The position numbers were made by a program, and so were the translations under genes. This document shows positions 1 to 64,000 of a stretch of DNA of 64,000 nt, one piece after another. Location of the stretch: assembly GCA_947489665.1 (NCBI GenBank), contig CANLEH010000006.1:62001-126000 (forward strand). The letters are read 5' to 3'. The notes beneath the pieces were generated by a model. It did no database searches. It was not told the origin of the DNA and was given only the letters and a program-made list of their open reading frames with translations. The stretch's first letter is position 1. Each line of letters opens with the position of its first letter. This stretch comes from an uncultured Roseicyclus sp. Its GTDB lineage: Bacteria > Pseudomonadota > Alphaproteobacteria > Rhodobacterales > Rhodobacteraceae.

Positions 1-1
1 T

Positions 2-1333
2 CCCACCGGGCCGTTGCATGTGGGTCACACCCGCGGCGCGGTCTTCGGCGATGCGCTCGCTTCGCTGCTGGCAGCGGCCGGCTATGACGTCACGCGCGAA
101 TATTATATAAACGACGGCGGCGCGCAGGTCGATGTTCTCGCGCGGTCCGTCTATCTGCGCTACCTGGAAGCGCACGGCCAACAGGTCGCGTTCGAGGATG
201 GCACCTATCCCGGCGACTATCTGATCGAGGTCGGACAAGCGCTCAAAGACAAGGTTGGCGACCAGTTTGTCGACAAGGGTGAGCAGTATTGGCTCGCCGA
301 AATTCGCGAATTCGCGACCGAGCGCATGATGGGCCTGATCCGGGAGGATCTGGCGATGCTCGGCGTCGAGATGGATGAATTCTTCTCGGAAAAATCGCTC
401 TACGGCACGGGTCGGATCGAGGATGCGATTAACGATCTGCGCGGCAAGGGCCTGATCTACGAAGGCGTGTTGGAGCCACCCAAGGGCAAGAAACCCGAAG
501 ATTGGGAACCGCGGGAGCAGACGCTTTTCAAGTCCACCGAGCACGGCGACGACGTGGACCGCCCGGTGATGAAATCCGACGGCGCCTGGACCTATTTCGC
601 CCCCGACATCGCCTATCATTTTGACAAGGTTTCCAGAGGGTTCGACGAGCTTATTGATGTATTTGGCGCCGATCACGGCGGCTATGTCAAACGGATGAAG
701 GCGGCTGTCTCGGCGCTCAGCGATGGCCGCGTCCCGCTCGATATCAAGCTGACCCAACTTGTCAAACTGCGTCGCGGCGACGAGGAATTGAAGATGTCCA
801 AACGCGCGGGCACCTTCGTGACACTCCGCGATGTGGTTGAGATGGTGGGCGCTGATGTGACCCGGTTTCACATGCTCACTCGCAAGAACGATGCACCGCT
901 CGATTTCGACGTCGACAAGGTGCGCGAACAGTCCAAGGACAACCCCGTCTGGTACGTCCAATACGCCCATGCGCGCATCCATTCCGTGCTGCGCAAGGCC
1001 GCGGAGGCCGGCATGACGCCCGATCCTGCAAACCTCGATGCCATCGCCGATCCGGCAGAACTCGCGCTCGCCGCAAAGCTTGCCGAATACCCCCGGATGA
1101 TCGAGGCCGCCGCCGCCACGCACGAGCCGCACCGTATCGCCTTCTACCTCTACGATCTCGCCTCCGACTTCCACGCTCTGTGGAACAAGGGCAACGCTGA
1201 TCCGCACCTGCGCTTCTTCCAGGAGGATGATCCATCGGCAACATCCGGGAAACTTTGCCTGATTTCCGCCGTGGCGATTGTCATTTCGAACGGCCTTGGT
1301 ATTTTGGGCGTGAAACCGGTCGAACAAATGTGA
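2..1333 (+). CDS. argS: arginyl-tRNA synthetase (5' truncated by window edge)
   Basis: Class I aminoacyl-tRNA synthetase that charges tRNA-Arg in the cytoplasm. The frame is already open at the left edge (first whole codon at 2), so the start and N-terminal domain lie outside; 443 residues are visible. The visible part opens with PTGPLHVGH, which carries the class I HIGH signature (HVGH), has the KMSKR loop (KMSKRAGT) near visible residue 264, and ends with the helical anticodon-binding DALR-type domain (C-terminal [11 protein letters not shown]). A SPOR-domain gene follows 75 bases later, the gene order expected in Rhodobacteraceae. Function is very secure. Confidence 0.97.
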
Positions 1334-1408
1334 GGCATCAGACCTCCTGTCGCGCCGGTCGAGCAAGTGACATCGGGCCGCCAAAAGGCTCGGGCGAATG
1401 AGGCAGGC

Positions 1409-2482
1409 ATGGCAGATATCCAATATTCCGGGGACTACGCCCCAGAGTCGGGTTACGACTATTCCCATGATTATGCGCACGAACAGGCGCAAGCGGCGGC
1501 TGATGTCAGCCGTGTGACGCAGTTGATCAACTGGGCCGGTGCGGTTGTGTCCATCGGCTTGGTTGTGGGCATGGCGATCTGGGCCTGGCAGCTTCTGATG
1601 CGCGACGTGACGGACGTGCCGGTGATCCGCGCCATGGAAGGCCCGATGCGCATCGCTCCTGAAAATCCAGGCGGCGCCGTGGCCGAGAACCAGGGGCTGG
1701 CCGTAAACCGTCTGGCCGAAGGGGAGGAGGCCGCGCCAGTGCCCGACCAGTTGGTCCTGGCCCCTCAGCCCATGGATTTCGACGATGTGCCTGAGCTTGA
1801 ACAGGCTTTTGAAAGTGCCTCTGCCGGAAACCCTGCACCGGTTGAAGAGGTTGCAGAGGTGCCCGCAGTGATCGCCGAAGTGGCCCCGGAGGTCGAAGAA
1901 CCTGTGACCGCCGAGGACACCGAAGCGCTGATCGAACGTCTGCTGGCCGAAGCGCAACCCCTTGAAGGTGTGGAAGAAAGCGCCTTGCCCAACGCCGCGG
2001 AAGAGCCTGAGCTGGTGGCCCGCGCCGACACAATTCCGATCTCCGTCCCCGGCGTGCGCCGCTCTCCTCGGCCCGCCACGCGCCCCGCAGATATCCAGGC
2101 CCGCGCAGAGGCTGCCGCCGCAGCCGCCGCCGTTGCCGCCGCCACGCCAGACGCGGCAGAGGCCGCGGCACCTGCCGCTGACGCGCCTATCGGCGCGGAT
2201 GAATTTGAACTTGCTGCGTCCGATCTGGAAACGGGCACCCGCCTTGTCCAGCTTGGCGCCTTTGACACGCCCGATCTGGCCCGCGCCGAATGGCAGCGCC
2301 TGTCGCAGAACTACCCCGACTTCTTCCTTGGCCGCGCTCGAGTGATTGAACAAGCCTCCTCCGGCGGACAGAGCTTCTATCGCCTGCGCGCCCATGGCTT
2401 TGGCGACCTCTCGGCCTCTCGCCGCTTCTGTGCGGCACTGGTTGCTCAAGGTGCTGCCTGCATCCCGGTTACGGTCCGGTGA
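1409..2482 (+). CDS. SPOR domain-containing membrane protein
   Basis: Probable inner-membrane protein that binds denuded septal peptidoglycan through a C-terminal SPOR domain. With the ATG at 1409 (preceded by GAGGCAGG) it has 357 residues: a Tyr/Asp-rich cytoplasmic N-terminus, one membrane segment at about 39-64 (WAGAVVSIGLVVGMAIWAW), a long Ala/Glu/Pro-rich periplasmic linker to about 270, then the SPOR domain (LVQLGAFDTPDLARAEW to the C terminus). A GTG 14 codons upstream (1367) is in frame but has a poorer context. The stop overlaps the GTG start of nagZ (GTGA), so the two are translationally coupled, fitting a shared role in envelope growth and division. Confidence 0.88.
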   Translation: MADIQYSGDYAPESGYDYSHDYAHEQAQAAADVSRVTQLINWAGAVVSIGLVVGMAIWAWQLLMRDVTDVPVIRAMEGPMRIAPENPGGAVAENQGLAVNRLAEGEEAAPVPDQLVLAPQPMDFDDVPELEQAFESASAGNPAPVEEVAEVPAVIAEVAPEVEEPVTAEDTEALIERLLAEAQPLEGVEESALPNAAEEPELVARADTIPISVPGVRRSPRPATRPADIQARAEAAAAAAAVAAATPDAAEAAAPAADAPIGADEFELAASDLETGTRLVQLGAFDTPDLARAEWQRLSQNYPDFFLGRARVIEQASSGGQSFYRLRAHGFGDLSASRRFCAALVAQGAACIPVTVR

Positions 2483-3483
2483 CACAAGCCGCGACGATCC
2501 TGGGATGCGAAGGCACGATCCTCTCACCTGCGGAGAAATCCTTCTTCGCCGATGCGCAGCCCTGGGGCTTCATCCTCTTCACGCGGAACATTAACAACCC
2601 CGCGCAAATTTCTGCTTTGACAGCAGAATTACGTGAAATTGTTGGGCGCGACGCCCCCATCCTTATTGATCAGGAAGGGGGACGCGTACAGCGGATGGGC
2701 GCCCCCCATTGGCGGCAATGGCATCCACCGCTCGACATGGCGGCCAAGGCGTCCGACCCTGTTCGCGCGCTTTATCTTCGCTACCGCCTAATCGCTGAAG
2801 AACTGCGCGCCGTGGGCATCGACGTGCAATGCGGCCCCACAGCGGACGTGGCGCGCGACAGCACGCATCCCTTCCTGCAAAACCGCCTCTATGGCTACGA
2901 TACAGAGACGGTCATCGACCTTGCCCATGCGGTCGCCGAAGGCTTGACTGATGGCGGCATCCATCCGGTCGTCAAGCATATCCCGGGCCACGGGGCGGCC
3001 ACCCTCGACAGCCACCACGATTTGCCCCGCGTCACGCTCGACCGCGATACGCTCGACGCCACGGATTTTGCCGTGTTCGAGCAGATGGATCACATCATGA
3101 TGGGCATGACCGCCCATGTCGTGTTCGAGGCGATAGATCCCGAACTGCCCGCCACCCTGTCGCGCAAGGTCATGCAAGTGATCCGGGAAGACATTGATTT
3201 CGATGGTCTTTTGATGACCGATGACCTGTCGATGGGCGCGCTTCCTGGCACCATCGGTGAACGCGCCGCGGCCGCCCGTGCGGCTGGATGCGACATGATC
3301 CTGCACTGCAATGGTGAGCGGGCTGAGATGGAGCAAGTGCTGGCCAATTGCGGCCAGTTGAGCGGGGCCGCACAGGCCCGTGCCGACACCGTTATCGCGC
3401 GCCGACCACAGCCTGAACCGCTTGACATCCAAGCCGCCGAGGAGGAACTCTCAAGCCTTCTGGGCGGAGAGGTTTATGTCTGA
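2479..3483 (+). CDS. nagZ: beta-N-acetylhexosaminidase, GH3 family
   Basis: Cytoplasmic glycoside hydrolase that removes N-acetylglucosamine from muropeptides during peptidoglycan recycling. It has 334 residues, the usual NagZ length. The family signature KHIPGHG is at about 167-173, followed by DSHHDLPRV, which supplies the catalytic His/Asp loop, and the nucleophile region MTDDLSMGAL is at about 244-253. The start is GTG at 2479, overlapping the stop of the SPOR gene; the 3' end overlaps scpA by eight bases. Adjacent SPOR, NagZ and Scp genes place wall recycling and chromosome segregation in one transcript. Confidence 0.95.
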   Translation: MTQAATILGCEGTILSPAEKSFFADAQPWGFILFTRNINNPAQISALTAELREIVGRDAPILIDQEGGRVQRMGAPHWRQWHPPLDMAAKASDPVRALYLRYRLIAEELRAVGIDVQCGPTADVARDSTHPFLQNRLYGYDTETVIDLAHAVAEGLTDGGIHPVVKHIPGHGAATLDSHHDLPRVTLDRDTLDATDFAVFEQMDHIMMGMTAHVVFEAIDPELPATLSRKVMQVIREDIDFDGLLMTDDLSMGALPGTIGERAAAARAAGCDMILHCNGERAEMEQVLANCGQLSGAAQARADTVIARRPQPEPLDIQAAEEELSSLLGGEVYV

Positions 3484-4279
3484 AGCGGGCCAAACGGGCC
3501 AACCTGCGAACACAGATGATTGGGACAAGGTCACCGCCCGGCGCGAAGCCGAGGCGCTGATTGTGGACGTCGATGGGTTTGAAGGCCCGCTCGATCTGCT
3601 GCTGACGCTCAGCCGCACTCAAAAGGTCGACCTGCGCAAGATTTCCATCCTCGCTCTTACCGAGCAATACCTTGTTTTCATTGAACAAGCCCGCGCTTTG
3701 CGCATCGAACTGGCCGCCGATTATCTCGTCATGGCCGCCTGGCTCGCCTTCCTGAAATCCAAGCTCCTCTTGCCGCCGGAACCCGGCGATGAAGGCCCGT
3801 CTGGCGAAGACCTGGCCGCGCATCTGGCCTTCCAGCTGGAACGCCTCGCCGCGATGCGCGAATGCGCAGCCAAGCTGATGGCGCGCGACCGGCTGGGTCG
3901 TGACCGGTTCGTGCGCGGCGCGCCGCAGGCGATGACGACGAACCGCAAGATCACCTACACCGCCGGCCTGCTGGACCTGATGCAGGCCTATGCGCGCATC
4001 CGCACCAAGGATGATTTCCGCCCCTACGTGATGGACCGCGAAAAGGTCCTGACGATGGAAGAGGCGCTGGACCGCCTGCGCCGGATGGTCGGCTATATGG
4101 GCGAATGGGCGGACCTGATGTCCTACCTGCCCGAAACCTGGACGAAGGACCCGAAATCTCGCCGCTCGGCCACTGCCGCCAATTTCGCGGCGGCTTTGGA
4201 GTTGACGAAGGCCGGAAAGGTTGAGATCCGCCAATCCGATACATTCGAGCCCATCCAATTGCGTCGGAAAGACTCATGA
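3476..4279 (+). CDS. scpA: segregation and condensation protein A
   Basis: Kleisin subunit of the SMC-ScpAB condensin complex, which bridges SMC heads during chromosome segregation. The 267-residue product has the conserved N-terminal ScpA motif GFEGPLDLLLTLSRTQKVDL at about 30-49, the SMC-contacting helices (AADYLVMAAWLAFLKSKLLL) and a C-terminal winged-helix region. I choose the ATG at 3476 (MSEAGQTG, preceded by GGCGGAGAGG) inside the last codons of nagZ; the same frame is open further upstream but lacks a ribosome site. The stop overlaps scpB as ATGA. Confidence 0.95.
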   Translation: MSEAGQTGQPANTDDWDKVTARREAEALIVDVDGFEGPLDLLLTLSRTQKVDLRKISILALTEQYLVFIEQARALRIELAADYLVMAAWLAFLKSKLLLPPEPGDEGPSGEDLAAHLAFQLERLAAMRECAAKLMARDRLGRDRFVRGAPQAMTTNRKITYTAGLLDLMQAYARIRTKDDFRPYVMDREKVLTMEEALDRLRRMVGYMGEWADLMSYLPETWTKDPKSRRSATAANFAAALELTKAGKVEIRQSDTFEPIQLRRKDS

Positions 4280-4965
4280 GCGACCAAGCGCCTGAAAAGA
4301 CGGAAGAAAGCCTCTTCCGCGCCCCCCCGCTGGCTGAACAGGAGCGTATGATCGAAGCGCTGCTGTTTGCCTCCGCCGAACCCGTCAGCCTGTCAGAGAT
4401 GGAGGCACGGATGCCCCACGGCTCTGATCCGGCAGAGGCGCTTGTTCTTCTGCGCAGACGGTACGAGGGCAGAGGCGTGCAGGTTGCCAAAGTGGGCGAT
4501 GCCTACGCCTTTCGCACCGCCGCCGATCTGGGCTTCCTCATGGCGCGCGAGCAGGTCGAACAACGCAAACTCAGCCGTGCCGCCATCGAGACGCTGGCCA
4601 TCGTCGCCTACCACCAGCCTGTCACCCGCGCCGAGATCGAAGAGATCCGCGGTGTCTCCGTCAGTCGCGGGACGGTCGATCAGTTGATAGAGCTTGAGTG
4701 GATCAAATTCGGCCGCCGCCGCATGACACCCGGTCGCCCCGTGACCTACGTGGTCACGCCTGAATTTCTCGACCATTTCGGGCTGGAAAATGCACGCGAT
4801 CTGCCCGGCCTCAAAGAGCTGCGCGATGCGGGTCTTCTGGAAAGCCGCCCCCCGGACGCCGAGGGCGAAGAGGGGCCCGAGCCCGAGCGGGATGACGATA
4901 CGGGCGACATGTTCGACGATGACGCGGACGCGGCGCGCGACGATGACCTGATCGAAGACGAATAG
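4276..4965 (+). CDS. scpB: segregation and condensation protein B
   Basis: Winged-helix partner of ScpA in the SMC-ScpAB complex; cytoplasmic, 229 residues. Two winged-helix domains can be followed: residues about 15-95 (EQERMIEALLFASAEPVSL) and about 96-175 with the ScpB signature ETLAIVAYHQPVTRAEIEEI and RGTVDQLIELEWI. The tail from about 195 is very acidic (Asp/Glu-rich). It starts at ATG 4276 overlapping the scpA stop. In many relatives tatA follows scpB; here a small unknown gene does, so the conserved order ends at this point. Confidence 0.95.
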   Translation: MSDQAPEKTEESLFRAPPLAEQERMIEALLFASAEPVSLSEMEARMPHGSDPAEALVLLRRRYEGRGVQVAKVGDAYAFRTAADLGFLMAREQVEQRKLSRAAIETLAIVAYHQPVTRAEIEEIRGVSVSRGTVDQLIELEWIKFGRRRMTPGRPVTYVVTPEFLDHFGLENARDLPGLKELRDAGLLESRPPDAEGEEGPEPERDDDTGDMFDDDADAARDDDLIEDE

Positions 4966-4983
4966 GGTCGGAGAAGTCCGACC
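4966..4983 (+). terminator. short hairpin after scpB
   Basis: GGTCGGA-GAAG-TCCGACC, a seven-base-pair stem starting right after the scpB stop. There is no T run, so it may be a weak terminator or a 3'-end stabilising structure. Confidence 0.3.
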
Positions 4984-5070
4984 AGCTGAACGCAGTTTTC
5001 GCCAAAATTCTGCCCAACTGGTCACATATCCGTTCACCTGAGCAGAAATCGACTGGTAAAGGGCAGCCCA

Positions 5071-5262
5071 ATGGACCGTATTCTGAACATGATCATCCGC
5101 CGCGTGATGTCGCGCGTCGTGAACCGTGGCGTCGATGCAGGCATTGATGCCGTGACACGTCGGGGTGGCGAAAACACGACCGAAGATCGCGCGCGCGGGC
5201 AGGCGGCTGCGCGCAACGCGAAAGGCGCTTTGCGCATGGCTCGGCGGGTCGGGCGCTTCTAA
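5071..5262 (+). CDS. small basic conserved-type hypothetical protein, 63 aa
   Basis: Unknown function. It is an Arg-rich, amphipathic 63-residue protein starting MDRILNMIIRRVMSRVVNRG and ending RMARRVGRF, with no membrane span or signal peptide. The ATG at 5071 is preceded by AAAGGG. It lies 105 bases after scpB in the same direction and 81 bases before a secreted SH3-domain gene, so it may have its own promoter. Codon choice looks like that of neighbouring genes and no overlapping frame competes well, which supports it being real. The basic amphipathic helices suggest nucleic-acid or membrane-surface contact, but that is speculation. Confidence 0.7.
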   Translation: MDRILNMIIRRVMSRVVNRGVDAGIDAVTRRGGENTTEDRARGQAAARNAKGALRMARRVGRF

Positions 5263-5343
5263 GCCGATCGCCAATTCTACCCTTGGGTCCGCCGCCAAAG
5301 CGCGGCAGGGTGTGTGTGCTCAATTCTAGAGGATAACACCACA

Positions 5344-6324
5344 ATGATTACCCGATTGACCCTTAGCACGGGGGTATTTCTCCTCGTTTCCGGGGCCGCT
5401 CAGGCGCAGGCTTACTTGTGTCCCGGCTTTGGTGATGTGGACGTGCGCATTACCTTGATCGAAGGCACGGATGCGGCGGTTGCCGAGTTCATCGCTGGGG
5501 CTGACAACCCTTCGGGCGGGGACGATCCCGTCACCATGCGGTCGCAACGGGGCGGCGACGGCATCACCTATGCAGGCGGCGATCTATTGCTGCGCGGAAC
5601 CGGAGACATCGCTGATCTGACGGCTGGCGATCTGACGGTTCACTGCACTCTTGAAGGGGCTGAGCCTGCAGCGACTGTCGAGCAACCCGTTGAAACTGTG
5701 GAAGATAGTGAGGTTGTGCAAGCGCCGATTGAGGATGGCGCGGGCGAGGCCACACCCGATGCGGCAGGCGGCGCAAACATTCCCGCAATTTCCCTTGGCG
5801 GGAACCTGCGCGCCGGTCCCGGCACAGAATTCGCCGATGTCGGTGGCCTTGATGAAGGCACGGAAATCATCCTGCAGGCCGATACGGGCGTGCCGTTCAA
5901 CGGATACACATGGTGGGAGATCATCCTGCCAAGTGGCGAGTTGGCCTTCCAATGGGGCGGCGTGATTTGTGTGCCCGGCGGCGGTGTGTCCGGCGTGATC
6001 GAGGATGCAGACGCCTGCCCGATTGCCGAGGCTGATACTGGCGCGGAAGTCGGCGAAGCGACGGCGGATGCCAGCGGTGCTGCTGACATCGCCGCGATCT
6101 CGCTGGGGGGCAACCTGCGCTCGGGCCCCGGCACGGCGTTCCCGGATATCGGCGGATTGGAACAAGGCACGGCCATCACACTGCTCACCAACAGCGGAAT
6201 TCCTTTCAACGGCTATGATTGGTGGGAGATCGAGCTGGCCGATGGCCAGATCGCCTTCCAGTGGGGTGGCGTGATTTGCGTACCCGCCGGGGGTGTCGCC
6301 GGCGTGTTGGAAAGCTGTCAGTAA
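5344..6324 (+). CDS. secreted protein with MliC-like domain and two SH3b domains
   Basis: Predicted periplasmic protein, 326 residues, starting at ATG 5344 after AGAGGATAA. A signal peptide covers 1-23 (LSTGVFLLVSGAAQAQA). Residues 25-105 run from a YLCPGF cysteine to a VHC cysteine with a GDGITYAGGDLLLRG segment, a pattern like lysozyme-inhibitor MliC domains. Two repeated SH3b domains follow at about 155-215 and 255-325; both contain SLGGNLR.GPGT, G.PFNGY.WWEI and AFQWGGVICVP. The repeats are close enough to mark internal duplication. SH3b domains usually bind cell-wall peptides; the combination suggests an envelope-stress or lysozyme-resistance role (inference). A one-SH3 paralogue lies at 6764-7378. 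Confidence 0.85.
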   Translation: MITRLTLSTGVFLLVSGAAQAQAYLCPGFGDVDVRITLIEGTDAAVAEFIAGADNPSGGDDPVTMRSQRGGDGITYAGGDLLLRGTGDIADLTAGDLTVHCTLEGAEPAATVEQPVETVEDSEVVQAPIEDGAGEATPDAAGGANIPAISLGGNLRAGPGTEFADVGGLDEGTEIILQADTGVPFNGYTWWEIILPSGELAFQWGGVICVPGGGVSGVIEDADACPIAEADTGAEVGEATADASGAADIAAISLGGNLRSGPGTAFPDIGGLEQGTAITLLTNSGIPFNGYDWWEIELADGQIAFQWGGVICVPAGGVAGVLESCQ

Positions 6325-6423
6325 GGCACAAAAGGTCCGCGGCTGGGTGGTATTGAAGCCACAGGTCGCGGCCCTCTGCCGATGGCAGAACGTGGTGCCC
6401 AGATTTCGCCACATTTCGCCGCC

Positions 6424-6467
6424 AACTCTGCCTCAAGATCAATAAAAACAGATCATGAGGCAGAGTT
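6424..6467 (+). promoter_or_regulatory. long hairpin sequestering the ribosome binding site of the 63-aa gene
   Basis: The arms AACTCTGCCTCA (6424-6435) and TGAGGCAGAGTT (6456-6467) are perfectly complementary over 12 bases. An A-A mismatch then a GATC/GATC pairing extend the stem to about 17 positions around the loop AATAAAAACA. The 3' arm ends directly before the ATG at 6468 and contains the only Shine-Dalgarno-like sequence (GAGG), so ribosome access would depend on opening the stem. Confidence 0.6.
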
Positions 6468-6659
6468 ATGGAGCGGATCGTCAGCAGCGTTTTGCGCTTT
6501 TTCCAGTCGGTGGATGCGCCACGCACGGAAATTCACGTCAACCGGATCGCCATGGGCAGCAGCCACGATCGGGCGCTTGCTGCCTTCAAGGCAGATCAGG
6601 CCCGCATCGCCAGTAAACAGGATGGCGCGACGTTCGCGTCCAAGCGCGCGGCCAAGTAA
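6468..6659 (+). CDS. small hypothetical protein, 63 aa
   Basis: Unknown function. The 63-residue product starts MERIVSSVLRFFQSVDAPRT and ends FASKRAAK; it is basic at the C terminus and has no membrane segment. It is bounded by a perfect 12-base-pair inverted repeat that ends at its ATG and by a strong terminator 22 bases after its stop, so it forms a self-contained transcription unit. That arrangement supports a real small gene under RNA-level control. No similarity to a family I know. Confidence 0.6.
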   Translation: MERIVSSVLRFFQSVDAPRTEIHVNRIAMGSSHDRALAAFKADQARIASKQDGATFASKRAAK

Positions 6660-6680
6660 ACGACGCACATCGCGTGCAAC

Positions 6681-6710
6681 AAAGCGCCCCAGCCGGGGCG
6701 CTTTTTTCTT
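6681..6710 (+). terminator. Rho-independent terminator after the 63-aa gene
   Basis: AAGCGCCCC-AGCC-GGGGCGCTT (stem of nine pairs, 6682-6703) followed by TTTTTTCTTT on the plus strand. Confidence 0.9.
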
Positions 6711-6763
6711 TGTGCCCGGGGTTTTGTGCGGCAATCATCGCGCACCAGCTTTGGGGAAGTACC

Positions 6764-7378
6764 ATGAAATATACTACCGCTCTTGTGGCCTTGGCCGTGT
6801 CACTAGGTGTGCCAACCATGTCTTTGGCAAACGTGAACTATGCGTGCGGCGCGCTTAACGGGATCGAATTCACAGCCACCTATTTTGATGAGGAAGACGT
6901 CGTCGGGGTCGATGCGCGGAACCAAGCCAATGGGCAGGTCACGCGGGCGGTGCTGAACCCCGCTGTTTCAGGCAGTGGGTCGCGTTTCTTTGATCCATCC
7001 ACAGGCCTCGATTTCGTGGAGCATCAGGGTCAGGCATTTCTGACGACGGCCTCGGGCGCGCAGTTCACCTGCGTGGTGACAAGCATTGACGAGCCAGGTG
7101 GCAGTCAGGCTGGCGGCGGCTACGACCCGCAGGTCGGCCCATTTCCGGGATTTTCCTTCGGAGGCAATCTTCGCGGTGGACCTGGCACCAACTTCGCCGA
7201 TGTCGGTTCTACGTTCGAGGGGCAACCAATAACTTTGGTCACGGATACGGGCATTTTCTTCAACGGTTATTCGTGGTGGGCTGTGCAGTTGCAGAACGGG
7301 CAGGACGCCTACCAATGGGGCGGGCTGCTCTGCGCGCCGGGTCTGCAGCTTGCAGGTATCTTTAACGAAGGGTGTTGA
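6764..7378 (+). CDS. secreted MliC-like/SH3b-domain protein
   Basis: Predicted periplasmic protein of 204 residues starting at ATG 6764 after GGGGAAG. The signal peptide is at 1-22 (ALVALAVSLGVPTMSLA). Residues 24-110 begin NVNYACGALNG and end GAQFTC, again an MliC-like cysteine-framed domain. One SH3b domain follows at about 130-200 (SFGGNLRGGPGT, IFFNGYSWWAV, AYQWGGLLCAPG), matching each of the two SH3b repeats of the 5344-6324 product. It is a shorter paralogue; the small gene between them carries its own terminator, so it is transcribed separately. Confidence 0.85.
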   Translation: MKYTTALVALAVSLGVPTMSLANVNYACGALNGIEFTATYFDEEDVVGVDARNQANGQVTRAVLNPAVSGSGSRFFDPSTGLDFVEHQGQAFLTTASGAQFTCVVTSIDEPGGSQAGGGYDPQVGPFPGFSFGGNLRGGPGTNFADVGSTFEGQPITLVTDTGIFFNGYSWWAVQLQNGQDAYQWGGLLCAPGLQLAGIFNEGC

Positions 7379-7448
7379 GGGCAACCGAGAAGTTAATTTT
7401 CGGCTAACGCAAAATGGAAAACCGTTCGATATCAATGGGAAAGGGTAG

Positions 7449-7466
7449 CTTATCAAGCGTGATAAG
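7449..7466. repeat. short inverted repeat between SH3 gene and glnA
   Basis: CTTATCA-AGCG-TGATAAG, a perfect seven-base-pair stem 70 bases after the SH3-protein stop. There is no T run; it may close that transcript or be a protein-binding site. Confidence 0.35.
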
Positions 7467-7485
7467 TTAAGCACCGCCGGCCAAG

Positions 7486-7515
7486 AAAAAAGGGCGCCGC
7501 GTTGGGCGCCCTTTC
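7486..7515 (-). terminator. terminator of glnA (minus strand)
   Basis: Read on the minus strand, GGGCGCCC-AACGC-GGCGCCC is followed by TTTTTTCTT, placed 21-50 bases after the glnA stop. Confidence 0.9.
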
Positions 7516-7535
7516 CTGTTTCTGACAGCCGCTGA

Positions 7536-8942
7536 TTAGCAGCTGTAGTACATCTTGTATTCCATCGGGTGCGGCGTGTGCTCGTAGGCGTAAACCTCTT
7601 CCCACTTGAGCGCGGCATAACCCTCGATCTGGTCTTTGGTGAACACGTCGCCCTTCAGCAGGAATTCGTGATCGGCTTCCAGCTCGTCGAGCGCTTCGCG
7701 CAAGCTCGCACAAACGGTTGGGATGCCCGCCAGCTCTTCCGGCGGCAGATCGTAGAGGTCCTTGTCCGAAGGATCGCCCGGGTTGATCTTGTTCTGGATA
7801 CCGTCGAGGCCAGCCATGAGCAGGGCCGCGAAGCAGAGATAGGGGTTCGCTGCCGGATCGGGGAAACGAGCCTCCACACGCTTGGCCTTCGGGCTTTCCG
7901 TCCACGGAATGCGCACACAGCCCGAGCGGTTGCGGGCCGAGTAGGCGCGCAGAACCGGGGCTTCAAAGCCCGGGATCAGACGCTTGTAGGAGTTCGTCGA
8001 CGGGTTCGTGAAAGCGTTCAGCGCCTTGGCGTGCTTCAGGATACCGCCGATGAAATACAGAGCTTCATCAGACAGATCGGCATACTTGTCACCCGCGAAA
8101 AGCGGCTTTCCGTCCTTCCAGATCGACATGTTGCAGTGCATGCCGGTGCCGTTGTCACCCGCGATGGGCTTCGGCATGAACGTGGCCGACTTACCGTAGG
8201 CGTGGGCAACGTTGTGGATGATGTACTTGTATTTCTGAAGCTCGTCGGCCTGCTTGGTGAGGCTGTCGAAGATCAGGCCAAGCTCGTGCTGGCACGACGC
8301 CACCTCGTGGTGGTGCTTATCGACCTTCATGCCGATGCGCTTCATCGTGGACAGCATCTCAGACCGCAGATCCTGACCGGCATCGATCGGGTTTACGGGG
8401 AAGTAGCCGCCCTTAACGCCCGGACGATGGCCCATATTGCCCATCTCATACTCGGTATCGCCGTTCCAGGACGCGTCCTGGGCATCGACCTCGTAAGAGA
8501 CCTTGTTGATTTCAACAGACATGCGCACGTCGTCGAAGACGAAGAATTCGGCTTCGGGGCCGAAGAACGCGGTGTCACCGATGCCGGAGGACTTGAGGTA
8601 TGCCTCAGCCTTCTCGGCGGTCGAACGGGGATCACGCTCATACGCTTCGCCGGTGTCGGGCTCAACGATCGAGCAGTGCACGCAGATCGTCTTTTCCGCG
8701 TAGAACGGATCAACATAGGCGCTGTCGGTGTCGGGCATCAGCTTCATGTCGGAGGCTTCGATGCCTTTCCAACCGGCGATGGACGAGCCGTCGAACATGA
8801 AGCCTTCCTCAAGGAAGTCCTCATCGACCTGGTCGGACATCACCGTGACGTGCTGCAGCTTGCCGCGCGGATCGGTGAACCGGATATCGACGTATTCCGC
8901 GTCCTCGTCCTTAACCATTTTCAAGAAGTCTGCTGTGCTCAT
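7536..8942 (-). CDS. glnA: glutamine synthetase type I
   Basis: Cytoplasmic ATP-dependent ligation of ammonium to glutamate, the main nitrogen-assimilation step. The 468-residue length is that of GSI-beta. The beta-grasp N-terminus ([11 protein letters not shown]), the metal- and ATP-site motifs ([20 protein letters not shown]), [15 protein letters not shown] and the Tyr adenylylation site in [11 protein letters not shown] are all visible. It is downstream of glnB with a 57-base gap, the usual glnBA operon, so activity is expected to be controlled by adenylylation and PII. A terminator follows. Confidence 0.98.
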
Positions 8943-8999
8943 TCTGACCTTCCCTTTGCGTTCAAATAGGCCCCGGTCGGGGGTGCTTTACATTGCGGA

Positions 9000-9419
<420 letters not shown>

Positions 9420-9503
9420 TCAATCTTTGGGCGTATTTTGAAGCTGTCGGTGACTTATTGTGCAAGGCGCTCAAAAAATGTGCACAAATGAATCGGAGCC
9501 GCG

Positions 9504-11102
9504 ATGAACCTGTTATCAGCGACCGAAATGCGGGATCTGGAAGCTGCGGCAATCGCGTCAGGCCATACCACGGGCCTTGAAATGATGGAGCGGGCCGGTG
9601 CCGGAGTGGTGGATGCGGTGCTGTCACGCTGGCCTGAATTGAACAACGGTCCGCGTCGAGCCGTAATTCTATGCGGGCCAGGCAATAACGGTGGTGATGG
9701 TTACGTCATCGCGCGGCTTTTGGCGCAGCGCTATTGGGATGTGAGGGTCTTTGGGATGGGGGCGTGCGATGACATGCCCCCCGATGCGGCGGCAAACCGG
9801 CGTCGCTGGGAAGGGATAGGCGCTGTTGCCCCGCTTGAAATAGCCTCGGACGAGGGGGCGGACCTTGTCGTAGACGCGATTTTCGGAACCGGACTAAGCC
9901 GTGGTTTTGCGCCGCCTGATCGCGTGGGTGCACTGTTTCACGGCTTGTTTGCAGATGGATTTTGGGGACATGGCAAGGAACACCTGCCCTATGTCGTCGC
10001 GGTTGATGTCCCGTCGGGACTGGATGCGGATAGCGGAAAGATCCTTTGGACCGACAGCCAATGGTGCGGGGATATTGCGGCGCATCTGACCGTCACCTTT
10101 CATCAACCGAAATTGGGCCATGTCCTGGCGGATGGGCCAGGGCAGTGCGGGGCGCTCGAGGTTGTGGATATCGGTTTGACAGATCGATCGAAGGGTCTTC
10201 CATTGGTGCGCCTGCCGGATCCGATTTTGGCGGAACCTTCGTTGAGCAAGACAGTCATGGACGCTCACAAATTCGACCATGGCCACGCCCTGATCCTGAC
10301 GGGTGGTCTGGGGCGCACCGGGGCGGCTCGCCTTGCTGCACAAGGGGCGCTTCGTATTGGCGCGGGGCTCGTTTCTCTCGGGGCGCCGGGTGCGGCCATG
10401 ATGGAGTGCGCCGCCCAGATTACAGGGCTGATGTTGCGCCGGTGCGAGGGCGCGGATGGGCTGCGCGATGCATTGGAAGACGACCGCATCAACGCCCTTT
10501 GCGTAGGCCCCGGTTTTGGGATTGGGGACGCCCAGGTTGCCGTTGTACAGACGGCTCTGGACATCGCCGCGAACCGAGGGCGCAAAGTCTCTGTGGTATT
10601 GGATGCCGACGCTTTGTCGAATTTCTCCGGGCGGGCGGATGACTTGGTGCTCCGTCTGGCGGATGCAGCTGTTATCACACCCCATGGCGGAGAATTCGCC
10701 CGGATCTTTCCGGATTTGGCGGCACGTCTGGCCGAGCGGGCGACGCATGGCCCGGCCTTTTCAAAGGTCGACGCCGCACGAGAAGCCGCCGGGCGGGCGC
10801 AATGCGTCGTCGTTCTCAAAGGGGCTGATACGGTGGTTGCTGGCCCGGACGGCAAGGTCGCAGTTCACGCCGCCGCCTATGGTCGCGCGGCCCCTTGGCT
10901 TGCAACGGCCGGGTCTGGTGATGTCCTGGCCGGGTTCATCACGGGACTTCTGGCGCGCGGGTTTGAGCCGTTTTGGGCAGCGCAGGCCGGGGTGTACCTG
11001 CATGTCGAAGCTGCGCGCGGCTTTGGCCCGGGTCTGATTGCCGAAGATTTGCCAGATCAATTGCCTGTAGTCCTGCGGCAGATCGAGGCAAACACGCCCT
11101 GA
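9504..11102 (+). CDS. nnr: bifunctional NAD(P)H-hydrate epimerase / ADP-dependent dehydratase
   Basis: Repairs damaged NADHX and NADPHX: the N-terminal YjeF_N domain epimerises the R form and the C-terminal ribokinase-like domain dehydrates the S form with ADP. The 532 residues show PGNNGGDGYVIARLL at about 57-71 (epimerase), VDVPSGLDADSG, then the carbohydrate-kinase-like half with VLDADALSNF, ITPHGGEFARIF and ATAGSGDVLAGFITGL near the C terminus. The ATG at 9504 follows GGAG with good spacing. It is divergent from glnB, 165 bases apart. Confidence 0.95.
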   Translation: MNLLSATEMRDLEAAAIASGHTTGLEMMERAGAGVVDAVLSRWPELNNGPRRAVILCGPGNNGGDGYVIARLLAQRYWDVRVFGMGACDDMPPDAAANRRRWEGIGAVAPLEIASDEGADLVVDAIFGTGLSRGFAPPDRVGALFHGLFADGFWGHGKEHLPYVVAVDVPSGLDADSGKILWTDSQWCGDIAAHLTVTFHQPKLGHVLADGPGQCGALEVVDIGLTDRSKGLPLVRLPDPILAEPSLSKTVMDAHKFDHGHALILTGGLGRTGAARLAAQGALRIGAGLVSLGAPGAAMMECAAQITGLMLRRCEGADGLRDALEDDRINALCVGPGFGIGDAQVAVVQTALDIAANRGRKVSVVLDADALSNFSGRADDLVLRLADAAVITPHGGEFARIFPDLAARLAERATHGPAFSKVDAAREAAGRAQCVVVLKGADTVVAGPDGKVAVHAAAYGRAAPWLATAGSGDVLAGFITGLLARGFEPFWAAQAGVYLHVEAARGFGPGLIAEDLPDQLPVVLRQIEANTP

Positions 11103-11135
11103 AAAAGAAAGCGGCGCCCTGTCCCGGGGCGCCGC
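11101..11135 (-). terminator. terminator for the Hint-domain gene (minus strand)
   Basis: Inverted repeat GCGGCGCCC / GGGCGCCGC (11111-11135). On the minus strand it is followed by TTTCTTTTTC, whereas the plus strand has no T run, so it belongs to the minus-strand gene ending at 11272, although it also sits right behind nnr. Confidence 0.7.
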
Positions 11136-11271
11136 TTGAATTCCGTGAGAGGGGGGGCGGTCTGCAACGCCCGAGTTCACGGTGTCGGACGCAGCGATGC
11201 GTCCTGTCCTCTGTGGCGTGGTGTGCGTCGCCACTGCCACCCGCACGCATACACCGCGCGGACTGGATGGG

Positions 11272-11883
11272 TCACTTCGCCGAGGCTGCCACCTTCGGCT
11301 TGTCTGCGGAGGCAAGCTCCAACCCATCTGCGTAGAGGATCTCAGGTGCGCCGAAGTAGAGCGACAGCATGATCTGCCGTCCGCCGGTTTCGGTGCGAAT
11401 GAAGTTGCCGTCCACAAGGCGGGCGGCGGGAACAGCAGCGATGTCCTTGCCCCAAAGGGCCTTGGCGCGCCAATCGCGGACCAGCACACGCTGGCCGGGC
11501 ATCAGAATGACGTCATTGGACGGCTTGCCGCCCATGGCGTCGGCTGACACGCGAACGCGCGGCGTGCCTTCGGGCAAGTTGTGGCGCATCACGGCCTTCA
11601 GCGTGCGGACACCACGCCGCGTAATGACGCGGTCGCCGGGGTTCAGGAATTCTACGGGGATCGCGCCGTCCAGGGTCAGGACTTGCGTTCCGGGGGCAAG
11701 GCCGGCTTCACATGCGCCGGATTTGCCACCCACACCGGCCTGCGGCCGCGGGGTTGCATCTGTCATTTTGATACCTGCTCGCTCGTTCGGGCCCTGAGGA
11801 CCTCGTTTATGTGAACGCGAGATTACGGCATCCTCGCCCATTGGGCGAGTTTTTTCTTCAATATGAAGCGTGGTGTCGGTCAT
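11272..11883 (-). CDS. Hint (hedgehog/intein-type) domain protein
   Basis: 203-residue protein with a Hint domain: residues about 57-200 begin ACEAGLAPGTQVLTLDG, followed by VEFLNPGDRVITRRGVRTLK and LMPGQRVLVRDWRAKALWG, the fold used by inteins and hedgehog autoprocessing domains and common in Rhodobacteraceae secreted proteins. The Cys at the domain start precedes a GLAPGT stretch as in related Roseobacter proteins, but the C-terminal His-Asn splice end is absent, so protein splicing is unlikely. The start at 11883 has a strong ribosome site (GAGGGGAAGACAC). No signal peptide; role unknown. Confidence 0.8.
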   Translation of the reverse strand: MTDTTLHIEEKTRPMGEDAVISRSHKRGPQGPNERAGIKMTDATPRPQAGVGGKSGACEAGLAPGTQVLTLDGAIPVEFLNPGDRVITRRGVRTLKAVMRHNLPEGTPRVRVSADAMGGKPSNDVILMPGQRVLVRDWRAKALWGKDIAAVPAARLVDGNFIRTETGGRQIMLSLYFGAPEILYADGLELASADKPKVAASAK

Positions 11884-12042
11884 GTGTCTTCCCCTCAGGT
11901 TTCGGGTGGCAGCCCGTTGATGAGAGATACCTCGCGTGAGATTCGGGCATAATCTGGGCGAAAACTGGTTACACTTAGGTTAATGCTGGGGAGAATTTTG
12001 GCCTCGCCATGCCGGAACGGGCCTGCTAAACGCACCGCCGAT

Positions 12043-12127
12043 GCGGGTGTGGCGAAATTGGTAGACGCACCAGATTTAGGTTCTGGCGCCGCAAGGCGTG
12101 GGGGTTCAAGTCCCTCCACCCGCACCA
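12043..12127 (+). tRNA. tRNA-Leu (anticodon UAG)
   Basis: 85 bases including an encoded CCA. The acceptor stem GCGGGTG pairs with CACCCGC; the anticodon arm is CCAGA-TTTAGGT-TCTGG, giving anticodon TAG (reads CUN leucine codons); a long class II variable arm (GGCGCCGCAAGGCGT) and the T arm GGGGGTTCAAGTCCCTC are present. The variable arm confirms a leucine-type class II tRNA. Confidence 0.97.
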
Positions 12128-12167
12128 TCTTCTGCTTGGCCTACCGCCCTTTTGGCCACCTGAGACC

Positions 12168-13025
12168 TTAGCTCGGCCACCACGCCTGTATCGCCTCCGG
12201 GTCCCACAGCGCTGACAGGCCGATGCCGATGATGCCGGGCGGAGTCTTTTGCGGTGCTGGCGTGATCTCCACCTGTGTCCCGACAACCTGAACGTGCCAG
12301 TGGTTTGCGGCGGCATCTCGTGCGACCCCCTTCACCCGGAACAGGCCGCGCGGTCGGTTTTCCAGGTGGTCACGCAAGGCCGTTGCATCGCCGGCGAAGC
12401 TGCCATCCGACGACCAGGAAGAATATTCGGCATGGGGCTGGCCCTTGGCCGGCGGGGAGGAGGCGCCTCCGATCAGCTTCAGGAATGCGTCCGATGTCAG
12501 GCCTTCGACCACGGGCGCAGTCACAACGCCTTTCACCTGATCCAATTGCGGACCGTCAGGTTCCTTGCTGACCCAGATCAGATCCGCCTTTTCGATCTGC
12601 GACATGTATTGTGGCCCGATCAGGGGGTCTTCGCGAAAGTCGCAAAAGCGCTGACCATCCACGACAGCCACGATGCCCGCATAGCTGAGCTCAGTTTCCG
12701 CCAAGGCCGCATTTGCGATGCGCGCGGGATCCGAAATGCCGCTGGCCTCGATAAACAGGTGATCCGGGCGTGGGCGACGATCAAGCGTGTCGCCGATTGC
12801 CATGAACAAATCTGCCCCCATCGTGCAGCAGACGCACCCGTTAGACAGGGCAATCGTGTCTTCACCGCGAGAGATCAATAGACGCTCATCAATGTTGATG
12901 GCGCCAAAGTCATTGACCATCACCAGGATGCGCAAGCCCTGCGGATCCGCGAGGATGCGGTTGATCAACGTTGTCTTTCCGGCCCCAAGATAGCCGGAGA
13001 TCACCGTCATGGGCAGAGTGGTCAA
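12168..13025 (-). CDS. CobW/COG0523-family GTP-binding metallochaperone-like protein
   Basis: G3E-family P-loop GTPase, 285 residues. Walker A is SGYLGAGKTT at 10-19; the family's zinc-binding CxCC motif is in SNGCVCCTMGADL at about 62-74; ESGISDP-like switch is EASGISDPARIA. The C-terminal CobW_C domain (RPRGLFRVKGVARDAAANHW) is short. Members insert or deliver metals (zinc or cobalt). The start overlaps the stop of the upstream amidohydrolase by four bases (GTGA/ATGA type), so a shared transcript is likely and the chaperone may serve that metalloenzyme (inference). Confidence 0.88.
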   Translation of the reverse strand: MTTLPMTVISGYLGAGKTTLINRILADPQGLRILVMVNDFGAINIDERLLISRGEDTIALSNGCVCCTMGADLFMAIGDTLDRRPRPDHLFIEASGISDPARIANAALAETELSYAGIVAVVDGQRFCDFREDPLIGPQYMSQIEKADLIWVSKEPDGPQLDQVKGVVTAPVVEGLTSDAFLKLIGGASSPPAKGQPHAEYSSWSSDGSFAGDATALRDHLENRPRGLFRVKGVARDAAANHWHVQVVGTQVEITPAPQKTPPGIIGIGLSALWDPEAIQAWWPS

Positions 13026-14647
13026 AGCAGATACGCCCGGCCGTCCAACACTGTCCCGAGCACGTCCACGTCCTTGAGTTGGTCTGGAGCCGCTTGTGTG
13101 GGGTCGCTGCCGAGGACGGCAAAGTCCGCTCGTTTACCAACTTCGATAGAGCCGATTTCGGCGTCCATCTTCAGCGTCTGCGCAGCGCCGAGGGTGATGG
13201 CATAAAGCGCCTCGTCCACTTTGATCCTCTGCGCCTCCCCAAGGGTGCGGCCTGACATCGTCTTTCGGTTCACGGCGCACCAAGCCGTGAAGAGCGGCCC
13301 CATCGGCGTCACGGGCGCATCGGAGTGGATGGCAACCGTCAGACCGGCATCAAGGGCGGAGCGCACGGCATCCATCTGGCTGGCGCGGTCTTCACCGATG
13401 GTCAGCGCGACATGTTGATCGCCGAAATACCAAAGGTGATTGGCGAACAGGTTTACGGCGATGCCCAATTCCCAGCAGCGGCGGAATTGGGCGGCATCCA
13501 TCATCTGGCCGTGCTGCAGAACATGGCGATGGGTCGGCCAAGGGGCGGCCTGCATGGCGGCCTCCAGCGCATCAATTGCAATCTCTGAGGCTTCATTGCC
13601 GTTGACGTGGATATGCATCTGAATTCCGGCAGCGTGGAGCGCGGCGCAGGTCTCAAAGATCTGGTCCGGGGCCATGTTCCATAGGCCATTTGGCTGGCCA
13701 CCAACATAGCCCGGCCACTTCACGCGCGCCGTCCACCCCTGGATCGACCCGTCGGTCATCAGTTTTACGGCACCCAATCGAAGTTTGTCTGTTGAGCGGG
13801 CCCTCAACCCCTTTGCCCGTTCTGCAAGGGCCTGCGGGTCGCCCATTGCGGCGAGGGCAGGGACGATCCGCAATGGAAAATCCGAGTCTGCGGTGACCGA
13901 CAGCATGGTGGCAAGATCCTCGTCCTCCAATTGAGAGAAGAGGTCTGTCACAGTGGTCACACCTGCGCGCCGCGCGACTTCCCCATAGGAGCGGATCGCA
14001 CTTTCGCGTTGGGACAGGGCGCGAAAGTCGATCCCCAGGCGCCGCATGATCGGAAACATGGCCGCCATTTCCTGAAGCTCGCCCGTGGGCACACCGTTGC
14101 GGTCTTTGACAACACCTTCGACGTTGGTGCCATCGCTATAACCAGCCATCTCCAGCGCAACCGAATTCACACACATCAGGTGAAAGTTGGAGAATATGAT
14201 CGCAATGGGCCGCGTCGTTGAAACGCGGTCCAGATGCGCGGCACCAAGCCGTTCGCCGGGCAGAAAGATCGGGTCAAAGCCCCAGCCGATCAGGGGTTGA
14301 TCGTGGGGCAGGGTCGCCTCGACCTCCTGCAATCGATCCACGACCGCATTGAGCGTGCCCAAACCTTGCCAGAGCTGCCCGTTTGGATCGAGGCGGTCGT
14401 GATAGCCCGTATAGGTGTAGTCCCAGATAGCCCCGGCCATCATATGGGCATGGCCTTCGACAAAGCCAGGCATCAGCACGGCGTGCGAGAGCGAGGTGTC
14501 GTGTGTGACAGGCCCCCAAGCATCGGCACAGGACGCATCGCCAAGTGCCAGAATGCGCCCGTCGCGCACCGCGACATGGGTGGCGCTGGGGCGATTGCGA
14601 TCCATGGTGACGATCTTTCGCGCCGAATACACGGTGATGTCCGCCAT
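13022..14647 (-). CDS. metal-dependent amidohydrolase, YtcJ-like
   Basis: 541-residue amidohydrolase-superfamily enzyme of the YtcJ type (hydrolysis of C-N bonds in unknown amide substrates). The N-terminal beta sandwich (VYSARKIVTMDRNRPSATHV), the HxH metal motif in FVEGHAHMMAG, the QMHIHVNGNEASEIAID strand and the catalytic Asp in VAIHSDAPVTPMGP are seen, followed by GSIEVGKRADFAVLGSDP. The ATG at 14647 is preceded by GGGAGAG. It overlaps the downstream CobW-type gene. Substrate cannot be told from sequence. Confidence 0.88.
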   Translation of the reverse strand: MADITVYSARKIVTMDRNRPSATHVAVRDGRILALGDASCADAWGPVTHDTSLSHAVLMPGFVEGHAHMMAGAIWDYTYTGYHDRLDPNGQLWQGLGTLNAVVDRLQEVEATLPHDQPLIGWGFDPIFLPGERLGAAHLDRVSTTRPIAIIFSNFHLMCVNSVALEMAGYSDGTNVEGVVKDRNGVPTGELQEMAAMFPIMRRLGIDFRALSQRESAIRSYGEVARRAGVTTVTDLFSQLEDEDLATMLSVTADSDFPLRIVPALAAMGDPQALAERAKGLRARSTDKLRLGAVKLMTDGSIQGWTARVKWPGYVGGQPNGLWNMAPDQIFETCAALHAAGIQMHIHVNGNEASEIAIDALEAAMQAAPWPTHRHVLQHGQMMDAAQFRRCWELGIAVNLFANHLWYFGDQHVALTIGEDRASQMDAVRSALDAGLTVAIHSDAPVTPMGPLFTAWCAVNRKTMSGRTLGEAQRIKVDEALYAITLGAAQTLKMDAEIGSIEVGKRADFAVLGSDPTQAAPDQLKDVDVLGTVLDGRAYLL

Positions 14648-14722
14648 TTTTGCTCTCCCTACCTTGTTGGGAATCCGTAGCGCACTCTTGCAGCGGGGAG
14701 GAACCGGAAACTGTGCGTGGCC

Positions 14723-15403
14723 TTAGCCTTGCAGTTTGAAACGCTGCAGAACATGAAACCAGCCGGCCTCGTCTTCGCCGACAAGACACAGGGCGGTTAT
14801 GTCCAGCGGCCGGGCGAGGTCAGGAGCGAAATACTGCCTGAGAACGTCGCACACCTGATCAGCGTGGTCTGTTGGGCCGGTCATTGTCATGTGAAAGCGG
14901 AACTCCTCCATCACATAGGGATAGCCCCAATGCTGCAGCATCTGTTCTTGCCGGGCGCTCAGCCCGTGCTTGCGCCGTTTGGCAAGCTCGTCCTCAGTGG
15001 TGGGTGCCCGGAAGCGGTCCAACGACTTGACGGCGGAGGAGGCCAGATTTGCCAACGCCTCGCTCCGCTTGAGCGGCGTGAGCGCCACAAAACGCCCCAT
15101 GCGACGTACCACCATTGCGGGCAGAGTTACTGGCGGGCGTGACGCACAAAAGGCGGCGACCGCATCCGTCAGCGCCGCATAATCGGTTCCGGGCGATAAG
15201 GCGAATGGCGGCTTGACTGTGCCGTGGAACCCGTATTTGCGGGGCCGGCGGGTCAGCGCATCGATGCTTTCGCCGAGGTCGGGAAGTGAGGGATTGGCAA
15301 CCGTCCGCCCCGCGTCGCTATCCCAGCCCAACCAACCGGCCCCGCGCGTGTACACGGACCCGTCTGGTACGAAAAACAGGGCAAATCGTTTGAATGATGC
15401 CAT
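14723..15403 (-). CDS. DUF1045 family protein (phosphonate-associated 2H-type)
   Basis: 226-residue protein of the DUF1045 family, often found near phosphonate (phn) genes and distantly like 2H phosphoesterases. It begins MASFKRFALFFVPDGSVYTR and has the two HxT-type motifs: YGFHGTVKPPF at about 57-67 and EFRFHMTMTGP at about 166-176. The ATG at 15403 is preceded by AGAAGGG; the same frame runs open to 15682 but overlaps the divergent LacI gene and its operator. No other phosphonate genes are in the window, so pathway assignment is uncertain. Confidence 0.8.
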   Translation of the reverse strand: MASFKRFALFFVPDGSVYTRGAGWLGWDSDAGRTVANPSLPDLGESIDALTRRPRKYGFHGTVKPPFALSPGTDYAALTDAVAAFCASRPPVTLPAMVVRRMGRFVALTPLKRSEALANLASSAVKSLDRFRAPTTEDELAKRRKHGLSARQEQMLQHWGYPYVMEEFRFHMTMTGPTDHADQVCDVLRQYFAPDLARPLDITALCLVGEDEAGWFHVLQRFKLQG

Positions 15404-15509
15404 TTGCAAACCCTTCTGCCCGAGCGTGTTTTGCGCAAGTCGAACGTGATCACAAGGCAAGCTCGCCAATGCCCCGTGTGCAAACCTGTCCGTCGTCATG
15501 GCCAAAGAG

Positions 15510-15530
15510 TTGACAGTGAAAGCCCTTTCA
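15510..15530 (+). promoter_or_regulatory. -35 element and LacI-type operator upstream of the regulator gene
   Basis: TTGACA at 15510-15515 is followed at once by TGAAAG-CC-CTTTCA (15517-15530), a perfect 14-base inverted repeat resembling operators of LacI/GalR proteins. It would sit in the spacer of the regulator's own promoter, suggesting autoregulation. No clear -10 is seen. Confidence 0.5.
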
Positions 15531-15566
15531 TTAAGCAGAACAGATGCTTTTGACCACGTGCAGCCC

Positions 15567-16595
15567 ATGACCAAAGACGCCAAATCCGCGCCAACATTGG
15601 AAGATGTTGCCCGGCTCGCCTCGGTCTCGACGGCGACGGTGTCGCGGAGTTTGAACTTTCCCGAATTGGTGTCCGACCGCACCCGCGAGCGGGTCCAATC
15701 CGCTGTCGATACCTTGGGCTATTCCCCGAATTTCGGCGCGCGCGCCATGGCCTCACAACGCACGCGCACCATTGGGGCAATCATTCCAACGATGGAGAAT
15801 GCCGTGTTCGCGCAAGGCATTCAGGCCTTTCAGGAGGAGCTGGACGACCATGGTTATACGCTTCTCGTCGCAAGTTCGGCCTACCGGACGGATCTGGAGG
15901 AAAAGCAAATCCGGTCGCTGATCGCACGCGGTGCCGATGCGCTGCTGTTGATCGGGTACCAACGTGCCCCTGCAATCACCGACTTCATCAAGGCCCGTAA
16001 CGTCCCGACCCTGATCACCTGGGCCTATGACGCTGCCAAAACGGACCCGAGCATCGGGTTCGACAATCGCCACGCCATGCGGCGCCTGACGGAGGAGGTC
16101 TTGCGCCAGGGCCATCGCCGCATCGCCTTGATTGCAGCAGAGACCGACACCAATGACCGTGTGGCAGAACGGGTTCGCGGGGTGTCAGAGGCGATCCAAC
16201 AGGCGGGACTTCCAGCGGATCATCTTGCGATCCACCGCACGCGCTATGGGATAGAGACCGGGGCAGCAGCATTTGAGGCCGTGATGCGGAGCCCCCAACG
16301 GCCCACAGCCGTCATGTGCGCTAATGACGTACTGGCTGTCGGGGCGGTCAAACAGGCCTCAAAAATGGGGCTGACCGTGCCAGGCGATGTTTCGGTTACA
16401 GGTTTTGATGACATTGAACTGGCGCAGGTCACGTCACCCGAAATCGCCACGGTTCGGGTCCCGCACCGCCAGATGGGGCGCCACGCGGCGCGCGCCCTGA
16501 TCGCTTTGTTGGAGGAGGGTGTGCCGCTGGAAAGCGAAAACCTGCATACCGAGCTTTGCCTCCGTGGGTCCCTTGGGCCTGCACCGAAGATTTAG
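15567..16595 (+). CDS. LacI/GalR-family transcriptional regulator
   Basis: 342-residue repressor. The N-terminal helix-turn-helix and hinge are TLEDVARLASVSTATVSRSL at about 9-28, followed by the periplasmic-binding-protein-like sugar sensor (TIGAIIPTMENAVFAQGIQ, TAVMCANDVLAVGA, VPGDVSVTGFDD). Closest in layout to gluconate-type (GntR) LacI regulators. The frame is open back to an ATG at 15498, but a -35 and a perfect LacI-like palindrome lie at 15510-15530, so I choose the ATG at 15567. It converges on the minus-strand operon with a four-base overlap at 16592. Target genes are not evident. Confidence 0.88.
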   Translation: MTKDAKSAPTLEDVARLASVSTATVSRSLNFPELVSDRTRERVQSAVDTLGYSPNFGARAMASQRTRTIGAIIPTMENAVFAQGIQAFQEELDDHGYTLLVASSAYRTDLEEKQIRSLIARGADALLLIGYQRAPAITDFIKARNVPTLITWAYDAAKTDPSIGFDNRHAMRRLTEEVLRQGHRRIALIAAETDTNDRVAERVRGVSEAIQQAGLPADHLAIHRTRYGIETGAAAFEAVMRSPQRPTAVMCANDVLAVGAVKQASKMGLTVPGDVSVTGFDDIELAQVTSPEIATVRVPHRQMGRHAARALIALLEEGVPLESENLHTELCLRGSLGPAPKI

Positions 16596-17338
16596 GCGGC
16601 CTGCCAATAAGTCAGGGCCTCTTGCGCGCTGGTCTGTTGAAACAGCACGGCGCCGTAGGTTCCGACGCGACCCACGAGCAAAACGCACGCCTCATCCGCA
16701 GGATCGCACGGGAATGCAAGCGCGCCGTCTGTTTCGAGCGTGGCCGCCAAAGGGCTTTCATCCGAGGTTGCCCGCGCCAGAATATCCGTGATCTCGGAGG
16801 CGCGCCGTTCAATGGCGTCCTCAGCTCCGGAAAGAGGGGCGATTTCATAGCCTTCCATCAAGAAGCTCGCTTCGATCTTCGCGGCGTGCTGGTTGGTGAA
16901 CGCCACTAATTGATGCGCCAAATCGGGCTGGACCGAACCGCTCTGATCTGTCCCGGTTTCTTCCATCAGACTTGTGGCAGCGATGCCAAGGCCCGTCCCA
17001 TCCATGCCGTCGCGAAGTGCAGTTTCGGAGATGGAAATAACGACATCGCCCGAAAGCGCTTCTTTCAACGTGTCGGCAACCAGCCCTTCATCGCCAGCGC
17101 CCAACGCAGCCCCCCAAGGTGCCGGCGCGCTGGCGTCGCCCGTCATGCGGTAGAGGCGACGATTGTGCACGAAAAGCGCCATCGTCGCCCCGCTCTCGAA
17201 GCGCAATTCGATGTGACGCGGCAGGACCGTTCGGTTCAGCCGCTCCAAAAGCGCACTTAAGTCAGGGACGGACGCAACCTGATCGCTGACGCAGGCCGCC
17301 GCGTTCAGAGTAGATCTGATGCGAGACAGGGCGCTCAT
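16592..17338 (-). CDS. unknown protein, last gene of GTPase/phosphosignalling operon
   Basis: Unrecognised 248-residue soluble protein. The N-terminal part (residues 25-70) looks like a small beta-rich unit (RHIELRFESGATMALFVHNR); the C-terminal part has DGALAFPCDPADEACVLLVG, reminiscent of the DGALAYPQE stretch in the preceding roadblock-like protein, so it may contain a divergent copy of that fold. No signal peptide or membrane span. Its start overlaps the preceding stop as ATGA, so it is translated with the GTPase genes upstream and probably acts with them. Confidence 0.7.
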   Translation of the reverse strand: MSALSRIRSTLNAAACVSDQVASVPDLSALLERLNRTVLPRHIELRFESGATMALFVHNRRLYRMTGDASAPAPWGAALGAGDEGLVADTLKEALSGDVVISISETALRDGMDGTGLGIAATSLMEETGTDQSGSVQPDLAHQLVAFTNQHAAKIEASFLMEGYEIAPLSGAEDAIERRASEITDILARATSDESPLAATLETDGALAFPCDPADEACVLLVGRVGTYGAVLFQQTSAQEALTYWQAA

Positions 17339-17688
17339 GCCGCAATCTCCGGAATTTCCATGGACCCAGCGAACCGGTGCATTCCGGCCAAGAGTTCAGC
17401 GATGTCCGCGTAAGGGTTGCACACGCATGTAAGCGCCACGCTTCCAAGCTGCGGCACTTTCTTGAATATGCGGGTCGCCTGCGGCGTTTGGAGGGCCACA
17501 TAATCCGTCGCCAAGCCGGCCATATCAAAGGCATCCCGGGTCAGCGCGCTGAGCGCATCGAGGTTTTCCTGCGGGTAGGCGAGTGCACCGTCTGCTGCCA
17601 GAACCGTGCCGGAGCGCAGGTCGCTGAGCATCAGAAGCACGCATTGGGGATGTGCGGCGCGATATGTGCGTAGTCCGTCAAAGTGCAT
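17335..17688 (-). CDS. roadblock/LC7-like small protein
   Basis: 117 residues, starting at the ATG at 17688 (the frame is open further up but would overlap the GTPase gene). The pattern of a hydrophobic strand, a turn with SDLRSGTVLAADGALAY, a long helix (NLDALSALTRDAFDM), then TPQATRIFKKVP and a closing SVALTCVCNPYADIAELL helix matches the alpha/beta plan of roadblock/LC7 (MglB-like) proteins, which bind GTPases. The assignment rests on pattern only. Position between a GTPase gene (11 bases upstream) and an overlapping gene downstream supports a GTPase-partner role. Confidence 0.6.
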   Translation of the reverse strand: MHFDGLRTYRAAHPQCVLLMLSDLRSGTVLAADGALAYPQENLDALSALTRDAFDMAGLATDYVALQTPQATRIFKKVPQLGSVALTCVCNPYADIAELLAGMHRFAGSMEIPEIAA

Positions 17689-17699
17689 TGCGATTCCAG

Positions 17700-18500
17700 T
17701 TAGATCAGCGCGTTTTGCGCGGTCCGTCGCCGGATCGTTCGCCCGGCTGACAGGGTTGTGACACGGCGAGGCGCAACAAGATCGGGGGTAGGCACCTTTG
17801 ATCGCATTGGCGCTTGTGGGGCAGGTCTTTCGGGCGCTTGGGCGATCTGCGGCACGGCGCATTCGATCAAGTCGTCCAGTGCAGAAACGATGGATGAGGG
17901 TCCGGTGCTGTGCGCACCATCGTCGGCCGTCAGCAGTGCGGCTGGGAGAACATGGCGGAACTGTCCCGCAACTTCATCGCGAACCCGCTTCAAGACGCGC
18001 GGTTGATCCTGCGCCCGAACTTTGTCGATCCGCGTCAACAGCAGCATCGACCGTTGCTGAAGCGTGGCCGGCACAAGGTCCCAGATCGCAGCTTCCGACT
18101 GCCGCCAGGCCTGAGTGGCCGGAGTGCACCAGATCGCAATATCCACGCCGGGCAGCAGCTGGTCCCACAAGTCCGGCGCCATGTTCGGATCGGAGCTTCC
18201 TGGCATATCGAGAAGGTCAATGCGCTCAAGGATTGGGGCGTCCAGGGGCACCTGGACGAACTTCGTGTCTTCGAGCGGCACCGAGGACCCGCTCCCCGCC
18301 GCCAAAGGCTCGGCCGTATCGTCGTCCAGAATGCGGACGGGGTCGCCGGTTCCGTATTGATACCAAAGGGGCGGCGTTTGTGTCGCGGTGACGCGCACCG
18401 GAGATTGCCTGCGCCCCAATAAAAGGTTCGCAAGGGTGCTTTTCCCGGCGGAGAATTCACCAAGCAGCGCCACGCATGGCCGTTTCTTCGTATTTGCCAT
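17700..18500 (-). CDS. dynamin/YjdA-type P-loop GTPase, short form
   Basis: 266-residue GTPase. G1 is GEFSAGKST at about 14-22, G3 is LLDMPGSSDP, and G4 is LLTRIDKV, so the GTP site is complete. The variable C-terminus is Pro/Arg-rich (RRVTTLSAGRTIRRRTAQN) with no membrane segment. Its start (ATG 18500) overlaps the preceding dynamin-like gene by one base (TGATG). The central segment IAIWCTPATQAWRQSEAAIW resembles EIAVWCTTAFSVADGRIW of the degenerate homologue two genes upstream. It probably works as a partner of the larger GTPase, as in paired bacterial dynamins. Confidence 0.82.
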   Translation of the reverse strand: MANTKKRPCVALLGEFSAGKSTLANLLLGRRQSPVRVTATQTPPLWYQYGTGDPVRILDDDTAEPLAAGSGSSVPLEDTKFVQVPLDAPILERIDLLDMPGSSDPNMAPDLWDQLLPGVDIAIWCTPATQAWRQSEAAIWDLVPATLQQRSMLLLTRIDKVRAQDQPRVLKRVRDEVAGQFRHVLPAALLTADDGAHSTGPSSIVSALDDLIECAVPQIAQAPERPAPQAPMRSKVPTPDLVAPRRVTTLSAGRTIRRRTAQNALI

Positions 18501-20584
18501 CACTTTGCTCTTCCTCGTTGGGGTGTTCCAAAATCCGCCAGAATGGCCTGGGCCGCGCCAAGGGCGTTGGATTGCTTCTCATCCGTTTGCGCTTGGTCCT
18601 GACGCAACTGGGCAAGGTCTGTGGTCCCGCGGCTTGCCAGGCCAAGGATCACCGCACGCTGCGCCGACAGGAATTCGTCAAGCATGTCGCGCACGGCCCT
18701 TGCATGGGGGGCCGCGTGGTCGGTCGACAGGGCAGCCACAACAGGCGCAATTTCCGCTTCGATCAACGATCTGAATTCGGCGGCATAGCTGTCATAGCTG
18801 CGGCGGCGGCGCCACCATCGGGTCCACCAGCTGCCCTTGATGTCGAGCGCGATGGTTTGCCCCAGCATCACAGGAACAGGTGGCTCTGGCACAGCAGGGG
18901 CTTCCAGGGTGAAGCCCGCATGGCTCAGGCCGAAGGTTGTCTCAAACAGGATCTCAAGATCGCGCGCGGCCTTCTGGAAAACGGCGTCCGCGGATTTATG
19001 CGACTTTCCGCAATAGACGTTGTAGCCCGATTTCAGCAGCAAACGCAGACCTGCCGGGTCATACGTCCACTCAACCTCTTCGCCATAGGTTTCCAAATGT
19101 CGGATCAACGAGGTGGTGCCGCGGGCGACAAACGCTTCCTGCGCTTTTCCCAGGCGCAGGTCGAGGTCGGCTGCCAGCGTCGAAAGTGAGCTCTCAAGGG
19201 CTGATTGCGCCTCGGCCGCGACCTTATCGATGGCTTGCGCCAATTCTGTTGGGTCAATCGAAGGAGTGGCGCGTTCGACGATGTGCTTTTCCTGCAAGGC
19301 GCGCTGTGCGGAAATGGCGCTGACCGTGTTTCGCGCGGCAGACGCGGTTCGGGCCAACGCATGTGCGCCATCGCTTGCGCAGATACGCTCCGCCATGGCC
19401 TGTCCAAGCGCTGGCAAGCCCGAGAGTGTCCAGATCAGCGATGCGGTGTTTTTCTCAAGCCCCGCTGTTTTGGCCTGATACCGCGCGAAGTTGAGCAGCG
19501 CCTCAGCGCTGTCGCGACCCATCTGAGCGAAGTCGCCGGACAGAGCGGCATTGGCCCAATGGGCGCTGCCAAACAGGATTTCCGCTTCGGCCGGAATGCT
19601 GAGCGATTTGAGCGTTTTCTCGATCGAGGCGCGGATTTCGGGAATGTCCCGCGCGGGATCTGCCAATTCATCCACACGGTTCACGAAAATCAAAACGTCA
19701 CGGGCCGGCACGTTCGCGATCAGCCGAACCAGCGCCAGATCCACATTCGAAAGCGCCTGATGAGCCGACAGGACAACGACACACAGGCGGCTGCCGCGAA
19801 TGGCATTCACAGTGATCTGCTCGCGGACCATGAAAGTGTCGTTCACACCGGGCGTGTCCCGAAGGCAAAGTGGCAAGGGCAGGGCAGGTTGCGACAGGTA
19901 CAGGTCAGCCGAGCGGGTGATATCGGCAAATCGTCCCTGGGACGGGTCCCCGTCACTCTCATCGCCCAGGCAGACATAACGTTGCAACAAGTCCGCATCG
20001 ACATAGCCATAATCGTGGGTCTGCCCGAGCAGCATCTCGAACTGCTCGCCCAATCGCGCACGGGCCGCAGCGCGCATTGTCTCAAGCTGTTTGCGGACCT
20101 TCTCAAGCTCCTGATCGGCTCCGGCGCGGCTGGCCAATTCGCCGACACGTCCGCCAGTGGTCAACAGGTTGGCCCATTCCGCATCCGTGAAGAAGCGGTA
20201 GCTGGATTTCTCCTGCACCTTGTTTCGGCGCGGCGAGAGATGGACGGATGTCACCACCGACGTCCACGGGTTGATGTCTGACGGAAGCAAGCCAACGGTG
20301 CCTGCCATTGCATTGGCGAGAGAGGTCTTTCCGGCCTTAACCTGGCCGATCAGGGTCACGGACGGCGTGAACGCACGGAGCTCGGCCCGCATGGCGCGCA
20401 CCTGATCGTTATGCGTGTCACCGCCCGCGACCTGCAGATGATCCAGCGCCTTTTCCAGCTTCTGTAGATCCCGGGCCAGCGGGGTGAGCCCGCGATAGGC
20501 GCGCGCCAAAAGGGCCTGGTCCGGTGGGGGTGTCTCGCAAGGCACACCCGGCTTGGCGCGGGGCAGGGCTGCATCATGTTTCAT
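18500..20584 (-). CDS. large dynamin-like GTPase
   Basis: 694-residue dynamin-superfamily protein. Residues 1-75 are helical; G1 is GQVKAGKTS at about 80-88, the switch threonine lies in INPWTSVVTSVHL, G3 is LRDTPGVND and G4 is FVNRVDEL. The rest is mostly helical (long Ala/Leu/Glu helices at about 370-480), with a basic aromatic patch SWWTRWWRRRRSYDSY near 590 that could contact membranes. Such proteins remodel or tether membranes after GTP-driven assembly. Start ATG 20584 overlaps the preceding stop as ATGA. Being coupled to a kinase, phosphatase and FHA protein is unusual for dynamins. Confidence 0.85.
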   Translation of the reverse strand: MKHDAALPRAKPGVPCETPPPDQALLARAYRGLTPLARDLQKLEKALDHLQVAGGDTHNDQVRAMRAELRAFTPSVTLIGQVKAGKTSLANAMAGTVGLLPSDINPWTSVVTSVHLSPRRNKVQEKSSYRFFTDAEWANLLTTGGRVGELASRAGADQELEKVRKQLETMRAAARARLGEQFEMLLGQTHDYGYVDADLLQRYVCLGDESDGDPSQGRFADITRSADLYLSQPALPLPLCLRDTPGVNDTFMVREQITVNAIRGSRLCVVVLSAHQALSNVDLALVRLIANVPARDVLIFVNRVDELADPARDIPEIRASIEKTLKSLSIPAEAEILFGSAHWANAALSGDFAQMGRDSAEALLNFARYQAKTAGLEKNTASLIWTLSGLPALGQAMAERICASDGAHALARTASAARNTVSAISAQRALQEKHIVERATPSIDPTELAQAIDKVAAEAQSALESSLSTLAADLDLRLGKAQEAFVARGTTSLIRHLETYGEEVEWTYDPAGLRLLLKSGYNVYCGKSHKSADAVFQKAARDLEILFETTFGLSHAGFTLEAPAVPEPPVPVMLGQTIALDIKGSWWTRWWRRRRSYDSYAAEFRSLIEAEIAPVVAALSTDHAAPHARAVRDMLDEFLSAQRAVILGLASRGTTDLAQLRQDQAQTDEKQSNALGAAQAILADFGTPQRGRAK

Positions 20585-21738
20585 GCCGCCATACCTCGCC
20601 CAAGTCTGCACTGATCAAATGCGCCACGCATCTGGTGCAAGAGCGCTGCCGCGTCTTCAACCTGGTCCGGCCCCGCCTCCATTTGCAGCAGCAGGAGAAG
20701 GTCGGTGGCTTCATCAATCATGTCGGCGAGTGCGGTGAATTCCGCCAGATCATCGGGCCAACCGCTGGACCGATCCCGCAGGCCATCAGCCGTTTCCGCG
20801 CAATGGATCAGCGCGGTTTCTGGCCAATTCGTTTCTGTTTCGGGGTCGATCCACGCTAGGTCTTCTGCCAGCGCTCGCGATCTGCGTGCCAGAAAAAGCG
20901 TGGGCTCGGACAACACTTCGCGCAAGCGCGCAAGCTGTCCTGAACTGCGCTGTGGTTCTCGTGGGGCATCGTAAGTGACTGGTTCTTCGGGGTCGGCCGT
21001 ATATCCAAGCCGGTGCAACAGCAGGTAAGCGGCGTCCAGGTCCGCCATGCGCGCTTCATCGATGTCGTCGCGCAACCGCGTCAGAAGCGGGGCGATTTCG
21101 CCGGGCAAGGGCAGGTGCACATGGTCAGTGAACTCAGAGGCTGCAACAGCGTCAGGCCCGGCTGTGTCAGGGGCCGTTTCAACCAGATAGGCGCGGTGTG
21201 TGAGCCGCTCGGGCGCATTCCCCCAGATCCGGCCATCGGCGACGGAAAAGGCCGTCGTGCACCAGACCGCGATTTCAGTGCGCCGCGCAGCCCATGCAAG
21301 GGCGGGGCGGTGCATCGCGGGGTTCAGATCCAGTGATAGGGCCAGAAAGGGCATGTGTTTGAGGGGCTCTGACGGCGCGGTCACACGCAGAAACACCGGG
21401 GCTTCCGACAGAAGCGCGGCATCAGGCCAGCCGTCCTGGGCAAGGTGTGAACCATCCTCCAAGGTTGCATGGGTCTGAATACGGTCGCCGAACTGCATCT
21501 CCAGCGCTGGCGGAAGGGCGACGCCATCGGGCGCAATGTCGCTGCCGCACACAGCGTAGAGAATGGTGCGCATGTCGCTGTCCCATTGACCCATCAGGCA
21601 GACGCGAACGGGCCGCTTGAGCGTTTCGATCAAATGCGCACAACGCTCCGCATCCCGTTGCGGAATGCGGGCAGACGCCAAGAGCGCTTCCAGCTTCGCG
21701 ACGGTCTCACTTGGTTCTGGCGCAAGGGCCTTCATCAT
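20581..21738 (-). CDS. degenerate GTPase-like protein lacking a P-loop
   Basis: 385 residues. At residues 44-58 RVCLMGQWDSDMRTI occupies the place of a P-loop but lacks the GKS/T, and ALSLDLNPAMHRP replaces the DxxG loop; no (N/T)KxD is seen. Yet EIAVWCTTAFSVADGRIW matches DIAIWCTPATQAWRQSEAAI of the intact GTPase at 17700-18500, so it is best read as an inactive GTPase relative. The C-terminal half (about 220-385) is helical. The start at 21738 overlaps the PP2C stop (TGATG). It may act as a scaffold or regulator of the two active GTPases (inference). Confidence 0.7.
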   Translation of the reverse strand: MMKALAPEPSETVAKLEALLASARIPQRDAERCAHLIETLKRPVRVCLMGQWDSDMRTILYAVCGSDIAPDGVALPPALEMQFGDRIQTHATLEDGSHLAQDGWPDAALLSEAPVFLRVTAPSEPLKHMPFLALSLDLNPAMHRPALAWAARRTEIAVWCTTAFSVADGRIWGNAPERLTHRAYLVETAPDTAGPDAVAASEFTDHVHLPLPGEIAPLLTRLRDDIDEARMADLDAAYLLLHRLGYTADPEEPVTYDAPREPQRSSGQLARLREVLSEPTLFLARRSRALAEDLAWIDPETETNWPETALIHCAETADGLRDRSSGWPDDLAEFTALADMIDEATDLLLLLQMEAGPDQVEDAAALLHQMRGAFDQCRLGRGMAA

Positions 21739-22622
21739 CACCCCCGCGGTTCAATTGAAATCGCTGGCGCAACCGCGCGCCGCATGGCTTTGAACATGGC
21801 GCTGGGGGCATGACGCAAGCTGCTGTGGCGTTCGGCGCGCTTGCGGCGCACCGGGCGAATGACGACCAGCGATGTGTTGTCCTGTTCGGGATCGTTCAAG
21901 GTCGTCAACGCCTCAAGAAGATCGTTGGCGATCACGCGACTTTGCTCATTCCGCGCGCGCAAAAGCAGCGCTTCGATGATCGGATCGGGCAAGAATTGAA
22001 GGCCGTCACTTGCGAGGACGAGGATGTCGCCCGCGCGCACTTCTAGCGGGGCGTCGGGGCAGTCAATCTCGGCCACCGCGTCGCCGGTCAGGGCTGAGGT
22101 CAGGCAATTGCGCTGCGGGTGCGCGGCGGCCTCAGCTTCGGTCATAGCGCCGTTTGCGGCCAGTAGGTCCAGTTGCGGGGCCATCGAATGGTCCGCGTTG
22201 AGGCGGGAAAGCTTTTCATCACGGAACAGATAGAGGACGGAATCCCCGACCGAGACCCAGTGCAGATCGCACCCGGACAGGTGCGTGGCAATGACAGTGC
22301 CCCCCATGCCGGAATGATCCGGGCGCGCGGCCGTCACGGCCTTGAGGCCCGCATTTGCCTTTTCCACGGCGCCGCGCAAGGCGTCAGGCGGCGCGGATTG
22401 GCGGGCACTTTCCTTCAGGGTCAGCGCGGCAAAAACCTCGGTCACGATGGCGCGGCTGGCCAGGTCACCGGAGGCATGTCCGCCCATGCCATCCGACAGA
22501 ATGGCAAACCCATCCGGTGCGCCTTGCGGGAACGACACGGCCACCGCGTCTTCCTGTCGGGACCGCGCGCCTTGCGCGAGGGCAGAGGTGACATCAAACT
22601 CGAATTCCGATTGGTCAGTCAT
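21738..22622 (-). CDS. PP2C-family serine/threonine phosphatase
   Basis: Metal-dependent protein phosphatase, 294 residues, cytoplasmic. Canonical motifs: ARSRQEDAVAV (motif 1, metal Asp in a QED form), LSDGMGGHASGDLASRAIV (motif 2), VSVGDSVLYLFRD, VLASDGLQFLPDP and DNTSLVVIRP. I choose the ATG at 22622 (MTDQSEFEFD), overlapping the FHA gene stop by eight bases; the frame is open to 22844 but would run through FHA. It would reverse phosphorylation by the kinase two genes upstream. A longer paralogue is at 52230-54725, again next to an FHA gene. Confidence 0.9.
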   Translation of the reverse strand: MTDQSEFEFDVTSALAQGARSRQEDAVAVSFPQGAPDGFAILSDGMGGHASGDLASRAIVTEVFAALTLKESARQSAPPDALRGAVEKANAGLKAVTAARPDHSGMGGTVIATHLSGCDLHWVSVGDSVLYLFRDEKLSRLNADHSMAPQLDLLAANGAMTEAEAAAHPQRNCLTSALTGDAVAEIDCPDAPLEVRAGDILVLASDGLQFLPDPIIEALLLRARNEQSRVIANDLLEALTTLNDPEQDNTSLVVIRPVRRKRAERHSSLRHAPSAMFKAMRRAVAPAISIEPRG

Positions 22623-23310
22623 CGGCGTGCCCGTCCCACGTGAAATCAGGCCCGCAAAAGGCATGAAAGCGTAAAGTGGTTTTGCCGATGCGGATTTCGT
22701 CGCCATGCTCCATCTGTTCGGTGGCAAGGACCGGCATATCGTTGCGACGGACGGCATTGGCCTTGTTGCCGTGGCCAAGGAAGAACCGGTTTTGTTCAGC
22801 GTCGTACATGACCGAGGCATGGCCGGCGCGCGAGATGCTCTCATCGCCGAAGTTCATGCAAATGTCCTGATCTTCGCCGCGCCCGATGGATGACACGCGT
22901 GTTGTCACGGCGAAAAAGGCACCCCGTCCGGGGCCGTCCGTGACGACAAGAAAGCCTGCCGGATAGGTGGGCCCTTCTGACTGCGCGTCGGATGCGGGTT
23001 CAACCTCGGAAGTCGCGCCGAGAAATCCGATGACCCGCGTTTTGGCGCGATCGGTGGGCTGTGCGGGCGCAGGCGGCGGCGTTGACGGCACGGCACGCGC
23101 CGGGGCCGGTGCCTTTTCGGATGGGTCCGCTTCCAGATCCCAGATTTGACGGCGCTGATCCGTTTCCGGGCGACTGACGGCCACGCGCCGCGGTATTGCG
23201 GGCTGTGATACCGATCGCATGGCGTTTTCGCCTGTTTTCGGCGCGGATCCGTCAGCGCCCGCAGGAGGACGCATCCGAACGGCAACATTGCGCAATCTCT
23301 TGATACTCAT
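22615..23310 (-). CDS. FHA domain protein
   Basis: 231-residue adaptor. Residues 1-105 are disordered and rich in Pro, Ala and Arg (probably phosphorylatable); the FHA domain follows at about 117-225 with SSIGRGEDQDI, FGDESISRAGHASVMYD and the end RFHAFCGPDFTWDGHADD. FHA domains bind phosphothreonine, so it should dock on kinase-modified partners. The start overlaps the kinase stop as ATGA. The protein at 51565-52233 is its paralogue: same layout, PGRGA, FGD(D/E)(T/S)ISR and CGPDF shared. Confidence 0.85.
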   Translation of the reverse strand: MSIKRLRNVAVRMRPPAGADGSAPKTGENAMRSVSQPAIPRRVAVSRPETDQRRQIWDLEADPSEKAPAPARAVPSTPPPAPAQPTDRAKTRVIGFLGATSEVEPASDAQSEGPTYPAGFLVVTDGPGRGAFFAVTTRVSSIGRGEDQDICMNFGDESISRAGHASVMYDAEQNRFFLGHGNKANAVRRNDMPVLATEQMEHGDEIRIGKTTLRFHAFCGPDFTWDGHADD

Positions 23311-24641
23311 ACGATTTCCTCGGCTCGATCATCCCCGTTTGCCGTTTTGGCGTTGGGTTTTGGGGATTTTGCGAATAGGGAAAGCCAGCCCGAGCGTGTC
23401 GCGGCCTGATGGTCCGCCGCGTCCGTCTGCGGGGCTTCGGGCCGACGATACCTAAGCTGCATCTTTTCAATGGGCTGCAATTTCGGCTTGCGGGGCCGAT
23501 GCGGTTGCGTTGCTGGTGCTTCTGCTGGCGCCTCTGCGGTCAACTCCTCAAAGTCCGGTTCAGCTTGTACGATCCGCACTTCCGGTTTTGCCTGCACTGG
23601 GTTGGGTTGTTCCGGCGGCGGTTTTGGCGCGTCGGGCGCCTTCGGCGTGAAATCCCGAAAGAAGTCGCGCACAAGTTGCGACACCGTTTTGTCCAGGGTT
23701 TCGTCTTGCTCGGCCTTTTCCAGCAAACGCTTCTTGCGCCGCGTCTCGTCTATGGACGACAGCCAGGTATCCGCGTCGGGCAGACGGTCTTTTGGAAACA
23801 GGTTCAGGCATTGCCAAATGGCTGAGATGGAGGCGCGATCATACCCCTCGATGTCGGGCTGGTTTGGCAGCGGATCTGCGGCGTCACGTGCGGCTGCAGC
23901 CATCCGCACCTGGCTGCTTGGGGGCGCTTTGCCGGTCAGCAAGTGGAAAAAGGTCGCCGCTAGCGCATAAAGGTCGCTGGCATATGTCTGGTCGCTACCC
24001 GCGAGGTAGAATTCCTGGGGCGAGTAGCCGTCTTTGACAGTTTGCAGTTTCGACAGCACGCGACTGACGCGTGTCGCATCCTCGCGCGCAGCCCCAAAAT
24101 CGATCAAGACAGGCAGGTTCTCATCATCCACCAGAATATTGTCCGGCGAGATATCGCGATGCAGGATGTCGTTGCTGTGGATGTAGGCAAGTGCCTGCAG
24201 CAATTGGGACAGGAGGGTTTTCACTCGATCGGGCGTCAGGCGCCCAGGGTCGTTTTCGACGATGTCGAGGAGCGTGTGTCCCTCGACAAAATCCATCGCC
24301 ATATAGGCGGTCCCGTTGTCGCGAAAATACTGATGGACCCCAACGATATAAGGGTGTTGCAGCGTGGCGAGCGCGCGGGCTTCCTTTTCGAACAGCTCCA
24401 GAATGGCGTCAAATTCAACGGCGTTTCCTTGGCTTCTGACGCAGACCGTCTGATTTGACCGGAAGCACATAGCGCTGGGGAAGCATTCCTTGATCACCAC
24501 CCGACGCCCGAGGCTGTCGCAGGCCAGATAGGTCACTCCAAATCCGCCAGCGTTGAGGTAGCCCTCGATCGTGTACTGGCCGCCACACAAGGTGGCGCCG
24601 GGGGGCAGCTCATCTCCCTGATATGTGGGTTCGGGTTCCAT
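23307..24641 (-). CDS. serine/threonine protein kinase
   Basis: Hanks-type kinase, 444 residues. Kinase domain about 20-290: glycine loop NAGGFGVTYLA, ATP lysine in VVIKECFP, catalytic HRDISPDN, DFGAAR, and an activation segment ending YSPQEFY. The C-terminal 150 residues are Pro/Lys/Ala-rich, and no membrane span follows, so it is probably soluble. It shares the ELPPG...GGQY lead-in and IKECFP/VKECFP block with the large kinase at 59104-62652. The start (ATG 24641, MEPEPTYQGD) fits the beginning of homology; an in-frame ATG at 24713 is possible. First gene of the eight-gene operon. Confidence 0.9.
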   Translation of the reverse strand: MEPEPTYQGDELPPGATLCGGQYTIEGYLNAGGFGVTYLACDSLGRRVVIKECFPSAMCFRSNQTVCVRSQGNAVEFDAILELFEKEARALATLQHPYIVGVHQYFRDNGTAYMAMDFVEGHTLLDIVENDPGRLTPDRVKTLLSQLLQALAYIHSNDILHRDISPDNILVDDENLPVLIDFGAAREDATRVSRVLSKLQTVKDGYSPQEFYLAGSDQTYASDLYALAATFFHLLTGKAPPSSQVRMAAAARDAADPLPNQPDIEGYDRASISAIWQCLNLFPKDRLPDADTWLSSIDETRRKKRLLEKAEQDETLDKTVSQLVRDFFRDFTPKAPDAPKPPPEQPNPVQAKPEVRIVQAEPDFEELTAEAPAEAPATQPHRPRKPKLQPIEKMQLRYRRPEAPQTDAADHQAATRSGWLSLFAKSPKPNAKTANGDDRAEEIV

Positions 24642-25071
24642 TTGGTGCCTGTGCCTGCAGAAATGCGTTGATGCTGACCCCGGGTTGTCCGGGGGCGCGT
24701 TCACGCCTTCCAAATCACGCTCGAAAAGTGGCTGGATTGCGGCACGTGGTGGTGCAACTGGGGTCGAATACCTGCAATTCAGATTGAATTCTCAGGGATT
24801 GTTACGCGCCCGAATTGCGCAAAAGGCTATCGATGATCCGACTCCACTGTCACGCTGGATTTACACATTTGAGTGCATGGGGGCTGTTTCTGGGGCGGAA
24901 TCAGAGCAACTTTTCATGGATATTCTTCCCCTTGGGGCAGGGCGTCCCGCAGAAAGATCACTTCAGATGAAATAGCTTTTCCAAGCCACAAAGTCTTTTC
25001 CCACAAAGACTTAGCAGAGGCGGACCAGGTTTTGATCCCTGCGAGGCCAATTGTTTCGCGTGTGTTCAAGG

Positions 25072-25089
25072 TGTAAATCACAATTTACA
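25072..25089. promoter_or_regulatory. PpsR/CrtJ-type binding palindrome 1
   Basis: TGTAAATCACAATTTACA: TGT-N12-ACA with perfectly paired seven-base arms. This is the consensus of the photosynthesis repressor PpsR (CrtJ). Confidence 0.85.
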
Positions 25090-25090
25090 G

Positions 25091-25120
25091 TTGACCTGTC
25101 AGACTGTTGTGACATTCTTA
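25091..25120 (+). promoter_or_regulatory. pucB: probable puc promoter overlapping PpsR site 2
   Basis: TTGACC at 25091-25096 is a good -35; seventeen or more bases on, the AT-rich ATTCTTAAT region could hold the -10. The spacer is the second PpsR palindrome, so bound repressor would block polymerase. The transcription start would be roughly 110 bases before pucB. Confidence 0.5.
25097..25114. promoter_or_regulatory. PpsR/CrtJ-type binding palindrome 2
   Basis: TGTCAGACTGTTGTGACA: TGT-N12-ACA with arms TGTCA/TGACA. It begins seven bases after site 1, the close tandem spacing typical of cooperative PpsR binding at bch, crt and puc promoters. Confidence 0.8.
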
Positions 25121-25238
25121 ATCTCGATGGACCCGGATGCCGGACGACTTGTCTTCGCCTCTGCGGGCCCGTCGCTCGCCGGTTCTTGGGTGTCACCACC
25201 CTCGGGCCAAATCTCGAAGCGAAGAGGAGAGGAACATC

Positions 25239-25394
25239 ATGTCTGATGATCCGGATAAAGTCTGGCCCACGGGTCTGACCCTCAAAGAGGCGGAAGAGGT
25301 GCATAGCTACCTCATCGATGGCACGCGGGTGTTTGGGGGGATCGCTCTGGTCGCTCACTTCCTCGTGGCTGTTGCAACGCCTTGGCTGGGCTGA
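25239..25394 (+). CDS. pucB: light-harvesting LH2 beta subunit
   Basis: 51-residue antenna polypeptide of the peripheral LH2 complex in the photosynthetic membrane; binds bacteriochlorophyll and carotenoid. It has the beta-subunit pattern [20 protein letters not shown], one membrane helix at about 24-45, and two conserved histidines, H22 and H40 (the latter, in [17 protein letters not shown], ligates the ring bacteriochlorophyll). The ATG at 25239 is preceded by GAGGAGAGGAAC. First gene of pucBAC, controlled by the PpsR sites just upstream. Confidence 0.96.
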
Positions 25395-25409
25395 CGGGAG
25401 CAAGATCGC

Positions 25410-25772
25410 ATGAACAATTCAAAGATCTGGCTTGTTGTTAAGCCCACTGTCGGTATTCCGCTGTTTCTTTCAGCGGTCGCCGTCGGCTCGTTTGCGGTGC
25501 ACGTCGCCGTTGTCAGCAACACCACCTGGGTGTCTGATTTCCTGTCTGGACAGGAACTCGGCTCGGGCTCGGCGGCGCTGGAAACGGAAACGAATATCCT
25601 GCCCGCAAGTGCGGACGTCACACCTGACGCGCCAATGTATCTCGACGCCGCTGCCGATGATGGCATGACGGTAATCCTGCCCGATGGGCGGACAGCAAGG
25701 CTTGTCATCGAAGACCCGGTGACGCTGGCCTCCGCGAGGACATTGCTACCAACCGACACGGCGCTCGAATAA
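25410..25772 (+). CDS. pucA: light-harvesting LH2 alpha subunit with long C-terminal tail
   Basis: 120-residue LH2 alpha polypeptide. Residues 1-50 match the family (KIWLVVKPTVGIPLFLSAV, ligand H31, TTW at 38-40), with one membrane helix at about 12-36. The tuning pair at 44-45 is Phe-Leu, as in blue-shifted B800-820 antennae, where ordinary B850 proteins have Tyr44 with Tyr or Trp45. The tail of about 65 residues after SGQELG is far longer than the usual few residues; it is acidic and contains VILPDGRTARLVIEDP. It would lie on the periplasmic side. The gene starts 16 bases after pucB. Confidence 0.95.
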   Translation: MNNSKIWLVVKPTVGIPLFLSAVAVGSFAVHVAVVSNTTWVSDFLSGQELGSGSAALETETNILPASADVTPDAPMYLDAAADDGMTVILPDGRTARLVIEDPVTLASARTLLPTDTALE

Positions 25773-25787
25773 GCGCCTTGTTCTCCA

Positions 25788-25834
25788 CGACCGGGGGATA
25801 GAAGCGCGCGTCGCTTCTTGACCCGGCCCGGTCG
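25788..25834 (+). terminator. intercistronic hairpin between pucA and pucC
   Basis: Nested inverted repeats: outer arms CGACCGGG / CCCGGTCG (25788-25795, 25827-25834) and inner arms AGAAGCG / CGCTTCT (25800-25806, 25812-25818). No T run. In puc and puf operons such structures stabilise the antenna mRNA and reduce read-through, giving far more pucBA than pucC. Confidence 0.65.
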
Positions 25835-25873
25835 CCCGTCTTTTCCAGCGACCATCAGCAACGGGGCAGCCTT

Positions 25874-27265
25874 TTGAGCGGCATTCGTGACACTATTCTG
25901 CGCCGGATCACCCGGATCACGCCGCGCTATTTGCCGTTTGCCGATGTCGCCAGCGAAACGGCACCCTTGTCACGCTTGCTGCGCCTTTCTCTTTTTCAGG
26001 TTTCCGTGGGCATGGCCCTTGTTCTTCTGGTCGGTACGCTCAACCGCGTCATGATCGTCGAGCTTGGTGTGCCAGCCTCCCTTGTCGCGATCATGCTGGC
26101 CTTGCCGCTGATCTTTGCGCCGTTCCGTGCGCTCATCGGGTTCAAATCCGATCAACACCGATCCGCCCTTGGGTGGCGCCGTGTTCCTTACATCTGGAAG
26201 GGGACGATGCTGCAATTCGGTGGCTTCGCGATCATGCCCTTCGCGTTGCTCGTGCTGTCTGGCTACGACCAGGCCGCCGACGCCCCCTTGTGGATTGGCC
26301 GCGCTTCAGCCGCCCTGGCGTTTCTGCTGGTTGGGGCAGGGGTGCATACAGTGCAGACAGTTGGGCTCGCCCTCGCCACCGATCTTGTTCCTGTAGAAGA
26401 TCAGCCCAAGGTCGTGGGTCTGATGTATGTGATGCTTCTGGTCGGCATGATCCTCAGTGCGCTTGTGTTCGGCTATCTCCTGTCAGAATACACGCCGGGC
26501 CGTCTGGTTCAGGTTGTGCAAGGCGCCGCCGTCACCACCATCGCGCTCAACCTGCTGGCATTATGGAAACAGGAGCCGCGCGACCGCGCGCGCGCAGCCA
26601 ACCCGCCGCCGGTCGAGGCCTTCTCGGACGCATGGGCCGTTTTTTCAGCCCGCGAAGGGACGATGCGGCTGCTGATCGTGATCGCTCTTGGGACCATGGC
26701 CTACGGTATGGCCGAGGTCCTGCTGGAGCCCTATGGCGGTGAGGTCCTGTCGATGTCAGTCGCTATGACAACCCGCCTGACGGCTGTTCTTGCGGGCGGC
26801 GGCTTGATTGGCTTCTGGTTCGCCAGTCATGTGCTGCTGCGCGGGGCCGAGCCGTTGAATGTCGCAACCTTTGGGGCGGCCATCGGGGTGCCCGCCTTCA
26901 TCGCCATTGCCATCGCTGCACAGATGGGTGGCGTGGCCTTGTTCACTTTGGGCACGTTCATCTCGGGCGTCGGTGCGGGCCTGTTCGGCCACGGCACGCT
27001 GACGGCCACGATGCGCCGTGCGCCACGATCGCAAATTGGCCTCGCCCTGGGGGCCTGGGGCGCGGTGCAGGCGACCGCCGCGGGCATCGCCATTGCCGCC
27101 GGCGGCGTGATCCGCGACGTGATCCTTGCCCTGCCGGGAACCGCGCGTCCGGCCACGCCGTACATCCCGGTCTTCCTGCTTGAGGCTGTCTTCCTGGTGG
27201 CGGCTTTGTGCGTAATTTGGCGCCTACATGCACAGGCGCCTCGAAATTTGGGCGTTGAGCCCTAA
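25874..27265 (+). CDS. pucC: PucC, BCD-family major facilitator for LH2 assembly
   Basis: 463-residue, 12-helix membrane protein of the bacteriochlorophyll-delivery branch of the MFS, needed for LH2 assembly. Family blocks include LSLFQVSVGMALVLLVGTLN, MIVELGVPASLVA, PFRALIGFKSDQHRSALGWR and RVPYIWKGTMLQFGG. The start codon appears to be TTG at 25874 after GGGGCAG; an ATG start would remove part of the conserved N-terminus. Third gene of puc, separated from pucA by the hairpin. Confidence 0.92.
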   Translation: MSGIRDTILRRITRITPRYLPFADVASETAPLSRLLRLSLFQVSVGMALVLLVGTLNRVMIVELGVPASLVAIMLALPLIFAPFRALIGFKSDQHRSALGWRRVPYIWKGTMLQFGGFAIMPFALLVLSGYDQAADAPLWIGRASAALAFLLVGAGVHTVQTVGLALATDLVPVEDQPKVVGLMYVMLLVGMILSALVFGYLLSEYTPGRLVQVVQGAAVTTIALNLLALWKQEPRDRARAANPPPVEAFSDAWAVFSAREGTMRLLIVIALGTMAYGMAEVLLEPYGGEVLSMSVAMTTRLTAVLAGGGLIGFWFASHVLLRGAEPLNVATFGAAIGVPAFIAIAIAAQMGGVALFTLGTFISGVGAGLFGHGTLTATMRRAPRSQIGLALGAWGAVQATAAGIAIAAGGVIRDVILALPGTARPATPYIPVFLLEAVFLVAALCVIWRLHAQAPRNLGVEP

Positions 27266-27332
27266 CATAAGGATTTGGTAGTCTTGCCGACGCAGATTGC
27301 CACCGTCCGTTCAATTGGGGAGGCCCGATCAA

Positions 27333-27983
27333 ATGTCCACAATAGTCACCCGGCTCTATGAAGATCCGGCCCATGCCGACGCCGCTGTCGCAACGCTCAA
27401 AGCCGAGGGTTTCCCGGACGATTGCATGAGCATTGTGGAACAACGGTCGCGCAGGTCTGCCCAGGACATGATCGAAGAAGCGGGCGTGCCCACGGACACC
27501 GCACAGCAATACGCGCAGCATCTGACAGCAAATCGCGCCCTTCTGGTGGTTCGTGCGCCATTTACCCCCTTCGGCGCCGCGCGCCGCGCGATTGAGGTGG
27601 CAGACAGCTACCCCGCCTTCAATGCAGGCGTTGCAAACGAAAACATCAATATTCCGAATGAGCCTAACCCAGAGCTCTTCGTGTCGATCCTGCCGTCGCA
27701 CCGCCTGTTCCTGACGAACATGCTGGATGTGCGCAATGACCTGAAGCCGCGTGGCCTGTCGCGCGCCATTGGCATCCCGACCTTGTCGCAAAAGCCCAAA
27801 AAGCGGATGCGCCCGGCTGTGATTGATCAGCGATTTGGCGATTTCCTGTTCCCGTTGATCGCGCGCAACCGGATGATGTCGAGCAAGCATTTGGTCAACG
27901 GCTTCTTCGCCGCCTTCGCCCTGCCGCATATCTGGCGCCGCAAGCCAAAGGCCCGCGTGGGCAGTTGGCGTTACACGACCTGA
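27333..27983 (+). CDS. unknown protein downstream of pucC
   Basis: 216-residue protein I cannot assign. Residues 1-80 (STIVTRLYEDPAHADAAVAT, GFPDDCMSIVEQ, TANRALLVVRAPF) have the alternating pattern of a ferredoxin-like stress-protein domain (general-stress-17M/YflT type). The C-terminal half is basic and ends with LVNGFFAAFALPHIWRRK. The ATG at 27333 follows GGGGAGG. It lies 67 bases after pucC on the same strand and could be part of the puc transcript, hinting at a link to the photosynthetic membrane (inference). Its 3' end overlaps oxyR convergently by 13 bases. Confidence 0.75.
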   Translation: MSTIVTRLYEDPAHADAAVATLKAEGFPDDCMSIVEQRSRRSAQDMIEEAGVPTDTAQQYAQHLTANRALLVVRAPFTPFGAARRAIEVADSYPAFNAGVANENINIPNEPNPELFVSILPSHRLFLTNMLDVRNDLKPRGLSRAIGIPTLSQKPKKRMRPAVIDQRFGDFLFPLIARNRMMSSKHLVNGFFAAFALPHIWRRKPKARVGSWRYTT

Positions 27984-28864
27984 ACGGCCTCCCTCAGCAC
28001 GTCGGCCATCCCGTTGAGCTGATGGCCGAGCGGGCTGGTTTTGCGCCAGACCATTCCAACCGTTCGCTTCGGCTTGCGCCGCCCAAAGCGCGCGACTGAG
28101 ACGTCGGCTGAGGGTGTTTCGACGCCCACAGCCATTTCGGGGATGAGGGTCACTCCAATTCCGGCGCCCACCATCTGCACAAGTGTCGACAGGTTCGATC
28201 CATCCAACCCTTCACGGGGCAGGGGTGAGCGGATGTTGCAGAATTCGAGCGCCTGGTCGCGGAAGCAATGGCCTTCCTCCAGCAACAACAGGCGCATTTG
28301 GGCCAGTGTCTCTGCGTCGGGAACCGGCTTTTCGGCATCGGATGCGGGGCGGATCAGAACAAACTCCTCATCGTGCAGCGGCACCTCGGTCAGGCCGGGC
28401 TCAGAGACCGGCAGGGCCAGGACCGCACAATCCAACCGGCCCGCGCCCAGATCCTCGATCAATTTCGGGGTCAGCGTTTCGCGAATATGAAGGTCGATGT
28501 CAGGGTAGCGGTGGCTGAGGGCGCCGATGATCCGGGGCAGAAGGTAGGGCGCGATGGTGGGGATGATCCCGAGCCGCAACCGCCCCACAAGGCTGGTTTC
28601 AGCGGCGCGCGCAAGCTCAGCCAATTCATCCACGTCGCGCAGGATTTTGCGCGCGCGCTCCAGAAAGCGCTCCCCGAACCCGGTCAGGCGCACCGCTTTT
28701 CCGCCACGCTCAAATAGAGCGAGGCCGAAATTCTCCTCCAACTCCTTGATCTGCATGGAAAGCGCAGGCTGCGTCACAGCGCACGCATCTGCGGCGCGGC
28801 CAAAATGGCCGTGCTGCGCCAAAGCCTCGACATATCGCAACTGCTTGAGAGTGAGATTGTTCAT
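27971..28864 (-). CDS. oxyR: OxyR, hydrogen peroxide-sensing LysR regulator
   Basis: 297-residue LysR-type activator. Winged HTH at about 1-60 (TLKQLRYVEALAQHGHFGRA, CAVTQPALSMQIKELE), effector domain after 90. The peroxide-sensing pair is present as EGHCFRDQALEFC with C-x8-C spacing, as in the E. coli Cys199/Cys208 pair. Divergently transcribed from katG with a 134-base gap, the standard OxyR target arrangement. Regulates catalase-peroxidase under oxidative stress, which matters for a pigmented aerobe. Confidence 0.94.
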   Translation of the reverse strand: MNNLTLKQLRYVEALAQHGHFGRAADACAVTQPALSMQIKELEENFGLALFERGGKAVRLTGFGERFLERARKILRDVDELAELARAAETSLVGRLRLGIIPTIAPYLLPRIIGALSHRYPDIDLHIRETLTPKLIEDLGAGRLDCAVLALPVSEPGLTEVPLHDEEFVLIRPASDAEKPVPDAETLAQMRLLLLEEGHCFRDQALEFCNIRSPLPREGLDGSNLSTLVQMVGAGIGVTLIPEMAVGVETPSADVSVARFGRRKPKRTVGMVWRKTSPLGHQLNGMADVLREAVQVV

Positions 28865-31173
<2,309 letters not shown>

Positions 31174-31197
31174 AGTCGTTGATTTAAAAGAGTAGTT

Positions 31198-31228
31198 GGG
31201 TGCGTCGTTGAACCGGCGCGCCCTTTTT
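31198..31228 (+). terminator. terminator of katG
   Basis: GGGTGCG pairs with CGCGCCC (31198-31204, 31217-31223, one G-T pair) followed by TTTTT, 25 bases after the katG stop. Confidence 0.7.
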
Positions 31229-31264
31229 CGTTGGGGTGTTTCGCCGACTGCGTCGTCGACCAAT

Positions 31265-31377
31265 GCGAGGGGGAGACCCCCTCGCGCTCCCCCATGCGAA
31301 GAGGGGGGCGCCGCCCCCCAGACGGCTTTTCGGAGAAAAAGCCGCCATCCCCCCGGCATATTTTGAGAACAAAGAAG
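31265..31377 (+). repeat. interspersed intergenic repeat, copy A
   Basis: Three successive hairpins (GCGAGGGGG-AGA-CCCCCTCGC; GGGGGGCG/CGCCCCCC; GGCTTTT...AAAAAGCC) followed by the core CCCCCCGGCATATTTTGAG then AACAAAGAAG. The same hairpin-plus-core plan recurs at 33807, 41659 and 48039 and, reduced, at 38608. Confidence 0.75.
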
Positions 31378-31383
31378 GGCGGA

Positions 31384-31767
31384 TCAGGCGCGTTTGTCGC
31401 GGTGGTAGGTCAGCGCCATGCCAGCGATTTGCTGGAAGGCCCCTTCCGCGAAGGGGGCGCTTGCGGGAAGAAGGACCGCGCGGTTGTCGGAATAGGTGAA
31501 TTCTGTTGGAAAAAGAACGCGGTAGCGGGAGACGAGATCCGTTTGGCAATGCACAAAGAGAGCCGGGTTTTCTGCGGAAACCCCAAGGCGGAGCGTGGTA
31601 CCAGCGCGTTTGGCGGGGAGGTAGGCGGCTTGGCCCCATTTGAGGGTTTCGGTCAGCGGCGCGGTCCCAGTTGCCTTTGCTGCGGCAAAGATCAGCGCGC
31701 GCATGTGCAAGAGGCGCGGGCGGTGGGTTTCGGGGAGAGCTGCTTTGATTTCTGACGGAGCTGTCAT
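31384..31767 (-). CDS. DUF1801 (YdhG-like) family protein
   Basis: 127-residue cytoplasmic protein of the DUF1801/YdhG fold. Recognisable are the helical N-terminus, the LKWGQAAYLPAKRAGTTLRL core (family: ..WG.P.Y....) and the C-terminal VLLPASAPFAEGAF. No catalytic function is known for the family. It ends seven bases from repeat copy A, on the opposite strand, and has no obvious operon partner. Confidence 0.75.
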   Translation of the reverse strand: MTAPSEIKAALPETHRPRLLHMRALIFAAAKATGTAPLTETLKWGQAAYLPAKRAGTTLRLGVSAENPALFVHCQTDLVSRYRVLFPTEFTYSDNRAVLLPASAPFAEGAFQQIAGMALTYHRDKRA

Positions 31768-31834
31768 GGGAAAAGCCTAGCATATCCAATGGCTTGGTGC
31801 ATCCCACCCTCCTGACAGGGTCGTGTCAGCAGGC

Positions 31835-32131
31835 TTATACGTCTTGGCGCAGGAAGCGCGGGATGCAGGCCTCCAGACCCGCGGGCAGGACCAGCCAGGC
31901 CCCGGCCTCATAAAGCTGCGACGGCAGATTTTCCGTTTCGGATCGGAGGGTTAGCGAGATAGCGGAGCGACCTGTTATGGCGATGCCATCTGGCAGGGCG
32001 GTGATGAAGTCCGACGGGGGCAAGGGCACAAATGCCGCTGTAGCTTCACCGCCCAAACGCATCACGAGGGCGAGAATGGCGATCCAGCCGACAAGGACGA
32101 TCGGGATGGCTATGAGCACCCGCTTCAACAT
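31835..32131 (-). CDS. small single-span membrane protein, 98 aa
   Basis: Unknown function. It starts at ATG 32131 (MLKRVLIAIPIVLVGWIAIL) with one membrane segment or uncleaved signal at about 4-24, then a roughly 70-residue extracytoplasmic domain (SDFITALPDGIAITGRSAIS, GAWLVLPAGLEACIPRFL). The larger frame to 32230 would read through the repeated GTGACCAT elements and is less likely. It lies downstream of the 32246-33696 membrane-protein pair on the same strand, 114 bases away. Confidence 0.6.
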   Translation of the reverse strand: MLKRVLIAIPIVLVGWIAILALVMRLGGEATAAFVPLPPSDFITALPDGIAITGRSAISLTLRSETENLPSQLYEAGAWLVLPAGLEACIPRFLRQDV

Positions 32132-32200
32132 GTGACCATCTGGACGGAGATGTGACCATTTGGACGGGTTTTTGCGCGAAAAAGCGTCCAGATGGTCACA
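32131..32200. repeat. triple repeat TGTGACCAT(C/T)TGGACG, two direct and one inverted
   Basis: Copy 1 at 32131-32146, copy 2 at 32151-32166 (one mismatch, exactly 20 bases on) and an inverted copy CGTCCAGATGGTCACA at 32185-32200. Copies 2 and 3 can form a hairpin around GGTTTTTGCGCGAAAAA. Located between two minus-strand membrane-protein genes, abutting the start of the 98-aa gene. Confidence 0.75.
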
Positions 32201-32245
32201 GTTTTGCGGCAAGGTCCAAGATGCGACCAACAGAGAGGAGTTGGC

Positions 32246-33292
32246 TCAATAATCATGGATGTGTTCCAGCCGCAGTCCGGCAGAGTCCAGCCCGCGCAAT
32301 GCCTCGGCCAGTGAGGTGACGGGGATCAGAAACAGGTGCCGCGTGTCGCCATATCCCTGACGGTCGAGTGAGGCCAAGGCGCCTGGAACATCGGGTGTGT
32401 CGGAGATCGCCGTGAACATGATCTGATCATTGCCCGCCATATCGAGGAAGGTCGCGCCCTGATCGGCCCAATTGGCGAGGATGCCGGTCAGCTCGCGGTA
32501 GCGCGGGGTTTCGATTTCCACCCCGCCGGGCGCGTCGCGCAGGATCGTGACGCCTTCTACGGCTTCGATCTGCGCAGGCGTCAGACCGGTGACGACCATT
32601 TGCAGGGTCAGATCGTCGAAGCCCGTGGCGGCCACGGCTTGCGCGATAACATCGGCGTATGCTGCGCGGGTCAGGTGCTCAAAGCCCAGGGCAAAGGCGC
32701 GTTCCTGATCGCGAAAAGCGTCGGTTGCGGCGGCGTTCAGAGTGGCGGCGTCGCCCCGGAAATCGTAGCGGTACCATGGCACCTGCTGCAGGAAGGCGGC
32801 GTAATCGGCGGCTTGCAGGGCGGAAAGGTTGTCGAGCCGGGTCTGTTGCGGGCCACGGACCCAGGTGGCGGCGCGGCCAATCGTTTCCTCATAGAGGCCT
32901 TTCATCAGCATTTCGAACGTGAAGGAGACGCCGATGACATGGACAAGCTGCCGGGTGCCGCCGTCGATTTCACCCAGCTCACCGCTGGCGCGGGTGAGGG
33001 TACAGAGCGAGGACCAATAGCCCGCAATGGCGCGCAGATAGCCGAAATCATGCGGGTTGCCCTGATCAATGACGGTGGCGTAATCGTCATAGGCGTGGAC
33101 GATGTGCCATTCGGGATAGGTCAGAAGCGTGCGGATTTCGGGCCGGGTTTCTGACGAGAGCGGGGTGGCGGGCGCGGGCTCCCCCGAGGGGCGGCACATG
33201 GTTTCGACATAGAGCGAGGGGGCCGCCAGGGTCAGCACCAGCATCAGCAGAAGCTGTAGCGTGCGCTTGAGAAAGGTGGCGATAAAGCTCAT
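32246..33292 (-). CDS. hypothetical membrane-anchored protein, 348 aa
   Basis: Unrecognised family. An N-terminal membrane segment (TLQLLLMLVLTLAAPSLYV, about 10-30) is followed by a large extracytoplasmic or soluble part, including TYPEWHIVHAYDDYATVI at about 58-75 and VIGVSFTFEMLMKGLYEE. No catalytic motif that I can name. Its start overlaps the stop of the DUF4383-like gene as ATGA, so the two are coupled. Confidence 0.75.
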   Translation of the reverse strand: MSFIATFLKRTLQLLLMLVLTLAAPSLYVETMCRPSGEPAPATPLSSETRPEIRTLLTYPEWHIVHAYDDYATVIDQGNPHDFGYLRAIAGYWSSLCTLTRASGELGEIDGGTRQLVHVIGVSFTFEMLMKGLYEETIGRAATWVRGPQQTRLDNLSALQAADYAAFLQQVPWYRYDFRGDAATLNAAATDAFRDQERAFALGFEHLTRAAYADVIAQAVAATGFDDLTLQMVVTGLTPAQIEAVEGVTILRDAPGGVEIETPRYRELTGILANWADQGATFLDMAGNDQIMFTAISDTPDVPGALASLDRQGYGDTRHLFLIPVTSLAEALRGLDSAGLRLEHIHDY

Positions 33293-33696
33293 GTCTGGCG
33301 GCCTGCCATAAGGCCTGCGCCAAGGGCGATGGCGCCGAGACCAATATGGGGGGCATTGGCGGCGAGGCGGAGGAAGGTGAAGTCGGGCCCGAGGCTTTCA
33401 TTGGTGAAGATCGCGAAATCGAGGAAACCCCAGCCGGTGAAAATGCCGAAGATGCCGTCCGCGAGATAAGCCGCGCCGAAGATCAGCAGGAAGGTGCGGG
33501 CGGATCGGTTGGAGATGAGGCCCGCGAGGAAAGCCCAGATGGCGGACGCCAAATGCAGCGCATCGTCGAACGGGTCAAGCGCGAAGATGCCGAAGGCCAG
33601 GCCTTCATCATCGGTGAGGCCGGGGATGTAGTTGATCGCGGCGACGGCAAGCAGCACGGCGGCGTAGAGGAGGCAGAGGCGACGGATCAGGGACAT
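33289..33696 (-). CDS. DUF4383-like four-helix membrane protein
   Basis: 135-residue protein with four predicted membrane helices (LCLLYAAVLLAVAAINYIPG, LHLASAIWAFLAGLI, FLLIFGAAYLADGIFGIF, ANAPHIGLGAIALGAGLM). The layout, with the conserved HL.SA.....G pattern and GIFTG turn, is that of the DUF4383 family. The ATG at 33696 marks the start of this pattern; the open frame beyond it runs into repeat copy B. First gene of a two-gene unit with the 348-aa protein; function unknown. Confidence 0.7.
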   Translation of the reverse strand: MSLIRRLCLLYAAVLLAVAAINYIPGLTDDEGLAFGIFALDPFDDALHLASAIWAFLAGLISNRSARTFLLIFGAAYLADGIFGIFTGWGFLDFAIFTNESLGPDFTFLRLAANAPHIGLGAIALGAGLMAGRQT

Positions 33697-33806
33697 GTTG
33701 TGGAGCCTTTGCGGGTTTGGGGCCTTGGATGGTCTTTTCAAATGGAGCGGCGTGCGCCGCAAGTCTTTTGCCTCGTTGTCCGGCTTGCGCCGGCCTGCCT
33801 CCAAAA

Positions 33807-33883
33807 GGGGGCGCTGCCCCCTTCGCGACTTTTTCCGTGAAAAAAATCGCTGACCCCCGAGGTATTTTTGAAACAAGGAAGAC
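33807..33883 (+). repeat. interspersed intergenic repeat, copy B
   Basis: GGGGGCGCTGCCCCC hairpin, then a GCGA-TTTTT / AAAAA-TCGC stem, then the core CCCCCGAGGTATTTTTGAAA with CAAGGAAGAC. Located downstream of the FAD-oxidase gene and upstream of the DUF4383-like gene. Confidence 0.8.
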
Positions 33884-33916
33884 GTGCCTGCGCGGAGGGC
33901 CAAGGAGGGGGGCGGG

Positions 33917-35407
33917 TCAGAGTCTGGCCATATAGCTGTCCCAGAGGTTGTTGCGGAGGGTGAGGGTCGGGTCGATCTCGCGCTTGAGGGCGGCGAGGTC
34001 GGCTGCGCGGGGATAGGCGCGGGTGAATTGGCTTTGCGTCGCGTGGGGGCGGTAGGGCAGGTAGTAGCGGCCGCCGATGGCGATGATGCGGTCGATCAGG
34101 GACTGGGTCATGCGCTGATGGTCGGCCTCGGCGCGGGCGGTCATTTCCTGGGTGAAGGACATGACGGCGGCGATGGTGGGGGTGGGGGAGTGGGGCAGGT
34201 AGCTGTCGGTATCGGCGTCGACGAAGCGCAGCGTGACGTTGAGGAATTCCACGAAGGCGTCCGGGATCACGTCGCGGCAGGCCTCAAGGAAGCCGTCGAA
34301 GGCGTCGAAGGGGACAAAATATTCATGCAGGATGTCGACGCGGGTCGGGTCGCGGTCATCGAGGGTGATGATGGGTTCGTTCATGAGCGAATTGCGCGTG
34401 CTTTCGCCGGCGAAGCGGGGGCCGAGGGAGGTTTCGACCCACCAGCGCCAGTCTTTCATGCCTTCGCGGCCGACCTGGCCCCGGTAGAGGTACGAGGCGG
34501 CGTAGGACATCCAGCCGGACTCGGTGGCGGGGGGGATATCGGATTGGTTTTCGGTGGGAGAGTAGGTGATGAGGAGGGCCTCATCGAAGAGCGTCTCGCG
34601 CGTGACGTTGAGGCGACCGTAAGCCATGGGTTTGGTCGGGTCGTCGACGGCGGCCTGGAAGGCTGCGGGGAAATCGGCGGCGGGCATGGTCTCGAACGCT
34701 GTGGTGAGGCGCTGGTTGGGGACCATGTCGACGTCCATGTCGACGATGAGGCCGGTGAGGCCGTAGCCGCCCATCGCCATCTGGAAGAGTTGGGTGTTCT
34801 CCGTGCGCGACGCGGTGACGAACTCGCCCGAGGGCAGGACCATGCGGAGGTTGCGAACGGTGGCGCCCATGGGGCCGTAGGGGACGGGCCAGCCGTGGGC
34901 ACCGACGGAGAACGTGGCAGCGACGCCGAAATCGTGGTTGGACTGCATGACGGCGGGGGAAAAGCCGAGCGGGTCGAGGGCCGCGATCACGTCGCGCCAG
35001 CGCGCGCCGCCGTTGACGCGGTAGGTCTGGGCGGCGGTATCGGGCTCGATCCAGGCGTCGTCTACTGTGATCGCGTGGCCGTCGCGGGGAATGCTCTGTC
35101 CGCCCATGGAATGGCGGGCGGCGGAGACGCAGACGGGACGGTTTTCTGATTGGGCGGCAGCGAGTTCGGCGCGGAAGGCCTCGACCAGGGCATCGCCATG
35201 GGCGGCGGGGCGCTGGTGGATGTGGATGGGGGTGGCCATCAGTTCGGAGGCGTCGTTGAGGAAGAGCCCCTCTGGCGTGCTGCCGATGCGGTCGACGCCG
35301 TCCAGTTGCGACAATCCCGGCGCCCAGGCCCGGCCCGCGACGTAGCCGCCGGCGGCACCGGCCCCCAACAGCAAGGCACGGCGGGAGAGTGTTCCGGTGC
35401 GGGCCAT
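33917..35407 (-). CDS. Tat-exported FAD-binding oxidase (aldonolactone oxidase-like)
   Basis: 496-residue FAD_binding_4/D-arabinono-lactone-oxidase-type flavoenzyme. The N-terminus TLSRRALLLGAGAAGGYVAG is a Tat-type twin-Arg signal; FAD motif regions include VSAARHSMGGQSIPRDGHAI and FSVGAHGWPVPYGPMGATV; the C-terminal domain ends with YYLPYRPHATQSQF and HATQSQFTRAYP. The His in the ARHSMGGQ stretch is a candidate flavin contact. The start at 35407 follows GGAAGGAAA. It probably oxidises a sugar lactone or similar alcohol in the periplasm; substrate unknown. Confidence 0.83.
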   Translation of the reverse strand: MARTGTLSRRALLLGAGAAGGYVAGRAWAPGLSQLDGVDRIGSTPEGLFLNDASELMATPIHIHQRPAAHGDALVEAFRAELAAAQSENRPVCVSAARHSMGGQSIPRDGHAITVDDAWIEPDTAAQTYRVNGGARWRDVIAALDPLGFSPAVMQSNHDFGVAATFSVGAHGWPVPYGPMGATVRNLRMVLPSGEFVTASRTENTQLFQMAMGGYGLTGLIVDMDVDMVPNQRLTTAFETMPAADFPAAFQAAVDDPTKPMAYGRLNVTRETLFDEALLITYSPTENQSDIPPATESGWMSYAASYLYRGQVGREGMKDWRWWVETSLGPRFAGESTRNSLMNEPIITLDDRDPTRVDILHEYFVPFDAFDGFLEACRDVIPDAFVEFLNVTLRFVDADTDSYLPHSPTPTIAAVMSFTQEMTARAEADHQRMTQSLIDRIIAIGGRYYLPYRPHATQSQFTRAYPRAADLAALKREIDPTLTLRNNLWDSYMARL

Positions 35408-35539
35408 GGGATTTCCTTCCTTATCCTCGCGTGATCTGGGCGTCGGTTTGTGAACGACGTTCATTTATCTTATGCCGAGGTAATCACGAAGCAAGCATGG
35501 CAGAAGGTAAGGAAAACCGGAAGGGAGGCGGGGTTGCCC

Positions 35540-35917
35540 CTAAAGTTCGCCGGCCTCTTCCAGCACCCTGCGGGCGACGCGGAAGCATTCGAGCGCCATG
35601 GGCACGCCGCAATAGATGCCGACGACGTGGATGATGGCGCGGATCTCTTCCTTCGTCACACCGTTGTTGAGGGCGCCGCGGCAATGGATTTCCCATTCGT
35701 GCATGCGCCCCAAGGCACCGATCATCGACAGGTTCATCATCGAGCGGGTCTTGGGATCAATCGCCTCATCGCCCCAGCCAAAGCCCCAGCACCAGGCTGT
35801 CATGGCCTCCTGAAAGGGGCGGGTGAAGTCATCGGCGGCCTCCAGGTTCTTGTTCACATAGTCCGCGCCGAGCGTGCCGCGGCGTTGTTCGAGGCCCTTT
35901 TCAAAGAAATCGTCCAT
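35540..35917 (-). CDS. carboxymuconolactone decarboxylase (CMD/AhpD-like) family protein
   Basis: 125-residue helical protein of the CMD family, which includes 4-carboxymuconolactone decarboxylase and AhpD-type enzymes. The core MNLSMIGALGRMHEWEIHCR and GALNNGVTKEEIRAIIHVVG is typical of the decarboxylase branch, and the CxxC of AhpD is absent. Two adjacent ATGs occur (35920 and 35917); the second has the better distance from GGAGGA. The upstream neighbour is a BCCT transporter behind its own terminator, so it is a separate unit. Substrate uncertain as no other beta-ketoadipate genes are here. Confidence 0.82.
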   Translation of the reverse strand: MDDFFEKGLEQRRGTLGADYVNKNLEAADDFTRPFQEAMTAWCWGFGWGDEAIDPKTRSMMNLSMIGALGRMHEWEIHCRGALNNGVTKEEIRAIIHVVGIYCGVPMALECFRVARRVLEEAGEL

Positions 35918-35937
35918 CATTTCCTCCGTTGGACATG

Positions 35938-35966
35938 AAAACGGGCCGCGCGGTGGCGGCCCGTTT
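35938..35966 (-). terminator. terminator of the BCCT transporter gene (minus strand)
   Basis: AAACGGGCCGC / GCGGCCCGTTT stem of eleven pairs with a six-base loop; on the minus strand it ends in TTTT, 21 bases after the transporter stop. Confidence 0.85.
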
Positions 35967-35986
35967 CAGGTGGTCGAGATGAGGGC

Positions 35987-37666
35987 TTATTCCGCGGGCG
36001 TTGCCGAGGGCACCTCATCATGGGTGGTGGCCACACCTGCCGCTTCGCGCCGGCCATCGTTGAAGATGGCCTTGATCAACGCGATGCACATCAGCGCCAT
36101 CACCAGCGAGAAGGGCAAGGCCCCGATCACCATGGCGGTCTGGATGGCCCCGGTGCCGCCCGAGATCAGCAGGCCGCCGACCACAAGCGCCAGCGCGCCA
36201 CCCCAGAACAGGATGTGCGGACGGGCCTTGGGGCCTTCATCGCCAGCCGCGTTGATCGTGTTCACGATCAGGACAGCGGAGTCAGCCGAGGTCACCAGGA
36301 ACGTCATCAGCAGGACCACGATCAGCACGGCCATGCCCCAGGCGAGCGCCTGCGCGATGGGGGCGAGCATGAACTCGGTCATGGCGAAGATCTTGTCGCC
36401 ATTGGCCGCATCCAGGATCACGCCGTTGGCGTCGCCGTTCAGCTCCAAGTCGATGGCGGTGCCACCGGCCCAGGAGAACCAGACGAAGCACATCAGCGAC
36501 GGCACGATCATGGCGCCCAGGACGAACTCGCGGATCGAACGACCCTTGGAGATACGTGCCAGGAACAGGCCCACGAATGGTGCGAACGCGATCCACCAGG
36601 CCCAGTAGAACACCGGCCACCAGCCCTGCCACTGCGTCAGCAGGAAGGACTCGGACCCTTCGACACCGTCAGAGCTGTAGACGTTGAACGACAGCCAAGG
36701 CAGCTGAACCAGATAGTCCCAGATGCCCACGAAGAAGGCCGTTGCACCAAAGAACGTCGCGCCGAAGATAATGAAGAAGCCCAAAAGGACAATCGACAGC
36801 ACCATGTTGATGTTCGACAGCCATTTGATGCCTTTGCCAACGCCGGACAGCGCCGACAGTGTCGAGGCTCCCATGATCACGGCCAAGGCAACAATGATGC
36901 CGAGCGTGGTGGCTGAGCCATCCTCCAGCACCAAGCCGCCAATGCCGATCCGGTTGAGGCCGGCCACGAACTGCTCCACCCCGAAGCCCAGGGTTTGCGC
37001 CACACCGAGGATGGTCGCAACCACGGCGACGATGTCGATGATATGGCCAATGGTCCCGGACAGAGACTTGCCGAACAAGGGCGTCAAGGACGAGCGGATC
37101 GTCAGCGGAAGGCCGCGACGATAGCTGAAGAACGCAAGCGCAAGGCCCGCAACAGCATAACAGGCCCAGGCCCCCAGACCCCAGTGCAGGAACGACCAGA
37201 CATAGGCCGTGCGCACGTTGTTGGCATCAAGGGCGGTGGTGTCGCCGGTGATCACAGAGGGGTTGTTCTGGAAGTGCGCAACCGGTTCGGCCACGGCCCA
37301 GGTCAACATGCCGACGCCGATACCGGCACCGAACATCATGGAGAACCATGAGAAATTCGAGAATTCGGGTTTCTCGCCCGGCAGGCCAAGGGTCATCCGC
37401 CCGGCTGTGGGCCAGATCGCAAGCCCCAAGCAGACGATGATGAAGGCTGCGACCACCCAGATATACCATCCGGCAAAGGCCGAAAGGATCGCACCGTTCC
37501 AATCGCCCAGGACATTCCCGGCCTGGATCGGCCAGAAGATACACCACACCACCAGAACGGAGATGATGATCTTACTGACCACTGCAACGTTAACACTAAA
37601 TCCCCGATAAAAGCCGCTGTCAGCGGTCTTGATCGGTAGATCTGTTAGAGGGGGTTCAATAGCCAT
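35987..37666 (-). CDS. BCCT-family betaine/carnitine/choline transporter
   Basis: 559-residue, 12-helix sodium- or proton-coupled transporter for quaternary ammonium compounds. Hallmarks: GIGVGMLTWAVAEPVAHF (glycine-rich TM3), and the Trp box with YWAWWIAFAPFVGLFLARIS. The start at 37666 is preceded by GAGGAGACC. A long C-terminal regulatory tail like that of osmotically gated BetP is lacking. Its likely substrates (betaine, DMSP, choline) suit the methylated-amine catabolic genes 4 kb downstream. It has its own terminator and is divergent from a methyltransferase. Confidence 0.93.
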   Translation of the reverse strand: MAIEPPLTDLPIKTADSGFYRGFSVNVAVVSKIIISVLVVWCIFWPIQAGNVLGDWNGAILSAFAGWYIWVVAAFIIVCLGLAIWPTAGRMTLGLPGEKPEFSNFSWFSMMFGAGIGVGMLTWAVAEPVAHFQNNPSVITGDTTALDANNVRTAYVWSFLHWGLGAWACYAVAGLALAFFSYRRGLPLTIRSSLTPLFGKSLSGTIGHIIDIVAVVATILGVAQTLGFGVEQFVAGLNRIGIGGLVLEDGSATTLGIIVALAVIMGASTLSALSGVGKGIKWLSNINMVLSIVLLGFFIIFGATFFGATAFFVGIWDYLVQLPWLSFNVYSSDGVEGSESFLLTQWQGWWPVFYWAWWIAFAPFVGLFLARISKGRSIREFVLGAMIVPSLMCFVWFSWAGGTAIDLELNGDANGVILDAANGDKIFAMTEFMLAPIAQALAWGMAVLIVVLLMTFLVTSADSAVLIVNTINAAGDEGPKARPHILFWGGALALVVGGLLISGGTGAIQTAMVIGALPFSLVMALMCIALIKAIFNDGRREAAGVATTHDEVPSATPAE

Positions 37667-37932
37667 GCAGGTCTCCTCGTCCTTGCGCGCTTTATGGCAA
37701 CGAACCGCCAATCCCTTACTTGTCGATGACAAGCCCCAGGCGGCCCGCTGACCCGTTTTCCACGGGGTCTTGGTCTGTGGGGCAAAAGCGTAAGCGCGAT
37801 TCTTTTCAAACCCAAAGGTCTTTTTTCACCCAGAAGTTGATTTTGATGAGTCCAATTTCGCGCCAATGGTGCTTGACGCTGGCGTCATGCCCGCGGGAGG
37901 GTGGCCCGACAAAGAGCCGGGAAGAAAGACCC

Positions 37933-38553
37933 ATGACGCGACTTGGACAGGCCTATGATGCCGCGACGCCCGAGGCGGCGAAGGAAAAGTACAATGCCTG
38001 GGCCGACAGTTATGAGACGGAGTTGATGGCAGGCGGCTACCGCTTGCCTTGGATCATGGCGGCCGCGGTGGCCGCCCATGTGCCGCGCGATGCTAAGCCG
38101 CTTCTGGATGCAGGCTGTGGCGGCGGGTTGCAGGTAGAACCGCTGCATTTGCTGGGATACCGGGGCTTTACGGGGCTTGATCTGTCGCCGGGCATGCTGG
38201 ATGTGGCGCGCGGCAAGGGCCTGTACGACGAATTGATCGAAGCGGCGCTGGGCGGGCCGCTGCCCTTCGCGGAGGGGCGGTTTGCGGCCACGATGACAGC
38301 GGGCACGATCACGCCCGGCCATGCGCCGCCCGAGGCGTTCGATGAATTGGTGCGGGTGACACGGCGGGGCGGCATCCTGATCTACTCTATGCGCCACGAT
38401 GCGGGGCAGGAGCCGGCCTATCTGGACGCCATCGCCCGGTACGAGGCCGAGGGCGCGTGGCGCGAGATCTACCGAACGCCCGTCTTTCACACGATCCCCG
38501 TGGGCGCGCCGGAGGTCATGAATGCGGTGCATGTGTGTGAGGTTCTGGTCTGA
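37933..38553 (+). CDS. class I SAM-dependent methyltransferase
   Basis: 206-residue methyltransferase. Motif I is LLDAGCGGGLQ at about 57-67, the acidic post-I loop is in GLDLSPGMLDVA, and motif IV region FAATMTAGTITPGH. It begins MTRLGQAYDAATPEAAKEKY with AW and ETE, as in a set of small-molecule methyltransferases of Rhodobacteraceae. The ATG at 37933 follows GAAGAAAG. Substrate unknown; the neighbours do not form an operon with it. Confidence 0.85.
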   Translation: MTRLGQAYDAATPEAAKEKYNAWADSYETELMAGGYRLPWIMAAAVAAHVPRDAKPLLDAGCGGGLQVEPLHLLGYRGFTGLDLSPGMLDVARGKGLYDELIEAALGGPLPFAEGRFAATMTAGTITPGHAPPEAFDELVRVTRRGGILIYSMRHDAGQEPAYLDAIARYEAEGAWREIYRTPVFHTIPVGAPEVMNAVHVCEVLV

Positions 38554-38607
38554 CAGTCTCAATCCGTCGCAACAATGGCGCATTTGGCTGGGTTCGGACG
38601 CTGCGCG

Positions 38608-38632
38608 GCGCATATTTTAGGAACAAAGATGG
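38608..38632 (+). repeat. degenerate intergenic repeat core, copy E
   Basis: GGCGCATATTTTAGGAACAA then AGATGG matches the copy A core (GGCATATTTTGAGAACAAAG). A GGCCGCAGATTGACTGCGGCC inverted repeat follows at 38636-38656. Confidence 0.5.
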
Positions 38633-38682
38633 AGCGGCCGCAGATTGACTGCGGCCTGAGGCGTGCTTGGGAGGGCAGGGCA

Positions 38683-39630
38683 ATGCAGGTTGGGTTTATC
38701 GGGTTGGGGTCCGTCGGTGGGAAACTAGCGGGATCGCTCTTGCGCAATGGTGTGGCGTTGCGGGTGCATGATCTGGACGCCGCGTTGGTGGACGGCTTCG
38801 CGGCGGGCGGGGCGGTTGCGGGCGGCGATCCAGCGGCGATGATGCGCGATTGCGATGTGGTGATCACGTGCCTGCCGTCGCCTGCGGCGAGTGCGGCGGT
38901 GGTGGATGCGATGCTGCCCGAGGTTGGGCCAGGCAAGATCTGGATGGAGATGTCGACAACCGATGCGGCCGAGATCCTGCGCATCGCGCCGTTGGTGGAG
39001 GCGCAGGGCGGCGCGGTGGCGGAATGCCCGGTCTCGGGCGGGTGCCACAGGGCGGATACGGGCAATATCTCAATCTACATGAGCGGGGAGCGGGCGGTCT
39101 TTGACCGCGTGTTCCCGCTGCTGACAAAGATGGGGCGGCGGGTGCTGCATACGGGCCCGTTGGGGGCAGCATCGACGTTGAAGGTGATGACGAATTATCT
39201 GGCGACGGGGCATCTGCTGATGCTGTGTGAGGCGCTGACGGTCATGCGTGCGGCGGGGGTGGATATGGCCACGACCTATGAGGCGATTGCGGTCTCGTCC
39301 GGCAACTCGTTCGTGCATGAAACAGAGAGCCAGCTGATCCTGTCGGGCTCTCGCGATGTGAACTTCACGCTCGATCTGATCCAGAAAGATGTGGGGCTGT
39401 TCCAGACGATTGCTGACCGTTTCGGCGTGCCGTTGGAGATCAGCCCGAAGATGATTGAGATGCTGACAGAAGGGCAACGGGTGTTGGGGGAGGCGGCGCA
39501 ATCGGATCGGATGATCGAACTGCTGGAGGCGGCCACCGGGCTGGACGTGCGGGCCGATGGGTTCCCGCAGGAGCTGATCGATGAGGAGCCCGAGGAAGAG
39601 GGCTATGAGGTGGTCGTGACGCGTGGGTGA
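38683..39630 (+). CDS. NAD(P)-dependent 3-hydroxyisobutyrate dehydrogenase-like oxidoreductase
   Basis: 315-residue beta-hydroxyacid dehydrogenase. Rossmann motif GFIGLGSVGGKLAGSLLRNG at 4-23; substrate motif ECPVSGGCHRADTGN (family: D.PVSGG); catalytic Lys in LKVMTNYLATGHLLML. The start ATG 38683 has a strong ribosome site (GGGAGGGCAGG). Enzymes of this family oxidise 3-hydroxyisobutyrate, tartronate semialdehyde (reverse) or related 3-hydroxy acids; the exact substrate is open. The PVSGG Asp is replaced by Glu-Cys here. Confidence 0.88.
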   Translation: MQVGFIGLGSVGGKLAGSLLRNGVALRVHDLDAALVDGFAAGGAVAGGDPAAMMRDCDVVITCLPSPAASAAVVDAMLPEVGPGKIWMEMSTTDAAEILRIAPLVEAQGGAVAECPVSGGCHRADTGNISIYMSGERAVFDRVFPLLTKMGRRVLHTGPLGAASTLKVMTNYLATGHLLMLCEALTVMRAAGVDMATTYEAIAVSSGNSFVHETESQLILSGSRDVNFTLDLIQKDVGLFQTIADRFGVPLEISPKMIEMLTEGQRVLGEAAQSDRMIELLEAATGLDVRADGFPQELIDEEPEEEGYEVVVTRG

Positions 39631-39819
39631 GCAAGGTTGCTCACGCGTGATCAGATGGCGGATCAGGTAAGAAAGAACTAAAATCAATGGCTTAGTGGGG
39701 CAAACATCTCTATATTCATAGAAATGTTTTTGGACCTCGGGACGTATCTTTCCCCTGTTGTGGGCACCCGCGCCCGTGCATTCTTCCCGGTGAGACACCC
39801 AACAACAAGGAGAGCGACT

Positions 39820-40047
39820 ATGGGTATTGGAGATATGATCGGCGGGCTGATGGGCGGCGAGGGCGGTGGCCTGGACGGGATCATGGAGAAGCTGGGCGAG
39901 GCGGGTATCGACCCGAGCGCGCTGGGCGATTTGGATGCAGAGGGCATCACCAGCCTCCTCGCAGATAACGGCATCGATCTGTCGATGTTGGAGGGGCTTG
40001 GCATCTCGGTCGAGGACATTGTGGCAAAGCTCACCGGCAGCGCGTGA
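39820..40047 (+). CDS. small Gly/Asp-rich protein, 75 aa
   Basis: Unknown. The 75 residues begin MGIGDMIGGLMGGEGGGLDG and contain repeated acidic turns (LDAEGITSLLADNGIDLSML) ending VAKLTGSA; acidic, no membrane segment. The ATG at 39820 has an excellent ribosome site (AAGGAGAGCG), and a terminator follows 20 bases after the stop, so it is a separate, probably well-expressed gene. Confidence 0.75.
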   Translation: MGIGDMIGGLMGGEGGGLDGIMEKLGEAGIDPSALGDLDAEGITSLLADNGIDLSMLEGLGISVEDIVAKLTGSA

Positions 40048-40067
40048 GCCTTTGCGACGGAGAGTAT

Positions 40068-40091
40068 GGGGCGCCTTTGGGCGCCCTTTAT
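40068..40091 (+). terminator. terminator of the 75-aa gene
   Basis: GGGCGCC-TTT-GGGCGCCC stem followed by TTTATTATT on the plus strand. Confidence 0.8.
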
Positions 40092-40141
40092 TATTGGACG
40101 CGGAGCGCTATTTGACAGGATGCAACCAGGGCAGGTGCAGC

Positions 40142-40687
40142 ATGGGCAAAGTATACGCAATGGCGTTTGCGCTGGCGGTTTCATGCGGCGGGACGGAGAC
40201 GGCGATGGCGCAGGTTTGGGACAGGTTCGACGCGCAAAGTGGCGCGCGTTGGGACTACGTGGCCGATGGCGTGATGGGCGGTGTGTCGCAAGGGCGGGCC
40301 GAACTTGTGCCCGGCGAAGGGGCCGTGCGCCTGGTGGGTGAGGTCAGCACCGAGAACAATGGCGGCTTCATTCAGGTTCGGCGCAGGTTTGAGGGTGGCT
40401 GGCCGGATGACATGCAAGGCCTGCGCCTGTCGGTGCGCGGCAATGGCGAGACCTATTACGTGTTCCTGCGAACGGTGGGGCTGCGCCGGGTCTGGCATTC
40501 GTACCGCGCGGCGTTTGTCGCCGGTGCGCAATGGTCGGAGGTGACGTTGCCACTGGATGGGTTTGTGCCGTCCCATGATGGCATGGCCCCGGGCTTTGCG
40601 CCGGGGGACGTGGTGAGCATCGGGATCGTGGCCTATGGGCGCGACCACGTTGCTGACCTGATGGTGCGCGAAATTCGTCTGTATTGA
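40142..40687 (+). CDS. CIA30-like secreted protein
   Basis: 181 residues with an N-terminal signal peptide (about 1-23, ALAVSCGGTETAMA-Q). The mature part has the CIA30/NDUFAF1-like beta-sandwich pattern: WDYVADGVMGGVSQGRAEL at the start, ENNGGFIQVRR, YVFLRTVGLR and a closing VSIGIVAYGRDHVADLMVRE. Bacterial members are exported and of unknown role, despite the family name from complex I assembly. The ATG at 40142 is preceded by AGGGCAGGTG. Confidence 0.8.
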   Translation: MGKVYAMAFALAVSCGGTETAMAQVWDRFDAQSGARWDYVADGVMGGVSQGRAELVPGEGAVRLVGEVSTENNGGFIQVRRRFEGGWPDDMQGLRLSVRGNGETYYVFLRTVGLRRVWHSYRAAFVAGAQWSEVTLPLDGFVPSHDGMAPGFAPGDVVSIGIVAYGRDHVADLMVREIRLY

Positions 40688-40723
40688 AGATGGGCGTCGG
40701 CCCTTGGATATTGCCGGTTGCGG

Positions 40724-41569
40724 TCACGTGCCCATTTGCCCCCGCAGGACCTTTGCCATGCGGCGGTAGCCCGCGCGATGGCGGTTGCGCAGGTGCATGG
40801 CGGTGAACACGGGCTGGCCGATGACCGGCGCGCTCCCGACCGCATGGGCGCTGCCTTCTGCAATAAGGGCGTCGGCCATTTCAGCGGGCAGATAGGTGGT
40901 GCCCTGCAGCGCAATCAGCAGGCCACGCACGGCGGCGGCCTGGCCGGAGCTGACCGTGCCCTCGCTGAGGCCCGGCAGAAGCGTCGCGTGGGTTTGCGCG
41001 AACGCGGGGGCGTAGTTGGGCAGGATGTAGTCGGTGGCTTTGACGTCTGCCAAGGTGTCGGCAGTGCAGGACACCATGCGGTAGGGCACCTCCCCCATGC
41101 TTTCAAAATAGAGGTCGGGGGAGGGGCGCGGTGTGTAGACGACGCCGAGGTCGAGGGCGCCGGCCTCGAGATCGCGGCACATCTGGCGCGAATAGTCGCC
41201 ATCCACGTAGAAGCCGCAGTCCGGCAGGGCCGTGCGCAGCGCGGTCAGCCAATCGGCCACGTGGTTGTCCAGGAGGTCGTGCTGGATGCCGATGCGGAGC
41301 ATGACGGCGGCGCCATAGGGTTTGACATCGGCCTGGGCATCGGCCCAGGCGCGGCGCAGGACGCGGGCGTGGGTTTCCAGGCGCAGGGCGGCGGTGGTGG
41401 GCTGCGTGCCCGAACGGGAGCGTTCGAAGAGTTTTTCGCCGAGCGCCTTTTCCAGCGCTTTGACCCGTCCTGATATGGTGGATTGGGTGACGTCGAGCCG
41501 ATCGGCCGTGCGATTGAAGGATCGGGTGTCTAGGAGGTCGAGAAAGGTTTCGATCTGGTCGATTTGCAT
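40724..41569 (-). CDS. LysR-family transcriptional regulator
   Basis: 281-residue LysR regulator. Winged HTH at 1-60 (IETFLDLLDTRSFNRTADRL, QSTISGRVKALEKALGEKLF), followed by the periplasmic-binding-like effector domain (LRIGIQHDLLDNHVADWLTA). I choose the ATG at 41569 (MQIDQIETFLDL); the frame is open further but runs through repeat copy C. It is divergent from the dimethylglycine dehydrogenase-like operon, whose probable regulator it is. Confidence 0.88.
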   Translation of the reverse strand: MQIDQIETFLDLLDTRSFNRTADRLDVTQSTISGRVKALEKALGEKLFERSRSGTQPTTAALRLETHARVLRRAWADAQADVKPYGAAVMLRIGIQHDLLDNHVADWLTALRTALPDCGFYVDGDYSRQMCRDLEAGALDLGVVYTPRPSPDLYFESMGEVPYRMVSCTADTLADVKATDYILPNYAPAFAQTHATLLPGLSEGTVSSGQAAAVRGLLIALQGTTYLPAEMADALIAEGSAHAVGSAPVIGQPVFTAMHLRNRHRAGYRRMAKVLRGQMGT

Positions 41570-41658
41570 GGGTGTTTCGCTGTATTTGTGGGGTGGAGGG
41601 CCCGTCGCCATTGTCGCTCGGACCAATGGCGTCACAATGGACGACCCCACCCCGTTCT

Positions 41659-41718
41659 GGGGGCGCTGCCCCCGTCGCGTTCGCGACTCCCCCGAGGTAT
41701 TTGGAAAACAAGGAAGAC
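41659..41718 (+). repeat. interspersed intergenic repeat, copy C
   Basis: GGGGGCGCTGCCCCC hairpin, GTCGCG-TT-CGCGAC hairpin, then the core TCCCCCGAGGTATTTGGAAA with ACAAGGAAGAC. In the divergent region between the LysR gene and the betaine-type operon. Confidence 0.8.
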
Positions 41719-41740
41719 GAGAGGGGAAAGCTAATCGGTT

Positions 41741-41799
41741 TTTGCGATTAAAACAGATGCAGTTTGCGAATTGAATTGAAAAGTTTCCGATACGATACT
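41741..41799 (+). promoter_or_regulatory. probable operon promoter with direct repeats TTTGCGA
   Basis: TTGAAT (41771-41776), a 17-base spacer and GATACT (41794-41799) form a plausible sigma-70 promoter 60 bases before the ATG at 41859. Direct repeats TTTGCGA at 41741-41747 and 41763-41769, 22 bases (two turns) apart, precede it and may bind the divergent LysR regulator. Confidence 0.4.
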
Positions 41800-41858
41800 T
41801 GCGCGCGAGACAATCAGGAGGCGCGCCCGGATGGCAGCGCCCGACAGGGGAGAGAGAT

Positions 41859-44309
41859 ATGGCTGATCTGCCAAGCACCGCGCGCGTTGTAATCATTGGG
41901 GGCGGGGCCGTTGGCACATCATCGCTCTACCATCTGGCGATGGCCGGTTGGACCGATTGCGTGTTGTTGGAGAAGAACGAGCTGACCGCAGGTTCCACTT
42001 GGCACGCGGCGGGCAATTGCCCGAATTTCTCGACCTCCTGGGCGGTGCTGAACATGCAGCGCTATTCGTTGGAGATGTATCGCGGGCTGGCCGAAAAGGT
42101 CGGCTACCCGATGAACTACCATGTGACCGGCGCGCTGCGTCTGGGCCATACGAAGGAGCGCAAGCAGGAGTTCGAGCGGGTGATGGGCATGGCCCAGTAC
42201 CAGGGCATCGACATGAAGATGTTGGAGCCGGAAGAGGCGAAGGAGTATTATCCGTTCCTCGAGACCCACGATCTGAGCGCGGTCCTGTGGGACCCCTATG
42301 ATGGCGATATTGACCCCGCGCAATTGACACAGGCCATGGCCAAGGGCGCGCGCGATCTGGGGGCGCAGATTCACCGTTTCACACCAGCGACTGGCGTGCG
42401 GCGCGAGAATGGCGAGTGGATCGTGGAGACCGAGAAGGGTGAGATCCGTTGTGAATATGTGGTGAACGCCGCCGGGTACTATGCGCAGCGTGTGGGCGAA
42501 TGGTTCCGCCCCTATGGCGGGCGGCGGGTGCCGATGGTTGTGATGTCTCACCAGTATTTCCTGACCGAGGAAATCGCGCAGGTGAAGGAATGGACCGAGG
42601 CCAACGGGCGCAAACTGCCGATGATCCGGGATGTGGATAGCTCGTACTATCTGCGGCAGGACAAGCACGGTCTGAACCTTGGGCCCTATGAACGGAACTG
42701 TAAGGCGCATTGGGTCACACCCGAAGATCCGATGCCCGATGACTTCAGCTTCCAGCTGTACCCGGACGATCTGGACCGGTTGGAATGGTATATCGAGGAT
42801 GCGATGGAGCGGGTGCCGCTGTTGGCGGAGGGCGGTGTGGGCCGCAACATCAACGGACCCATTCCTTACGCGCCCGATGGCCTGCCGATGATCGGGCCCA
42901 TGCCGGGGGTCGAGAACGCGTTTGAGGCGCATTCGTTCACCTTCGGGATCGTGCAGGGCGGGGGGGCCGGCAAAGTGCTGGCCGAGTGGATCACCGAGGG
43001 CATGACCGAGTGGGACATGTGGGCCGTCGATCCGCGCCGGTACACCGATTACACCGATCACGAGCATTGCCTGGCCAAAGCGCTTGAGACCTATGGGCAC
43101 GAATACGGGATGCATTTCCCGTGGAAGGCCTGGCCGGCCGGGCGTGATAAGAAACTGTCGCCGGTGGACGCAAAGGTGCGCGAATTGGGCGGCCAGATGG
43201 GCGCCTATGCGGGTTGGGAGCGCGCGAATTGGTTTGCCAAGGACGGCGACGATACCTCGCTTGAGGCGACGGAGACCTGGGGCCGGACTGGGCCGTGGGA
43301 GCAACGGGTAAAGGAAGAATGCGAGGCCGTGCGCGATGGCGTCGGTGTTCTGGATTTGCCGGGCTTCTCGCGTTTCAATCTGACCGGTCAGGGTGCCGCG
43401 GAATGGCTGCGGGGCCGGATTGCGGGCGCGCTGCCCAAAGTGGGCCGGATGAACCTTGGATATTTCCCGGACCCCCGTGGCCGTATCCTGACCGAGATGT
43501 CCCTGATCCGGCATGACGAGGATCACTTCACGTTGATCACGGCGGCACCGGCGCAGTGGCACGACTATGAGGTGCTGTGGCGCGATGGTCTGCCCGAGGG
43601 GGTGAGCCTGACGGATCATACGACGGAGTTCTCGACCCTAATCGTGACCGGGCCGAAGGCGCGCGATCTGTTCGAGACGGTTGGCACCGACGCGGACTTG
43701 TCGCTGGGGTGGCTGACGCATCAGAAAGCGACCGTCGCGGGCAAGCCTGCCTTCCTGGCGCGGGTCTCCTTTGCCGGTGAGCTGGGGTGGGAAATCCATG
43801 CCGCCATGGCCGAGATGCCTGCGATATACGAGGCGGTGCTGGGCGCGGGGGCTACCCCATTCGGGATGTTCGCGCTGAACGCGCTGCGCATTGAGAAGGG
43901 CTATCGCGCATGGAAGGGCGATTTGTCGACCGACTACACGCTGCTGGAAGGCGGCATGGAGCGGTTCATCAAGTTCGACAAGCCGCAGGATTTCCCCGGC
44001 AAGGCGGCGCTCCTGTCTGAAAAGCAGCAAGGCGTGAAGAAGCGCTTTGTGACGCTGAAGGTCGATGCCGGTGAAGCCGACGCGCCTTACATGTCGACGA
44101 TCATCAAGGATGGCGATGTGGTGGGTGAGACAACCTCCGGCGCATGGGGCTACCGGGTTGGGCATTCCGTGGCGCTGGCCATGGTGCGCGCCGATCTGGC
44201 GGAGCCGGGCACAGAGCTCGACGTCAATATCTATGGCGAGATCTGCAAGGCGACCGTGCAGGGCGATGGCCCGCTTTGGGACCCGCAGAACGAACGGATC
44301 CGGGCGTGA
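41859..44309 (+). CDS. FAD-dependent dimethylglycine/sarcosine dehydrogenase-like protein
   Basis: 816-residue two-part enzyme. Residues 1-380 form a DAO-type flavin domain with VVIIGGGAVGTSSLYHLAMA at 9-28 and TAGSTWHAAGNC, whose His is the expected covalent FAD site of the DMGDH/sarcosine dehydrogenase family. Residues about 430-810 form the GcvT-like tetrahydrofolate-binding half (FSRFNLTGQGAAEWL, FAGELGWEIH, ALRIEKGYRAWKGDL). Such enzymes demethylate N-methyl glycines and pass the one-carbon unit to folate. The ATG at 41859 follows AGGGGAGAG. First gene of the betaine-type operon. Confidence 0.92.
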   Translation: MADLPSTARVVIIGGGAVGTSSLYHLAMAGWTDCVLLEKNELTAGSTWHAAGNCPNFSTSWAVLNMQRYSLEMYRGLAEKVGYPMNYHVTGALRLGHTKERKQEFERVMGMAQYQGIDMKMLEPEEAKEYYPFLETHDLSAVLWDPYDGDIDPAQLTQAMAKGARDLGAQIHRFTPATGVRRENGEWIVETEKGEIRCEYVVNAAGYYAQRVGEWFRPYGGRRVPMVVMSHQYFLTEEIAQVKEWTEANGRKLPMIRDVDSSYYLRQDKHGLNLGPYERNCKAHWVTPEDPMPDDFSFQLYPDDLDRLEWYIEDAMERVPLLAEGGVGRNINGPIPYAPDGLPMIGPMPGVENAFEAHSFTFGIVQGGGAGKVLAEWITEGMTEWDMWAVDPRRYTDYTDHEHCLAKALETYGHEYGMHFPWKAWPAGRDKKLSPVDAKVRELGGQMGAYAGWERANWFAKDGDDTSLEATETWGRTGPWEQRVKEECEAVRDGVGVLDLPGFSRFNLTGQGAAEWLRGRIAGALPKVGRMNLGYFPDPRGRILTEMSLIRHDEDHFTLITAAPAQWHDYEVLWRDGLPEGVSLTDHTTEFSTLIVTGPKARDLFETVGTDADLSLGWLTHQKATVAGKPAFLARVSFAGELGWEIHAAMAEMPAIYEAVLGAGATPFGMFALNALRIEKGYRAWKGDLSTDYTLLEGGMERFIKFDKPQDFPGKAALLSEKQQGVKKRFVTLKVDAGEADAPYMSTIIKDGDVVGETTSGAWGYRVGHSVALAMVRADLAEPGTELDVNIYGEICKATVQGDGPLWDPQNERIRA

Positions 44310-44355
44310 GCCGCTTGTGTCTTAGGTCTGCGACCCTCCTCGTGGCGGTGACCGT

Positions 44356-45258
44356 ATGAACGATGTGACACTCCTCGATGGTGGGATGGGGCAGGAATTG
44401 ATCCGACGTTCGGGTCAACCGGCGCAGCCTTTGTGGTCAACGCAGGTGATGATTGATCATCCCGGCCTCGTGGCCGGGGTTCATACCGACTACGTGGACG
44501 CTGGCGCGCAGGTCGTCACCACGAATTCCTATGCGATCCATCGCGATCGGCTGCGGGGATCGAGTTCGAACCACTATGCGGGGGACGGCGTCGAGCTGCC
44601 CGACCGCGAGGCGGAGTTCGAAGCGCTGCTGGCCCGTTCGCTGGATGAAGCGGAGGCCGTGCATGGGCGGGCGCAGGTGGCGGGATCGGTGGGGCCTTTG
44701 GGGGCCAGCTATCGCTCGGACCTGAACCCGCCATTCGACGAGGCCGTGGCCCTTTATGCGGAGGTCGCCAAGGCACTGGCGCCCCGGGCCGACATTCTGT
44801 TGTTCGAGACCATCGCCTCGGTCGAGGCGGCGCGGACCTGTCTGGAGGCCGGGCGGCAGACATTGCGCCCCATCTGGCTGGCGCTGACGGTGGATGATGA
44901 AGACGGATCGCTGCTGCGATCCGGTGAGCCGGTGGCGGAGGCTGTGGCGGTGGCGCGGGATGCGGATGCGGTGCTGGCCAATTGCTCGGCCCCCGAGGTC
45001 ATGCCTGCGGCGTTGGACGCGATAGCGAAGGCGGATGTGCCGTTTGGCGCCTATGCCAATGCGTTCACGCAGATCACCAAGGCGTTTCTGGAAGGCGGAA
45101 CCACGGCCAGCGACCTGAGCGCACGGCGCGATATGGGCCCCGAAGCCTATGCCGATCATGCAATGGCCTGGATCGATATGGGGGCCACCATCGTGGGCGG
45201 CTGTTGCGAAACTGGGCCTGCGCATATCGCAGAGATCAACCGGAGGCTGGGTCGGTGA
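44356..45258 (+). CDS. homocysteine S-methyltransferase family protein (BHMT-like)
   Basis: 300-residue zinc-dependent methyltransferase barrel. The N-terminus LLDGGMGQELIRR is typical; zinc cysteines are the Cys in DADAVLANCSAPEVM and the pair in GGCCETGP near 275. Family members move a methyl group to homocysteine from betaine, S-methylmethionine or DMSP. In this operon betaine or a related methyl donor is likely (inference). The stop overlaps the next GTG start (GTGA). Confidence 0.88.
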   Translation: MNDVTLLDGGMGQELIRRSGQPAQPLWSTQVMIDHPGLVAGVHTDYVDAGAQVVTTNSYAIHRDRLRGSSSNHYAGDGVELPDREAEFEALLARSLDEAEAVHGRAQVAGSVGPLGASYRSDLNPPFDEAVALYAEVAKALAPRADILLFETIASVEAARTCLEAGRQTLRPIWLALTVDDEDGSLLRSGEPVAEAVAVARDADAVLANCSAPEVMPAALDAIAKADVPFGAYANAFTQITKAFLEGGTTASDLSARRDMGPEAYADHAMAWIDMGATIVGGCCETGPAHIAEINRRLGR

Positions 45259-45674
45259 CGGGCCTGAAGCGCCCTTTGCGCCCACCTGATTGGGCGGATA
45301 CGCATTCGGGGCCGGTGCGGCCTGCGATTGCGACGGCACGCGGTGCCTACGAGACCGCGCTGGGAACGATGCCGCGTTGGGCCGAAGTGGCGCTGGCGAT
45401 CCGCAACAGGGTCGTCGGGATATTCGGCCTTCAGACACCCGATATGGGGCAGGGCATGGCGGACCTGCCGGTTCTGACCGATACGGATGAGGCCTATGAA
45501 CTGGGCTTGGAAGACCGTCATCTGACTTTCACGATTCTGACCGAAATGCGGGGCGGCGAAGCGGCTGTCACGACATCGATCTGGTACAATCACTGGGCCG
45601 GGCGGCTTTATCTGCCGGTGGTTCTGATCCCTCATAAATTGATCCTGCGCGGTGCGCTGAGGAGGCTGGCATGA
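45255..45674 (+). CDS. DUF2867-like protein, 139 aa
   Basis: Small protein with a GTG start overlapping the previous stop. Features: PRWAEVALAIRNRVVGIFGL at about 40-59, TFTILTEMRGGEAAVTTSIW, and the C-terminal WYNHWAGRLYLPVVLIPHKL with PH, a pattern resembling DUF2867 proteins. No signal peptide; the LILRGALRRLA tail is amphipathic. Function unknown, but coupling on both sides (ATGA to the next gene) puts it firmly in the catabolic operon. Confidence 0.7.
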   Translation: MTGLKRPLRPPDWADTHSGPVRPAIATARGAYETALGTMPRWAEVALAIRNRVVGIFGLQTPDMGQGMADLPVLTDTDEAYELGLEDRHLTFTILTEMRGGEAAVTTSIWYNHWAGRLYLPVVLIPHKLILRGALRRLA

Positions 45675-46501
45675 GCATGGCTGAGCGGCACGAGGCGTTT
45701 GCTGAGTTGCATGGGGCGGGCTGTTTCGTGATGCCGAACCCCTGGGACGGGGGCAGTGCACGGATGATGGCGGCGATGGGGGCGGTGGCTTTGGCCACGT
45801 CGTCGGCGGCCCATGCCTTCACCTTGGGACGGCCTGATATGGGTGGGGTATCGCGGGACGAAGCCCTGGCTCATGCGCAAGAGATCGTTGCGGCAACGAG
45901 CCTGCCAGTGTCCGGAGATTTCGAGAACGGGTTTGGTGATGCGCCCGAGGATGTGGCCGAAACGGTGCGTTTGGCCGCCGAAGTGGGCCTATCGGGCTGT
46001 GGTATCGAGGATATGGCGTTTGGCGAGAGTGTCACGGCCTATGACTTTGAATTGGCTCTGGAAAAGGTGCGGGCCGGTGTGGCGGCTGCGCGCGCCCTGG
46101 GGCGGCCCTTTGTGCTGACGGCGCGTGCTGACGGGATCATGAACGGGGTCTATGACCTCGCCGAGGGAATCCGCCGGTTGCAGGCGTTTGAGGCGGCGGG
46201 GGCGGATTGCCTTTACCTGCCGGTGCCTCCGGGCCGGGCGGAATTGGCGCAAGTGCTGGGCGCGGTTTCTGCGCCGTTGAACGCGCTGGCGGTGGGGCCG
46301 TTGCAGGACCTGTCGGTGGCGGAGCTGGCGGGCATGGGGGTGCGGCGGATTTCGCTGGGCTCGCAGGTGGCGCGGCTGACCCATGCGGCGATCCGGGACG
46401 GAATGGCGGGGCTGATGGCGGGTGATCTGACCCCGTTCAAGGCCAGCGCCTCGGGAAATGAGATTGATGCAATGCTGAGGGAGGGCAGTGCAGATGGTTG
46501 A
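45671..46501 (+). CDS. isocitrate lyase/PEP mutase family protein
   Basis: 276-residue barrel enzyme of the PEP mutase/2-methylisocitrate lyase superfamily. GCFVMPNPWDGGSARMMAAM near the start, the metal motif VSGDFENGFGD, SGCGIEDM and FVLTARADGIMNG are family blocks. The KKCGH-type lyase loop is absent, so isocitrate lyase activity is unlikely; oxaloacetate-type or C-C/P-C lyase activity remains possible. Overlaps its neighbours by 4 and 8 bases. Confidence 0.85.
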   Translation: MSMAERHEAFAELHGAGCFVMPNPWDGGSARMMAAMGAVALATSSAAHAFTLGRPDMGGVSRDEALAHAQEIVAATSLPVSGDFENGFGDAPEDVAETVRLAAEVGLSGCGIEDMAFGESVTAYDFELALEKVRAGVAAARALGRPFVLTARADGIMNGVYDLAEGIRRLQAFEAAGADCLYLPVPPGRAELAQVLGAVSAPLNALAVGPLQDLSVAELAGMGVRRISLGSQVARLTHAAIRDGMAGLMAGDLTPFKASASGNEIDAMLREGSADG

Positions 46502-48035
46502 GGTTCAGGAGCGTAAGGGACGGCGCGGCGGTGGTCGGGCTGCCCGGGTGGCGGCACGGGCGGCGGCTTTGCCCGATGACGTGCGGCCAATCCGGCCGGG
46601 GATGGAGGGCGGCACGCTCAAGGTTTTGAGCGAGGCACAGATCCTGCAGATCCACCATGCGGCCTTGGAGGCGCTGGAGACGATTGGTCTGGCCGATGCG
46701 CCGCAGTCGGGGATCGATATCATGGTCGCGGCGGGTGCGATCCTGGGTGAGGATGGGCGGCTCAGGTATCCGCGTGCGCTGGTCGAGGATATGCTGGCCA
46801 AGGCCAACCGGAACGTGACCTTGCCGGGGCGCGATCCGCGTTTTGACCTGAACTTGGGCGGAACGAAGGTGCACTACGGGACCGCAGGGGCCGCGGTGAA
46901 CGTGGTGGAGGTGGAGACGAATTCCTACCGTCATTCCACATCGCAGGACCTGTACGACGCCGCGCGGATCACGCAGGTGCTTGATAACGTGCACTTCTTT
47001 CAGCGTCCGATGGTGTGCCGCGACATTGCCGACAATCTGGAGATGGACCTGAATTCGATCTATGCCTGCGTGGCGGGCACGCAGAAGCATATCGGTATGT
47101 CATTCAGCGATCCGTCCCACGTGGCGCCCTGTATGGAGATGATCCATGTACTGGCAGGCGGCGAGGACGCGTGGCGGGCGCGGCCCTTCATCTCGAACAC
47201 CAATTGTTTCGTGGTCCCGCCGATGAAGTTCGCCACGGAAAGCTGCGAGACGATGGAGCATTGTATCCGCGCGGGCATGCCGATCCTGCTGCTGAGTGCG
47301 GGGATGGCAGGGGCGACGGCGCCTTCGACCATTGCAGGTGCAGTGGTGCAGGCTACGGCGGAGTGCCTGGCCGGGCTGGTCTATGTGAACGCGATGGCGC
47401 CGGGTCATCCGGCGGTGTTCGGGACCTGGCCCTTTGGCCTGGATTTGCGGACCGGTGCGATGAGTGTGGGCTCAGGCGAGCAGGCGTTGCTGTCGGCGGC
47501 CTGCGCGCAGATGCATCAGTTCTATGGCGTTCCGGGGGGCGCTGCGGGCGGCGCGTCTGATGCGAAGATGCCCGACATGCAGGCGGGGTGGGAGCAGATG
47601 TGTTCCAACGTGATGACCGGGTTGTCGGGGCTGAACATGGTCTATGAGGCGGCGGGCATGCATGCCTCCCTCCTGGGTTTCTGTCTGGAAAGCCTGATTC
47701 TGTCGGATGATCTGATCGGGCAGGCGCAGCGGTGCGTGCGCGGGATCGAGGTGAATGACGAGACCATGGCGCTGGATCAGATGGCCGAGGTCTGTCTGGG
47801 TGGGCCGGGGCATTATCTGGGCACAGACAAGACACTGGCACTGATGCAGTCGGATTTCGTGTACCCGACTTTGGGCAACCGGATGAGTCCGAAGGAGTGG
47901 GAAGAGGCGGAAAAGCCCGATTTGATTGCAAATGCGACGGCTCGGAAGAACGAGATTCTGGCACAAGGGGCCTGTCAGATTGATCCGGCGTTGGATTCGG
48001 CGGTGCGAGACCGTTGGCCGATCTATTTCAAGTGA
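46494..48035 (+). CDS. MttB-family (trimethylamine methyltransferase-like) protein, non-pyrrolysine
   Basis: 513-residue member of the MttB superfamily. MttB proper needs pyrrolysine at an in-frame UAG; here the frame has no internal stop, so it belongs to the non-Pyl group (e.g. MtgB glycine betaine methyltransferases). Recognisable blocks include TKVHYGTAGAAVNVVEV, AGMAGATAPSTIAGAVVQAT and GGAAGGASDAKMPDMQAGWE. The ATG at 46494, spaced from GAGGGAGGG, is preferred to the GTG at 46488. No corrinoid protein gene is present in the window, though the family normally needs one. Confidence 0.9.
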   Translation: MVEVQERKGRRGGGRAARVAARAAALPDDVRPIRPGMEGGTLKVLSEAQILQIHHAALEALETIGLADAPQSGIDIMVAAGAILGEDGRLRYPRALVEDMLAKANRNVTLPGRDPRFDLNLGGTKVHYGTAGAAVNVVEVETNSYRHSTSQDLYDAARITQVLDNVHFFQRPMVCRDIADNLEMDLNSIYACVAGTQKHIGMSFSDPSHVAPCMEMIHVLAGGEDAWRARPFISNTNCFVVPPMKFATESCETMEHCIRAGMPILLLSAGMAGATAPSTIAGAVVQATAECLAGLVYVNAMAPGHPAVFGTWPFGLDLRTGAMSVGSGEQALLSAACAQMHQFYGVPGGAAGGASDAKMPDMQAGWEQMCSNVMTGLSGLNMVYEAAGMHASLLGFCLESLILSDDLIGQAQRCVRGIEVNDETMALDQMAEVCLGGPGHYLGTDKTLALMQSDFVYPTLGNRMSPKEWEEAEKPDLIANATARKNEILAQGACQIDPALDSAVRDRWPIYFK

Positions 48036-48038
48036 GGC

Positions 48039-48127
48039 GTGGGCGGGCCCGCCCGCCCACCCCCTTTTGGGGGTTCCACCCCCGCCGCCTGCGGCGACTC
48101 CCCCGAGGTATTTTTGAAACAAGGAAG
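48039..48127 (+). repeat. interspersed intergenic repeat, copy D
   Basis: GTGGGCGGG...CCCGCCCAC hairpin, CCCC-TTTT-GGGG, GCCGC-CT-GCGGC, then the core TCCCCCGAGGTATTTTTGAA with ACAAGGAAG. It separates the MttB-like gene from the dipeptidase homologue and may act as a weak terminator. Confidence 0.8.
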
Positions 48128-48171
48128 CAGGGTGCTTGACCGGGTTCGCTCGGTCAGTGACAGATGGCGGC

Positions 48172-49146
48172 ATGCGCATAGACGGGCTTCAATATTGCAA
48201 CTGGTCGCGGCGGATCTTTGAGGAGATGCGCGCGGGCGGAGTGGATGCCGTCCATGTCACCATCGCCTATCACGAGATGTTTCGTGAGACGGTTCTACAG
48301 ATCGAGCGCTGGAACCGGTTTTTCGAAGACCATGGCGATCTGATTGTGCGGGCAGGCTCCGGCGCGGAGGTGCGCGCGGCCAAGGCGGCAGGCAAGACAG
48401 CGATCATCTTCGGGGCGCAGAACCCTTCGCCCATCGAGGATGATATCGGGCTGGTGGAGATCCTCCATACGCTTGGCCTTCGGTTCATGCAGTTGACCTA
48501 TAACAACCAATCGCTGCTCGCGACCGGCTGTTACGAGGCGGAGGATATGGGCCTGACGCGCATGGGGCGCGAGGTCGTGGCCGAGATGAACCGGGTGGGG
48601 CTGGTGGTGGATATGAGCCATTCGGCGGATCGGTCCACCATTGAGGCGGCGGAGCATTCGACGCGGCCCATTGCGATCACCCATGCCAATCCGTTTGAGT
48701 GGCACGCCGCGCGGCGCAACAAGCGCGCGGAGGTGATTGAGGCCGTTGTCGCGGGCGGCGGCATGATGGGGTTCTCGATCTATCCGCATCATCTGAAGGA
48801 TGGCTCTGACTGCACGCTCGACAGCTTCTGCGGGATGATTGCGGATATGGCGGAGCGGTATGGTGTGGGGCATTTCGGCATCGGTTCGGACCTGTGCCAG
48901 GATCAACCTGACAGTGTGGTGGAATGGATGCGGGTCGGGCGCTGGACCAAGACAATCGACTATGGTGAGGGCTCGGCTGACAATGCGGGCTTCCCGCCGC
49001 AGCCGGACTGGTTCCGCACCAATGCGGATTTCCCGATGCTGGAAGCGGGCCTGCGCGCCGTGGGGTTTGATCAGGCAGGGGTGGATGCCGTGCTGGGGGG
49101 CAATTGGCTGGACTTCTTTGACAAGAATTTCGGGCCGGTCGCGTGA
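48172..49146 (+). CDS. membrane-dipeptidase (M19) family protein with altered metal site
   Basis: 324-residue renal-dipeptidase-like protein. Retained: VVDMSHSADRSTIEAAEHS and AITHANP (metal His), and GIGSDLCQD (catalytic Asp). Missing: the N-terminal DGHxDLP motif; the aligned stretch is IDGLQYCNWSRRIF, without the HxD pair, so the binuclear zinc site is incomplete. The ATG at 48172 is the start of homology; a TTG at 48136 is possible. Dipeptidase homologues of this kind accompany MttB-like genes in Roseobacters and may act on a small amine derivative (inference). Confidence 0.82.
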   Translation: MRIDGLQYCNWSRRIFEEMRAGGVDAVHVTIAYHEMFRETVLQIERWNRFFEDHGDLIVRAGSGAEVRAAKAAGKTAIIFGAQNPSPIEDDIGLVEILHTLGLRFMQLTYNNQSLLATGCYEAEDMGLTRMGREVVAEMNRVGLVVDMSHSADRSTIEAAEHSTRPIAITHANPFEWHAARRNKRAEVIEAVVAGGGMMGFSIYPHHLKDGSDCTLDSFCGMIADMAERYGVGHFGIGSDLCQDQPDSVVEWMRVGRWTKTIDYGEGSADNAGFPPQPDWFRTNADFPMLEAGLRAVGFDQAGVDAVLGGNWLDFFDKNFGPVA

Positions 49147-50813
49147 AGGCGCCAGCGCATAAATCCGTGCCGCTGCGCGATCCGCAGGTGGTGATGAAGC
49201 TGGCGCGCATGGGCTGTTTCCACCAGTCGCGGCTGAGCTTCATGCGTATTTTGCTGCGGCGGATGAAGGACGAGGCCTGGCAGTTTGCCTGTGCAGACTG
49301 GGCGGTGGATGCGCGCGGGGTGGGCCATGCGGTCTATTCTGCCGAGGGGCCAGAGCGGACCTATTCCCTGGTGGCCTTTGCCCATGATCTGCCGCCCGAG
49401 GCGCGCAGTGACCGGGTCATTGCGACCGCGTGGGATGCCACATTTGCGCTGTTTGACGGGGTGCCGGAGGCGGCGGATATCGAACGGCTGCGCGGCAATG
49501 TCCCAAAGCAGGAGGCGGGGCGCGTCTCAGCCCGGGAGCTGACGTTGAGCCGGGCGAACCGGTCGGTGCGCTTGTGGGATCATGTTGTGGGCCGGTTGGC
49601 GGACGGGCGGCAGCCGGATTTGGATCTGGTCGAAAGCGTGGGCTACCTGATGCGAACGACGGCCGTCTACGGCTCTGCCAAGTTCGGCGCGGCGGATCGG
49701 GCGGAGATTGCCGATCGGCCTGAATTGAGTGCGCCGTTTCAGGCGGAAATGCTAACGGTCTATCTGATCCGCGCGTTTGTGTTGGATCTGGTGGAGCATA
49801 TGGCGCGGTCGCGAAATGCAGATGCGGTGCCACTTGATCCGGCGCTGCGTCGGCGCTTTGGGATCGGCAATTCCACGGGCCTCGGCATGGCGCCGTTTTT
49901 GATGAACCACCCAAGGCTGATCCACAACTGGATCGCCGCGCGGGAATGGGCCCTGGCGGAGGTTCGGGGGCTGGCGCAGGCCACGGGCGAGGATGTTGAC
50001 GTCTTCCGTGGATATGCTGCGCGGGCGGAGAGGAATGCGCAAGAGTGGCAGTCGGAGCATCCGATCCAGCAGGCAAAGCTGGCGGAATTGCGCGCGGATA
50101 TGGCGGCGCTGTCAGAGCATCTGGAGCGGTTTGATTTTGCCGCGCCCCACCCCTGGGACCGTCTGTGGCGCTGGGGTGAGGGGGCGCTTGGCCTGGAAGG
50201 GCAGGAGCAATTGGCGGCCTTGTTGCTGGAGCCCTATGGCGCGATTGTCGACACAGCCGCCCACTGCATGGCCGCCGATGAAGGCCCGGTGCGGATCGAC
50301 GGCGCGCGGGATGTGGCCGATATCCGGGCACTGATCGAGGCGGTGCACCCGGACGCGCTGGCCACCAATTGGGACGCGCCGGAAGAACAGGCGCGGGTCT
50401 GGTACGTTTCTGCCGAGAAGCTTGAGCCGCGATTGGGTGAACGCGCGGAGGAGGATCTGGAGGCCTATGCGCAGCCGCTTTGCCCGGCGCGGGATGCGGC
50501 GGCGCTGCACGCGGCGCTGGCGGGCGAAAGTGGGCCGGTGGCGGAGTTCCTTTTGCGCCATCCCGAGCATCGCCATACGGTGCGCCGTTTGCAAATCGCC
50601 GAAGCGCACCCCTATGCAGAGGTGCGCGACAACACCACCCACGCCGATATGGCGCCGATCGACTTGCTGCGCGCCAAACTCAGCTTTTTCGGGGCGACGC
50701 GCTTTGATCCCCGCTCGGACCGGTGGCTGCGGATCACCATGTTCCAGAATGCACCGTTCCCGCATGAGCTGGCGGCGCTGGACCCCGATGATTGGAGCTA
50801 TCCCGCGCCATGA
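49143..50813 (+). CDS. uncharacterised 556-aa protein of the MttB-like operon
   Basis: I do not recognise the family. It starts at GTG 49143, overlapping the dipeptidase stop. The protein is soluble and largely helical: LARMGCFHQSRLSFMRILLR near residue 20, VESVGYLMRTTAVYGSAKFG, the motif IGNSTGLGMAPFLMNHPRLI at about 240-259, and AVDARGVGHAVYSAEGPERT. The NSTGLGMAPF motif looks conserved-type and may form a ligand loop. The following DUF3726 gene overlaps it (ATGA). Confidence 0.78.
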   Translation: MKAPAHKSVPLRDPQVVMKLARMGCFHQSRLSFMRILLRRMKDEAWQFACADWAVDARGVGHAVYSAEGPERTYSLVAFAHDLPPEARSDRVIATAWDATFALFDGVPEAADIERLRGNVPKQEAGRVSARELTLSRANRSVRLWDHVVGRLADGRQPDLDLVESVGYLMRTTAVYGSAKFGAADRAEIADRPELSAPFQAEMLTVYLIRAFVLDLVEHMARSRNADAVPLDPALRRRFGIGNSTGLGMAPFLMNHPRLIHNWIAAREWALAEVRGLAQATGEDVDVFRGYAARAERNAQEWQSEHPIQQAKLAELRADMAALSEHLERFDFAAPHPWDRLWRWGEGALGLEGQEQLAALLLEPYGAIVDTAAHCMAADEGPVRIDGARDVADIRALIEAVHPDALATNWDAPEEQARVWYVSAEKLEPRLGERAEEDLEAYAQPLCPARDAAALHAALAGESGPVAEFLLRHPEHRHTVRRLQIAEAHPYAEVRDNTTHADMAPIDLLRAKLSFFGATRFDPRSDRWLRITMFQNAPFPHELAALDPDDWSYPAP

Positions 50814-51379
50814 GGCACGATCTGTCGCTGGGGGAGGTGCAATCGCTCGCCGCAAAGGCCGCACGCGGGGCCGGGCGCCCCCACGGAATGTCCGAGGAGG
50901 CCGCCTTTGCCGTGCGTTGGCTGATTGAGCGAGGTTTTGACGGCGCGGGTGCCCTGGCGGCCTTGTTGCAGGCAACGGATGGCGGGGCGGATGGCTGCCC
51001 GATCGCTGCCGGGGCCGCGCTGTCGGATGCTGGTGCGTTGACCGATGGGGTGCAGGTCACGGTCCATTGCCCGCTGCTGCTGGCTCCGTTCTTGGGCGGG
51101 TTGGCACCCTCGGACGCCGGTGTTTTGCTGTCGACAGATGCGGGCGATGTGCGGGTTGGGGCGGATGGTGCGTGCGAGGGGCGCGCGCTGTCCCATGCCT
51201 TGGGTGAGGTTCGCTTGACGCATTGCGCGGCGCCAGAGCAAGGCGCGCGGATGCGTCGGGCGGAGGTGGCGGATCAGGCGTTGCAGGTCTTGCTGGAGTT
51301 TGCTGCGCGGACCTACGCCCCGGCGACCGAGGAAAGCCGCGCAAAAGGGGCCGGGGCCGGTGTGACCGACAACGATTGA
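50810..51379 (+). CDS. DUF3726 family protein
   Basis: 189-residue protein matching DUF3726 in its N-terminus (SLGEVQSLAAKAARGAGRPH, GMSEEAAFAVRWLIERGF). No known activity. It overlaps the previous gene as ATGA and is the last gene before the second signalling region. DUF3726 genes in Roseobacters often accompany methylated-amine or quaternary-amine catabolism, consistent with this context (from memory, moderate certainty). Confidence 0.78.
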   Translation: MRHDLSLGEVQSLAAKAARGAGRPHGMSEEAAFAVRWLIERGFDGAGALAALLQATDGGADGCPIAAGAALSDAGALTDGVQVTVHCPLLLAPFLGGLAPSDAGVLLSTDAGDVRVGADGACEGRALSHALGEVRLTHCAAPEQGARMRRAEVADQALQVLLEFAARTYAPATEESRAKGAGAGVTDND

Positions 51380-51395
51380 GCCTTCATGGCCTCTA

Positions 51396-51407
51396 CACGG
51401 GCCCGTG
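51396..51407. repeat. palindrome CACGGGCCCGTG upstream of the FHA gene
   Basis: A perfect 12-base palindrome, 17 bases after the DUF3726 stop and 158 bases before the FHA ATG. It could be an operator or the stem of a weak terminator (no T run). Confidence 0.35.
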
Positions 51408-51564
51408 AATGCCATGGGTCAGGTGGCAGGGATTTCCGCCACTCGCCTAAGGTGCCAAATTCCTTCACGTTTGCCGACAGTGTGTTACCAATTGGATCAC
51501 GCCCAAGAGCAAGACACATGGCGACGGACCGCAACCGGTCCTTCTTGCCAGTGAAAGGATGACT

Positions 51565-52233
51565 ATGGCCAAGAAACCCATCCTCACGGACGACGAACTG
51601 GATGGCGGTCTTCCGCCGCGCGCGGCGACGCCGCCGCCATTGCCCGGTGCAAGCTCCGGCGCGACGCGGCCGCTGGACGCCCCTGCGGCAGAGACAACGG
51701 GATCGGCCACGCGAATGGTGAATGATCCCGCCGCTGATGATGCGGCGCCGCCGCCGCCGCCTCCGCCTGCTGCGCAACAGCAAGGGCGCGATGCGTCCGG
51801 CCATGCACGGCCCAAAACGCGCATTCACGGTTATGGAAACGCCGCGCGCGCGGATGACGCGCCGTCTGAGGAGGGCGCGCCGATGGTGCAGCCCGTTGTC
51901 GGCTGGCTCGTCGTGACGAGCGGGCCGGGCCGGGGGGCTGCCGTGGGTTTGAGCGCCGGCATGAACGGCGTGGGCCGCGGGCCAGAGAACAGCGCGCAGG
52001 TCGATTTCGGCGATGACACGATCAGCCGCGAAGCCCATGCCTTTGTGACCTATGACAATGAAACGCGACTGTTCCACCTGAGCCATGGCGGCAAGACCAA
52101 TCTTGTTCGCCTGAACAACGCGCCGGTTCTGGCGGTGGAAACGCTGTCCCACGGGGACACGATCCGCATCGGGGCCACGGGGTTGCGCTTTGTCGCCCTT
52201 TGCGGACCTGATTTCGATTGGGCCGACGCATGA
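51565..52233 (+). CDS. FHA domain protein (paralogue of 22615-23310)
   Basis: 222-residue phosphothreonine-binding adaptor. Residues 1-105 are a Pro/Ala/Thr-rich disordered region (EDs with PPPPPPPAAQQQ), and the FHA domain is at about 115-215: GWLVVTSGPGRGAAVGLSAG, NGVGRGPENS, FGDDTISREAHAFVTYD and the end FVALCGPDFDWADA. The C-terminal CGPDF.W end and PGRGA block are shared with the other FHA protein. I choose the ATG at 51565, with an ATG six bases upstream also possible. PP2C overlaps its stop as ATGA. Confidence 0.87.
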   Translation: MAKKPILTDDELDGGLPPRAATPPPLPGASSGATRPLDAPAAETTGSATRMVNDPAADDAAPPPPPPPAAQQQGRDASGHARPKTRIHGYGNAARADDAPSEEGAPMVQPVVGWLVVTSGPGRGAAVGLSAGMNGVGRGPENSAQVDFGDDTISREAHAFVTYDNETRLFHLSHGGKTNLVRLNNAPVLAVETLSHGDTIRIGATGLRFVALCGPDFDWADA

Positions 52234-54725
52234 GCGCGGCGCAGGGCAGGGGCGGGGACAGCACCGACATCGCATATGATGTTGCGACCGCGCTCTGGCA
52301 GGGCAAGCGCCCCTATCAGGAAGACACGCTGCTTGCCGATTTCCACGGTGGCATGGATCGCGGATTTGCCGTGTTGGCCGATGGCATGGGCGGGCATGCG
52401 GCGGGGGATCTGGCCAGCCGCCTTGTGGTGATCGACGCGGTCAGTCACCTGAAATTCCTGATGCATGACGGCGCGGCGCTGGAACAAAGCCTGCAGTCCG
52501 AGCTGACGTCGGCCATCGAGACGGCCAATGAGGTTCTGAAGGATCGCGCGGCGGACGACCGGCGCTTGCAGGGCATGGGGGCCACTTTTCTGGCCACTGT
52601 CCTGTTCGAGGATCGCCTGTACTGGGCCTCGGTCGGGGACAGTCCCCTGTACCTTTGGCGTGAGGGCAAGCTGAAGCAACTCAACGAAGATCATTCGATG
52701 GCGCCGATCATCGACCAGATGGCGAAATCGGGCGAATTGACAGAAGAGGAGGCGGCCAACCATCCCGATCGCAATGCGCTGACCTCGGTCCTGATGGGGC
52801 GCAGTGTGAAATCGATGGACGTGCCCAAGACGGCCACGGTGCTTGATCCGGGCGATGTGCTGATCCAGGCCTCGGATGGTCTGCAATACCTCGACGAACG
52901 CGAGATTGTGACTGTGCTGGAAGGCCTTGGCACTGATGCCAGCAGCCGCGAGATTGCGGATGCGTTGATGCAGGCGCTGTTTGATCTGGACGATCCGGCG
53001 CAGGACAACACGGCGATCATGGTGCTGCAACTGACCCAGGGCATGGGCGGCGGCGGTGGTGTGGCGGCCGCAACGGCGACGGCCGATGGCGAGCGCGCCG
53101 TGGCCGGTGCGACGGCGGCGGCCACGGCAACCAGCGGGGGGGCTGCCACGGCCAGTGCCAGCCCGGTGCCACCGGCGGAGCCGGACCCGCCGGAAAAGCG
53201 ACGAAACATGCTGGTGCCTGCGGCCCTTCTCGGCGGGGCGGCACTGGCACTTGGGCTGATTTTCGGCCTGCCGAGCGAGCAAGACACGACCACACCCACG
53301 GCTGACGAAGCGCCGGTGGCGGAAGGTGAGGTGCGTGTTCCAGATGACACTCAACCCAGTGATGAGGCGACCTCTGCCGAGGTTGATCCGGTCGAAGAGA
53401 CGGATCCTGCCCCAGCCGCTGAAGACGACCCGGTGCCGGACATCGCGGCGGATGACGATGCTGCGACCGAAGTAGCCGGAGAAGAGAGCGCGCCAGAGGC
53501 CAGCCCGGATGCAGAGGCCCCGGCTACAGAGGCGCCCGAAGATTTGGCACCAGCCGAGGAGGTAGCGCCGCAGGTGCCCGCCCCGGCTGAAGAAGTGGCT
53601 GCTGAAGAAGTCGTCGCCGAAGAGGTGCCTGCCGAGGACGTGGCCGATCCGGATGCGGAAAGCGCCACGCCAGCCGTCGACGCGGACGCGGGCAGTGAAG
53701 TTGAAGCTGAGGCCGAAGCCGCGCCCGTGGAAACGCCTGAAATCACACAAGAACCGGCACTCGAAGAAACTGCTCCGCCTGCAGATGAGGCGACCGCCGT
53801 GGAAGCGCCCGCGCTTGATGAGCCCGAATTGGGCACCGATGGTGCCGCGCCCGCTGAAGAGATCACACCCGTCGAAACCGATCAGCCAGAGCCGCCGCAG
53901 CCTGTGCGGGACGCCGATATGCCGGATGGCGATGCGCCCGCCGGGGCCGCCGCGGATCGCAGTGACCCGGGCGCAGAAGTCCAGCCCGCAACCGTTCCAT
54001 CGGATACCAGCGGGTCAGAGGTTGTTCCCGTTCCAGGTGCCACGACTGCGCCGACGGTCGGGGGTGCGCAGACCGGGTCTTCGCAAGGGGCCAGCTTGGG
54101 GCAGGTTCTGCCGCCCGCTGATACAGAGATCGCCCCGGAAGTTGCAGACGAGGCCCCAGCCGTTGAGCCTCAGCCTCAGCCTCAGCCTGTCCCGGTTCCG
54201 GTACCAATTCCCTCTCCCACGCCCACGCCCACGCCTGTTCCGGCTCCCGCGCCTTCTCCGACACCCGCGCCGAGCCAGACGCCGCAGCCTGCACCTGCTG
54301 CACCCACTCCCCTCCCTCAAGGCGGTGAAGAGCCCGCAGCCAGTGCCGTACCCGGCGTTGGAACGTTGCGCGAAGGGCTAAGTGCGCCATCTGGGGCCGA
54401 TGATGCCGCCGTGACCCCGGCGCCAGAACCGGTGCCCTCGCCGCAGCCGGTCCCGCTTGCGCCGCAAAACGTGCCGCGTGCGCCTGTTGAGGTGGCACCT
54501 ACGGCCCCGCAGATCGGTGAGGATGATCGCGCGACCCAGATGGCCCCGCGCAATCCATCGGCGCCCTTGATCGTTCCGGGCGATGGGGCGGAGGAGGGGG
54601 CCAGCGTGCTGCCCATGTTGCCGCCTTTCACGGGCAGCATTCAAAGAATTTGCCAAGCACAGCAATGCTTTGCCATCATTCGGCAGCCGGATGGTACGGT
54701 GACCATCCTGCAACGCCGCAGATAA
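52230..54725 (+). CDS. membrane-anchored PP2C phosphatase with long acidic tail
   Basis: 831 residues. Phosphatase domain about 15-270: KRPYQEDTLLADF, LADGMGGHAAGDLASRLVV, ASVGDSPLYLWREG, QASDGLQYLDE and DNTAIMVLQL. One membrane segment at about 327-347 (MLVPAALLGGAALALGLIFG) puts the rest outside the cytoplasm: about 450 residues of Glu/Ala/Pro/Val repeats (PQPQPQPVPVPVPIPSP type) and a short folded end with ICQAQQCFAII. It reverses the kinase reaction and may sense the envelope through its tail. Coupled to the FHA gene. Confidence 0.88.
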   Translation: MSAAQGRGGDSTDIAYDVATALWQGKRPYQEDTLLADFHGGMDRGFAVLADGMGGHAAGDLASRLVVIDAVSHLKFLMHDGAALEQSLQSELTSAIETANEVLKDRAADDRRLQGMGATFLATVLFEDRLYWASVGDSPLYLWREGKLKQLNEDHSMAPIIDQMAKSGELTEEEAANHPDRNALTSVLMGRSVKSMDVPKTATVLDPGDVLIQASDGLQYLDEREIVTVLEGLGTDASSREIADALMQALFDLDDPAQDNTAIMVLQLTQGMGGGGGVAAATATADGERAVAGATAAATATSGGAATASASPVPPAEPDPPEKRRNMLVPAALLGGAALALGLIFGLPSEQDTTTPTADEAPVAEGEVRVPDDTQPSDEATSAEVDPVEETDPAPAAEDDPVPDIAADDDAATEVAGEESAPEASPDAEAPATEAPEDLAPAEEVAPQVPAPAEEVAAEEVVAEEVPAEDVADPDAESATPAVDADAGSEVEAEAEAAPVETPEITQEPALEETAPPADEATAVEAPALDEPELGTDGAAPAEEITPVETDQPEPPQPVRDADMPDGDAPAGAAADRSDPGAEVQPATVPSDTSGSEVVPVPGATTAPTVGGAQTGSSQGASLGQVLPPADTEIAPEVADEAPAVEPQPQPQPVPVPVPIPSPTPTPTPVPAPAPSPTPAPSQTPQPAPAAPTPLPQGGEEPAASAVPGVGTLREGLSAPSGADDAAVTPAPEPVPSPQPVPLAPQNVPRAPVEVAPTAPQIGEDDRATQMAPRNPSAPLIVPGDGAEEGASVLPMLPPFTGSIQRICQAQQCFAIIRQPDGTVTILQRRR

Positions 54726-54767
54726 CAGACCACACCGAAAACACCGACCACGGGGACAGAGATCAAG

Positions 54768-55631
54768 ATGACCGACGATGTGGAGCTTTCAATTCGGCAG
54801 GTGACTGGCGGCACTGTCCTGCTGGCGACCGAGACCTTGCGTCTGCCGGTCGAGATCGGGCGTTTCGGCGCAGACAATGTGGGCCGGGTCAGCGCGGGCG
54901 ATGGGCGTGTGGTGCATTTCGGGGAAGGATACGGCACCCTGTCGCGCCAGCACCTGACCATCACGCCGTCCGGGGATGGCGGGCTTGTCGTGACCGACCT
55001 GTCGTCCAATGGTGTGGCCCAGATCGGGCAGGAGGGGTCTGCCCCCGTGCCCATGGGGCGCGGCGGCACGGTGCGTATGGCGCCCGGTGCGATGCGCGCG
55101 TTTGAGACGGTGGGTCTTCGCGTGACGGTCTGTTCGCCCAAGGAAGCGCAGGTGGATGCCATCGGTCAGCCGCTACATCTGGTCTATGACAGCACCTCTA
55201 CCGGCGGGCTCAAGGCGCTTGATCTAGATGGTGTATCGATTGCGTTGGTGGCCAATGGCGCGGAAGTCCTGATGCGCCGGCGCAAGGGGCGCGCGGCGCA
55301 AGCGCTTGAGGCCGCCAAGGCCGAGGGCGCGCGCGTTCTGGTGATGATCGGCCCTGACGGTGCCGGTGGGGTGGAGGCCATTTGTGGCATGGGCGGCGAA
55401 GTGGAGCATAACCGCCGCACCCTTGACGAGGGCGAAGCGGTGCAGATGGATCACCTCGCCACGCTTGATATCCGCGGCCAGCTTCTGCGGATCATGTCGG
55501 CGGAAGAAGGCAAGGGGCTGAGTTGCACGAACCCTGATTGCCGCCAGCTGAACCCATACCTTCCGGGCGAAAATTGCCGGTATTGCGGGCAACGGCTTGG
55601 GGATGGAACATCATACTGGGTGCATTCGTAA
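54768..55631 (+). CDS. FHA domain protein with C-terminal zinc ribbon
   Basis: 287 residues. An FHA domain at about 20-105 (GRFGADNVGR, GEGYGTLSRQHLTI, VVTDLSSNGVAQIG), a middle domain at about 120-240 of unknown type (TGGLKALDLDGVSIALVANG), and a zinc ribbon at the end: CTNPDCRQLNPYLPGENC followed by RYCGQR (CxxxxC ... CxxC). Start ATG 54768, 42 bases after the PP2C stop. Zinc ribbons in this position often mediate protein contacts. Part of the same transcript as the FHA-oxidoreductase gene ten bases downstream. Confidence 0.82.
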   Translation: MTDDVELSIRQVTGGTVLLATETLRLPVEIGRFGADNVGRVSAGDGRVVHFGEGYGTLSRQHLTITPSGDGGLVVTDLSSNGVAQIGQEGSAPVPMGRGGTVRMAPGAMRAFETVGLRVTVCSPKEAQVDAIGQPLHLVYDSTSTGGLKALDLDGVSIALVANGAEVLMRRRKGRAAQALEAAKAEGARVLVMIGPDGAGGVEAICGMGGEVEHNRRTLDEGEAVQMDHLATLDIRGQLLRIMSAEEGKGLSCTNPDCRQLNPYLPGENCRYCGQRLGDGTSYWVHS

Positions 55632-55640
55632 GGGGCTGAT

Positions 55641-57650
55641 ATGATTACTTTTCCGGTCCGTTTCCGCGTTCGCCAGATCGGTATCGACGGCAATACGATG
55701 GGGTCCTCGCGCATCTTGCTGTGTGAGGAGCCCGGCGCCTTTCTGGTGGGAAAGACCGATGACGCTGATGTGCCGCTGACGGGTGATGCCGTCAGCCGCA
55801 GGCACATGTCCATCGTGCTGAGCGCCGAGGATGTGCGGGTGCGCGATGAAGGCTCCACCAACGGGACCTATGTGAATGGGACGCGGGTTGCCGAACAGGT
55901 GCTGGAGGTGGGCGATCAGGTCTCCATCCCCGGGTGGCTGTTGGAGTTGCTGGCCCCGGCGGAGAGTGCGGCGAGTGCCACGCGGATCGCAGGTGTTGAG
56001 GTCGATGCCTCGCTGGTCAGTAGGCTGGTCATCACCGACGATGACGCCCCGCCACCGTCGCGCCGAACATTTCCTGAGATGGAGTTTGCGGGCAAGGATA
56101 TCGTCGGGATCGAGGCGTTGCGCGCCTCGGGCCACCCGGTCGAGGAGGTCAAGTTTTGCGCCGTGGGGGGCGGGCTAGGCAGTTTTGTCTGGGTCGATCA
56201 CCTGCGCTGCTACGGCATTTCCGCGAGCGATATCAGAGCGATAGGGACGGAAGAGGTCTGCTATCGGACGTATCAGCGGTACTGCAAGAATTCCCAGATC
56301 CCGGACCATGAACGCCTGCGGTCCAACAGCCTTAGCCGCCCGGACAATATCTGGGGCTTTCCCGGCTATGCCCTGCGGGAGGTTGGCAAGGGCATCGGTG
56401 TGAAGGGGATTTTCCAGGTGTTCGGGGAGCCGACGCTGTCGGAAAGCTACACGCCGCGCGCGGGCGACGTGTTCGACAGCCTTGACGTGGAGGCCAAGCG
56501 CATCGGCTGGTCCGAGATGTTTGTGAAGGCGCAGGTCCTGGGCCTGCGCAAGACCTCCGATGGGCGCTATGCCGTGGCCTACAAGCTGTGGGGTGGCGAG
56601 GCGCAGGGGGAGGCCCGCAATCGCTATGTCATCGCGGACGTGGTCCATCTGGCGACGGGGTATCCGGCCACGCGTTTTGTCGATGATTTTCAGACTTTTA
56701 TTACCAATCACCCGGACAGCCGCGCGCAAGTCGCCAATGCCTACGAGCCGCATGACCAGATGTATATCGAGGCTGAACGGCGCGGCGGGCCGGTGCAGGT
56801 TGTCGTGCGGGGCAGGGGGATTGTGGCGTCGCGCATCATCCAGCGCCTGCATGAGGCACGGGCCAAGAACCCCGACATTCGTATCCTGCATTCCATGCGC
56901 ACGCCCATTGGGGCGCGGGATGGCGCCGTATTTCGAAAGGCGCGCAGGCTGGTGCGCAACAATGTGGAAATCCAGCCGTTCAATTGGCCGAAATCCTGCT
57001 GGGGCGGGGATTTGCGGGTCGAATATGAGCGGGCGGGCGAGGAAGATCGCGGCGTGATGCTATCCCAGCTTGGCGGCACCACGACCGCCGAACGCTCCGA
57101 TTGGATCGCCATCGCCGAGCGCGGCGCGGAGGAGGGATGGTACAGGCCGGTCTACGGAAACATCTCGGACCTGCAACCGCTGCCGTCCCCGGGACCGGAG
57201 CAGCCGGACGGCGTGCAGGTTTCGATCAACACGGTCGAGGGCAACGAGGAAGTCCTGAATGCCGACTACCTGATCGACTGTACAGGTTTGATCGCCGATA
57301 TTCGCCGCTCGCCCTTCCTTGCCGATCTACTCGATACCTATCACCTGCCGCGCAACCACGGATATCGCGTGACCGATCAGGGCCCGCAAAAAGGCGGGCC
57401 CACGGGCCTGCGTTGCACGAATGATTTTGAGATCGAGGGGCTGCGCAATAATCAGGGCCGGGTTTATGCCGCCGGAACCATCACCACGGGCGGGCCCTAT
57501 CTGGCGGTCGACAGCTTCCTTGGCCTGCAATATTCGGCCATTCGGTCTGTCGATCATCTTGTCACCGAACGCATCCACAAAGTCCGCAACCTGGGGCCGC
57601 TCCGGTCCTTTGGGGGTTGGACGAAGTGGATGGTTGGCGCACGGCCATAA
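55641..57650 (+). CDS. FHA domain fused to FAD/NAD(P)-dependent oxidoreductase
   Basis: 669 residues. The N-terminal FHA domain at about 10-95 has VPLTGDAVSRRHMSI and DEGSTNGTYVNGTRV, a complete phosphothreonine-binding set. A second domain begins at about 170 with a dinucleotide-binding AVGGGLGSFVWVDHLR, continues through VIADVVHLATGYPATRF and VRGRGIVASRIIQ (a second dinucleotide loop), DYLIDCTG, and ends with GRVYAAGTITTGGPYLAVDS, the last-strand motif of flavoprotein oxidoreductases. The substrate is unknown. Phosphorylation-dependent docking of a flavoenzyme is unusual. Follows the zinc-ribbon FHA gene by nine bases. Confidence 0.83.
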   Translation: MITFPVRFRVRQIGIDGNTMGSSRILLCEEPGAFLVGKTDDADVPLTGDAVSRRHMSIVLSAEDVRVRDEGSTNGTYVNGTRVAEQVLEVGDQVSIPGWLLELLAPAESAASATRIAGVEVDASLVSRLVITDDDAPPPSRRTFPEMEFAGKDIVGIEALRASGHPVEEVKFCAVGGGLGSFVWVDHLRCYGISASDIRAIGTEEVCYRTYQRYCKNSQIPDHERLRSNSLSRPDNIWGFPGYALREVGKGIGVKGIFQVFGEPTLSESYTPRAGDVFDSLDVEAKRIGWSEMFVKAQVLGLRKTSDGRYAVAYKLWGGEAQGEARNRYVIADVVHLATGYPATRFVDDFQTFITNHPDSRAQVANAYEPHDQMYIEAERRGGPVQVVVRGRGIVASRIIQRLHEARAKNPDIRILHSMRTPIGARDGAVFRKARRLVRNNVEIQPFNWPKSCWGGDLRVEYERAGEEDRGVMLSQLGGTTTAERSDWIAIAERGAEEGWYRPVYGNISDLQPLPSPGPEQPDGVQVSINTVEGNEEVLNADYLIDCTGLIADIRRSPFLADLLDTYHLPRNHGYRVTDQGPQKGGPTGLRCTNDFEIEGLRNNQGRVYAAGTITTGGPYLAVDSFLGLQYSAIRSVDHLVTERIHKVRNLGPLRSFGGWTKWMVGARP

Positions 57651-57665
57651 GCGAGGAGCGAACCC

Positions 57666-58151
57666 ATGATCCCAACCCTCGCCGGACGGCTGCAAACCCG
57701 CCTTTTCCTGTTTCTTTTCATCGGGGTGCCGGTCACTTTGGCCTTCGTTTTCGTGCTTGCGGGCTGGAAGTTCGACTATGACATCGCGATGCCATTCCTG
57801 CTGTTCCTGGTGACAATCACCGGCCTCGGCCTGCTGCTCGACCCGATCTATATCTTTATCCAGACGACAAGGTGGGACCGCGACTGGCCCTTTGCCTATC
57901 AGTTCTTCTTCTCTTGGGTGGAGTTCGGGATCGTCTTCGCCGTGGCCCGGGCCGGTCTGATCCCGTGGTTGCCCGTGTCAGTGGAAGGCCAGCCCGCGCC
58001 GCTTGTCGATTTCTCAAGCAGTGCCGCCATCGGCCTTGCGACTTTGCATTTCGCGTGCGTGTTCATCCCGTCTTTCCTTGCCCTGCTTGGCCCGATGCAA
58101 GCGATCTTCGTGCGCTGGCGCTTTAAGGGCGGCCAGTTCGGCAAGCTGTGA
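57666..58151 (+). CDS. four-helix inner-membrane protein
   Basis: 161 residues with four predicted membrane helices: FLFLFIGVPVTLAFVFVLAG, MPFLLFLVTITGLGLLLDPI, EFGIVFAVARAGLIPWL and LATLHFACVFIPSFLALLGP. Charged loops carry QTTRWDRDWPF. Family unknown. It begins 15 bases after the FHA-oxidoreductase gene and its stop overlaps the TauE-like start (TGATG), so it is probably a membrane partner in this module. Confidence 0.75.
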   Translation: MIPTLAGRLQTRLFLFLFIGVPVTLAFVFVLAGWKFDYDIAMPFLLFLVTITGLGLLLDPIYIFIQTTRWDRDWPFAYQFFFSWVEFGIVFAVARAGLIPWLPVSVEGQPAPLVDFSSSAAIGLATLHFACVFIPSFLALLGPMQAIFVRWRFKGGQFGKL

Positions 58152-59107
58152 TGACGCATACATCCGCCATGAAGCCTGTGATCAAGGCGTGGATTCCGAT
58201 CCACCTTCTGCTTTTGGCGGGGGCGTACTATCTGCTTTTTCAGGAAAGTGAGCTTAACCTAGAGGTCCTGATGGGCCTGTGGTTCTTCTTTCCTGTCGGC
58301 ATCATGGGCGCGATCATTGCCAACGCAACGGGCACGGGCGGCGGCGTGGTTTTCGTGCCGGTTTTTGCCGCCCTGCAAGACGGCGGCATCATGATCCCGC
58401 CTGAGCTTTTGCGGGTCGCGACACTCAAGCCCGAAGAATCCGTTGCCGTCAGCTTCACCATCCAATGCTTCGGCATGTCCATCGGCGCGCTCACCTGGGC
58501 GCATGCGATCTTCGTGAAGGACGGACTGGCCTGGGACGAAAAGGTCTCAAGCCAGACGCTGGCCGCGCTGACCTTCGCGCCTTTGGCGACTGGCATTCCG
58601 GCGCTTTTGCTGACCCAGGCCTTTATCGAGGTCGAAGGCGCGCAATTGCTGTTCTATTTCAAGATCTTCTCACTCGCTCTTGGCGTGACGCTTCTGATCT
58701 TCACATGGGTTCAGCGCAGGCAGGCGGCGAAGGACCGCAAGCTATGGGTTAGCCCCGGTGAGTTGTGGGTGCTGATGGGCCTGGGCGTGATCGGCGGGGC
58801 CGTCACCGCGCTCTTCTCCGTGGGGATCGGAGAGTTCCTTGCCATCTACCTGATTTTGCGGCGTTTCCCCACGAAGGTGGCCATTGCCGTGGCGGTCTGG
58901 GTCAGCGTCGTTTGTGTGATCACCGGGTTCTGGGACGGCTATTTCAATGACCTCGTCCGGCTTGAGATTGCTTTGATCGCGGTGCCGGGGGCCATTGTGG
59001 GCGGTTTCCTTGCGAAGGGGATTGCGCAACTTTTGGGGTCGCTGTGGCTCAAGACCTTGGCGTCGATCTGGATCATCGCGTCGAGCGTTTATTTGCTGGC
59101 GACCTAG
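58151..59107 (+). CDS. TauE/SafE-family anion (sulfite/sulfonate) exporter-like protein
   Basis: 318-residue polytopic membrane protein. The family block GIMGAIIANATGTGGGVVFV lies at about 48-67, with FGMSIGALTWAHAIF and a second repeat GLGVIGGAVTALFSVGIGEF; about eight helices. TauE/SafE proteins move sulfite, sulfoacetate or other anions. The start is ATG 58151 (a GTG at 58148 is possible). It converges on the kinase gene with overlapping stops. Linkage to an FHA-flavoenzyme suggests a sulfur or redox substrate (speculative). Confidence 0.82.
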   Translation: MTHTSAMKPVIKAWIPIHLLLLAGAYYLLFQESELNLEVLMGLWFFFPVGIMGAIIANATGTGGGVVFVPVFAALQDGGIMIPPELLRVATLKPEESVAVSFTIQCFGMSIGALTWAHAIFVKDGLAWDEKVSSQTLAALTFAPLATGIPALLLTQAFIEVEGAQLLFYFKIFSLALGVTLLIFTWVQRRQAAKDRKLWVSPGELWVLMGLGVIGGAVTALFSVGIGEFLAIYLILRRFPTKVAIAVAVWVSVVCVITGFWDGYFNDLVRLEIALIAVPGAIVGGFLAKGIAQLLGSLWLKTLASIWIIASSVYLLAT

Positions 59108-62100
59108 GGCCGGGCGCTCAGCGACAGCTGGACCAAACCCGCGCACTCTGGATCATGTTCCTCGGTTGCGATCCAGACGCGCAGCGGCTGATCGTCGGTG
59201 CCCGGATCAAGCAGGTTGAGGGATTGGCCGGTTCCGACCGGCTCACTCAAACGCCAGCGCCCCCGCCACTGAGCAATCAGCCGGGCGTTGCACGAGGCGC
59301 GGCCACTGACATCAAGGTTAAGCGCACGGGATGTCGCGGTCATGCTTAGGGACACCATGGGCTCAGGCGAAATGAACAAGGGTGCCGGAGCGTTTTCGAT
59401 CACCTCGGTCAGACCGTCGGGATGAACGGACCAGCATTCCAACAGGTTCATTGGCCCGCCAGCATCGCCCGCAAAGAGGCGGCGATCGTCGATGAAATCG
59501 GGGACTAAATCGGTGAGGTCTGAGTTGAGCGCCATCGGGCTGCATGTGCCCGTATCCACACGTGGCGCCGGTGCCGGCGCTGGGGCTTGTGGCGCGATAT
59601 TCACAATTGCGGGTTCGTCAAACAGCGGCTCGGGCGGGCTGCCCTCCCGCCGGAAGATCGTGGCTTGCGGCTGATCGGGGCTGCCGACGGCGATATGGCT
59701 GTTGTCGAAACTGAAATAGCCCTGCTCGGCCGCGCCGAATTCGTGCAGCACACCGCCGGTTGCCACATCGATCAATTGGGCCGTGTTGCCACCGGAGGCC
59801 CCGATAAACAGCATCTCCCCATCGGAGGAGACCGATATGAAGGCCTCGGACGTCGCATCCGGCATGGGGCCGCTGCCGCGAATGGAACGTCCGACCAGAT
59901 CAATGATTTCCCATTCGGTGTCGCTGGCGCGCATGAAGCTCAGGCGGTCGCCCGAAAGCCGGTAGCGGGTATAGGGCGAAGTGGGCGGAAAATCGGCCAA
60001 TTCGCGCTGGTCGAGGGCGTTGTCGAAAAGCGTAACACCGCCATCATTGCGCAGGATCAAGAGCCCCTGATCGCCGCCCATGGGCGACATGGCTACGAAA
60101 GACCCTATGCGGTTTCCAGCAGTCCGGGTCAGGCGGCCATCCGTCTCGAACACGCGCACAAGGCTGGGTGTGATGACGGTGATCTGGTCCGCGTTCTCCG
60201 CGAACGTGACCCGCACGGTTGTGCCATCAGGCACGGAGGTCAGGATTTGCTCGGACGGCGCGCCAAGGGTCGTGTTGGCCAGATCGACCAGAACGATGTC
60301 TGTCTGCCCGCCGACACTGGCCCGGGTGTAGACGAAATGGGTCTCGCTGCGGGAAATGGCGCGGTTTGCGGTGGTGACCGTGGTCGGCTCAAAGCGCAGG
60401 ATTTCGCGGCGGTTGGTGATGTCATACAGGCGGTTCGGCGTGCCGGGGCCGGTGGTAGCGATGGCGTAGCCACCTTCCATCGAAAACCCCAACCGCGTGA
60501 TCGTGTCAGGAATACCGCGTGCCAGATGGGCCTGGTAGACGCCGCTATCTCGGTCGAACAGGGCAATGCCGCCCGTGCTATCGACAAGACCCACGGTGGC
60601 ATTATCCCACGAGAAGCGCGGCAGCAGTGACAGGGTTCCGTTGGGCGCGCTGAGCGTGGCAGTCTCTACCAGATACATGGGGCCTTCGCCCAAAGCGTCG
60701 GCCAGCGCGGCTTCGGTCAGGGCCAAGGCCGCCTGGAGATTTGCATTCTCGGCCTCCAGATCGGCGATGCGCGCGCGCAGGCGGTCGATTTCCGAGAGAT
60801 TGGCATCACTGTTTCCAGCCGCTTCTTCGGCTTCCACAAGGTCTTCAAGCAACCGAACACGCTCAGCCTCGGACAACTCCAAGGCACCTTCGAGGCGGCC
60901 CATTTCCGCGCGCATCGCGTCGGAGCCTTCGCCCGCCTCAAGGGCTGCGGCCAGTCGCGCCTCCAGGTCTGCGATGTCGCTGGCGGCGGCGGCCAGCGCG
61001 GTCTCAGCCGCGGTCAGGTCGTTGTCGACATCGGCCAATGCGGCAGCCCGCGTGCGTTCCGAGGTGAGTTCCTGTTCCAGCCGCGCAATGTCAGAGGCAG
61101 CGGTCTGTACGTCTTGCGTCAAGCCATCGGAGGCGGCCAGAGCCGCAGCCAAACTGGCCTGCGCTTCGGCCAGTTGCCCTTCCAGTGCGGTGATCTGATT
61201 GGTGGCGGATGCGTTTTCTTCGGCCAGTGTGGTGGCCCGTTGTGTGGCAGCGTCACGCGCCGCGCGGGCGTCTTCCAGCGCGGCCTGGGTCACGGCCAAT
61301 GTCTCAAGCGAGCGTTCCAGATCGGCCACTTGTGCGGCGGCGGCGTCACGTGCGGCGCGGGCTTCATCAAGCTCGGCCATTGTTGCGGCCATGTCGCCAT
61401 CGGCGGTTTCCAGACGCGTGAGGTTTTCCTCGGCGTCGGTCAGGGCGGATTGCAATATCGTCAGCTCTGCCTCCGCCGCACCGCGCGCGGCCTCAGCCTC
61501 GGCCAGAGCCGTCTCCAGACGGCCCATTTCGGCCATCATCTCGTCCATGCCGGGGGTCAGCCATGCCGGCTGCGTCGACCAGATGCCGCCGCCGACGGCA
61601 GCGGCCAGAAGCGCGCCAAGCACAGCGCCGCCCACAAACCGCCCGCCGGATCGGGCCGGGGCAGGGGCCACCGCATCGGGCATGGCCATCGGTGTGACCA
61701 TCGTTGTGGGCGCATCGGCCAAAGCGGCAAGCCACGCGCCCGCATCTTTTGGCCTATCGCCCGGTGTCATGCGCAGGGCGCGGTCGATCAGATGCAGAAG
61801 ACGACCATCATGGTCGGGGTGGAGGTCTGCAATCGGCTGGTATGGGTCCGGCTGGCCTGTCGCAATCGCGCTGGCGCGTTCGTCTGCTGCGATGGGCGCG
61901 GCACCGGTGATGACATGATGCAGCGTCGCGGCGAGTGCATATAGGTCCGAATAGGGACCCTGTTGCGCGCCCGATACGTAGAATTCGTGCGGGCTGTAGC
62001 CGTCTGTCACTACGCGGAACGTGCCTGCCATGCGCGAGCGCGCCTGCGTTTCCGCGCGCGCGGCGCCGAAATCGATCAGCATCGGCATGCCGAACCGATC

Positions 62101-62652
62101 AATGCGGATATTCTGCGGCTTGATATCGCGGTGGAGGACCGATTGGTCGTGGATGTACTTCAGCGCGCCCAGCAGGTCACGGGCCAGTTCCAGAACGCGG
62201 TGGGGCGAAAAAGCGCCATCTGCGCCCACGATCTCTTCCTGCAGATCGCGGCCATGGATGAAATCCATTGCCATATAGGCGGTGCCGTTCTCCTCAAACA
62301 GGGTCTGCACATGCACCACATTGGGATGACGCAGACGCGCGAGCATCCGTGCCTCACGCAGGAATTGTGCGCGCGCGGTCTCGAAATGTTCAGACGTGCC
62401 GGCGGAGGTTGCGCTGACGGCGTGGGTCGCGGCCTGACGTTGCGCAAGCCCTAACGGGAAGCATTCCTTCACCGCCACATCCCGCCCAAGGGTATCTTGT
62501 GCAAGATACGTGATGCCAAACCCGCCCGATGCAATCAGCCGCTTGATCTCGTACTGGCCACCCAACAGCATCCACCCCGGAGGAAGCTCTCCGGCGGGCA
62601 ATTGATGCGTGACGGCGTCGGGGCCGCGTGGGGTTGGTGTTTCATCAGCCAT
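59104..62652 (-). CDS. large serine/threonine kinase with membrane span, coiled coil and propeller-like domain
   Basis: 1182 residues. Kinase domain about 30-295 with IASGGFGITYLA, VAVKECFP, HRDIKPQN, DFGAAR and DGYSPHEFY; membrane segment about 335-360 (GGAVLGALLAAAVGGGIW); a coiled coil of nearly 300 residues (about 367-655, LEGQLAEAQASLAAALAAS type repeats); then a repeat-rich beta region about 670-1000 resembling a WD40/propeller (GLVDSTGGIALFDRDSG); and a C-terminal domain with Cys residues. The start at 62652 fits the homology. Cytoplasmic kinase with an external sensor fits an envelope sensor. It shares its lead-in with the 23307-24641 kinase. Confidence 0.9.
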   Translation of the reverse strand: MADETPTPRGPDAVTHQLPAGELPPGWMLLGGQYEIKRLIASGGFGITYLAQDTLGRDVAVKECFPLGLAQRQAATHAVSATSAGTSEHFETARAQFLREARMLARLRHPNVVHVQTLFEENGTAYMAMDFIHGRDLQEEIVGADGAFSPHRVLELARDLLGALKYIHDQSVLHRDIKPQNIRIDRFGMPMLIDFGAARAETQARSRMAGTFRVVTDGYSPHEFYVSGAQQGPYSDLYALAATLHHVITGAAPIAADERASAIATGQPDPYQPIADLHPDHDGRLLHLIDRALRMTPGDRPKDAGAWLAALADAPTTMVTPMAMPDAVAPAPARSGGRFVGGAVLGALLAAAVGGGIWSTQPAWLTPGMDEMMAEMGRLETALAEAEAARGAAEAELTILQSALTDAEENLTRLETADGDMAATMAELDEARAARDAAAAQVADLERSLETLAVTQAALEDARAARDAATQRATTLAEENASATNQITALEGQLAEAQASLAAALAASDGLTQDVQTAASDIARLEQELTSERTRAAALADVDNDLTAAETALAAAASDIADLEARLAAALEAGEGSDAMRAEMGRLEGALELSEAERVRLLEDLVEAEEAAGNSDANLSEIDRLRARIADLEAENANLQAALALTEAALADALGEGPMYLVETATLSAPNGTLSLLPRFSWDNATVGLVDSTGGIALFDRDSGVYQAHLARGIPDTITRLGFSMEGGYAIATTGPGTPNRLYDITNRREILRFEPTTVTTANRAISRSETHFVYTRASVGGQTDIVLVDLANTTLGAPSEQILTSVPDGTTVRVTFAENADQITVITPSLVRVFETDGRLTRTAGNRIGSFVAMSPMGGDQGLLILRNDGGVTLFDNALDQRELADFPPTSPYTRYRLSGDRLSFMRASDTEWEIIDLVGRSIRGSGPMPDATSEAFISVSSDGEMLFIGASGGNTAQLIDVATGGVLHEFGAAEQGYFSFDNSHIAVGSPDQPQATIFRREGSPPEPLFDEPAIVNIAPQAPAPAPAPRVDTGTCSPMALNSDLTDLVPDFIDDRRLFAGDAGGPMNLLECWSVHPDGLTEVIENAPAPLFISPEPMVSLSMTATSRALNLDVSGRASCNARLIAQWRGRWRLSEPVGTGQSLNLLDPGTDDQPLRVWIATEEHDPECAGLVQLSLSARP

Positions 62653-62757
62653 GGCTGAAGGCACAATTGCGCGCGCGCATCCGCCTGTAAACGCATGTTT
62701 TCCGTATCGTACGTGCAGGGCTTGCAATCTTGTCTCTGCTGCGACACGTCAAGCGCG

Positions 62758-63408
62758 ATGACATTGACGATTTCGCAAAAGCTGCACGGGGCCTGGGATG
62801 TCGCCAGGGGGCGTTACGATCAGCAGATCGATAGCGACCTTGGCCGGTGGCAGGGCCACCTGTTTGCAGCGGTCAATGATCACGGATTTCTGCGCCGGTA
62901 TTGGCGCAATGAGGGCCAGATAGCGCCGGGCCTTTATCGGGCCAACCACCCTGATGAGAGGACGCTTCGCCAGTGGAAAGCGCGTGGCATTGTCGAGGTG
63001 ATCAGCCTGCGCCCCGCTCAGCTGGCTGTCCACGAATTCGAGGCGCGCGCATGCGCAGCGCTGGGGCTTCGTCTGCGCAATGTCGCATTAACTGCACGAG
63101 AGGCACCGCGCCGCATCCGGCTTTTGGAGTTGCTCAATGTGTTCGATACTCTCGAACGGCCCGCGTTGATCCACTGCAAATCGGGGGCGGATCGGACGGG
63201 TCTTGCAGCAGCCCTTTGGGCGATCCACGTGGAAGGGCGACCGGTGGCCGAGGCCCGGCGCGCCTTGAGCTTGCGCCATTTGCACCTCAGCTGGTCCAAG
63301 ACGGGTGTGTTGGATCGGTTCCTTGATGCCTATGAGGCGCGTCTGAAGCAGGGTGACATATCGCTCAGGCAATGGATCGAAACGGAATACGACGAAACCG
63401 CGTTATAG
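62758..63408 (+). CDS. tyrosine/dual-specificity phosphatase-like protein
   Basis: 216 residues. The catalytic P-loop is HCKSGADRTG (C-x5-R) near residue 141, with the upstream Asp-containing segment PGLYRANHPDERTLRQWKAR and VEVISLR typical of the family. It starts at ATG 62758, 105 bases from the divergent kinase start. Some members in alphaproteobacteria act on envelope lipids rather than protein, so a link to the kinase is not certain. Confidence 0.82.
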   Translation: MTLTISQKLHGAWDVARGRYDQQIDSDLGRWQGHLFAAVNDHGFLRRYWRNEGQIAPGLYRANHPDERTLRQWKARGIVEVISLRPAQLAVHEFEARACAALGLRLRNVALTAREAPRRIRLLELLNVFDTLERPALIHCKSGADRTGLAAALWAIHVEGRPVAEARRALSLRHLHLSWSKTGVLDRFLDAYEARLKQGDISLRQWIETEYDETAL

Positions 63409-63415
63409 CCGTTGG

Positions 63416-64000
63416 TCAGTTCAGCCAGGTTTCGATCTCAAGCGTTGCGTCACACCCGGCACCGTCGATGGTGCCAACCCAGATGTCGATGCGCCCCTCA
63501 ATCGCGGCCTGACCCGTAAGGTTCAGAAGCGGGGCGGTGACGCTGCCGGTATTGTCATCGAAATGCCAAACCGTGTCCTGCGTGTTCACCAGCAGGATCG
63601 TGTCACAATCGGTGGCTTCAACCTCTAACTCCAATCGCCGGAACTGAGCCATCTCGGAGGTATAAAGCGTGAAGTCCGGGATCTGATCGACGAACCCTGT
63701 GACGTTTGCGGGCAAGTCCGCGCAATTGGCCAGGTCGGCCGTGCCGCTTGCGCGCAAAAGCGCTGTCTGGGGTGTGTAAATCTCGGTGCCCGTATAACGG
63801 AGTTCCGCACCTGGTACGGCCCAGGTCGGGCAATTGGCGGCTGTGCCCCCGCCGCCGCCGGTCACGTTCCCACCGGGGGTGTTGGGGCCGGGGTTGGGCG
63901 TTGTGCCGCTGGCCAGCATTAATTCGATTTCGGCGCGCGCCTCGCGTAGTTCCATTGTCAGACGGTCGGCCTCTGCCTCGGCCTCCGACAGATCCTCGGC
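63416..64000 (-). CDS. coiled-coil protein with C-terminal PPC-like domain (5' truncated)
   Basis: The frame is open to the right edge, so the start lies outside. The visible 194 residues begin with heptad-like Glu/Ala/Leu sequence (EAEAEADRLTMELREARAEI), then a Gly/Pro/Asn linker (NPGPNTPGGNV), then about 135 residues of beta-rich sequence with paired Cys (TAANCPTW, LANCADL, ATDCDTILL, DGAGCDATLEIETWLN). This end resembles bacterial pre-peptidase C-terminal beta-sandwich domains. The overall plan recalls the kinase at 59104-62652, so it may be another large signalling protein. It converges on the phosphatase gene, seven bases apart. Confidence 0.7.
   Translation of the reverse strand, partial: AEDLSEAEAEADRLTMELREARAEIELMLASGTTPNPGPNTPGGNVTGGGGGTAANCPTWAVPGAELRYTGTEIYTPQTALLRASGTADLANCADLPANVTGFVDQIPDFTLYTSEMAQFRRLELEVEATDCDTILLVNTQDTVWHFDDNTGSVTAPLLNLTGQAAIEGRIDIWVGTIDGAGCDATLEIETWLN

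Follow-up and report, generated by a model that had tools for sequence, protein, structure and literature searches.

How bacterial dynamins are activated and what purpose they serve are largely open questions. Both are raised by a block of eight genes in the window, the whole 64,000-nucleotide stretch of DNA analyzed, which joins a dynamin pair to a full kinase/FHA/phosphatase circuit and also brings in a roadblock-fold protein. We asked whether these genes form one unit, what their products are, and what such a combination might do.

Layout and conservation of the block

Reading along the minus strand from 24641 to 16592, frames were present for a kinase (KIN), an FHA protein (FHA), a PP2C-type phosphatase (PPM), three dynamin-type G-domain proteins (PSG, DYN and SGT), a roadblock-fold protein (RBL) and a protein without family assignment (UNK). 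Overlaps occurred at 6/7 junctions, namely KIN/FHA (4 bp), FHA/PPM (8 bp), PPM/PSG (4 bp, GTG start), PSG/DYN (4 bp), DYN/SGT (4 bp, GTG start) and RBL/UNK (4 bp), with a gap of 11 bp at SGT/RBL, all lengths depending on the chosen start codons. The one-strand, coupled unit described in the initial annotation was thereby recovered. A promoter and terminator scan returned 3 promoter-like sites (1.4 expected) and 7 terminator-like sites (8.3 expected), and was not used.

The complete block was found in order at 67 of 80 named loci, a favorable sample comprising the best 80 of 506 relatives of the operon-type DYN profile. The remaining 13 were cut by contig ends and showed their visible genes in order. 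Because 67/80 loci are complete and the other 13 are consistent but cut, the block is not a chance arrangement. Conservation of gene order across all eight genes, which had been proposed as a check, and the membership of kinase, FHA protein and phosphatase in one conserved unit were both borne out. Flanking genes varied from locus to locus. In the window the block adjoins an antenna gene and one of pucC type; a phototrophy link prompted by these antenna neighbors was not supported by co-occurrence with the Photo_RC family (p = 0.13, related genomes). Linkage to tRNA genes as integration sites was also considered and set aside, since the 13 tRNA genes counted in 59 of the 80 loci showed no pattern. 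A mobile-element explanation, also considered, may still hold, although among the 25 of 85 neighbor families listed, with neighbor genes called by a crude open-frame picker, there was no integrase or transposase; type VI secretion families were absent from these 25 as well.

DYN was present in 48 of 198 Rhodobacteraceae genomes (49 before weak match G143 was dropped), and beyond this family matches were confined to fragments of ≤33 bits. Rows G179, G272, G407 and G437 were dropped from a further count, which went from 101 to 97 of 292. Around the DYN matches in the 198 genomes, 55 stretches were classified by our own reading of the gene map: 26 were complete and in order, 7 were consistent but cut by contig ends, one (L058) had no detected kinase, and 21 were arranged otherwise. 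Twelve of these 21 showed DYN- and SGT-type genes only, indicating that a pair with no switch can occur. In L216, L217 and L222 the trio stood with PSG but had no DYN nearby, an arrangement that links PSG with the switch. The trio lacked adjoining GTPase genes in L219, L220, L221 and L225, and genome G003 kept all three modules in dispersed form.

At genome level, it was not the case that the GTPase genes mostly lacked the trio, an outcome that would have spoken against a unit. The FHA subfamily occurred in 38/48 DYN genomes vs 3/150 genomes without DYN (p = 7e-28, from related genomes that are not independent samples), searched with the window's second FHA protein (51559–52233), a query that can miss distant members. 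Matches G088 and G192 had been dropped before this count (43 to 41). In 3 of the 10/48 DYN genomes missing the subfamily, DYN lay on a contig of <9 kb. UNK was found in 42/48 DYN genomes vs 0/150 others, after removal of fragment G178 (43 to 42).

Protein families and conserved residues

The eight proteins were compared with Pfam, family cut-offs being applied, and residues were counted over those rows from the window and the 80 named loci that passed length filters (61 KIN, 64 FHA, 77 PPM, 78 SGT and 66 PSG). KIN (23307–24641, 444 aa) is a Hanks-type Ser/Thr kinase (Pkinase, 1.5e-31) with a poorly conserved C-terminal tail. Lys51, Asp163 and Asn168, which we take to be catalytic, were each present in 60/61 sequences, with one gap. 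PPM (21738–22622, 294 aa; PP2C_2, 5.3e-8) carries Asp44, Asp206, Asp248 and Asn249, presumably its metal residues, in 77/77 sequences. FHA (22615–23310; Pfam FHA, 9.4e-6) consists of a poorly conserved N-terminus, a KTR-x-x-GF motif and a C-terminal FHA domain (approximately residues 124–216). Its Arg144 and Ser160, presumably phosphothreonine-pocket residues, were found in 64/64 sequences.

Thr91 of FHA, within codons 90–96 (KTRVIGF, 23023–23043) and ahead of the FHA domain, was likewise invariant (64/64). The next best Thr column up to residue 115 reached 19/64, and the best Ser column 15/64. Thr91 is a candidate phosphorylation site and the likely switch site, although it could instead form part of a docking motif. 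The initial annotation had suggested a phosphorylation switch acting on the GTPases; this invariant threonine would give such a switch a concrete form.

DYN (18500–20584, 694 aa; Dynamin_N, 4.2e-11) is a large dynamin-like GTPase with intact G motifs, the G1, G3 and G4 core residues being invariant in 31 rows. Its closest solved structure was chain A of PDB 5owv (5.6e-12), the Cj-DLP1/Cj-DLP2 pair, whose chains we assigned to DLP1 and DLP2 from length and order. A Trp/Arg-rich stretch, SWWTRWWRRRR, lies within residues 585–600 (18785–18832) and is a candidate membrane contact; Trp586, Trp587 and Trp590 were present in 31/31 rows. SGT (17700–18503, 267 aa; Dynamin_N, 1.2e-9) followed DYN in 80/80 named loci and consists of a G domain and a short tail. 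Its GTPase motifs are intact, with the P-loop Gly/Lys/Ser/Thr and the G3/G4 Asp conserved in 78/78 sequences. The profile match to 5owv_C (3.6e-19) stops near position 230 of 299. At its length SGT cannot accommodate the Cj-DLP2 neck and trunk; DYN is long enough for such parts. A small GTPase had been noticed here; its G domain is of the dynamin type.

PSG (20581–21741) gave no Pfam family over cut-off as a single window protein, but its profile matched SGT (E 2.8e-28) and 5owv_C (3.1e-9), revealing a dynamin-type G domain followed by a C-terminal domain. It had been called a P-loop-less GTPase relative. This describes the window protein but not its family of SGT homologues, in which the P-loop was intact in 43/66 sequences, as in the Silicimonas lineage, and lost stepwise in the rest. 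As a set the GTPases are conserved in one unit, and for each of the three the best solved relative was a chain of 5owv. The PSG P-loop, ranging from intact to eroded, offers a natural series in which to follow a possible passage from GTPase to pseudo-GTPase within one conserved operon.

RBL (17335–17688, 117 aa) and UNK (16592–17338, 248 aa) also gave no Pfam family over cut-off as single window proteins, and Pfam searches of 40 RBL and 36 UNK members returned none. The roadblock family was absent from 12 weak matches of the 40 RBL members, and RBL matched no PDB sequence up to E 10. The AF2 model of RBL (pLDDT 93.1) adopted the helix-2 strands-helix-3 strands-helix fold of roadblock/LC7 proteins. 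Its best Foldseek matches were roadblock proteins, MglB and Ragulator (E 1.4e-6 to 1e-5), and the roadblock-like assignment is right at the level of the modeled fold. For UNK (pLDDT 86.6, pTM 0.63), the best Foldseek matches were chains of the Rag complex (E 2e-3, TM ~0.3 of the whole chain), with none below 1e-3. A weak collinear match between the UNK and RBL profiles (hhalign E 0.02, probability 2.4) suggests that the C-terminal half of UNK is possibly a second roadblock-like domain.

A candidate mechanism and its alternatives

From these sequences, we lean towards a phosphorylation-gated membrane-remodeling or -tethering machine of the bacterial dynamin-pair kind. DYN would act as the Cj-DLP1-like partner, contacting membrane through the conserved Trp/Arg-rich stretch, and SGT, a stripped-down Cj-DLP2-like G domain, would pair with it and drive the GTP cycle. 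PSG, a second Cj-DLP2-like G domain that in several lineages would no longer need nucleotide, would together with its C-terminal domain serve as an adaptor linking GTPases to switch. RBL, perhaps with UNK, could be a roadblock platform for SGT, binding or stimulating that GTPase in the way of MglB with MglA. KIN would phosphorylate Thr91 and PPM would remove the phosphate; the modified residue would make the FHA domain exchange its own tail for a partner, or the reverse, in whichever direction permits assembly only on signal. Our guess at a physiological role is a response to envelope damage.

An anti-phage or conflict system, with the kinase responding to infection or damage and the dynamins sealing or rupturing the membrane, appears improbable. 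It would suit the patchy occurrence of the block (48/198 family genomes; 6/8 own- or same-genus genomes listed), the presence of DYN on plasmids in Leisingera, Ruegeria and Rhodobacter, and the low conservation of UNK, PSG and RBL. B. subtilis DynA is also reported to limit phage lysis (PMC8844932). The kinase resembles the PD-T4-6 and mad6 models, but such models match many Hanks kinases; its mad6 equivalog score was 139.3 against a cut-off of 460, and PADLOC sets no cut-off for PD-T4-6. A defense-island setting was not supported. Of 136 immediate neighbors of the 74 loci with a block ≥7 kb, 133 were searched with PADLOC (3 dropped, X or >900 aa; genes again from the crude open-frame picker), giving one match each to mad2, mad3 and mad8 at 1e-10, without a control set.

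We give still less credence to two distinct neighbors, a dynamin/roadblock module next to a general kinase/FHA/PP2C one. The modules do lie apart in L062, L222, L216, L217 and L219, and relatives show wider gaps at module borders: in the span from 60 before the stop to 80 past it, no ATG/GTG start fell at PSG/DYN in 42/80 loci and at SGT/RBL in 33/78. Against this, at the 80 named loci the eight genes keep their order wherever they are not cut and their flanks are unshared, FHA and DYN are associated across (related) genomes, and G003 has all three modules despite dispersal. Least probable to us is an organizer of the cell envelope or photosynthetic membrane. The antenna and pucC-type genes beside the window block, and six loci in which mreB follows downstream in the same orientation, would fit it, but neighbors change between loci and reaction-centre genes (Photo_RC) occurred in 25/48 DYN genomes vs 59/150 others.

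Returning to the gated machine, a bolder version, which we hold tentatively, is that a one-threonine switch times a heterotypic dynamin complex on a roadblock platform, with the third G domain turned pseudo-GTPase adaptor; it would be a bacterial equivalent of the signal-gated membrane machinery of eukaryotes. If this version is true, this would be, to our knowledge, the first known bacterial dynamin under Ser/Thr-kinase and roadblock control. The invariant threonine offers a single-residue test, in a block carried by part of the Rhodobacteraceae, a large bacterial family whose members are mostly marine; the laboratory roseobacter Leisingera aquaemixtae is one carrier. Literature searches aimed at the block returned, among the matches listed, no description of the dynamin pair, phosphorylation switch and roadblock combination and no system with all parts, as initially proposed. 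One candidate, PMC7016017, in its available part concerns calcium stores rather than this block.

Comparison with known systems

In summary, the conserved unit, the trio, the roadblock fold and the GTPase set of the first interpretation stand; links to type VI secretion, a TerY-type system or defense islands were not supported. Type VI secretion systems use the trio PpkA/PppA/Fha, and the block resembles them in its kinase, PP2C and FHA genes. It differs in that the window genome has no VipB, which occurred in 14/48 DYN genomes vs 30/150 others (p = 0.23, again related genomes), and in a TagH model score of 14.3 bits vs 120. A TerY-type system was not indicated either, with no VWA domain found by Pfam in the eight proteins. 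OdhI and GarA are phosphothreonine FHA switches. The block shares with them an FHA domain, an N-terminal tail with a conserved Thr, and a kinase and PP2C alongside, but its FHA protein scored 32.9 bits against the OdhI model (cut-off 200).

MglA and MglB are a small GTPase and roadblock pair, in which MglB stimulates or binds MglA. Here too a roadblock-fold gene adjoins a GTPase gene, and MglB is among the RBL structural matches; in contrast, the block GTPase is dynamin-type and RBL has no sequence match to the roadblock family. Closest is the Campylobacter jejuni Cj-DLP1/Cj-DLP2 pair, whose proteins are reported to assemble 2:2, bind lipid and tether liposomes (PMC6104087). The likeness lies in a side-by-side pair, DYN resembling chain A and SGT and PSG chain C, with G motifs in both DYN and SGT. 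The block departs from it in an SGT reduced to a G domain and short tail without neck or trunk, in a third, partly dead G domain (PSG), and in an operon that adds the phosphorylation trio and a roadblock protein.

Conservation and setting of the eight-gene block

The block lies at 24641-16592 on the minus strand and encodes, in order, a kinase (KIN), an FHA protein (FHA), a PP2C (PPM), a P-loop-less GTPase relative (PSG), a large dynamin-like GTPase (DYN), a small GTPase (SGT), a roadblock-fold protein (RBL) and an unknown protein (UNK). With start codons as chosen, neighbouring genes overlap by 4 or 8 bp at six of the seven junctions, and an 11-bp gap separates the remaining pair. A DYN profile search of named genomes returned 506 relatives, the best 80 of which were kept (all Rhodobacterales, judged by record titles), and gene content was called with one profile model per gene. 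The complete KIN-FHA-PPM-PSG-DYN-SGT-RBL-UNK order was found at 67 of these best 80 loci; the other 13 are interrupted by contig ends, and their visible genes keep the order. The block is sharply bounded, because the genes on either side differ between loci (commonest flanking cluster, 8/80). The eight genes form one unit, as the initial annotation had proposed, and the gene order it suggested comparing across relatives is kept. The whole block is also carried by a Leisingera plasmid (L198, where RBL, UNK and PSG are annotated hypothetical and were named by position), and a DYN relative occurs on 18 plasmid records.

A LacI-type gene (15498-16595) converges on the block with a 4-bp overlap, and an antenna gene and a pucC-type gene (25137-27265) lie divergently ~500 bp upstream. 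An antenna gene also adjoins the block at L086, and an mreB-type gene follows it on the same strand at L109, L114, L118, L119, L133 and L163. Association with phototrophy was not supported (co-occurrence p 0.13). Regulation of type VI secretion, noted initially as a known role of such trios, was likewise not supported: VipB is absent from the window genome and DYN-VipB co-occurrence gave p 0.23. Nor did the neighbourhood favour the suggested defence role: a comparison of 133 neighbours with PADLOC (no control set) gave three single matches and no sign of a defence island.

Distribution and separable modules

DYN is present in 48 of 198 family genomes (one weak match removed) and 97 of 292 order genomes (four removed), the latter all from the window's family among the matches listed. 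Samples of 289 genomes from the class and 249 from the phylum, some family members included, gave no long DYN match outside this family, only fragments of ≤33 bits. Within the genomes searched, the block was seen in no family but that of the window. UNK occurred in 42/48 DYN genomes versus 0/150 others (p 6.5e-37) and the FHA subfamily in 38/48 versus 3/150 (p 7e-28), values that are indicative since the genomes sampled, one per genus, are related. DYN matches in four order genomes (G430, G206, G365, G244) are interrupted internally by one or two TGA codons; these may be copies in decay, or the codons may reflect sequencing errors.

Among 55 stretches around DYN matches, 26 hold all eight genes in order, seven are cut but consistent, one (L058) has no detected kinase and 21 show other arrangements, 12 of these with DYN- and SGT-type genes alone. 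KIN-FHA-PPM-PSG occurs without DYN in the 19.5-kb stretches L216 and L217, and the kinase/FHA/PP2C trio without PSG at L219, L220, L221 and L225. Genome G003 holds all modules in three places: in L222, where the stretch ends in the edge of a kinase-like frame (48 bits), FHA, PPM and PSG are separated by ~12 kb from an RBL-UNK pair, and DYN-SGT is at L062. On a Ruegeria plasmid (L199), two DYN/dynamin pairs are followed by two hypothetical proteins occupying the RBL-UNK position and, after these, by kinase, FHA and PP2C. In relatives, the wide gaps at the PSG/DYN and SGT/RBL junctions coincide with module borders. Lower-scoring DYN relatives (L066, L072-L083), some tandem, are paired with SGT-type genes; no trio was detected in these stretches.

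Phosphorylation and GTPase components

The catalytic Lys, Asp and Asn of KIN are present in 60/61 sequences, and the metal-binding residues of PPM in 77/77. Thr91, which lies in KTR-x-x-GF ahead of the FHA domain, is present in 64/64 FHA sequences; among all alignment columns through residue 115, the runner-up Thr column reaches 19, the best Ser 15 and the best Ser+Thr 21. The motif recurs in 31/35 FHA frames of L031-L085, a set that overlaps in part with these genomes and in which a contig fragment accounts for one of the four misses. Of 14 FHA frames from the window's second trio and the extra loci, 10 have it. The analogy of OdhI and GarA makes Thr91 the likely phospho-acceptor. More distant FHA/PP2C/kinase clusters (L218, L224) lack the motif.

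The window's paralogous cluster (51559-62655) encodes an FHA protein (51559-52233), a PP2C with a long tail (52233-54725), another FHA protein (55641-57650) and a 161-aa protein (57666-58151) on the plus strand, and a 1183-aa kinase (59104-62655) on the minus strand. Its FHA, PP2C and kinase share 47, 45 and 46% identity with their operon counterparts, and the FHA motif is common to both. Membrane segments and a coiled coil are apparent by eye alone.

Against solved structures, DYN best matched 5owv_A (5.6e-12), and SGT (3.6e-19) and PSG (3.1e-9) best matched 5owv_C, chains of the Campylobacter jejuni Cj-DLP1/Cj-DLP2 pair. Because the best solved matches of DYN and SGT are this pair, the "small GTPase" is a reduced dynamin partner; its GTPase motifs are kept (P-loop and G3/G4 residues invariant, n=78), but the label of plain small GTPase falls. 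PSG is indeed GTPase kin, homologous to SGT (probability 99.8, E 2.8e-28) across the G domain, but P-loop loss is partial: 43 of 66 are intact, nine keep GK without Ser/Thr and 14 are eroded. Intact and lost states require at least three changes on the DYN tree; a single sequence with an intact P-loop (L130) falls inside a group that has lost it, so losses would be more numerous if irreversible. Retention of the gene after P-loop loss suggests that nucleotide binding is dispensable in some lineages, as expected of an adaptor. Mean column identity is 53% for DYN (different sequence set), 36% for SGT, 31% for RBL, 26% for PSG and 25% for UNK.

RBL matched no sequence family; its predicted structure (pLDDT 93.1) matches roadblock proteins, MglB and Ragulator subunits, bearing out the roadblock-like assignment. 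The predicted fold of UNK is less certain: Foldseek ranks Rag complex chains first (E 2e-3), the list also includes phytochrome and Mon1-Ccz1 chains, and residues 141-248 align with RBL 3-106 at a probability of only 2.4.

Comparison with known systems

The block is a real, conserved system, whose mechanism we infer. Among the literature matches listed, no published description of the eight-gene block was found, in line with the initial view that no described system has all these parts. Its regulatory set was nowhere found described; its core is a dynamin pair of known kind. PMC6104087 describes the Campylobacter pair as a 2:2 complex with lipid binding and liposome tethering, and bacterial dynamin genes as mostly paired in operons.
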